Made by a program: the position numbers and the translations under genes. The notes under the pieces were generated by a model. That model worked only from the letters and a program-made list of their open reading frames with translations, was not told the DNA's origin and did no database searches. From Bacteroidales bacterium (GTDB lineage: Bacteria; Bacteroidota; Bacteroidia; Bacteroidales; UBA7960), in assembly GCA_007134525.1 (NCBI GenBank), contig SLKR01000071.1:1-32791 (forward strand): a stretch of 32,791 bases of DNA. The letters are read 5' to 3'. Of the stretch, positions 1 through 32,791 are shown one piece after another (position 1 is the first letter of the stretch; every line of letters begins with the position of its first letter).

Positions 1-1128
1 GCTCTGAAAAAGGCTGAGGAAAGCGACAGGCTTAAGTCTGCATTTCTTAACAATCTCAGCCATGAGATCCGTACACCATTAAACAGCATAATGGGGTTTT
101 CAAACATACTTGCAGATGAGGATATTGGCAGGGAGGAGTTCAGGCAGTATATAGGGATAATAAATCAGAGCAGTAACCGTCTGCTGCAGATCATAAATGA
201 CATAATCAGTATTTCCAGTATTGAAACCGGAATTGAGCGGGTAAATGAACATGAAACAGACCTATTTAAGGAGCTTGAAAGCTTGTGTTCAGAATATGAA
301 GATACAGCAGCTTCTGAAAATCTCACTTTCAGTTGCATTTGTGGCCTCAGGGAGGCTGAATCGGTTGTTTTATGCGACTGGCAGAAATTATCACAGGTTA
401 TTGGCAATCTGATCCGTAATGCTGTGAGGTTCACCGGCCAGGGAAAAATTGAGCTCTCCTGCAAAAGAAAAGGCGACAGGCTTTGTTTTTCAGTATCGGA
501 TACCGGTATCGGTATACATCCTGAGCATCACGAAGTTATTTTTGAGCGTTTCAGGCAGGTAGCACCAGAAAAGGGTAAGGTGGTTGAAGGCAATGGCCTT
601 GGACTTACCATATCAAAATCTTATGTTGAACTGATGGAAGGTGAAATGTCCGTTTTTTCAGAACCGGGCAAAGGTTCTGTATTTAGTTTTCATATACCTT
701 ACAAGTCCGCAAAAAAGGGCGGGAATCAAAATGAGGCTGATAAAGAAAGTAAAAAGCAGCCTGACAGGGAGTATGTTTTGCTGGTTGCCGAAGATGAACC
801 AAGCAACTACCTTCTGATAGTGAGTATGCTTGAATCATATCCTTACCGGTTAATACACGCTGTAAACGGAGCGGATGCTGTCAGTAAATGCAGGGAAAAC
901 CCTGATATTGACATGATAATTATGGATATCAAGATGCCTGTTATGGGTGGACTGGAAGCTACCCGGACAATAAAGGAGGAGAACCCCGGCATCCCTGTTC
1001 TGGCAGTTACAGCCCATGCACTCGAGGGAGACCGCGACAAGGCCATGGGTGCCGGCTGTGATGACTATCTCAGCAAACCTATCAGTAAAGCTGCGCTTGT
1101 TCAGAAGGTCTCAGATTTGCTGGGTTAA
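1..1128 (+). CDS. Hybrid sensor histidine kinase/response regulator, 3' part (5' end outside window)
   Basis: This is the C-terminal part of a hybrid two-component kinase. The frame is open from base 1, so the gene starts upstream. The window begins just before the H-box FLNNLSHEIRTPLN, whose phospho-accepting His is encoded at 61-63. The ATPase domain follows with an N-box (NLIRNAVRFT), G1 box (DTGIGI), F-box (FERFRQ) and G2 box (GNGLGLTISKS). After a charged linker comes a receiver domain: acidic pair in AEDEPSN, acceptor Asp in MDIKMP, Thr in VTAHA and Lys in LSKPI. All catalytic residues are present, so it should autophosphorylate on His and pass phosphate to its own receiver. No output DNA-binding domain follows. 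The sensory input region is not visible. Its stop codon overlaps the stop of the convergent ATPase gene. Confidence 0.95.
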   Translation, partial: ALKKAEESDRLKSAFLNNLSHEIRTPLNSIMGFSNILADEDIGREEFRQYIGIINQSSNRLLQIINDIISISSIETGIERVNEHETDLFKELESLCSEYEDTAASENLTFSCICGLREAESVVLCDWQKLSQVIGNLIRNAVRFTGQGKIELSCKRKGDRLCFSVSDTGIGIHPEHHEVIFERFRQVAPEKGKVVEGNGLGLTISKSYVELMEGEMSVFSEPGKGSVFSFHIPYKSAKKGGNQNEADKESKKQPDREYVLLVAEDEPSNYLLIVSMLESYPYRLIHAVNGADAVSKCRENPDIDMIIMDIKMPVMGGLEATRTIKEENPGIPVLAVTAHALEGDRDKAMGAGCDDYLSKPISKAALVQKVSDLLG

Positions 1129-3815
1129 CTGTCTCCCCGGATTTTTTGTATGAGGAACTTCTCCAGCTCTACCACCGCAAATACCATAACGCCCCCTGCC
1201 ACAGAGTACCACCAGTAGCTTCCCTTTATGGGGCTGGTTTCGAAGAATGTGTTCATAAAGGGCAGGTAAACAAACACCATCTGAAGTATCACCAGTGCAC
1301 CTGCTGCAATAAATGTGTATTTGTTTGCAAAGAATCCTTTCCCAAGGCTCGGTGTCTTGATCTTGCGGCAGTTGAACAGATAGAACAACTGGCCGGCCAC
1401 CAGGGTGTTTACCGCTATGGTTCTGGAGGCAGCATCTTCGAGGCCATTAGTCTGCATGAGATAGAATACACCCATTGTCAGTCCGCCAATAAGGAATGAA
1501 ACAAAAACTATCCTCCATAAGAAGAGCTTACCCAGGATAGGTTCATCGGGCTCCCTCGGCGGACGCTCCATTACTTCTTCCTCCATTGGCTCAAATGCTA
1601 TTGCAAGGGCTAGGGTAACAGCCGTTACCATGTTCACCCAAAGTATCTGCAGAGGGGTTATCGGCATAACCATCCCCAGCAGAATTGCTGTCATCAACAC
1701 CAGTGCCTCTGCACCATTTGTGGGCAGGATGAACAGCAGGGCCTTGCGTATATTGTCGTAAACCGTACGACCTTCTTCGATGGCATTGACTATAGTAGCG
1801 AAATTATCGTCAGCCAATACCATCTCGGCGGCATCCTTTGAAACATCAGTCCCTTTTATACCCATTGCAATGCCAATATTGGCCATCTTCAGGGCGGGTG
1901 CATCGTTCACACCATCACCTGTCATAGCGCAAAGCCTGCCCTTTTTCTGCAGGGCTTTCACAAGCCGGAGTTTGTGCTCAGGTGTGGTGCGTGCATAGAC
2001 ATCGTACTCCTCAGAAGCCTCCAGAAGATCTTCATCGCTCATCTCCTCCAGCTCCTTTCCCGACAGGGCCTTTTCCCCGTCGCCTATCCCAATCTCCTTG
2101 CCTATTGCTTTTGCGGTGATCACATGGTCGCCGGTAATCATTTTTACCTGAACACCCGCGTTCTTGCACTCCTTAATTGCCTCGACAGCTTCTTCCCTCG
2201 GCGGATCTATTATTCCAACCACACCAAGGAAGATCTTGTTGTGTTCGCAATCATCCTTGTCCAACTCGGTCTTTTCAGATTTATTGTATGCAACTCCAAG
2301 AAGGCGCTGCCCCCTGGACGCCGCCTCTTCGATCTTTTTTACCCAGAATTCCTGGTCAATTTCTCCGTCGCCTTCCTCTTCAAGTTGTTTGGTAGACATC
2401 TCCAGTAACTTTTCTGGCGCCCCGGTTAAAAACACATACTTTTTGCCTTCAACTTCATTAAGGGTAGCAGAGTATTTGTGATCCGACTCGAAGGGTATAC
2501 TGTCAATGCGTTCCGGTTTAAAGTCCTTAAGGCCTGCCTTGAAGCTCATGGTGAGCAGGGCTCCTTCCGTAGGTGTGCCGGTAAGGGCCCACTGCCCTTC
2601 ATCATTTTTATATATTTCTGCGTTATTGCAAACCCTGGCTGCCTGAAGCAACTGCCACAGGACCTTTTCCTTTTCGGGGTCAACTTCACTGTCTTCATGT
2701 TTGAACTTTCCCTCCGGCTTATATCCCGTACCATCAATGGTAAATTCCCTGTCGGCTGTAATCACTGTTCTGGCCGTCATCTCATTGCGTGTAAGGGTGC
2801 CGGTTTTATCAGAACAGATCACATTAACCGAACCAAGTGTCTCTACAGACGGCAGTCGGCGGATAATTGCATTTCGCGCTGCCATGCGCTGTACACCAAT
2901 TGCGAGGGTAATGGTCATAATGGCGGGCAGTCCTTCGGGTATGGATGCCACCACCAGTCCTATCACGGCCATTAAAAGTTCATATATCTCATAATCGCGG
3001 AAAAGGTACCCGAATCCGAAAAACAGCACAGTTACACCCAGTATTACAAGCGACAGCAATTTACCGAACTTCTCTATCTTCTGCAGCAGGGGTGTGGTTA
3101 TTTTCTCAATCTCCGACATCATCCTGTTGATCTTACCCATTTCTGTTGCGGTTCCTGTACCCACTACCACGCCTCTTGCCTTCCCGTAGTTGACCACGGT
3201 ACCTGAAAATGCCATTGATGTCTGGTCGCTGATAATGTCGTCATCGGAAACTGCCCCGGTATCCTTGTCAACACTGGTAGATTCACCTGTAAGGGGTGAT
3301 TCCTCGACCCTTAGGTCTTTTGACATGAACAGCCTGATATCGGCAGGGATCTTATTGCCCGACTTAAGCATCACCACATCACCCGGCACTAATTCCTCTG
3401 CATCTATGGTAATCTTTTTCCCCTCGCGTAACACAACGGCCTCCAGTGAAAGCATCTTCTGGATACTCTCCAGGGCACGTTCAGCCTTCCCCTCCTGTAT
3501 AAAGCCTATCAGTGTGTTTGCAACTACAACCGCCAGTATTACCCAGGTATCGATCCAGTGACCCATCAGAGCTGTAACAACAGCTGCTGCCAATAGCACA
3601 TAGATGAGCATATTGTTGAACTGTGCCAGCAGCCTTTGCCACCATTTACGCTTCGGGCCTTTTGGTATCACATTGCGGCCGTATTTTTCCAGCCTCTTCG
3701 ATGCCTCTTCGGCAGTGAGTCCATTTTCGGCATCGGTTTCAAGCTCCTTAATAACCTTGTCGGCATCCATTGAGTGCCAGTTCCGGTCAAGCAGTTTTTC
3801 TCCCTGATCTGTCAT
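1125..3815 (-). CDS. P2-type cation-transporting ATPase (Ca2+-ATPase/CtpF-like)
   Basis: An 896-residue P-type ATPase, the full length expected for P2 pumps. In order: N-terminal cation ATPase domain (about 12-80), actuator loop TGES (176-179), M4 ion-site motif PEGLP (293-297), phosphorylation motif CSDKTGT (Asp336), hinge motif TGDGVNDAP, then M5-M10. Ion-site residues Glu294 (M4), Asn700 and Glu703 (M5), Asn728 and Thr731 (M6) match SERCA-type pumps. The usual M6 Asp is Ala732, giving NMVTAVTLALAIAFEP, which resembles mycobacterial CtpF-like pumps more than SERCA. It is an inner-membrane ATP-driven pump; Ca2+ is the default guess but the altered site makes the ion uncertain. The gene lies 51 bases behind the T9SS surface protein on the same strand and converges with the kinase gene. 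Confidence 0.93.
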   Translation of the reverse strand: MTDQGEKLLDRNWHSMDADKVIKELETDAENGLTAEEASKRLEKYGRNVIPKGPKRKWWQRLLAQFNNMLIYVLLAAAVVTALMGHWIDTWVILAVVVANTLIGFIQEGKAERALESIQKMLSLEAVVLREGKKITIDAEELVPGDVVMLKSGNKIPADIRLFMSKDLRVEESPLTGESTSVDKDTGAVSDDDIISDQTSMAFSGTVVNYGKARGVVVGTGTATEMGKINRMMSEIEKITTPLLQKIEKFGKLLSLVILGVTVLFFGFGYLFRDYEIYELLMAVIGLVVASIPEGLPAIMTITLAIGVQRMAARNAIIRRLPSVETLGSVNVICSDKTGTLTRNEMTARTVITADREFTIDGTGYKPEGKFKHEDSEVDPEKEKVLWQLLQAARVCNNAEIYKNDEGQWALTGTPTEGALLTMSFKAGLKDFKPERIDSIPFESDHKYSATLNEVEGKKYVFLTGAPEKLLEMSTKQLEEEGDGEIDQEFWVKKIEEAASRGQRLLGVAYNKSEKTELDKDDCEHNKIFLGVVGIIDPPREEAVEAIKECKNAGVQVKMITGDHVITAKAIGKEIGIGDGEKALSGKELEEMSDEDLLEASEEYDVYARTTPEHKLRLVKALQKKGRLCAMTGDGVNDAPALKMANIGIAMGIKGTDVSKDAAEMVLADDNFATIVNAIEEGRTVYDNIRKALLFILPTNGAEALVLMTAILLGMVMPITPLQILWVNMVTAVTLALAIAFEPMEEEVMERPPREPDEPILGKLFLWRIVFVSFLIGGLTMGVFYLMQTNGLEDAASRTIAVNTLVAGQLFYLFNCRKIKTPSLGKGFFANKYTFIAAGALVILQMVFVYLPFMNTFFETSPIKGSYWWYSVAGGVMVFAVVELEKFLIQKIRGDS

Positions 3816-3866
3816 AACGTGTATATATAGTTATTAAAGTCAAAATCAGTTCTGCACATTGCAATA

Positions 3867-6800
3867 CTAATGGTTCCCTGTGAATATACGCCTGGTGGTA
3901 ATATCGTCCAAAGAGACTAACCTGACGATGTATATCCCGGGGGGCAGGCCATGGGGGATTTCATGGTAGGCGCTGGAATCCAGCGACTGCCGGTGCAGGA
4001 CTCTGCCTCCGGTATCGATTATTTCGAGCATCCGGCCTTCTGCCTCCCTGGCAAATCTTATGTGGAGGATCCCGCCATATGTCCTTATATCAGCATATTT
4101 TTCCTGTCCGTCAAGAGAAGCGGCGGAAGTGCCGTAATCCGGTGTTAGGCTTAAAACAAAGCGCTCAGGCTGATCTCCGGCAAGGGCAGTGAACTCATAT
4201 GGGTTGCCCTCAGAGATTTCATGTGTGTGGTCAAGCAGGAGATCTGTCAGGTAAAGGGTGCTGCCGGCAGTGTTCTTATCGAGTTCAAGCAGAAAGCTTC
4301 CGTTTCTCTTTGCTTCAAAGCCGATCCCTGCCTCCACATCCTGCAATGGCCCCGGAATGCTGTGGGTTGAAAGCATATTGCCGTCGGCAATAAAATACAT
4401 ATCAGGAGCATACCCTGGCAGGAAGAGTGCGTCATATTCAAGGTCAAATCCTTCACTGGCCTCCGGAATTATCCTTAACAGTGCCTCCTGTGCAGTACCG
4501 TTTTCATTGTCGCTGACCTTGAGCCTGATCACATCCTCCTGGTCTATGGTGTCATGCAGGCTCTGATGAACCCTGGCTGCGGAGGGAATGGTCAGGGAGC
4601 TAACTGTCTTTTCATCCGGGCCGTAATAAACAAAGAAGCCGCTCATTGAGCTGATGGCCTCGCCCGGAATAATATCGGTATAACTTTGATATGTTGTGTT
4701 CCATCTCTTTGCAATTGACCCGACATCTGAACCCAGCTCCCAGTTTTCATCATTCCAGGAAATCGCGCTGGAAAAAGGATTACCCAGCAGGTTCCAGCCA
4801 TACTGTTTGTCGTCGCCCGACTTGCTCACTGTTACCTCCTTTATGTCTGACACATTTACTATACCTTCAAAGCGGCCAATAACCTCTTCTTCATATGCCA
4901 GCCTGTAACCCTTGCCTATAAGGAAATATTCCATTTCATGGGCACTGTCTTCCTTGCTGCTGACCCATACTTGCTCCTCTTCGTCCCATAGGTGAAACTC
5001 ATAACGCATATCATCAGCCGGGGTCCACATTTCACCGACCGGTTGTTTCTGAACAGGAGATGATACAAGGTGCCAGCCCGTATTGTTGTTATCCTCTTCC
5101 CATGCACCAATACGAGGTGAAATATATCGTTCAGCCCTGGTATATACTCCGCTTGTGTGGTGTATAAGTGATGCTGATCCTTCCTGACCGGCGAGCAGTG
5201 CAACGGATGGTTGCAACGCATCTTCGCCTCCCAGTTTGTATAGGCCCCCGTTTACAGTAAGGTTTACACCGGCTTCTACATAAAGGGTGTTTCCATTTTC
5301 AATGACCAGGTTTTCGAGCGAAAGATCATCATACAGAGCTACATTTCCTTTAATGACCACAGTACTCCGGCCATGGGCAGCGTCCATATCCTCCTGCGAA
5401 TAAACTGTGTATGCAGCATCGACCCTGACATTGTCAATACCTATCTGCCTGCGGTGGCCGGCTGTGCCATCTGCTGTGGTGAACCACCTTATATCAATAA
5501 CATCATCAGGGGAAAGCTCAAGCCCGCTGATATGAGCGGTAACCTTTCTGTCTTCGCCTTCTGCAGTACTGTAATCAAGCACAGGGTAATGAATCCCGTT
5601 AACTGCAACCTCCCAGTGTGGTGTCCCCGAAACTGTCCTGGCTACCCTGCCCGTATATTTGACAAAAAGTTCGTTAATGGTTTCTTCAGTGCTGTTAACA
5701 AGCGAAAGTGTTGCGTTGAAATTATTTGTGGGTGGAGTTGAGGTTAGCTGGAAGCCGAGTACTCCGTTACCCCTGAGTCCTCCGCCGGTACCGGTTCCGA
5801 AATCTCCCCGGTATTCGTAAGCATTATCAAGGTTCCAGCCCGAAGGCAGGGTGGCTATGCTCCTGAACCCATCAAAATCTTGACTGTATGGCAGGCCTGT
5901 CGAGCTTACCTCTCCGCTGGCAAAAACCTCAATCACATCGCCTCCGCCTGTTATATTGATGCTTTCGTTGGTGTAGTTGCCGATTTCGAGGCCGGCCCTC
6001 AGCCTTACATATATATCGGTAGCATCCAGTTCACCATCCTCGTAGGGGATCTCCGTTTGCTGTCCGAATTCGTCTGCGTAAGCAGATACCTCGAAGTGTT
6101 CGCTGCCGCTAATGGCAATATGCCCTGTTTCGGGCTCAAGGTCACGGCCTGTAAGGGAAAACGCCTGTGGTTCAGAGGGACCGAAACCGACTGTATAACT
6201 CAGATTATAGAGTAACCCGGGGCTGGCATAAAGAGTGAATTCCTCCGGCATAAAAACTGCCTTTACAGTATGACTTGAATTCATTGACAAAGAGATTTCG
6301 CTGTCGGCTGAATAATGTCCGTCGTCAATTATCCACTCTGAGAATACCCAGCCATTGTCAGGGATTGCCAGCAGGCTTGACTGACTGCTTTCCGCATAGG
6401 AGTATATACCTTGGCCGGGGTAAGTCCGGCCCTGGCCATCGGGTTCAGCAATCACAATGTCCTGTGTGCTTTCAGGGATAGAAAATTTCCATAGCTTATC
6501 AGACGGTATATCACCGCCTCCCGACAGATATTGATCCTCTGCCCATGCAACGTCGCTGCCTCCCTTCATTCCAAAGATCATACCCTCAATGAAGACTATG
6601 CCTCCTGCATCGTCCCATCCCCCCCATCGGTTATAAGGGGTTTTTTCCATTTCAGTCCAGATGTTCCCGCTGATAGAGTAGCGCATCATCTCCCGTTTCT
6701 GATCCTTTCCCCTGTCCCAGGTCTGTTCTACATAAGCACCTGGAGTATGGTAAATATAGTTGCCCCCGTCCCATGCAAGCATAGAGCCGTCGTCGGCACC

Positions 6801-7916
6801 GTAGGCATGGTCGGCCATGTTCTCCCATTCGCCGCTGTCAACTCCGTAACGCCAGAACTCAGCACCCGTATAATCCCCGACGGGAGAGGTACCGAACTGT
6901 ACGTAGATATAGTCCTGGTCAAGCCCGGTATTGTCGGCCCCTGCCAGAACAGCCGCGTTTCCGGGCCCCTGCCTGTGAGGCAGCCTGCCCATTGCTTCCC
7001 ATTGGTCATTACTGACCGAGTAACGGTACCAGTCATATTTTTCGTAGCTGTATGCCGACCCCGGAAAAAGGTACATATGGTCGTCATTGTCCCAGACCAT
7101 TACTGCACCGTTTCGGGGGTAATTCTGAAACCCGTCGCCGCTGTACTGGTTACCCAGTTCTTCCTGCCATGGTATTTCATGCGAAAGCCCTTCTTCCCAG
7201 TCTCTGTCACCTATATGGTAGCGTGCCATCCATGTTCTCTGGCCTGCGGGGTATCCTCTCAGAATGTATATTGCATCGCTTCCATCGGCAGCCGGACCGT
7301 ATGCTGTACTTATTCCGTAGAGACCTGCGTAGGGGGCGTCGGGCAACTGTTCCCAAATATCTGTTTGGGGATCATAAACATAGAAGTCGTGGAGCATGCC
7401 GTATTGTGTGGTGCCTGCAGGGCCTCCATATGCTACCCTTAAGTAGAGTTTCCCTCCTGCCGCAGCCATACGGACCCCGTTTGCCTCGCCAATTCCCACA
7501 GGTGCATTAGCTGGAGAGGTTGACCATAACACTGCATTTTTGTGAACAACCTCTATCTCCCGGTCTTCACCCTCTATTGTAAAAGGTATAATACGGTCGA
7601 GATAGCCGGTAGAATATGAATAGAGTATATAATCGCCCGGCCCCAGCTCATAGTTTACAAGTCCATCACTGCCGGTTACCTTTTCGTAGTCGGTATCATC
7701 GTCAATAAACAGTACGGCACCTTCCAACGGTACCGCTGTTTCGTCTGTTACCTGCACACTGACAGTAAATGTACCTTTTAATTGCTCTCCGGCAGTCAAT
7801 GGAGGAGGATACAGTCCGGTTACAAGTAAGACGGTTATAAGCAGTTGAAATGTCCTGAGTCTGGTATAGCCTGAGATATTCAAATTCAATATATTTTTAA
7901 ATAGGTGTATTTGCAC
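3867..7916 (-). CDS. Large secreted T9SS surface protein with kelch-like repeats
   Basis: A 1349-residue exported protein. A hydrophobic signal segment (about 24-43) is followed by a carboxypeptidase-regulatory-like beta domain (about 50-115). A kelch-like beta-propeller region (about 150-470) has repeated blocks such as YDPQTDIWEQLP and RYSISGNIWTEM. Next come an InlB-B-type segment ending in SHTVKAVFMP (about 485-555), a beta-sandwich region, a jelly-roll-like block after LPYSQDFDGF (about 670-830), and a C-terminal tail (about 1270-1349) with GGRVLHRQSL and PPGIYIVRL. That tail is typical of type IX secretion type A sorting domains, so the protein is probably moved across the outer membrane and anchored or released at the surface. 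The only sensible start is GTG at 7914-7916; no ATG lies before the signal segment. No catalytic residues are recognised, and the ligand is unknown. Confidence 0.9.
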   Translation of the reverse strand: MQIHLFKNILNLNISGYTRLRTFQLLITVLLVTGLYPPPLTAGEQLKGTFTVSVQVTDETAVPLEGAVLFIDDDTDYEKVTGSDGLVNYELGPGDYILYSYSTGYLDRIIPFTIEGEDREIEVVHKNAVLWSTSPANAPVGIGEANGVRMAAAGGKLYLRVAYGGPAGTTQYGMLHDFYVYDPQTDIWEQLPDAPYAGLYGISTAYGPAADGSDAIYILRGYPAGQRTWMARYHIGDRDWEEGLSHEIPWQEELGNQYSGDGFQNYPRNGAVMVWDNDDHMYLFPGSAYSYEKYDWYRYSVSNDQWEAMGRLPHRQGPGNAAVLAGADNTGLDQDYIYVQFGTSPVGDYTGAEFWRYGVDSGEWENMADHAYGADDGSMLAWDGGNYIYHTPGAYVEQTWDRGKDQKREMMRYSISGNIWTEMEKTPYNRWGGWDDAGGIVFIEGMIFGMKGGSDVAWAEDQYLSGGGDIPSDKLWKFSIPESTQDIVIAEPDGQGRTYPGQGIYSYAESSQSSLLAIPDNGWVFSEWIIDDGHYSADSEISLSMNSSHTVKAVFMPEEFTLYASPGLLYNLSYTVGFGPSEPQAFSLTGRDLEPETGHIAISGSEHFEVSAYADEFGQQTEIPYEDGELDATDIYVRLRAGLEIGNYTNESINITGGGDVIEVFASGEVSSTGLPYSQDFDGFRSIATLPSGWNLDNAYEYRGDFGTGTGGGLRGNGVLGFQLTSTPPTNNFNATLSLVNSTEETINELFVKYTGRVARTVSGTPHWEVAVNGIHYPVLDYSTAEGEDRKVTAHISGLELSPDDVIDIRWFTTADGTAGHRRQIGIDNVRVDAAYTVYSQEDMDAAHGRSTVVIKGNVALYDDLSLENLVIENGNTLYVEAGVNLTVNGGLYKLGGEDALQPSVALLAGQEGSASLIHHTSGVYTRAERYISPRIGAWEEDNNNTGWHLVSSPVQKQPVGEMWTPADDMRYEFHLWDEEEQVWVSSKEDSAHEMEYFLIGKGYRLAYEEEVIGRFEGIVNVSDIKEVTVSKSGDDKQYGWNLLGNPFSSAISWNDENWELGSDVGSIAKRWNTTYQSYTDIIPGEAISSMSGFFVYYGPDEKTVSSLTIPSAARVHQSLHDTIDQEDVIRLKVSDNENGTAQEALLRIIPEASEGFDLEYDALFLPGYAPDMYFIADGNMLSTHSIPGPLQDVEAGIGFEAKRNGSFLLELDKNTAGSTLYLTDLLLDHTHEISEGNPYEFTALAGDQPERFVLSLTPDYGTSAASLDGQEKYADIRTYGGILHIRFAREAEGRMLEIIDTGGRVLHRQSLDSSAYHEIPHGLPPGIYIVRLVSLDDITTRRIFTGNH

Positions 7917-7997
7917 TTAAAAGAAGGCAGGCTGGTCTTTAAAAAAAGGTATTACAGACGACCGTTAAACCCTCATTTTCAACCGTTCAGCCTACAG

Positions 7998-8005
7998 CAA
8001 ATATA
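7998..8005 (-). promoter_or_regulatory. Candidate -7 box (TATATTTG) for the T9SS surface protein gene
   Basis: On the minus strand this reads TATATTTG, a perfect match to the Bacteroidota sigma factor -7 consensus TAnnTTTG, about 80 bases upstream of the GTG start. No good TTTG -33 element sits 19-21 bases further upstream, so the call rests on the -7 box and position alone. Confidence 0.45.
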
Positions 8006-8050
8006 AGGCTTTTCCGTAATTCATCTTTTTAACCTCAGGCAGGTAAATTG

Positions 8051-8086
8051 AAAACCTCCTGCGGAAACATTCTCCACAAGAGGTTT
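8051..8086 (-). terminator. Probable intrinsic terminator after the TspO-like gene
   Basis: On the minus strand, AAACCTC pairs with GAGGTTT (7 bp) around an inner stem GTGGA/TCCGC with a 7-base loop, followed by TTTTCAATTT. It starts about 29 bases after the stop codon at 8115. The T tract is interrupted, so the strength is uncertain. Confidence 0.6.
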
Positions 8087-8114
8087 AAAAAGGCTGGTAT
8101 CCAAAAGAATTATA

Positions 8115-8843
8115 CTATGTTAGAGGACTCTTATGAAATGCCGTTATATAAAAAGTGTATATGGTCAGGGCTGCAATCAGTACCGCTGCAATTAAGGCAC
8201 TTGTCGCAATTGCCTGATAGTCGGCCTGACGGTTTATGTATATTCCGGTAAAGGCCCATATTACGGCCAGACCAAGGAAAGGGTTACTCATCTGATAAAG
8301 TGTAAGGGAGGTTATCAGCAGGCCCGCACCAATCATTATGATTGCCCATACCTGGTCAGCAATGCCCCATCCCCCCCAGTTATAGTTTACCAGCAATGCA
8401 GTGGCATTTGCTATTGCAGCAATGCATATCCATCCGAGGTATATTCCGAATGCGGCCCTGATTATTCCCACAGGATGGTTGCGCAGTTGCAGGTTTATGT
8501 AAACCAGGCTTATCAGCAATACTGCCATTATCATTATTGACAAAGGAAGTTTTTCATAATGCCAGGCAAGTATCCAGAGGGAGTTCAGTATGCAGCTTAT
8601 AGCAAATGCCCACCCTATTGCCTCTGTTACGGTGTTATTTTGTGTTCTGAACTGCAGCACCACAAATACAGCCAAAAGCAGGTATATCACTCCCCATATT
8701 GAAAACGTAATGCCGGCCGGCACAAACAGGTTGGGATACTGGGCAGAGAGTCCACCTGTTGTGTTGCCATTTATGGGAAGTGCATTTGCCAGGTAGTTCA
8801 TTACCACCATTACAACAAAGCTTATAAGGTTAATGTATCTCAT
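8115..8843 (-). CDS. TspO/tryptophan-rich sensory protein-like membrane protein
   Basis: A 242-residue protein that is almost entirely hydrophobic, with about seven predicted membrane helices. The first 70 residues contain the segments NYLANALPINGNTTG and LFVPAGITFSIWGVIYLLLA, which characterise a bacterial family usually annotated as tryptophan-rich sensory (TspO/MBR-like) protein. It is longer than classical five-helix TspO, and the classical WxPP tryptophan motif is not evident, so the functional label is weak. It should sit in the inner membrane. Start ATG at 8841-8843; the 92-base spacer to 8936 is divergent and AT-rich. It is transcribed alone, with a hairpin terminator behind it. Ligand and role cannot be told from the sequence. 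Confidence 0.75.
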   Translation of the reverse strand: MRYINLISFVVMVVMNYLANALPINGNTTGGLSAQYPNLFVPAGITFSIWGVIYLLLAVFVVLQFRTQNNTVTEAIGWAFAISCILNSLWILAWHYEKLPLSIMIMAVLLISLVYINLQLRNHPVGIIRAAFGIYLGWICIAAIANATALLVNYNWGGWGIADQVWAIIMIGAGLLITSLTLYQMSNPFLGLAVIWAFTGIYINRQADYQAIATSALIAAVLIAALTIYTFYITAFHKSPLT

Positions 8844-8935
8844 GGCGGAAGTTTTGTGGTTCTGCTTGTAAAAATAAGGAAAACAAGGAATATTTATATA
8901 ATTTTATACACTCATTTAAATATACTTTTTACGAT

Positions 8936-9388
8936 ATGAAGAAATTTATATTGATGACACTTTTGCTGTCTTTGGCACAACTCACGTATAGCCAGTCAGC
9001 ACGTATTGAGGGCCTTTGGCTTACAGAGGAAGGACAGTCGCAGATAGAGATATTTCAGAAGGCCGGCAACAGTTTTTATGGCCGGATTGTATGGCTTGAC
9101 GAGCCTCTTGATGATAACGGCCGGCCTAAGCTTGATAAGGAAAATTCTGACAGGGCACTGCGCCGCAGACCAATAATGGGCCTTGAGATCCTTGAAGGGT
9201 TTTCCTATGACGTATCCAGGGATGAGTGGAGCGGTGGTACTATATACGACCCTGAGAACGGCCGGACCTACAGTGCCTATATAAGGCTTGAGGGCAGAAA
9301 TACTCTCAGATTACGGGGCTATGTTATGGGTATGCGCTTTATGGGGCGCACTACCGAATGGACCAGGGAGCTGCGAAAAAGGGAGTAA
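8936..9388 (+). CDS. Secreted DUF2147 domain protein
   Basis: A 150-residue protein with a signal peptide (residues 1-20, ending LTYSQS). The rest is one DUF2147 domain: a start like IEGLWLTEEGQSQIEIF, the segment FYGRIVWLDEPLDD, a central NGRPKLDKENSD, GLEILEGFSYD, the hallmark WSGGTIYDPENGRTY, and a C-terminal LRLRGYVMGMRFMGRTTEW. Family members are exported small beta-barrel-like proteins of unknown function. It is monocistronic and divergent from the TspO-like gene, and its stop codon sits in the loop of a bidirectional terminator shared with the next gene. No clear TAnnTTTG box was found upstream. Confidence 0.92.
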   Translation: MKKFILMTLLLSLAQLTYSQSARIEGLWLTEEGQSQIEIFQKAGNSFYGRIVWLDEPLDDNGRPKLDKENSDRALRRRPIMGLEILEGFSYDVSRDEWSGGTIYDPENGRTYSAYIRLEGRNTLRLRGYVMGMRFMGRTTEWTRELRKRE

Positions 9389-9402
9389 CCTCCCTGTTTT
9401 TC
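9376..9402. terminator. Bidirectional intrinsic terminator between convergent DUF2147 and trpB2 genes
   Basis: AGGGAG (9380-9385) pairs perfectly with CTCCCT (9390-9395) around the loop TAAC, flanked by AAAAA on the left and GTTTTT on the right, so it works as a hairpin plus T tract on both strands. The TAA stop of the DUF2147 gene (9386-9388) is in the loop. The trpB2 stop (9401-9403 on the minus strand) lies in the T tract. Confidence 0.85.
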
Positions 9403-10765
9403 AGATTTCCGGCTGCAGTTTTTCAATAGCTTTGAGAGACTCTGACATGGCCTTTTTGTCAGGTGCCACATCCTTGAGCTTGCCATCCATAAAGTCGGAA
9501 TATGCCCCCATATCGAAATAACCGTGGCCACTTAGATTGAAGAGTATATTCCTGCCAACACCCTCTTCCCGGCATTTAATAGCCTCGTCAATAACCGATG
9601 CAATTGCGTGGGTCGCCTCCGGAGCAGGTATTATACCTTCGGATCTGATAAAGTCAAGGCCTGCTGCGAAGCAATGGGCCTGATCCTGGGCTACAGCCTC
9701 AATAAAACCGTCTTTAAGCAGCTGGCTCACAAGTGTACCTGCACCGTGATACCTGAGTCCGCCGGCATGAATAGCGCTTGGCACGAAGTCATGACCCAGT
9801 GTATACATTGGGAGTAGTGGGGTCATCCCTGCAGAATCTCCAAAATCATATAAAAAGGAACCCTGTGTCAGTTTCGGACACGATGATGGTTCAACAGCCA
9901 CAAAGCGTATTTTCTGACCCTGTGTAAAGTTCAGGTGCAGGAAGGGGAAGGCCAGACCCGCAAAGTTGCTTCCGCCTCCAAATGGCGCTATTACCACATC
10001 CGGCATATGGCCTGCCTGTTCCATCTGTTTTACAGCTTCCTGCCCAATTATTGTCTGGTGCAGTAATACATGGTTCAGTACGCTTCCGAGTGAATAGTGT
10101 GCGTCCGGATCGGAGGCCGCCCTCTCTATTGCCTCTGATATTGCAATTCCAAGACTTCCGCTTGAATCGGGGCTCTCCTTTAGTATCTTGCGCCCAAACT
10201 CAGTCCTGTCAGAAGGGGAGGGGTAAACCTGGGCGCCAAAAGTGTTCATCATGATCTTGCGGTAGGGTTTCTGATTATAGCTTACCCTTACCATATACAC
10301 TTCACATTCAAGACCGAAGAGCTGGCAACCGTAAGAGAGTGCCGATCCCCATTGTCCCGCTCCGGTTTCAGTGGCTATCCTTTTTACTCCGCTTGCTTTG
10401 TTGTAAAATGCCTGTGCAACAGCGGTGTTTGGTTTGTGGGAGCCTGCGGGGCTAACCCCCTCGTTCTTGAAATATATCCTGGCGGGAGTGTCAAGCAGCT
10501 TCTCAAGGCCTCGCGCACGATGAAGGGGGGTAGGCCTCCATTTTGCATATATTTCCCTTACCTCATTGGGTATCTCAATAAAACGCTCGGTCGAAACTTC
10601 CTGCTGTATTAATTCTTTGGGGAATAATGGCTCGAGAAGGTCAGGTGTAATTGGCTGACGTGTTCCCGGGTGCAGTGGTGGCAGAGGTTTGTTTGGCATA
10701 TCTGCCATAATATTGTAGAAAAAGCGTGGTATTTCGGATTCTGGTAACTGGTATTTGTATTCCAT
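9401..10765 (-). CDS. trpB2: Tryptophan synthase beta chain, TrpB2 type (PLP-dependent)
   Basis: A 454-residue PLP-dependent enzyme of the TrpB2 subfamily, which condenses indole with serine to give tryptophan. The N-terminal extension (about 1-75) before [15 protein letters not shown] is typical of TrpB2, which is longer than the roughly 400-residue TrpB1. The PLP lysine is Lys111 in [22 protein letters not shown] follows, and the PLP-phosphate loop is GGGSNFAG (about 250). No trpA or other trp gene is adjacent, which fits TrpB2 proteins; these are thought to work without TrpA, for example in indole salvage. Start ATG at 10763-10765. A structured, GC-rich spacer lies upstream, and the gene ends in a terminator shared with the DUF2147 gene. 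Confidence 0.93.
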
Positions 10766-10853
10766 GATGAATATGTATTAGAGATAAATATTGGGTTATA
10801 TAATCAGCACAATAATGCCTTGATTACAGTTAAAAAAAATCATTTTGACTGCA

Positions 10854-10960
10854 ACAGAGCGGAACGCTCCCAGGGGGTTATATCAGTATCAGGCGGCCCG
10901 GGCGGCCCGCCACCAAGCCCATATCCAGCTTATTGACAGGTTTGTGCTCTGATATAACAT
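10854..10960 (-). other. Structured GC-rich intergenic element upstream of trpB2
   Basis: The 280-base spacer between metF and trpB2 is AT-rich except here. GTTATATCAG (10877-10886) and CTGATATAAC (10949-10958) form a perfect 10-bp inverted repeat around 62 bases. The enclosed part contains the 9-base tandem GGCGGCCCG twice (10892-10909) and TATCAG twice (10881-10892). Next to it, GAGCG/CGCTC forms a 5-bp stem with loop GAA. No T tract follows on either strand, so it does not look like an intrinsic terminator. It could be a leader element of trpB2 or a small RNA. It matches no riboswitch I recognise. Confidence 0.4.
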
Positions 10961-11045
10961 TTGGTTTTTCATAATCCGGGTGTAAAATTAAATATATTTT
11001 TTAAAAGGAGTAATTTTTTTCGCTATTTCTGTTTTCAATAACGAA

Positions 11046-11999
11046 TCAGTAAACCTCACTGGCTATCTTGAAAATATTTGCCGATCTGCCCATTGTATAG
11101 AAATGGATGCTCGGAACACCTGCTTCCTTCAGTTCCTTTGCCTGCATTATTGCCCACTCCACTCCTGCCTCGGAAGCTTCATTGTTGTTGCGGCACTTAT
11201 CAATCTCTGAGGAGAGTTCTACCGGTATATCTATGTAAAAACTCCTGGGAAGCAGATTGATGTGCGATTTCATGCTTATAGGTTTTATACCCGGGATAAT
11301 GGGTACATCAATACCCTCATTCCTGCACTTTTCGACGAAACTGAAATAATGCCTGTTGTCATAAAACATCTGTGTTACTATGTATTCACCTCCACTGGCA
11401 ATCTTGTTCTTAAGGATCTTTATATCGGTATCGAAATTTGGTGATTCGGGATGCTTTTCCGGATAACCGGCTATTCCTATTGAGAATTTTGTCGGCGTAG
11501 GATCTGCAAGATCCTCGTCTAGATATCTTCCCTGGTTGAGGTTGTTCACCTGTTCAATCAATTCACTTGCATACCTGTGGCCCCCCTCGGCAGGGATGAA
11601 TGTCTTCAGGGTCTTGTCGGGGTCTCCCCTTAAAACCAGTATGTTGTGTATCCCTAAAAAGTTAAGGTCGATCAGGGCATCTTCAGTTTCCTGACGGTTA
11701 AAGCCTGAACAGATGATGTGGGGTACTACTTCCACATTGTATTTATGCATTATGGCTGCAGATATACCCACCGTGCCCGGGCGTTTTCGTATGGTTCTCT
11801 CCTCAAGAAAGCCATCGGGGCGCTTTTTGTAAACCACCTCCTCCCTGTGATATGTAACATTTATATATGATGGGTCAAACTCCATAAGAGGATTGACCGC
11901 ATCATATATTTCCCGGATATTCTTTCCCTTCAGGGGCGGAAGAAGCTCAAAAGAGAAAAGGGTTTTTTTTGTTTGCCTTAACAGTTCAGCAACTATCAT
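11046..11999 (-). CDS. metF: 5,10-methylenetetrahydrofolate reductase
   Basis: MetF reduces 5,10-methylene-THF to 5-methyl-THF, the methyl donor for MetH encoded just upstream. The protein is 317 residues when started at ATG 11997-11999 (E. coli MetF is 296). It begins MIVAELLRQTKK and reaches the family segment FSFELLPPLKG, whose Glu is the expected catalytic acid. Later family segments are YINVTYH, GISAAIMHKY, NILVLRGDPDK, FSIGIAGYPEKHPES, YIVTQMFYDN and IIPGIKPI. The frame is open 49 codons further upstream, but that part only overlaps the end of metH and has no family similarity. The chosen ATG overlaps the metH TGA as ATGA, a translational coupling arrangement. It is therefore expected to share the SAM-I riboswitch control of metH. 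Confidence 0.96.
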   Translation of the reverse strand: MIVAELLRQTKKTLFSFELLPPLKGKNIREIYDAVNPLMEFDPSYINVTYHREEVVYKKRPDGFLEERTIRKRPGTVGISAAIMHKYNVEVVPHIICSGFNRQETEDALIDLNFLGIHNILVLRGDPDKTLKTFIPAEGGHRYASELIEQVNNLNQGRYLDEDLADPTPTKFSIGIAGYPEKHPESPNFDTDIKILKNKIASGGEYIVTQMFYDNRHYFSFVEKCRNEGIDVPIIPGIKPISMKSHINLLPRSFYIDIPVELSSEIDKCRNNNEASEAGVEWAIMQAKELKEAGVPSIHFYTMGRSANIFKIASEVY

Positions 12000-14900
12000 C
12001 TTTTTCGGTTTAATGTGTACGACAGTAATTTTTTTATCTCTGCAACTTCCATATTCTTGGATGCTGCATATTTTACAAGCTGTTCCCGGCCAATATCCCC
12101 GATGCTGAAATACCTCGACCCGGGATGGGCAAAATAATAACCGCACACCGAGGCGGCTGGTATCATTGCATGATTTTCGGTAAGCTGCATTCCTGTCCTT
12201 TCCCTGGCTTCCAGCAGGTTAAAAATTGTCTGTTTTTCAGAATGGTCGGGACAGGCCGGGTAACCGGGTGCAGGACGTATTCCCCTGTCGCCAGGGTCAT
12301 ATGCCCAGAATTTTTTTCTTACTTCCACGTGGAGGTATTCTGCAAATGCTTCTGCAAGCCTGTCGGCGATGGTTCTGAGCAATATCGCCGAGTAATCATC
12401 ATTATTGCTTAACCACTCTTTTTCTGCATCCCCGGCACCAAAACCTGCACTGAGAGCGAACAGGCCGATATGATCAGTGACCCCGAAACTACCGGGTGCT
12501 ATAAAGTCTGACAGACAAAGGTTATTTTCTCCTTCGGGCTTGTTGCTGCAGTCTCTCAAAAAGTGGATTTTCTCGTGGCTGCCATCAGGCAATTTAACGA
12601 TTACATCCTCATTTTCTGAGTTTGCCCTGAAAAACCCAAACACACCCTTTGGTTCCAGCAATTCGCTGCTTTCTATTATTCTGAGCAGTTCAAGGGCATC
12701 CTCCCTGAGCGTGGTTGCCTCCCCGTCAGCAGCCTTTACCTTCCATTGCCTGAAAAATGCATTCCAGTCGATGTATTCTCTTAGTGTTCGTATATCTGGC
12801 CTGATTTCCCTTATCCCCGTAAAGGAAGGTTCCTTAAGCCGTGCGCTGTGTTCTTCCCATATGAAACGTCTTTTTCGTGCATCTTCTAATGCCAGGGGTT
12901 TTGTACTCCTTCTTTTTTCTCTGTAGTCTTTGCGTATGGCTTTGTAAAGTGATTTATACTCCGATTGTATCCTCTTTCTGCCATCGCCCCTGATAAGCTC
13001 TGCAGAAATTTGCACTGCCTTAGAGGCGTCTTTTACATGTATCACAGGCCCGGAATATAGGGGGTCTATTTTAAGGGCAGTGTGGACTTTGCTTGTTGTG
13101 GCACCGCCTATCAGAAGGGGTACCTTCAGGCCCTGTTTTTCCATTTCTGCCGCAACCCCTGCCATTTCTTCCAGAGAAGGTGTTATAAGGCCGCTGAGTC
13201 CAACTATGTCTGCCTTCTGCCTGACAGCCTCGCTTACTATCCTTTCGCGGCTTACCATGATGCCCAGGTCAATTATTCTGAAACTGTTGCATGAAAGTAC
13301 CAGCGAGGCAATATTCTTGCCTATGTCGTGAATATCTCCCTTGACCGTTGCAAGCAGCACAGTACCCGAGTCAGAAACCCTGCCGGCAGCTGTTTTCTGG
13401 CTCTCTAAAAGGGGCTGCAATATGGAAACAGCTTTTTTCATTACCCTGGCCGACTTTATCACCTGGGGCAGGAACATCTTCCCCTGGCTGAAAAGCCCAC
13501 CTACCCTGTTTATGCCCCGCATCAGAGGTCCTTCAATTATGTCAATTGCAACGGGGGTTTCCTTAAGGGTCTCTTTAATGTCTTCTTCAAGATGATCGGC
13601 AATGCCCCTGACCAGGGCCTCCTCGAGCCTTTCAGGTGCTGGCAGGATATTTTGCTTTTCTATGTCTCCCCCGTCCGGAGTTTGTTTAATTCCTTCAATG
13701 CGAGCAAACGCCATGAGTCTTTCTGTGGCATCCTTCCTCTTGTCAAGGATCAGATCTTCACACCTTTTTCGAAATTCCTCTTCTATGTCATCGTAAACCG
13801 GCAGGGTGCCTGCGTTAACTATTCCCATGTCAAGCCCTGCATTTACTGCATGATAAAGGAATACCGAATGCAAAGCCTCCCTGATGCGATTGTTTCCCCT
13901 GAAGGCAAAGGAGAGGTTGCTTATTCCGCCACTGGTTTTTGCATGTGGAAGGTTCTTCTTTATCCATTTTACAGCCTCGATAAATCCCGCAGCGAAACCC
14001 GAATGATCTTCTATACCGGTACCTATTGCAAGGATATTGCAGTCAAATACTATGTCCTGCGGAGGGAGTCCGGCTTTTTCGGTAAGCAGAACATAAGCCC
14101 TTTCACATATTCTGATCCTGCTCCCATAGTCAGTAGCCTGCCCCTTCTCATCAAACGCCATAACCACAACGGCTGCACCGGATTTTTTAATAAGCCTTGC
14201 CTTGCAGAGAAATTCATCCTCACCTTCCTTCAGGCTTATTGAGTTTACCACCGGCTTGCCCTGTATATTCTTTAAGGCTGTTTCAATAACATCCCACCTT
14301 GAGGAGTCGGGCATGAAGGGTACCCTGGCAATATCCGGTTCGGCCCCTAAAAGCCTTGTGAAGTTCTCCATTTCTGCAACCGGATCCAGCAGTCCATCAT
14401 CAAGGTTTATATCTATTATCTGGGCTCCGTTCTCCACCTGCTGCCTGGCAACGGAAATGGCTGCATCATAGTCTTTTTCCCTTATAAGGCGCGCAAAACG
14501 TGCAGAACCAGCTACATTAGTCCTTTCTCCAATGTTTATGAAGTTGCTCTCTCTGCTAACGGACAAGGTGTCCAGTCCGCTAAGCCTCGTTAGCCTGTCA
14601 GCCTTTGGTGGCTTTCTGGGTGTTACCCCATTTACCAGGCCGCAGATCAGCCTGGTGTGTTCAGGTGTAGTTCCGCAGCATCCGCCTATTATGTTAGCTG
14701 TTCTTTCATGTATATATTCTTTAATAACCCCTGCCATCTGCTCCGGGGTTTCATCATAACCCCCTTCCTCATTGGGGAGGCCTGCATTTGGGTGCACTGA
14801 AACAAAACAGGGGGTTTTTTCTGATAGCTGTGAAAGGAATGGTTTTATTTCACTGGCCCCCAATGCGCAGTTGATGCCAACTGACAGAAATGGAAAGTGT

Positions 14901-15592
14901 CCGACAGAGACCAGGAAGGCATCAAGGGTCTGCCCGGAGAGCGTCCGGCCGGATGAGTCATTGATGCTGACCGAGATCATAACCGGCACCTCTCTTCCAT
15001 TTCTTTCAAACACATTACTTATTGCAAACAGACAGGCTTTGGCATTCAGGGTGTCAAACACTGTTTCTATAAGCAGCAGGTCGCATCCCCCGTCCAGAAG
15101 GGCTTCTGCCTGAACTGAGTATGCATTCGCAAGATCATCGAAGTTCACCTGCCGCCCTGACGGCTTATCAACTTGTGAAGGCACTGACAGGGATTTGCTG
15201 CCCGGCCCCATGCTGCCTGCCACAAATCGCAACTTGCCGTAGGATGAATATTCATCGGCACACTTTTTGGCGATCATTGCGCCTCTTTTATTTATTTCAT
15301 ATGCGTGGTCAGAAAGCCCATAGCTGGCGAGAGACAGGGGGGCGGAACTGAAAGTGTTGGTCTCTATTATATCGGCACCTGCCGCCAGGTAACTCCTGTG
15401 TATTTCTGCTATTAAACCTTCCCTGGTCAGATTAAGCACATCATTACAGCCCTTCAGTGGGGTGTCGTGCCTTTTGAATAATTCTCCCCTGAAATCATTC
15501 TCCCCGAGTCCGTGTTGCTGAAGCATGGTACCCATGGCCCCGTCAAGGACCATGATACGATTCTCAAGTATGTCAGAGATTTTGTTTTTCAT
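11996..15592 (-). CDS. metH: Cobalamin-dependent methionine synthase
   Basis: Full-length B12-dependent methionine synthase, 1198 residues (E. coli 1227), transferring the methyl group of methyl-THF to homocysteine. Domains in order: homocysteine domain (about 1-325) with zinc ligands Cys242, Cys305 and Cys306 (E. coli 247, 310, 311); pterin domain from INIGERTNV (352-360); cobalamin cap and Rossmann domain with DIHDIGKN (753-760, axial His755); C-terminal activation domain (about 880-1198) with the SAM-binding region around DRGIRPAPGYPACPDH. The activation domain means reactivation by SAM plus a reductant. The frame is open to 15730, but ATG 15590-15592 (MKNKISDILENR) fits the family start. 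The 46-codon extension has no similarity and lies in the riboswitch leader. Co-transcribed with metF. Confidence 0.97.
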   Translation of the reverse strand: MKNKISDILENRIMVLDGAMGTMLQQHGLGENDFRGELFKRHDTPLKGCNDVLNLTREGLIAEIHRSYLAAGADIIETNTFSSAPLSLASYGLSDHAYEINKRGAMIAKKCADEYSSYGKLRFVAGSMGPGSKSLSVPSQVDKPSGRQVNFDDLANAYSVQAEALLDGGCDLLLIETVFDTLNAKACLFAISNVFERNGREVPVMISVSINDSSGRTLSGQTLDAFLVSVGHFPFLSVGINCALGASEIKPFLSQLSEKTPCFVSVHPNAGLPNEEGGYDETPEQMAGVIKEYIHERTANIIGGCCGTTPEHTRLICGLVNGVTPRKPPKADRLTRLSGLDTLSVSRESNFINIGERTNVAGSARFARLIREKDYDAAISVARQQVENGAQIIDINLDDGLLDPVAEMENFTRLLGAEPDIARVPFMPDSSRWDVIETALKNIQGKPVVNSISLKEGEDEFLCKARLIKKSGAAVVVMAFDEKGQATDYGSRIRICERAYVLLTEKAGLPPQDIVFDCNILAIGTGIEDHSGFAAGFIEAVKWIKKNLPHAKTSGGISNLSFAFRGNNRIREALHSVFLYHAVNAGLDMGIVNAGTLPVYDDIEEEFRKRCEDLILDKRKDATERLMAFARIEGIKQTPDGGDIEKQNILPAPERLEEALVRGIADHLEEDIKETLKETPVAIDIIEGPLMRGINRVGGLFSQGKMFLPQVIKSARVMKKAVSILQPLLESQKTAAGRVSDSGTVLLATVKGDIHDIGKNIASLVLSCNSFRIIDLGIMVSRERIVSEAVRQKADIVGLSGLITPSLEEMAGVAAEMEKQGLKVPLLIGGATTSKVHTALKIDPLYSGPVIHVKDASKAVQISAELIRGDGRKRIQSEYKSLYKAIRKDYREKRRSTKPLALEDARKRRFIWEEHSARLKEPSFTGIREIRPDIRTLREYIDWNAFFRQWKVKAADGEATTLREDALELLRIIESSELLEPKGVFGFFRANSENEDVIVKLPDGSHEKIHFLRDCSNKPEGENNLCLSDFIAPGSFGVTDHIGLFALSAGFGAGDAEKEWLSNNDDYSAILLRTIADRLAEAFAEYLHVEVRKKFWAYDPGDRGIRPAPGYPACPDHSEKQTIFNLLEARERTGMQLTENHAMIPAASVCGYYFAHPGSRYFSIGDIGREQLVKYAASKNMEVAEIKKLLSYTLNRKR

Positions 15593-15789
15593 CTCTTGAT
15601 TTTTTGTCAATGAAACACCGTGCCCGCATAAAGGAGGTCCGGTACCATGATTACATTGTCTGCTGCCATGAAAACATTGGATGGTCCGGGCCGGACTTAT
15701 CTGCGCAATGCCGGCCTGGGCATCCGCCATAGGCTGGGGAAAAACGCTGATGAAAAACCGGGTTGTTTTGCAAACATTTGATCAGGTCT
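15593..15789 (-). promoter_or_regulatory. metH leader (expression platform) between SAM aptamer and start codon
   Basis: About 200 transcribed bases separate the riboswitch aptamer from the metH ATG. On the minus strand the stretch has a GC-rich block in which GGCCGG (15711-15716) can pair with CCGGCC (15689-15694), while GTCCG/CGGAC (15684-15696) forms a competing local hairpin. A further CCGGAC copy precedes CCTCCTTT (15630-15637). No hairpin plus T tract was seen, so transcription termination is not evident; control may act on translation or by an unrecognised structure. Confidence 0.4.
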
Positions 15790-15896
15790 TGATTATAATT
15801 CCGTTTGTTCCGGCAGGTGTTGGCACCTTTTCAGTATGGCTGAAGGTTGCCAGAGGTTCACAGAGCCTGTTCTCTCCCCTCCTTCTTTATAATTCA
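15790..15896 (-). ncRNA. SAM-I (S-box) riboswitch aptamer upstream of metH-metF
   Basis: On the minus strand this has the S-box layout. Closing helix P1 is ATTATAA/TTATAAT. P2 is GAAGG/CCTTC, enclosing a GAGGGGAGAG segment and the conserved GGCTCTGTGAACC. Then come the invariant GGCAACC, a short P3 (CAG/CTG), the conserved AAGGTGCCAACACCTGC, and P4 (CCG/CGG). These match the SAM-I hallmarks GGCAACC and GGTGCCAAnnCC in the right order and spacing. It lies about 25 bases after a good promoter and 200 bases before metH. It should bind S-adenosylmethionine and lower metH-metF expression when SAM is plentiful. Confidence 0.88.
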
Positions 15897-15925
15897 AACG
15901 ACCCTCCTGAGGCGGTTTGAAGCGG

Positions 15926-15958
15926 CAAATATAATTACAATTAATTTTCCTGCAAAAT
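15926..15958 (-). promoter_or_regulatory. Bacteroidota-type promoter of the metH-metF operon
   Basis: On the minus strand the -7 box is TATATTTG (15926-15933), fitting TAnnTTTG. A TTTTG -33 element follows 19 bases further upstream (TTG at 15953-15955), which is the preferred spacing. The predicted transcript start near 15920 puts the SAM-I aptamer at the very 5' end of the mRNA. Confidence 0.75.
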
Positions 15959-15960
15959 TT

Positions 15961-16150
15961 ATTGTTAATAAGGACCCGTATTCGTTGCAGGAATGCACGA
16001 TAATGCCATTAACGAAGCAGTAGGGCTGAAGGGCGGCAGATTCGGATATATGCTCTTTTGCAATGAGGATAAGCAGCACTTCACTTTGAATACCTGGTCA
16101 AAGTAGGAAATGAATGAATTCAGTGTTAAAAAACAACGGGCCTCCGGGGC
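15961..16150 (+). pseudogene. Degenerate GAF-domain fragment of a sensor kinase-type protein
   Basis: The plus strand encodes a short, broken stretch with strong GAF-domain character. From 15993 it reads DNAINEAVGLKGGRFGYM, then LFCNEDKQHFTLNTWSK, then TAG (16104-16106), and continues in the same frame as EMNEFSV. This parallels the GAF block in which WSK is followed by (E)VMKECSV in many Bacteroidota and Deltaproteobacteria sensor proteins. Just upstream, in another frame, NKDPYSLQE looks like the preceding linker, which implies a frameshift near 15990. No start signal, promoter or remaining kinase part is present. I read it as a gene remnant with at least one nonsense change and one frameshift. 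It has no intact neighbour of the same type except the kinase at the left end of the window. Confidence 0.62.
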
Positions 16151-16195
16151 GAAACGGTAAACGATTACCTGAATTCCAATCCAAATGGAAAGGCC

Positions 16196-16612
16196 TTACC
16201 GTTGCAGGTAGCCATCAACAGTGTTTTTGACTAACTCCCTGAAACGGTCGGGCGTTCTGGACGACATTAATGCAGGCCTTGTGAGGTTGGTAACATCATC
16301 TTCTGATGAAATAACAAAAGCTATACTGTTTACACCCAGGCGTTTAGCTGTTTCGGCTCCTTCTGCTTCCTGAAGGTTCAGGGAAATATATTCTACGAGT
16401 CCCGCCTCAATTTCATCCCTGTACAGATCCTCAAAAACTGCCTTTGAGTTTTTTTCAAGGTTGGTGCATGAAACACACCTTCTTGTGTTATGGAAATAGT
16501 AAGCTTTTACAGAAGGTTCCCCTTTTTCTTTATCCTGTTCGGATGCAATTAGGTTTGCTGCTGTTGTCAGGCCAAGAGTGATTAATACAAATAATCCTGT
16601 CAATGTTTTCAT
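16196..16612 (-). CDS. ArsF-family/thioredoxin-fold exported protein
   Basis: A 138-residue protein with an N-terminal signal peptide (about 1-24) and a thioredoxin-like domain. The segment VKAYYFHNTRRCVSCTNLE holds a CxxC pair (Cys46, Cys49). This family is commonly annotated as nitrophenyl compound nitroreductase subunit ArsF, after arsEFG of Shewanella. The signal peptide places it outside the cytoplasm, so its CxxC could be kept reduced by the CcdA/ArsG-like protein of the same operon. Last gene of the four-gene unit, 10 bases after the small thioredoxin gene. Function in arsenic metabolism is inferred from operon type only; a general periplasmic thiol role is equally possible. Confidence 0.8.
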   Translation of the reverse strand: MKTLTGLFVLITLGLTTAANLIASEQDKEKGEPSVKAYYFHNTRRCVSCTNLEKNSKAVFEDLYRDEIEAGLVEYISLNLQEAEGAETAKRLGVNSIAFVISSEDDVTNLTRPALMSSRTPDRFRELVKNTVDGYLQR

Positions 16613-16622
16613 AAGCTTAATT

Positions 16623-16856
16623 TTACCGGGTTAATAGTTTAATGATCTCATCCTTTGACGGTACCCTGCCTTTGATAGCGATATTGCCGTCAATTACCAC
16701 TGCAGGGGTTGCCAATATGTTATACTTCATTATTTCGGCAATGTCTTCAACTTTCGTTATTGAAGCATCTGATCCGGATTGTTCAACAGCTTCCCGGACT
16801 GCAGCTTCGGTTTGTCTGCATTTCCTGCAGCCTGTCCCCAATATCTTTATATCCAT
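16623..16856 (-). CDS. Small thioredoxin/glutaredoxin-like redox protein
   Basis: A 77-residue single-domain protein of the small archaeal-type thioredoxin family (redox-active disulfide protein). It begins MDIKILGTGCRKCRQTE with the CxxC at Cys10 and Cys13, and has the cis-proline segment ILATPAVVIDG and a C-terminal GRVPSKDEIIKLL. There is no signal peptide, so it acts in the cytoplasm. Members are often encoded beside DUF318/ArsP-type permeases, as here. It probably supplies or relays thiol electrons for the neighbouring membrane proteins. Confidence 0.92.
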   Translation of the reverse strand: MDIKILGTGCRKCRQTEAAVREAVEQSGSDASITKVEDIAEIMKYNILATPAVVIDGNIAIKGRVPSKDEIIKLLTR

Positions 16857-16901
16857 GGGTCTTTTGTTTTATGAGTGTTAATATTTTAATTTTATTCTCC
16901 T

Positions 16902-18173
16902 TTATATTGCCCCGTATATTAGGCCAGAAATTGTAGCCATTATTACCACGAGTATAACGAATACAGTAGTCTTCTTTGTTCCGAGTACGCTGTGTATCAC
17001 CAGCATATTGGGCAATGAAAGTGCCGGGCCGGCGAGTAACAGTGCCAGTGCAGGCCCTTTACCCATGCCTGAGACGATCAGCCCCTGCAATATGGGTATC
17101 TCCGTTAGGGTGGCAAAATACATAAAGGCCCCGAACACCGATGCAAATGCATTGGAGCCAATGCTGTTGCCCCCGACCAGCGACTCAACCCAGACGGAGG
17201 GTATAAGGCCTTCACCTGTTGCTGTTCCTAAAAGCAAACCGGCTATCAGAACCCCTGCTCCCAGAAGAGGTAAAATCTGTTTTGTAAAATCCCAGGTTTC
17301 AAATATCCATTCCCTGGCCTCACCCTTCTGCCTGAGGCTTATTATTACAAGTGCCACCACTGCAAGCAAAAAGGGCACTTCAGGAGGATCAAACAAAATT
17401 GCTGCAGCAACAACGGTTAATGCTCCAATGGCAACATGCTGCCATCTCATTTCAAGAATATATACAAGGGAAAGTATCAGCAAGATCCCAAAGAAAGAGG
17501 TAATATGCCATTTGTCAACTCCGATGAATTTATCTTCCCCCCAGTTGGCAAAAATCAATATGAAAACCAGAACGAAGAAATGAAAGGCGGTTTGCCATAA
17601 CGGGCGGCCATCTTCGGGCGCTTGCATATTCATCTGTTCTTCAGTGCGCGCCTTTTCTTCTTTCCGGAATATAAAGGACATTATCAGCCCTATCACTACG
17701 CTGAACACCACAGCACCTATAATCCTTGCCAGTCCGAGCTCCCATCCGAGTATCCTTGCCGTAAGGATTATGGCCAGAATATTTATTGCGGGGCCGGAGT
17801 ATAGGAAGGCAATGGCAGGACCCAGGCCTGCTCCCCTTTTGTGAATGCTTGAAAAAAGCGGAAGAACAGTACAGGAACAAACTGCCAGTATAGTGCCTGA
17901 TACCGAAGCCACAAGATATGCCTTCCATTTTTTTGCCCTGGCACCAAAATACTTTATTACCGCTGCCTGGCTTATAAAAACTGCAATAACCCCTGCAATG
18001 AAGAAAGCCGGAATAAGACACAGAATTACATGTTCCCTGGCATAATACCTCGCAAGGCTTAATGCTTCATAAACGGCATTCTCAAAGCGTGCCTGCCCCA
18101 GAGGCATGAAGTATACCGCAATGAAAATTATAAGCAGCCAGAATAGTATCTTAAGCTCTTTTCTTGTTTCCAT
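16902..18173 (-). CDS. ArsP/DUF318-type permease
   Basis: A 423-residue inner-membrane permease with about 10 hydrophobic segments. The family signature is clear: VCSCTVLPLFSSIHKRGAGLGPAIAF (Cys99, Cys101 in the CSC motif) followed by LYSGPAINILAI, and a second inverted half with FGAFMYFATLTEIPILQGL and LLAGPALSLPNML. Some members (ArsP) export trivalent organoarsenicals; most are unassigned. It lies between the ArsG/CcdA-like gene (19-base gap) and the small thioredoxin gene (45-base gap). The substrate could be an organoarsenical, another metalloid or a thiol compound. Confidence 0.9.
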   Translation of the reverse strand: METRKELKILFWLLIIFIAVYFMPLGQARFENAVYEALSLARYYAREHVILCLIPAFFIAGVIAVFISQAAVIKYFGARAKKWKAYLVASVSGTILAVCSCTVLPLFSSIHKRGAGLGPAIAFLYSGPAINILAIILTARILGWELGLARIIGAVVFSVVIGLIMSFIFRKEEKARTEEQMNMQAPEDGRPLWQTAFHFFVLVFILIFANWGEDKFIGVDKWHITSFFGILLILSLVYILEMRWQHVAIGALTVVAAAILFDPPEVPFLLAVVALVIISLRQKGEAREWIFETWDFTKQILPLLGAGVLIAGLLLGTATGEGLIPSVWVESLVGGNSIGSNAFASVFGAFMYFATLTEIPILQGLIVSGMGKGPALALLLAGPALSLPNMLVIHSVLGTKKTTVFVILVVIMATISGLIYGAI

Positions 18174-18192
18174 AATACTTATAAGTCAGGCA

Positions 18193-18897
18193 TCAGGTAT
18201 AGAACATCAGAGAGTAATAAACACCAACAACAATAAAAATTATTGCAACAGTGCGACGAAACCACTTTTCAAACGACTGGATCCGGTTATAAAATGATCC
18301 CACTCCCGAAACACTGTATGCAAGCAGATAGGCTACCAAAATAACCGGCAGGCCGGTTGCAATGGCAAATACAAACGGTAGTATTAGCCCTTCGGGGCTT
18401 GATATTGTCATTGGGATCAATATTCCAAAATAGAGAACACCACTGTAGGGGCAAAACGCAAGGGCAAAAAGAAATCCAATCAAAAGGGCACTGAGCAACC
18501 CCATTGATCCTGTTTTTTCGGCAAGCTTGCTCAGAAAGCCTCCACTGTTTCCTGTAAGATTTATCCTTATAATGTTAAGCATTAATATCCCGAATACAAT
18601 CAGCAGCGGACCAAGAAACTTCTCACCGTAGTTTTGGAAAAAATATGCTATCTCAAAACTTGAAGCCCCGAAATATATAATTACCCCAATCAGCGTATAA
18701 GCGATAGCACGGCCCAGAGTGTACAAGAGCCCGCTGAAAAATACTTTTTTTTTGTTTGTGATATCCCTTGATATGTAAGCTGTTGCCGTTATGTTTGTAG
18801 CCAGGGGGCATGGGCTTATTGCGGTCATAAGGCCAAGTAAAAAGGCCGTCAGAGCCGGGAAGGATACTGCGTCCAACAATGATTGAAGAAATTCCAT
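18193..18897 (-). CDS. ArsG-family/CcdA-DsbD-like membrane protein
   Basis: A 234-residue protein with about six membrane helices, similar to the transmembrane domain of DsbD/CcdA. Two conserved motifs carry the paired redox cysteines: AISPCPLATNIT (Cys30) and FALAFCPYSGVLYFG (Cys149). Close homologues are annotated as aromatic aminobenzylarsenical efflux permease ArsG. The cysteine pair also suits the CcdA mechanism of carrying electrons across the membrane. It is the first gene of the operon, about 22 bases from the predicted transcript start, followed by the permease, thioredoxin and ArsF-like genes. No ArsR regulator gene is next to it. Confidence 0.88.
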   Translation of the reverse strand: MEFLQSLLDAVSFPALTAFLLGLMTAISPCPLATNITATAYISRDITNKKKVFFSGLLYTLGRAIAYTLIGVIIYFGASSFEIAYFFQNYGEKFLGPLLIVFGILMLNIIRINLTGNSGGFLSKLAEKTGSMGLLSALLIGFLFALAFCPYSGVLYFGILIPMTISSPEGLILPFVFAIATGLPVILVAYLLAYSVSGVGSFYNRIQSFEKWFRRTVAIIFIVVGVYYSLMFYT

Positions 18898-18926
18898 TCT
18901 ATTCCGTCATACTTTTATTTGCCGGC

Positions 18927-18950
18927 CAAAGCTATAAATTATAATTTATA
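18927..18950 (-). promoter_or_regulatory. Promoter with 18-bp palindromic operator for the ArsG-permease operon
   Basis: On the minus strand the -7 box is TAGCTTTG (18927-18934). Immediately upstream, and sharing its TA, is the perfect 18-bp palindrome TATAAATTATAATTTATA (18933-18950). A repressor bound there would block the -7 region. The -33 element is poor (TTTCG, about 22 bases away). ArsR/SmtB repressors bind AT-rich dyads like this, but no regulator gene is present nearby, so its identity is inferred. Confidence 0.6.
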
Positions 18951-19013
18951 ATTCGACGAAATACGATAATAATATTTATGAAAAATTTTGTGAGAAGTTA
19001 CAATATGCGGAAG

Positions 19014-19397
19014 TTACCAGATTTTTGTCATTGGTGCTCCCCAGTCGTCGATCTCTTCAGACCATAAAAACAGCTGGCGGCCATGCACCTTGTACCTTAA
19101 GGGGTCCGACTCCTCTCCGCCTTCAACATAAAATACAATACTGCTGTTCTCGACCCTCCATTGCCAGGAACGGTCCTGACCGTATATTGTCTGCATAGCG
19201 GTGCCATCACTAAAGAAAGTGTAACCGGTTACGTTTTCTGAGGACCCATATTGCAGTTCCCACCTTCCGTACAGTTCGTTATCGAGGCTCTTCAGCAATT
19301 CGGTATCATCTTCTTCACAGGATGAAAAACCTATGGCAATCAGTGCAACTATTGTCGCGAATATAAGCGCAGGTGCTTTTTTAAGTACGGACTTCAT
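19014..19397 (-). CDS. Small lipoprotein, lipocalin-like hypothetical
   Basis: A 127-residue protein with a lysine-rich start, a hydrophobic stretch (about 9-23) and a lipobox-like FSSC with Cys27, followed by acidic EEDD as in exported Bacteroidota lipoproteins. The mature part resembles the lipocalin-like fold common in this phylum: LYGRWELQY, YTFFSDGTAMQ, WQWRVENSSIVF and LRYKVHGRQLFLW. It is single-copy, monocistronic, and preceded by a clear -7 box. The function is unknown. Confidence 0.8.
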   Translation of the reverse strand: MKSVLKKAPALIFATIVALIAIGFSSCEEDDTELLKSLDNELYGRWELQYGSSENVTGYTFFSDGTAMQTIYGQDRSWQWRVENSSIVFYVEGGEESDPLRYKVHGRQLFLWSEEIDDWGAPMTKIW

Positions 19398-19422
19398 AAG
19401 TGCTGCAGTTAAAATGTTGGTA

Positions 19423-19430
19423 CAAAGATA
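19423..19430 (-). promoter_or_regulatory. -7 box of the small lipoprotein gene
   Basis: On the minus strand it reads TATCTTTG, matching TAnnTTTG, with a TTTTTG -33-like element 18 bases further upstream. It lies 26 bases before the ATG, giving a short leader. Confidence 0.6.
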
Positions 19431-19538
19431 AAAATTTTATAAATGCCCCAAAAACAAGATCTGTGATTTACTAAAAACTCCGTAAAGAAACAGTTACGTG
19501 CAGTCAGCGGATCCCCAGTTTGTTAACGGCTTTATTCT

Positions 19539-19546
19539 TATCTTTG
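19539..19546 (+). promoter_or_regulatory. Candidate -7 box upstream of the TPR lipoprotein gene
   Basis: TATCTTTG matches TAnnTTTG; a TTTG at 19519-19522 lies only 16 bases upstream, shorter than the preferred 19-21. It would give a leader of about 125 bases before the ATG at 19677. The rest of the 279-base spacer between 19398 and 19676 shows nothing else I recognise except a weak GGCCA/TGGCC hairpin near 19624-19639. Confidence 0.4.
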
Positions 19547-19676
19547 TTGGTTGAATGCATCTGTGGGGTACAATGTAAGAAGTTATCCGGCGTTCATCTA
19601 AATGAATTTGACAGGTATTTTACCGGCCATATTGTTGGCCTTATAAGTATAGAATAACACAAGAGTTAAATAACGG

Positions 19677-20813
19677 ATGAAAAGGTTAGTATTATTATTG
19701 ACAGTTATATTTGTGTCGGGCTGCAGCGTATTTACCCCCTTACAGAGGAGCAAATTCCTAACAGTTCATCACCTTACAGAAACAAGGAATTATGATGATG
19801 CCAAAATTGTAATTGAAGAAATGATTGAGAATGGAGAGTTTGCTGAGCTCCCAAGAACCTGGTATCTGAGGGGGGTCCTGGCCCAGACAGCTTACCGTGA
19901 TGACAAGCAGAACCTGTATTCTGACCAGCTCTATGTTATCTATGAGTCTTTCGAGCGTCATCATGAACTATCGGGCAGTGACAGGGCAAAAAACCAGATT
20001 AAGCCCAAGTATATTCAGCTGGCAAATGACCTGCAAAGGCTTGGTGAGAGGCAGTTCAGAAACGGAAACTACAGTCAGTCACTCAAGGCATTTGAACATG
20101 CGCTGGCCATAACCCGAATGCAGACACTTGCTATCGAACAAGATAAAAGCCTTGTTTATAATGCCGGCCTGGCAGCCTTTGAAAGCGAAGAGTGGGAAAA
20201 AGCAGAAAAGCATTTGGGTAAACTGCACAAACACGGATACTCAACCAACGCGACCCATTTGCTTTACAAAACAATGCTTGCGCAGGAAGATAAAGATGCT
20301 GCCAGGAGAGTCCTTATGGAAGGTGTAGGCAAGTACGAAGACAACGAGGACCTTATAATGCTGCTTGTTGACTTTTTGGCTGATAATGGAGATGAAAATG
20401 CTGCCCTGGATGTACTTAGTGAAGCTATCTATGATGACCCTGAGAACCATAACCTCCATTATACCAAAGGCCTTATTTACCAGAGAACCGGTATGTTCAA
20501 TGATGCTGTTCTCTCCTACTTCGATGCCCATGAAAAGGATCCTGAACATCTGATGACCTATGTCAACATCGCTACATGTTATTACAATATAGGAGTGGAA
20601 ATTGATGAGGAAGCAAGAACAATGACAAACCAGGCAGAGGTAAATGAGATGAGGATAAAATCAGAGGCTGCCTATGAATCTGCAGTTACATGGCTTGACA
20701 AGGTGAATGAGAAAGAACCCGGTGAACAGGAAGTTTTGGATGTTATATATGATCTCTACAGCCGTCTGCGTTTGACTGACAAGGTAAGGGATACTGAAAG
20801 CAATTTAAATTAG
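19677..20813 (+). CDS. TPR-repeat lipoprotein
   Basis: A 378-residue lipoprotein. The signal peptide ends in the lipobox VSGC, so Cys16 is lipidated. The rest is alpha-helical with tetratricopeptide units, for example the repeat starting ALAITRMQTLAIEQDKSLVYNAGLAAFESEEWEKAEKHL (about 147-185), and later NHNLHYTKGLIYQRTGMFNDAVLSYFDAHEKDP and MTYVNIATCYYNIGVE units near 270-320. TPR lipoproteins act as protein-protein scaffolds in the envelope. Its partner cannot be told. It is convergent with the DUF3078 gene, with 7 bases between the stops. Confidence 0.88.
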   Translation: MKRLVLLLTVIFVSGCSVFTPLQRSKFLTVHHLTETRNYDDAKIVIEEMIENGEFAELPRTWYLRGVLAQTAYRDDKQNLYSDQLYVIYESFERHHELSGSDRAKNQIKPKYIQLANDLQRLGERQFRNGNYSQSLKAFEHALAITRMQTLAIEQDKSLVYNAGLAAFESEEWEKAEKHLGKLHKHGYSTNATHLLYKTMLAQEDKDAARRVLMEGVGKYEDNEDLIMLLVDFLADNGDENAALDVLSEAIYDDPENHNLHYTKGLIYQRTGMFNDAVLSYFDAHEKDPEHLMTYVNIATCYYNIGVEIDEEARTMTNQAEVNEMRIKSEAAYESAVTWLDKVNEKEPGEQEVLDVIYDLYSRLRLTDKVRDTESNLN

Positions 20814-20829
20814 GCTTCTGCTAAAGCCT
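20812..20829. terminator. Hairpin spanning the two convergent stop codons
   Basis: AGGCTT (20812-20817) pairs with AAGCCT (20824-20829) around a 6-base loop. Both TAG stop codons (20811-20813 plus, 20821-20823 minus) fall in or at the hairpin. On the minus strand it is followed by the AT-rich TAATTTAAATT; on the plus strand there is no T tract. Weak terminator for the minus-strand lipid operon at best. Confidence 0.4.
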
Positions 20830-22728
20830 CAGCGACAAAGTGATTCCAAGGAACTGATTTATCTGTGGCCGCGGGACCTTCTTCTCACTGCCATCAGGCA
20901 GCAAAACAGGATCACCATGGCTGTCAGTAACCGGGAAACGCACATTGTCATTGTAGATGAGGTGAAAGTTAAAACGTACAGTGAAATTCCAGTGGAGTTG
21001 CTGTTCAAGGTTCATCTCCCAGTCAACATCTACGTTCTGTGGCTTTTTCAGGTAATTGGAAAATAACCTTACCGAATTAGATATCTCAAGCCCGTTCAAC
21101 ACCTCTGCCTTGTGTTTTATGACCATCTGCCCACCCATTTCCTGCCGGGATCGTTTTCCCTCCTCGATACCGTGTGCCCTTTGGTTTATGTTCACTGTGT
21201 CCAGGACAAATGTATTCCTGTAAGAAAGGATGGAAAAGTTAATTGTTGTATTTCTGAATGGCTCATATTCCGCACCCATACCCAGTGTAATTGAACCCGG
21301 GTTAAGGAATTTAGATACAGGAACTGAATCATTGGGGTATTTAAAACCCTCAGCCAGCTGGGTCTTCATGTACAATACCGAACTAAAATCCAGCTTATCT
21401 ACAAACTCCTTGTTAAACTGTGAGTTAAGTTCAATAATATCAGTGCTGATCCTGCTGCCGTGTTCTTTTGTCCTGGTGGAGCCAAAACGGAGACGGGTGC
21501 TGGTGGTCCAGTGGGTCTTGCTCTCCTTGTTATTGTATCTTGCCCTGGCATTAATGTCAAACATAAAAGACAGCGAACTTTCTCCACCCCTGGCCCAGTA
21601 AGATAAGTAGTTTTGATTAAGCGAGAATGAATTGGATATCCCGGTATCCCAAAAAGCCGGAACTTCTTCCAGCGGACTTATACTCAAAAGTGACCTTTCA
21701 GGTGCGGCTGTTGTGATCGGAATGCCATCTGCTGGTTTTTTCTCGAGTCTTTCAACAAAAATATCGTCTTCCAGGCTCAGAGTTATCTCATGCTTGGCGG
21801 GGTTGCCCATCCAGATTGTTATGGAGTCGCCCTCGGCATTTTTTACCCAGTACCTGTATGAGGGGTCATCACCCACTGTAAGCCAGAAGGGGGTTCGCAC
21901 ACCATTTATGTCATGGAAATGAACGAGAATGGAGTCACGCTCATAGGTATGAGAAAGTAATGTTTCTACAGACTGCCTAAGGGAATCAGGCATACTGTTG
22001 TCGGGGACAATATAGAATGGTGAGGGTTGGTCAGCCATGATTACCTGTCTGGTATCTGAGATAACTATCCCGGTGCTGTCGGGTAAAAAACTTAGTGACC
22101 TGCTGCTTCCGGGCGGTAACAGGGGTGGTTGCACATCTTCTTCTTCAAACCGGTGGATCTCAATGTTCTTTGCCTGAAGATATGCGTAGTCAATGACCAC
22201 TTCTGTAATGGTGTCACTTACCTGGAGAACTGAGTCAAGTACCGCCTGGACATTTAGGGTTGCCGCTCCGTATGGATACTCCAGGGTGTCGTCAACTGCA
22301 TGCATGATAACGGTTTGCCTTTCGATGAAGGGATCCTTTTCCAGGACTACCGTGTCAACTATAAAGGATCCCTCATCGAGCCAGCGAAGTGGCAGGGTAT
22401 CGCGGCTTACAATATATCCCTGGCGCAGCTCTATGGAATCGTAGGGAAACTCCAGCAGCCTTATCCTGACGCTGTCAAATGGCTCCCTGAAGTTGTCTAT
22501 TAGCCTTTTGATCGACACTCTGAGGGTGTCATCTTCGTTCCTGAAAAGGTCCTCCAGGTCGATCAGCCTTATCAGGTAATCTGATGCATCAGCCGGAGAA
22601 AGCTCAGCTTCTGGGGCGAACAGAGTATCTGTTGCGGCTACCGGGGGTCTGTCCTGAGCGGCTGTATTATTATTAATAATTAACAGGGAAAGAAACAGAA
22701 ATGGCAGTAAAAACGAATACCGGAACAT
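20821..22728 (-). CDS. DUF3078 outer-membrane-associated protein
   Basis: A 635-residue exported protein with a signal peptide (about 1-24). The N-terminal half (about 25-350) is acidic, rich in aspartate and beta-prone, with repeated DTL/DSI motifs, and I recognise no domain there. The C-terminal part (about 355-635) is the DUF3078 domain: FSLNQNYLSYWARGGESSLSF, ARARYNNKESKTHW, LRFGSTRTKEHGSRISTD, then alternating beta strands ending in an aromatic-free LSLRL. DUF3078 is a Bacteroidota family thought to form an outer-membrane beta structure. The gene begins 39 bases after the UbiA-like gene with no promoter-like box between, so it is probably the last gene of the lipid operon. A role as outer-membrane partner for the lipid is a guess. 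Confidence 0.87.
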   Translation of the reverse strand: MFRYSFLLPFLFLSLLIINNNTAAQDRPPVAATDTLFAPEAELSPADASDYLIRLIDLEDLFRNEDDTLRVSIKRLIDNFREPFDSVRIRLLEFPYDSIELRQGYIVSRDTLPLRWLDEGSFIVDTVVLEKDPFIERQTVIMHAVDDTLEYPYGAATLNVQAVLDSVLQVSDTITEVVIDYAYLQAKNIEIHRFEEEDVQPPLLPPGSSRSLSFLPDSTGIVISDTRQVIMADQPSPFYIVPDNSMPDSLRQSVETLLSHTYERDSILVHFHDINGVRTPFWLTVGDDPSYRYWVKNAEGDSITIWMGNPAKHEITLSLEDDIFVERLEKKPADGIPITTAAPERSLLSISPLEEVPAFWDTGISNSFSLNQNYLSYWARGGESSLSFMFDINARARYNNKESKTHWTTSTRLRFGSTRTKEHGSRISTDIIELNSQFNKEFVDKLDFSSVLYMKTQLAEGFKYPNDSVPVSKFLNPGSITLGMGAEYEPFRNTTINFSILSYRNTFVLDTVNINQRAHGIEEGKRSRQEMGGQMVIKHKAEVLNGLEISNSVRLFSNYLKKPQNVDVDWEMNLEQQLHWNFTVRFNFHLIYNDNVRFPVTDSHGDPVLLPDGSEKKVPRPQINQFLGITLSLRL

Positions 22729-22767
22729 GATTCTATTTTGGGTTAAACTATTAATGCTGCTTTATTT

Positions 22768-23709
22768 TTAACAAAGATATATGAGAGTTATTGTTTCCCC
22801 CCGGAATATGAATAAAAAATTCTGAAGGGCATCAGTGTTAATGGATGCGACCAGGAAAGCAAGCAGCCCAATGAGCGCCCCCATTTTTTGCAGCCGGCTT
22901 ATTTTCCTGAAATCCTGCTGTCCGGGATCGGCAAACAAAGTTAAGAGCAGTGCGTATAGTACAATAGTACTTCCAGTAATCATCAAAATAAGATATGAAC
23001 GAGGGTTTATTATTGGTGTAAAGACCGGTATAATCAGAAATAATATTGCCATAAAATTAAAGAAAGCAGAAACCATAGCTGCTCTCCTTTTACCCAGCCT
23101 TATGGCCAGGGTCTTTACGCCTTGCTGGAAGTCTCCCCTGATATCTTCACAGCCTTTGATGATTTCACGGGCCATCAGCAGCGAAAAAGTGGCCAGAAAG
23201 AAGTAATAGATAAAAACAGGGATATTGGTGCCATTCACTATAGCCCCATATATCAGGCCGGCAGAAAAGGAAGTACTAACAATAATATTGCCCAAAAACC
23301 CGCTTCTTTTGCCATAAGAGGCATATAACCAGCCAGTAAATCCGAAAAACAGCGCAATTATGACATTGATAAACGAAAGGTTAAGAACAATGCTGTGAAC
23401 TACCGATATCAAAATTGCAGAACCCAAAGTAAACGCATACAGAATCTTCGCCTCATTAATGGTTATGTCTCCCCTTGGAATCGGACGTTTTGGCCTGTTT
23501 ACCCTGTCTATTTTATAATCATATATGTCATTGATTATCATTGCTGAGCTGACAATCAAAAAATACATAAGGCAAGCCAGTGCAATATTGGCTGTCAGGA
23601 CAAAAGAGGCTGTGTCTGTTCGGGTGTTCAATATTCCTACAATAATCGTCAAACAACCCATCAGTCCGTTAACGGGGCGCATGATTCCTATACCCGCATT
23701 TATATTCAT
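22768..23709 (-). CDS. UbiA-family prenyltransferase, digeranylgeranylglyceryl phosphate synthase-like
   Basis: A 313-residue integral membrane prenyltransferase with about eight or nine helices. Both Mg-diphosphate motifs are intact: NDIYDYKID (Asn60, Asp61, Asp64, Asp68) followed by RVNRPKRPIPRG, and EDIRGD (Asp189, Asp193) followed by QQGVKTLAIRLG. The RPKRPIPRG segment and the short N-terminus fit the archaeal DGGGP synthase branch, which adds a second prenyl chain to prenylglyceryl phosphate. Its place 20 bases after the GGGPS gene, which makes that substrate, supports this over menaquinone, heme or chlorophyll prenyltransferases. Chain length cannot be read from the sequence. Start ATG at 23707-23709; MRPVNG nine codons later is an alternative. 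Confidence 0.88.
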   Translation of the reverse strand: MNINAGIGIMRPVNGLMGCLTIIVGILNTRTDTASFVLTANIALACLMYFLIVSSAMIINDIYDYKIDRVNRPKRPIPRGDITINEAKILYAFTLGSAILISVVHSIVLNLSFINVIIALFFGFTGWLYASYGKRSGFLGNIIVSTSFSAGLIYGAIVNGTNIPVFIYYFFLATFSLLMAREIIKGCEDIRGDFQQGVKTLAIRLGKRRAAMVSAFFNFMAILFLIIPVFTPIINPRSYLILMITGSTIVLYALLLTLFADPGQQDFRKISRLQKMGALIGLLAFLVASINTDALQNFLFIFRGETITLIYLC

Positions 23710-23729
23710 ATCTGCTTCCTCGTCAGGAG

Positions 23730-24536
23730 TTATTTTTTTCTGTAGTCTTTTTTCTGATTCTTCCCTGCAGACTTGATCTCCCGTATGATAGGCTTCAGCG
23801 AGCTTCCCTTGTCTTTTAATACATTTTTCTCTATAAAGGTTCCCATAACTATAATGTCTGCTCCTGCTTCAACCAGCAACCTTGCGTCTTCTGCGGAGTT
23901 TATGCCCCCTCCGGCAATTATTGGCACAGACAAAACCTTCGAGGCCAGGGATATGTGCGAAGCAGGTATTCTGTTACCGTCAGATCCAGCTTCAAGATAC
24001 ACCATTTTAAATCCGTACATCTCAGCGGCTAAAGCATATGCCGCGGTCAGCTTCGGGTTGTTCCTGGGCAGGAGTTTTGCATTTCCGACCCAGCCCGCCA
24101 TAGCTCCGGGTTCTATTATCAGATAAGCCATGGAGAAATATTCTATCCCGGAAGACTTGACAGGGTAAGAGACCAGTGCCTGTTGGCCCACAATGAAGTA
24201 GGGGTCTTTTGAGTTCAGCAATGACATGAAAAAAACCGCATCTGCCCTGGGCGAAAGGTTAGTCATGCCACCTGGAAATATTATAACAGGAAGTCCGGTT
24301 CTTGATTTAATCCTTTCAATGGTACCGGAAACAAACTCCTGGTCGGATATTGTACTGCCGCCTACTAGAATTGCATCGCTACCTGCCTGCTCGCAATATT
24401 CTGCCATTATACCTGCCTCTTCCGGATCCTGCTTGTGTGGATCCGGGTCTATCAGGGAAAAGTGCAGGGCACCTTCGGCGTTGATTCTGCTTAACAGATA
24501 AGAATATACGGTTTTGTTGCCTGATTTGTCAAACAT
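23730..24536 (-). CDS. Geranylgeranylglyceryl (heptaprenylglyceryl) phosphate synthase
   Basis: A 268-residue soluble TIM-barrel enzyme of the PcrB/GGGPS family, which forms the first ether bond between a prenyl diphosphate and sn-glycerol-1-phosphate. Family positions are intact: FSLIDPD (Asp30, Asp32) for diphosphate and Mg, LVGGS (57-61), FPGG (87-90), the glycerophosphate loop YLEAGSDG (170-177), IAGGGI (207-212) and VMGTFIE (240-246). The length is greater than Bacillus PcrB (about 230) and fits the group of bacterial and archaeal enzymes found in Bacteroidota. It is placed between the reductase (12-base gap) and UbiA (20-base gap) genes, the order of a dedicated ether-lipid pathway. Start ATG at 24534-24536. 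Confidence 0.94.
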   Translation of the reverse strand: MFDKSGNKTVYSYLLSRINAEGALHFSLIDPDPHKQDPEEAGIMAEYCEQAGSDAILVGGSTISDQEFVSGTIERIKSRTGLPVIIFPGGMTNLSPRADAVFFMSLLNSKDPYFIVGQQALVSYPVKSSGIEYFSMAYLIIEPGAMAGWVGNAKLLPRNNPKLTAAYALAAEMYGFKMVYLEAGSDGNRIPASHISLASKVLSVPIIAGGGINSAEDARLLVEAGADIIVMGTFIEKNVLKDKGSSLKPIIREIKSAGKNQKKDYRKK

Positions 24537-24548
24537 AGTTTTACTTTT

Positions 24549-25955
24549 TTATACTTGCCTTTCTGACCTGAGCTTCTCTGTCAGGAAGTTTATCTTTTTA
24601 TATTGTTCACCTACTTTTTGCTTCCAGCTTTCGAACTCTTCAATGTCATTTGATCCCGGAAAGTTTCGGTATAGTGTGATCACCTGGTTCATGTGTATCC
24701 TTAGGTAGTTCAGGTTAAGCAAGAAGCCCGGACGGGAAAACCCCCTGAAAGCCTTTAATGCCATTTTGCCCAATGGTGGTTTTATATTGCCTGTTTTGGC
24801 TATGTAAAGAACTTCTTCGGCATTCAGAAGGTTTTTATTTAACCCGAAACTGATATCTGCATTTGTCAAAGACTGCAATACCCTTCTTAGCAGCTCCAAA
24901 CCTGCAAACTCTGAACCAAAGCTCTTCATGACAGCTGAATTATACCCCCAAAGGGCGTTCAGCGATACATCCCCCTTGCCTATTGCTTTTACTGCAGTCA
25001 TAGCTGCATGGTATCCTGCCCTCATTGAGGGGTCAATTCCTCCTCCGTGAAGCGGGTTTACATGCAGCGCGGCATCTCCGACAAACATAATACCACTATC
25101 TGCGCATGACCATAGTGGCCGCCTGACCGGCACCACCCCTCCTCCGGAAGAGAGTATTTCAAATTCTTTCGTATTGACAAACTCATTAAACACACTCTTT
25201 TTGTATAGCTCCCTAACCCTGTCCCTATAATCCATATAAACGCCCAGACCGATGTTCAGTGAATGCTCATTTTTCGGGAAGTACCATATATATCCTCCGG
25301 GAGCCCTCTTATGGTCAAGGATGATGGTTATATAATCCGGATCCTTAACTTTTTGTGCTTTCGTCGGGAAGTCAACTATCTCCCGGTAACACAGAACTGC
25401 ATCCTCTTTTTTGAAATTATTCTCAATTATATCGCTTTTAATGTTTTTGCGCAGTACCGAGTATAGGCCGCTTGCATCAATCACTATCTTTGCACCCAGT
25501 TCGGCTGTGTCTCCATTGCTTAATCTGACTTTTACACCTGCAACAGAACCGTTGTGACAGATCAGGTCCAGGGCCTTCGTATCATGCATGAACCGGCTCA
25601 CACCCGCGTCCAGAGCTTCTTTTAGCAGGCGCCGGCCAAATAGTGACCTGTTAATAATATACCCTGTAAATTTTGGGTCGATCAGCACCAATGGTCTTCT
25701 CATATCGGGAGGGTATAGCTTTACCCCCTTTATATGGCACGACAGTTCCTCGCCCCGGGGGTGTGCTATCCCGAGCAGGTCAAATATCTCAGACCCCACT
25801 GCATCACCGCAAACCTTGGCAGGATCCAGTGTCTCTGGCTTCCTGTCTATAAGACATACCTTTAGCCCGTTCTCTGCAGCAAATCTTGCTGCAACAGCCC
25901 CGCCTGTGCCGGCTCCTACAACAATGACGTCGAACTCCTTCTTAAATCCGTCCAT
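24549..25955 (-). CDS. Geranylgeranyl reductase family FAD-dependent protein
   Basis: A 468-residue flavoprotein. The N-terminal Rossmann motif is VVGAGTGGAVAARFAAENG (Gly14, Gly16, Gly19) with the acidic LIDRKPE. The GGR-family cysteine segment KVCGDAVG (Cys49), the substrate-cavity motif GYIWYFPKNE (Tyr222, Trp224, Phe226, Pro227), and the second FAD motif FVGDAALHVNPLHGGGI (Gly293-Asp294) are all present. These enzymes hydrogenate the double bonds of prenyl chains, as in archaeol synthesis. The C-terminal part (about 370-468) is divergent. In this operon the likely substrate is the GGGPS/UbiA ether-lipid product. An electron donor (ferredoxin or quinol) is not encoded nearby. The family also contains unrelated halogenase- and dehydrogenase-type members, so substrate is inferred from context. 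Confidence 0.88.
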   Translation of the reverse strand: MDGFKKEFDVIVVGAGTGGAVAARFAAENGLKVCLIDRKPETLDPAKVCGDAVGSEIFDLLGIAHPRGEELSCHIKGVKLYPPDMRRPLVLIDPKFTGYIINRSLFGRRLLKEALDAGVSRFMHDTKALDLICHNGSVAGVKVRLSNGDTAELGAKIVIDASGLYSVLRKNIKSDIIENNFKKEDAVLCYREIVDFPTKAQKVKDPDYITIILDHKRAPGGYIWYFPKNEHSLNIGLGVYMDYRDRVRELYKKSVFNEFVNTKEFEILSSGGGVVPVRRPLWSCADSGIMFVGDAALHVNPLHGGGIDPSMRAGYHAAMTAVKAIGKGDVSLNALWGYNSAVMKSFGSEFAGLELLRRVLQSLTNADISFGLNKNLLNAEEVLYIAKTGNIKPPLGKMALKAFRGFSRPGFLLNLNYLRIHMNQVITLYRNFPGSNDIEEFESWKQKVGEQYKKINFLTEKLRSERQV

Positions 25956-25984
25956 ATATAAAACCCAAACTGGTTTTTTAAAAA

Positions 25985-26728
25985 CTAATTCCTGGTAAGG
26001 TTTCTTATGCTGAAAACCTCATCCGGAATGCCGGTGTCAAACTCTGTTTCCTGGAATATCATCTGTGTGCTGTGATCCCTTTTCAGGTTGGCAATATGTA
26101 TTTCCCTGGCAAACCAATAATTGTCTTTATTATCAAACACGTATTCTATCACTTTATACTCCTGCCCCCTCCGGTCGTATGTCTTCATAATCTCAGGGTA
26201 ATAATGGTCTGTGTTCACATAGGCAACAATCCGTGAATAATCGCTCCTGACACCCTGCTCCGGAGTAAGCTCAAGAACATAGTGGCTTAGGGTTGTTTCT
26301 ATAAGCTTCGCTGAAAAATCTTCCGTGTATTTGTGTATTTCCAGGTCTTCGTATGAAAGGTCAGTCCCCGCAAATGACTGACTTTTCATGTGCGAGGCGA
26401 TTCTCCTCTCCCTTCCGTAGGCCGGCATGTAGAGATACAGAATATCATCGGGCAGTGACAAAAGCGCTATCCCTGCCTCACTTGCAGGGGCTGTGAAGCG
26501 GAACAGGTGTTTATCTGTCCCTTTCTGCCATACCTGTGCCTCCCTTCTCCTCTGATTGCCGTCCCTGTCGGCAAGTATAATGACAACAACACTTTTCTGA
26601 TCTTCACAGGCAAACAGCACATCACCCATACGGTTCAGTATCCCTTCTGCATCTGCTGCAGCAAGAATGTTACCATAGTGGGATATTAATATTGCTGTAA
26701 ACAGTTTAATGAAAAATGCGGTTCTCAT
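25985..26728 (-). CDS. LolA-like outer membrane lipoprotein-sorting protein (PF17131)
   Basis: A 247-residue periplasmic protein with a signal peptide (about 1-23). The body has the PF17131 LolA-like signature: FRFTAPASEAGIALLSLPDDILYLYMPAYGRERRI (about 78-112), then SHMKSQSFAGTDLSYEDLE. These proteins have the unclosed beta-barrel of LolA that holds acyl chains. Its ATG overlaps the TGA of the RND gene as ATGA, and PF17131 genes are commonly paired with MMPL/HpnN-type RND genes. Together they are likely a transporter plus carrier for a hydrophobic lipid. Here the downstream neighbours are ether-lipid enzymes, so that lipid may be the cargo. Confidence 0.88.
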   Translation of the reverse strand: MRTAFFIKLFTAILISHYGNILAAADAEGILNRMGDVLFACEDQKSVVVIILADRDGNQRRREAQVWQKGTDKHLFRFTAPASEAGIALLSLPDDILYLYMPAYGRERRIASHMKSQSFAGTDLSYEDLEIHKYTEDFSAKLIETTLSHYVLELTPEQGVRSDYSRIVAYVNTDHYYPEIMKTYDRRGQEYKVIEYVFDNKDNYWFAREIHIANLKRDHSTQMIFQETEFDTGIPDEVFSIRNLTRN

Positions 26729-28986
26729 AATGTTTTTGTGTTGTTGTTCTGTTTCAGCAATCCCTGCATTTTATTTCGACCCGCCAGCAACAAGGGCATC
26801 AACGTAAGTGTGGACATTCCAGCAACCAGCATGGTGAATGCCAGTAAAATACCCAGCCTTTGGAGTGGAACCAGGTTCGAGAATACCAGCATGGCAACCC
26901 CTGTTATGATGGATGACATACTTATAAGAATTGACTTTCCACTGGTACGTATTGTCCTGACAAGACTATCCCTTTCGTCAAGCTGGAGCTTCCGGCCTTC
27001 TGAATACCTGCTGATAAAGTGGATCGAAAAGTCAATACCTATACCTATTGTTACTCCTCCGGCAAGTACCGTTGCCACGTCAATAGGAACACCAGTAATA
27101 CCCATAATGCCAAACAGTGCTATAAGGGTTATAACGATTGGGATAACGGCAAGCAACCCGGTTTTTAAAGATCCCATAAGCAGGCTTGTTAATATTATTA
27201 CAAATATAATGGCAAATACCAGGCTGTAAACCTGGCTTTCGACAATATTATCGTCAAGATGTTTTAACAGGATTGGTACCCCGGTAACTGCCATCCGGCA
27301 ATGCTCTGAGGAATGTTCTTCCACAAATGCACTAAAATTACTTTCAATTTCCCGGAGTACATGCAGCTTTTTGGATGTAACAAAGCCATGTATAATACCT
27401 TCCTGACGGTCGTAACTTACCAGCTGTTCCATTGTGTCCTGACCGTCAAGAAGAAACCAGAGCTGCGATATTTTTTCCTTTTCCTCTGGTATAACCCTAC
27501 CTTCGCCCATTACATGATTAAGCTGTTTAATGATGTCTGCTGCTGACTGGCTGTAAGGTATATAGCTGAACCCCTGCATATAATCCTGAGTTTCACTTAT
27601 CTTGTTGAGAACCTCAGGGCTTTGCATATCCCCTCTGAAAGTTACATAGAGGGGGCTGCTGCCATAGAATTTCTCTGAAAGTATTTTCTCTCCCTGCGTA
27701 ATAATACTTCCTTCCTTGAAGTAGCCGGTAACATCCGCATTGCGTGTTATGCGTGTGACCCCAAATATGCCCGCCAGGATAATGACCGTCCAGGAGATTA
27801 TGAGAAGATGCCGGTGATTGCATGAAACTGACAAAAGCCATTCCGGGATTTTATCAAATATATTTTCACCTGTTTTTGCCGGGCTGCTCTCCTTTTTTTT
27901 CATTACAACCATTACTGCAGGTAAAAAAACTATTGTCAGGATCAATGAAAAGAGTATCCCGGCTATTGAGAACATTGCAAACTCCTTTATCATGATCAGC
28001 CTGGAGCCGGCAACAAACGAGAAGAACCCGAGTATAGTAGTTGCTGATGCAAGTATAACAGGGACGGCAATATACCTTACAGCCCGCTGCATTGCTTTGT
28101 AAGGATTGACTCGTTGCTCCACAATTACGGCATTGATTACATGTATTGCATAGTCGTTTCCCAGCGCGAGCAGAATAATCGGTATTGCGTTTGTCAGCAG
28201 GGTAAGCTTGTATCCGGTCAGGGAGATAAGGCCCATTACCCATATCGTTGCAACAATAACCGTTAGCATTGGCAGGAAAACCCCGCGAAAGTTGCGGAAT
28301 CCTGCATATAAAACAAGACATATCAGTAAAAATGCCACAGGCCCTATTGCGAGTATGTCAGTGACAATAATCCGGTTAAGCTCCATAAGTGTTACCGGTG
28401 TGCCTCCGTAGAAGAAGTTCCCTTCAAATGGAATGCTTTCAACTTTCCGGCGTATTGCTTCTGTCACTTCCACCCTGTTCACATCCGGTACTATCCTTGA
28501 TATCAAAAGGCTTGCCGTTAAATCTTCAGAAACCAGTTTCCCCCTCAATGCATTGTTCGACAAAACATATGACCTGAGGGAGTCAAGAGCTTCCCGGCTA
28601 TTGGGCATGTTGAATTCATCAACCAGGGGGCCGATCTCTATACCATATTGAGTTGCCCTGATATCCATTGTGCTTGTAAGGCTGGTTACATTGCCAACTC
28701 CAGGCACTGAGAGTATGCTGTCGGTAGCCTGCCTTACAACCTCCAGCATCTCACTGGTAAATACATCTTCACCCTCAACCCCTACAACAACCACTTCGTT
28801 TCCTCCGAAGGTCTCTCCGATCTGATTGAAAAGTCTTACTGAGTCATCCTCTTCCATCAGATAACTCATTACATCGGCATTTACCTCAAGATCTTTCAGG
28901 AAATAGGCCATTATGATCGTAATGGCCGTTACCATGGCAATGATATAATACCTGAATCTTATAACTCTTTCAGAGAAGTTATTCAT
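26725..28986 (-). CDS. MMPL/RND-family lipid transporter (HpnN-like)
   Basis: A 753-residue inner-membrane RND protein with two repeats of one helix, a large periplasmic loop and five helices (TM1 near 11-30; TM2-6 about 205-365; TM7 near 390; TM8-12 about 580-735). Each helix 4 holds the expected proton-relay Asp motif: ALGNDYAIHVINA (Asp278) and GIGIDFSIHFISRY (Asp652). This half-size RND type, without a tripartite pump partner, includes the hopanoid transporter HpnN and mycobacterial MmpL lipid exporters. Coupled by 4-bp overlap to the LolA-like carrier. The 117 bases upstream hold a small hairpin over the preceding stop but no good promoter. Confidence 0.92.
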   Translation of the reverse strand: MNNFSERVIRFRYYIIAMVTAITIIMAYFLKDLEVNADVMSYLMEEDDSVRLFNQIGETFGGNEVVVVGVEGEDVFTSEMLEVVRQATDSILSVPGVGNVTSLTSTMDIRATQYGIEIGPLVDEFNMPNSREALDSLRSYVLSNNALRGKLVSEDLTASLLISRIVPDVNRVEVTEAIRRKVESIPFEGNFFYGGTPVTLMELNRIIVTDILAIGPVAFLLICLVLYAGFRNFRGVFLPMLTVIVATIWVMGLISLTGYKLTLLTNAIPIILLALGNDYAIHVINAVIVEQRVNPYKAMQRAVRYIAVPVILASATTILGFFSFVAGSRLIMIKEFAMFSIAGILFSLILTIVFLPAVMVVMKKKESSPAKTGENIFDKIPEWLLSVSCNHRHLLIISWTVIILAGIFGVTRITRNADVTGYFKEGSIITQGEKILSEKFYGSSPLYVTFRGDMQSPEVLNKISETQDYMQGFSYIPYSQSAADIIKQLNHVMGEGRVIPEEKEKISQLWFLLDGQDTMEQLVSYDRQEGIIHGFVTSKKLHVLREIESNFSAFVEEHSSEHCRMAVTGVPILLKHLDDNIVESQVYSLVFAIIFVIILTSLLMGSLKTGLLAVIPIVITLIALFGIMGITGVPIDVATVLAGGVTIGIGIDFSIHFISRYSEGRKLQLDERDSLVRTIRTSGKSILISMSSIITGVAMLVFSNLVPLQRLGILLAFTMLVAGMSTLTLMPLLLAGRNKMQGLLKQNNNTKTL

Positions 28987-29103
28987 TGGCTGGTTTGTTC
29001 GGTAACTTGCAGAACTGTTCTGGATGTAAAATTAATGTTTTTATCCATGATATTGTCTAGTCTGCAATCACAGTCCAACCTGCTTTTTGGATGCCCTCCC
29101 GGG

Positions 29104-30159
29104 TCATCCTCTTTTCTGTGCAGGGGATGTTCCCTGGCTGGGATCATTTTTAAGACGCTGAGGCAGAAAGTCCTTTGGGTAGTTGGTAACATATTCCCTG
29201 CCAAACAGCCGGTTGTGGATCTGGGTGTTTTTATATACATCCCAGTCAAACTTGCCTTTTTTCCTGAAGTATAATGTTATAACCGATGATGTCATAACAA
29301 TGAAGGTGGAGTATAATATGGCAAGCCATAACATCTGGCTCTGTACCGGTTCATTGAAACTAAGCAATATGATTGCAAATGAAACCGGACCGTTCTGAAT
29401 TCCTGTTTCAAGGGATATGGCCCTCTGAAAAAGAGGATACATTCCCAGCAGCCTTGAAAACCAGTATCCGAAAAAGAATCCGGCCATTCCAATTCCTATT
29501 GTGGCGAGATACACCTGTATGGGTGTTTGCAAAAACAGTCCTCCGTGACGGACAAATGCAGTCAGTATAAGATAGAGAATTACCATAATTGCAACAAATC
29601 CTGCAGTGTCTTCGGCTGTTTTTGCCCATCCTGGTGACTTTTTCCTGAGGATCATGCCCATTATAACAGGCAGCAGAACCAGAACAAGGGAGCTGATAAT
29701 ATTGCCTGTTGGTATTACAAAGTCAGATTCTGCACCCGCAGCACGCATGGTTTCAGATATCTGGCTTGTAAATCTTACAGTGTAAAGGTTCAGCAGTATT
29801 GGCATCATAAACAGTGCAACCACCGTTGAGGCCGTTGTCATTGAAATGCTCAGTGCAACCGAGCCCCTTGAAAAGTATGCAAACATATTTGAGGTTGTCC
29901 CTCCGGGCAGGCAGCCTATTAGTATCAGGGCAATTGCAAAGGCAGGATCCAGGCCGAGTAAGATGGAAAGGCCCAGTGCAAGTAGCGGCATTAGCCCGAA
30001 CTGTGACAAAAAGCCAATGAAAACACCCCTTGGACTTCTTGCAACAGCTTTAAAATCATCTACTGTCAGACTCGATCCCATTCCGAGCATGATCACAAAG
30101 ATCATTATGGCAAGAAGGATCTGGTCATGAGCATATAAAAGTTGAGAAGGAAACTCCAT
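29104..30159 (-). CDS. Bile acid:sodium symporter (BASS) family transporter
   Basis: A 351-residue inner-membrane protein with about nine or ten helices of the BASS fold. Signatures: GCLPGGTTSNMFAYFSRGSVALSISMTT (about 82-109) and the sodium-site motif ETGIQNGPVS (Glu251, Gln255). A hydrophilic C-terminal tail of about 45 residues follows the last helix. Bacterial BASS proteins use Na+ to import organic anions, including bile acids, pyruvate, pantoate and sulfated compounds. It starts 3 bases after the ligase stop, so the two are one transcriptional unit. The substrate is not readable; an acid later activated by the ligase is one possibility. Confidence 0.9.
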   Translation of the reverse strand: MEFPSQLLYAHDQILLAIMIFVIMLGMGSSLTVDDFKAVARSPRGVFIGFLSQFGLMPLLALGLSILLGLDPAFAIALILIGCLPGGTTSNMFAYFSRGSVALSISMTTASTVVALFMMPILLNLYTVRFTSQISETMRAAGAESDFVIPTGNIISSLVLVLLPVIMGMILRKKSPGWAKTAEDTAGFVAIMVILYLILTAFVRHGGLFLQTPIQVYLATIGIGMAGFFFGYWFSRLLGMYPLFQRAISLETGIQNGPVSFAIILLSFNEPVQSQMLWLAILYSTFIVMTSSVITLYFRKKGKFDWDVYKNTQIHNRLFGREYVTNYPKDFLPQRLKNDPSQGTSPAQKRG

Positions 30160-30162
30160 AGG

Positions 30163-32106
30163 TTAAATCTTTTTTTTGGTTCCGTTTTGGAAAAGGTCCT
30201 CTATCGCATCACTGAACTCTTCTGTAACAACATGGCGCTTGACCTTAAACAGGTTGGTAAGCTCATGTCCAACCCTGAAACTCCTGTCAAGTACGCGAAA
30301 GTCCCTGATTAGCTCATAGCCCTTGAACCCGCTCGATGCAGAGATCAGTCTGCGTATTTCATGGCGGATAATCCTTTTTGCTTCACTGTTTTGAGCCAGT
30401 TCACTTATTGAAAAAGCTGGCGTTCCGTTATGCGTGAAAGCCTCCTGTTTGGGTACCACCAGAACCCCGAGTGACTTCTGGTCCTGTCCGACCACCATGC
30501 ACTGGTCGATGTACTGGCTTTGCTGAAGCCTCATCTCAATGGGTTCGGGCTCTACGTTCTCTCCACTTGACAGTACAATGGTTGCCTTTGAACGCCCAAG
30601 TATCTTTAAACAGTTATTGTGTGTGATCATGCCAAGGTCGCCGGTACGGAACCATCCGTCCTCGAAAGCATTCCTTGTCAGCTCTTCCTCCCTGTAGTAT
30701 CCTGCCATTACCTGAGGTCCCCGTACCTGGATCTCACCTCTCATTGAGCGTCCGCCATCGGGAAGATCTTTGTTCGGGAACAGTACCTTGCGGGTTTCCA
30801 GGTCGACAATCCTTACATCCGTATCACGTATTGGGGGTCCTACGGTTCCAACTATTAAGTTGAGTTTGGGCCGCACTGAAATTACCGGTGAGGTTTCTGT
30901 CAGGCCATATCCTTCCAGTACCGGGATACCGACATTGTTAAAAAACCTGTCTATGTGAATCGGCAGGGCCCCTCCCCCTGAAATTGTAGCAGCCAAAGAT
31001 CCTCCTGCGCTCAGGCGGATTCGTTCAAGCACAGCGGCATTAAAGAATCCAAACCATGGAAGTACAATAAGCCACCTTACCAGATGAAAAGGATAAAGCA
31101 CTGCTGACCCCCACCAACTTTTCTTTTTGACCTGAAGGTTTTTGTTTTTTAAAAATGCCTCTGACACCCTGTACTGCTTTGAAAGGAAGTAGGCTATATG
31201 GAATAAGACCTGCCTGACCGGGTGAGATGCCTTTACCCCCTTGATGATCTTCTCGTGTATCTTTTCCCAGAGTCTGGGGGCAGATGCCATGAACGTAGGT
31301 TCAACATTTATCATATCATCGCCCAGGGTCTGAATACCTGAGTAGTAAGTGCATCCACCAAAGCTTATTGTGTACATCTCAATTACCCTCTCAAATACAT
31401 GCCAGATTGGTAAAACCGACAGAATCCTGTCGTTGGGATTATGTATTCCAGGCAGATTTCTGGTCTGGCTGATAATGTTTTCATGGGTCAGCATTACCCC
31501 TTTGGGTCTGCCTGTAGTACCTGATGTATATATGAGGGTGAAAAGGTCGTCAGGCCGTATACCCTTTATGCGGTCAAATACACGTCTGTCACCACTGTTT
31601 CGCAGGCTGGAGCCGGTATTCAGAATATCCTTGAGCTTCAGCACTCCCTCCCTGACACGTGCATTATGATCGAGTACAATAATGTGCTGAAGGTCGGGCA
31701 GCCTTTCCTTAATACGGAGTAATCTGTTTTGCAGCACCTCTGTTTCAACAAAGCATACTTTTATTCCTGCATGGCCTACAATATACTCCATCTCACTGTC
31801 TGACACGTCCCTTCCCCTGGGTACATCAGCAGCACCACAAAACTGAATTGCATAGTCTGTCAGGATCCATTCAAAACGGTTGTCGCCGAACAGACCTACA
31901 TGATCTCTTGCCTTAACACCAAGTTCTATCAGCCCTGAGGCCAGATCCAGCCCCTGCTCATAGAGCTCGCGAAAAGAAACAGGCTTCCATTTGAGGGATT
32001 TTTCGCGTGTGGCAAAAGCCGGAAGGGAATCAAAGCGTTCTGCAGCTTTCTGGTATAAGTCGGCAAGGTTGTCAGCTGCAATCCTTTCATTTTTAGGTTT
32101 TTGCAT
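30163..32106 (-). CDS. Long-chain acyl-CoA synthetase-like AMP-dependent ligase
   Basis: A 647-residue AMP-binding ligase of the long-chain fatty acid CoA ligase type. Motifs: the P-loop LIYTSGTTGRPKGVML (191-206), SAPRLWEKI (275-283), GYGLTETSP (399-407), GWFRTGDLG (about 490), a KILGRSK hinge, and a C-terminal LTNLFKVKRH with the catalytic Lys region. The inserted basic and aromatic segment around 300-360 is typical of bacterial FadD15-like proteins that associate with membranes. It makes acyl-AMP and then acyl-CoA from a carboxylic acid. First gene of the operon after the promoter near 32180. In a lipid operon it could activate a fatty or isoprenoid acid; the substrate is not shown. Confidence 0.93.
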   Translation of the reverse strand: MQKPKNERIAADNLADLYQKAAERFDSLPAFATREKSLKWKPVSFRELYEQGLDLASGLIELGVKARDHVGLFGDNRFEWILTDYAIQFCGAADVPRGRDVSDSEMEYIVGHAGIKVCFVETEVLQNRLLRIKERLPDLQHIIVLDHNARVREGVLKLKDILNTGSSLRNSGDRRVFDRIKGIRPDDLFTLIYTSGTTGRPKGVMLTHENIISQTRNLPGIHNPNDRILSVLPIWHVFERVIEMYTISFGGCTYYSGIQTLGDDMINVEPTFMASAPRLWEKIHEKIIKGVKASHPVRQVLFHIAYFLSKQYRVSEAFLKNKNLQVKKKSWWGSAVLYPFHLVRWLIVLPWFGFFNAAVLERIRLSAGGSLAATISGGGALPIHIDRFFNNVGIPVLEGYGLTETSPVISVRPKLNLIVGTVGPPIRDTDVRIVDLETRKVLFPNKDLPDGGRSMRGEIQVRGPQVMAGYYREEELTRNAFEDGWFRTGDLGMITHNNCLKILGRSKATIVLSSGENVEPEPIEMRLQQSQYIDQCMVVGQDQKSLGVLVVPKQEAFTHNGTPAFSISELAQNSEAKRIIRHEIRRLISASSGFKGYELIRDFRVLDRSFRVGHELTNLFKVKRHVVTEEFSDAIEDLFQNGTKKKI

Positions 32107-32175
32107 ATGGTAACTCTTATTCGGATCCGGTCAGGATAATTCGATTTAAATTCGTTACCGGAATCTTTTGAGCCG

Positions 32176-32183
32176 CAAATATA
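32176..32183 (-). promoter_or_regulatory. -7 box of the ligase-to-DUF3078 lipid operon
   Basis: On the minus strand it reads TATATTTG, a perfect TAnnTTTG match, followed by a GC-rich start region and a leader of about 65 bases before ATG 32104-32106. A TTTG lies only 13 bases upstream, so the -33 is not convincing. It is placed just after the terminator of the upstream unit, which supports a new transcription start here. Confidence 0.6.
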
Positions 32184-32209
32184 CAAATGATTTAAACAAA
32201 TATTTAAAT

Positions 32210-32277
32210 ATGTAAAAAAAAATAACCGCCGATAAAAAGGGTTTATCCAGCTCTTGGTTCCCCTTATATCAGCGGCT
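32210..32277 (-). terminator. Intrinsic terminator behind the YbjQ-microprotein unit
   Basis: On the minus strand, CCGCTGATATAAGGGG (32260-32275) pairs with CCCTTTTTATCGGCGG (32226-32241) with a few mismatches around an 18-base loop. A long T tract, TTATTTTTTTTTT, follows at 32210-32223. Strong stem plus T run on this strand only. Confidence 0.82.
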
Positions 32278-32283
32278 AGCTGT

Positions 32284-32329
32284 AATATTTACTTAGCAGA
32301 ACAAATCAGTTTAGATCTGTGTAAATATT
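32284..32329 (-). other. Inverted repeat in the 3' region of the YbjQ-microprotein transcript
   Basis: AATATTTAC (32284-32292) and GTAAATATT (32321-32329) are a perfect 9-bp inverted repeat. A nested CAGA/TCTG pair sits inside. It lies between the microprotein stop and the terminator. It may be an RNA stem that protects the 3' end, or a binding dyad. Confidence 0.4.
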
Positions 32330-32352
32330 CTTTATAACCAATGCCTTATTCA

Positions 32353-32484
32353 TTAGTTGTCTCTTTTTTCAAAATTTTCTTCCTTTTTTATTCTTATTCT
32401 CCTTATAATAAGGTAAACAACACCCACAACAGCCCCCAGAGCTGCCAGAGCATAAAGACCAATAATAAAGTATGCGACTCCCAT
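32353..32484 (-). CDS. 43-residue single-pass membrane microprotein
   Basis: A short ORF starting ATG at 32482-32484, one base after the YbjQ stop codon, and ending TAA at 32353-32355. The peptide begins MGVAYFIIGLYALAALGAVV, has one membrane helix (about 3-27, continuing GVVYLII) and then a basic-charged tail RRIRIKKEENFEKRDN. The positive-inside rule puts the C-terminus in the cytoplasm. The tight spacing, hydrophobic helix and charged tail make it a plausible real gene co-translated with the YbjQ protein. I recognise no family. Confidence 0.6.
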   Translation of the reverse strand: MGVAYFIIGLYALAALGAVVGVVYLIIRRIRIKKEENFEKRDN

Positions 32485-32485
32485 C

Positions 32486-32791
32486 TTATTTCAGTTTTAC
32501 GGCAGTGCCATAGATTAGTATTTCTGCTGCTCCGCGGCTTACCATTGCAGTTGAGATCTGCATTCCTACAACAGCATCTGCATTGAGTTTAAGGGCATCA
32601 TCAATCATTCGCTGGAGAGCCTGTTCGCGGGCGTCAGCCTGCAATTGTGTATATTCTTCTATTTCGCCACCTACAATGTTTTTCAGGCCAGCGACTATGT
32701 CACGGCCCACGTTGCGGGCCCTGACAGTGCTTCCTCGCACCAGACCGACTATTTCTGCTATTTCCCTGCCGGGAACTTTGTGTGTTGTTGA
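32486..32791 (-). CDS. YbjQ/UPF0145 (DUF74) family protein, 5' end outside window
   Basis: The minus-strand frame is open to the window edge, giving 101 residues that begin STTHKVPGREIAEIVGLVRG and lack only about the first five or six residues. An internal GTG at 32738-32740 is not the start, since family similarity continues upstream of it. Hallmarks are VRGSTVRARNVGRDI, GLKNIVGGE, YTQLQADAREQALQRM, LNADAVVGMQISTAMV and AAEILIYGTAV. The family forms small ring-like oligomers that are sometimes called heavy-metal-binding, with no proven role. Followed at once by a membrane microprotein and then a terminator. Confidence 0.93.
   Translation of the reverse strand, partial: STTHKVPGREIAEIVGLVRGSTVRARNVGRDIVAGLKNIVGGEIEEYTQLQADAREQALQRMIDDALKLNADAVVGMQISTAMVSRGAAEILIYGTAVKLK

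Follow-up and report, generated by a model that had tools for sequence, protein, structure and literature searches.

How three genes for enzymes of archaeal-type ether-lipid synthesis come to stand in a Bacteroidales genome, and which of the four genes lying upstream of them on the same strand belong with them, are the questions raised by the locus described here. The stretch of DNA analysed (hereafter the window) is one whole contig, 32.8 kb in length, of a Bacteroidales MAG of 2.69 Mb and 96% completeness; this genome (G000) was compared with relatives in its family, in particular G158, G159, G160 and G162, within a family sample of 47 genomes, all of the genomes compared being MAGs. A sequence-only reading had joined all seven genes into one system for making, reducing and exporting an isoprenoid ether lipid, and did not see what is the larger finding, namely the Lokiarchaeal origin of the three enzymes, which all three gene trees place inside Lokiarchaeia. 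No earlier report of this transfer was found; indeed, the open-access papers searched, whose silence is not proof, hold no account either of an Asgard-to-Bacteroidales transfer or of the link with an RND/LolA pair described below.

Gene content of the locus

Open reading frames and family matches agree in placing the seven genes on the minus strand, at the coordinates originally given for them. The first two encode a long-chain acyl-CoA ligase (30163-32106; PF00501, 5e-76) and a BASS symporter (29104-30159; PF01758, 3e-39), both judged to lie outside the module; they are followed by an RND transporter of the HAE3/MMPL type (26725-28986; MMPL, 3e-42; TIGR00921 HAE3, 8e-78) and a LolA-like periplasmic carrier (25985-26728; PF17131, 9e-47; structure 3bk5, 2e-27), each of them a cassette-linked paralog, and by three enzymes of Lokiarchaeal type which constitute the cassette: the geranylgeranyl reductase GGR (24549-25955; NF041080, 5e-116; 4opu, 2e-108), the geranylgeranylglyceryl phosphate synthase GGGPS (23730-24536; PF01884, 1.6e-52; 4mm1, 1e-58) and the digeranylgeranylglyceryl phosphate synthase DGGGPS, a member of the UbiA family (22768-23709; PF01040, 1e-33; 6m31, 5e-39). 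The spacing also proved to be as described, with a 3-base gap between ligase and BASS (30160-30162), a 4-base overlap of RND and LolA (26725-26728) and a 117-base gap between BASS and RND (28987-29103); promoter and terminator scans around the last of these gave nothing convincing.

Downstream of the cassette, on the minus strand, lies the gene of a DUF3078 protein (20821-22728), an ancestral host gene outside the module, which adjoins DGGGPS in both G000 and G159. Together with a TPR gene it forms a convergent pair (19677-22728) kept across the family and unrelated to the cassette, being found in most family genomes whether the cassette is present or absent. A clean empty insertion site was sought in cassette-free relatives and none was found, because these do not share a conserved gene content upstream of DUF3078. 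Elsewhere in the window, the MTHFR gene (metF) overlaps that of a full-length B12-dependent methionine synthase (metH; 11046-15730), and a DsbD-like transmembrane protein adjoins an ArsP-type permease (16902-18897).

Origin of the GGR-GGGPS-DGGGPS cassette

In a scan covering approximately 85,000 species genomes, the top matches of the window GGGPS were one Bacteroidales contig (82% identity) and then Lokiarchaeota (72% to 52%), the identity to other Bacteroidota in the same scan being 31-40%; over the comparisons made, this GGGPS is 63-72% identical to Lokiarchaeia and 29-43% identical to other bacteria. The same, Lokiarchaeal, pattern of similarity holds for GGR and DGGGPS. Trees containing 30 loci drawn from a survey of 195 Asgard genomes nest, for all three genes, the Bacteroidales cassette sequences inside Lokiarchaeia, beside TEKIR_8. 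In the GGGPS tree the cassette sequences and Lokiarchaeia share a starred group, the cassette standing beside TEKIR_8 (97), and the ordinary Bacteroidales GGGPS are placed far off in a separate starred group; in the GGR tree both the cassette clade and its union with TEKIR_8 are supported at 100/99, and in the DGGGPS tree the cassette joins TEKIR_8 with a support of 99/97. Order and orientation (GGR>GGGPS>DGGGPS) are common to 24 of the 30 Asgard loci.

That the TEKIR_8 contig might be a mis-binned bacterial one was considered and ruled out: its GC content is 30%, its tetranucleotide distance is 0.13 to its own MAG versus 0.59 to the Bacteroidales genome, and it carries a DUF998 neighbour, as do other Lokiarchaeal loci. 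Going by its name, TEKIR_8 presumably derives from sediment. G159, for its part, appears to be the MAG CSSed10_347, CSSed10 being named for the sediment of Cock Soda Lake, from which Lokiarchaeota MAGs have also been obtained (PMC6704655).

The cassette is almost certainly the product of an interdomain transfer from Lokiarchaea into Bacteroidales, in which the ancestor of one subclade of the genus would have acquired it whole from a Lokiarchaeon. Window and Lokiarchaeal clusters share the same genes, order, orientation and short spacers, with 50-72% protein identity; unlike its counterparts, the window cassette resides in a Gram-negative bacterium, has the composition of its host and is bordered by RND/LolA upstream and DUF3078 downstream. 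GGGPS and DGGGPS have been reported in 12 of 12 FCB phyla surveyed, mostly without a G1P dehydrogenase (G1PDH), and transfer mainly from archaea to bacteria was inferred (PMC6431249). The FCB pathway described for Ca. Cloacimonetes (PMC7852524) resembles the present one in that GGGPS and DGGGPS are co-localised, GGR is present and neither CarS nor G1PDH was found; it differs in that the window GGGPS, according to its tree, is not of the FCB/Bacteroidota lineage and represents a separate Lokiarchaeal acquisition, which included GGR.

Distribution and selection

Lokiarchaeal-type GGR occurs in exactly five of the 47 family genomes (G000, G158, G159, G160 and G162), two further genomes showing only weak matches of 35 residues; GGGPS of the same type is found in four of these five carriers. 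Two further species of the genus, and most other genera of the family, have the ordinary bacterial GGGPS, and some 15 species of the genus have no GGGPS; the Lokiarchaeal-type cassette may have replaced the ordinary enzyme in one subclade. In the tree of ligase and BASS, used as a proxy for the species tree, the five carriers fall within one nine-species clade (98/97), a distribution for which a single gain and two losses could account. The three enzyme genes are under purifying selection, with dN/dS values of approximately 0.07-0.14 where synonymous sites are not saturated; among the carriers these sites are near saturation. At the G160 locus (contig C295, 8447-13174) RND, GGR and DGGGPS are intact, and LolA and GGGPS are missing, spacers of about 100 bases standing in their place; a GGGPS was not found elsewhere in this MAG, where DGGGPS is present without it.

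The RND/LolA pair and its link to the cassette

The RND protein had been called HpnN-like. With the hopanoid transporter HpnN it shares the RND superfamily and a proposed lipid cargo, but it scores far below both curated HpnN cut-offs (106 versus 752 bits and 67 versus 1100 bits); its best NCBIfam model is TIGR00921 (HAE3), matched at 262 bits, below the subfamily cut-off of 352, and on these scores the protein is a general HAE3/MMPL one. The standard exporter of the genus is encoded as TetR-RND-LolA-DUF1302 at a conserved site with SIR2, SpoU, PNPOx and PfkB neighbours, DUF1302 being found beside the canonical copy in G032 and, by gene cluster, in G000 and other relatives. In G000 this operon, syntenic across the genus, lies on another contig (C76, 8713-13667). 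The window RND and LolA are second copies, forming clades of their own (100/100 for each) on long stems, apart from the canonical copies.

All four members found of the cassette-linked RND clade (100/100) lie directly upstream of the cassette: the order is RND-LolA-GGR-GGGPS-DGGGPS in G000 and G158 and, spread over two contigs, in G159 also; that of G160 is RND-GGR-DGGGPS. This RND is present in four of the five cassette genomes and in none of the 42 others (hypergeometric probability 2.8e-5, uncorrected for relatedness). The fifth, G162, has a gene for an outer-membrane barrel upstream of GGR and no RND/LolA directly upstream, so that the cassette does not require the pair beside it. The proposed tie between RND/LolA and ether-lipid genes stands, therefore, within this lineage; it does not extend across Bacteroidota, RND, LolA or GGR being found within 6 kb at none of 92 other GGGPS loci (41 of which had a flank of at least 6 kb).

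As to the cargo, the AmeABCD system, which comprises an HAE3 RND, a LolA-superfamily protein (DUF1329) and DUF1302, has been linked to the tolerance of apolar isoprenoids, namely monoterpenes (PMC6394551), and this makes an isoprenoid cargo credible for exporters of this type. The likeness lies in the combination of an HAE3-type RND with a LolA-superfamily periplasmic protein, and extends to DUF1302 in the canonical copy of the genus; unlike AmeABCD, the window copy lacks an adjacent DUF1302 gene and is tied to genes for lipid synthesis. The duplicated pair may carry the ether lipid towards the outer membrane, and we consider such an export step plausible, at somewhat less than an even chance.

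It is also conceivable, though less likely than not, that the pair is a mere neighbour, that is, a duplicated general exporter of hydrophobic compounds which came to lie upstream of the transferred cassette and was co-inherited with it from a shared ancestor. The carriers all belong to one subclade, which reduces the linkage to effectively one or two events, many relatives keep a canonical RND/LolA with no GGGPS nearby, and the arrangement in G162 agrees with this account; yet the block was retained in G000, G158 and G159 despite near-saturated synonymous sites and differing surroundings (two of them have DUF3078, the third has genes for a 4Fe-4S protein and an aminotransferase), G160, with two genes missing, still has RND next to GGR, and the cassette-linked RND and LolA clades have long stem branches.

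Predicted product and gaps in the pathway

The best solved relatives of the three enzymes are archaeal lipid enzymes (the group of 4opu and 3atr for GGR, 4mm1 for GGGPS, 6m31 for DGGGPS); in the carriers that were aligned, G160 included, the catalytic motifs are preserved, and the Asp-rich motifs of DGGGPS are conserved. From family membership and these motifs we infer that GGGPS would join geranylgeranyl diphosphate, for which the genome encodes two prenyl synthases (PF00348), to glycerol phosphate, that DGGGPS would attach the second chain and that GGR would saturate the chains, giving an archaeol-type ether lipid, which is probably the product of the cassette. Bacterial GGGPS and DGGGPS have been shown to make ether lipids in E. 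coli (PMC7852524).

Neither CarS nor G1PDH was found in the genome (a MAG 96% complete), the matches to PF13685 being partial. Two candidates for G1PDH were rejected: the best PF13685 match in G000 is an iron alcohol dehydrogenase, and that in G158 is a full-length Fe-ADH, read from its sequence as a glycerol dehydrogenase. Both gaps have been reported in Ca. Cloacimonetes, and bacterial CdsA can stand in for CarS (PMC7852524). Since CarS was not found, CdsA and bacterial head-group enzymes would complete the lipid; since no G1P dehydrogenase was found, either G3P or imported G1P may provide the backbone. Among eight Asgard genomes searched, a strong full-length PF13685 match was obtained in one, the Helarchaeote, in agreement with the lack of G1PDH reported in Lokiarchaeota (PMC7852524).

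The gaps in the pathway, the many substrates of the UbiA family and the state of G160, where GGR and DGGGPS, present without GGGPS, may act on another prenylated substrate, would all suit a different reading, in which the enzymes serve some other prenylated product, such as a quinone, a pigment or a prenylglycerol, rather than the making of a membrane ether lipid. We regard this as unlikely, because each of the three can be matched with archaeal lipid enzymes along the greater part of its sequence and has its catalytic motifs preserved, and because the three genes were transferred, and in most carriers kept, as a set.

The ligase/BASS pair and the integrity of the contig

Ligase and BASS form a tight two-gene unit, present in most species of the genus and found in approximately 18 genomes, mostly cassette-free, in which the genes downstream of the unit vary; identity to the window copies is 66-83% for the ligase and 76-95% for BASS (91-95% within the subclade). 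That these two genes belong to one seven-gene make, reduce and export operon is suggested by the window, where all seven share a strand and the gaps are short, and by G159 and G160, where the unit likewise precedes RND, at a distance of 3-4.5 kb, but is very improbable: two opposite-strand genes (one DUF5694) part BASS from RND in G159, the closest relative, a nitroreductase and two M14 peptidase genes intervene in G160, and in G158 the unit lies on a separate contig with an opposite-strand neighbour. The independence of the pair from GGGPS, an outcome named beforehand as telling against its membership, is thus what the neighbourhoods show; they largely refute the seven-gene operon, and the pair is a bystander, to be dropped from the module.

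The composition of the cassette itself is that of the host (44.6% GC, versus 30% in the donor group; tetranucleotide distance 0.18 to the host versus 0.52 to TEKIR_8), which indicates that enough time has passed since the transfer for the cassette to adapt to its host. That Lokiarchaeal DNA entered this contig through mis-binning or chimeric assembly, an idea prompted by the genome being a MAG and by both groups living in sediments, is a practically negligible possibility given this bacterial composition, the host genes on both flanks, the recurrence of the LolA-GGR and DGGGPS-DUF3078 junctions in the separate MAG G159, and the presence of the cassette, with divergent sequences, in five MAGs.

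Biological significance

The best explanation of the locus, and as a whole a moderately probable one, is that a cassette acquired from Lokiarchaea makes an archaeol-type lipid which the duplicated RND/LolA pair may move, ligase and BASS being bystanders. Discussions of the archaeal-type lipid genes of FCB bacteria usually treat them as ancient, either as a remnant of LUCA or as the result of an old transfer. The present genes, which as a set cover the attachment of the chains and their saturation, were transferred at a later date and from a source that can be traced, the Asgard archaea, which are the closest group to eukaryotes; the recipient was a Gram-negative bacterium, and selection has maintained the set in several species. 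Archaeal lipid genes can therefore be acquired as a set by a bacterial lineage and persist there, an observation that bears directly on mixed-membrane models of the origin of eukaryotes, and the linked transporter pair makes the sorting of archaeal lipids to the outer membrane testable. The full picture, in which enzymes derived from Asgard archaea would provide a diderm with saturated archaeol lipids and a dedicated RND/LolA pair would place these in its outer membrane, is a tentative and rather doubtful one; if true, it would represent a natural mixed archaeal/bacterial cell envelope whose origin can be traced.
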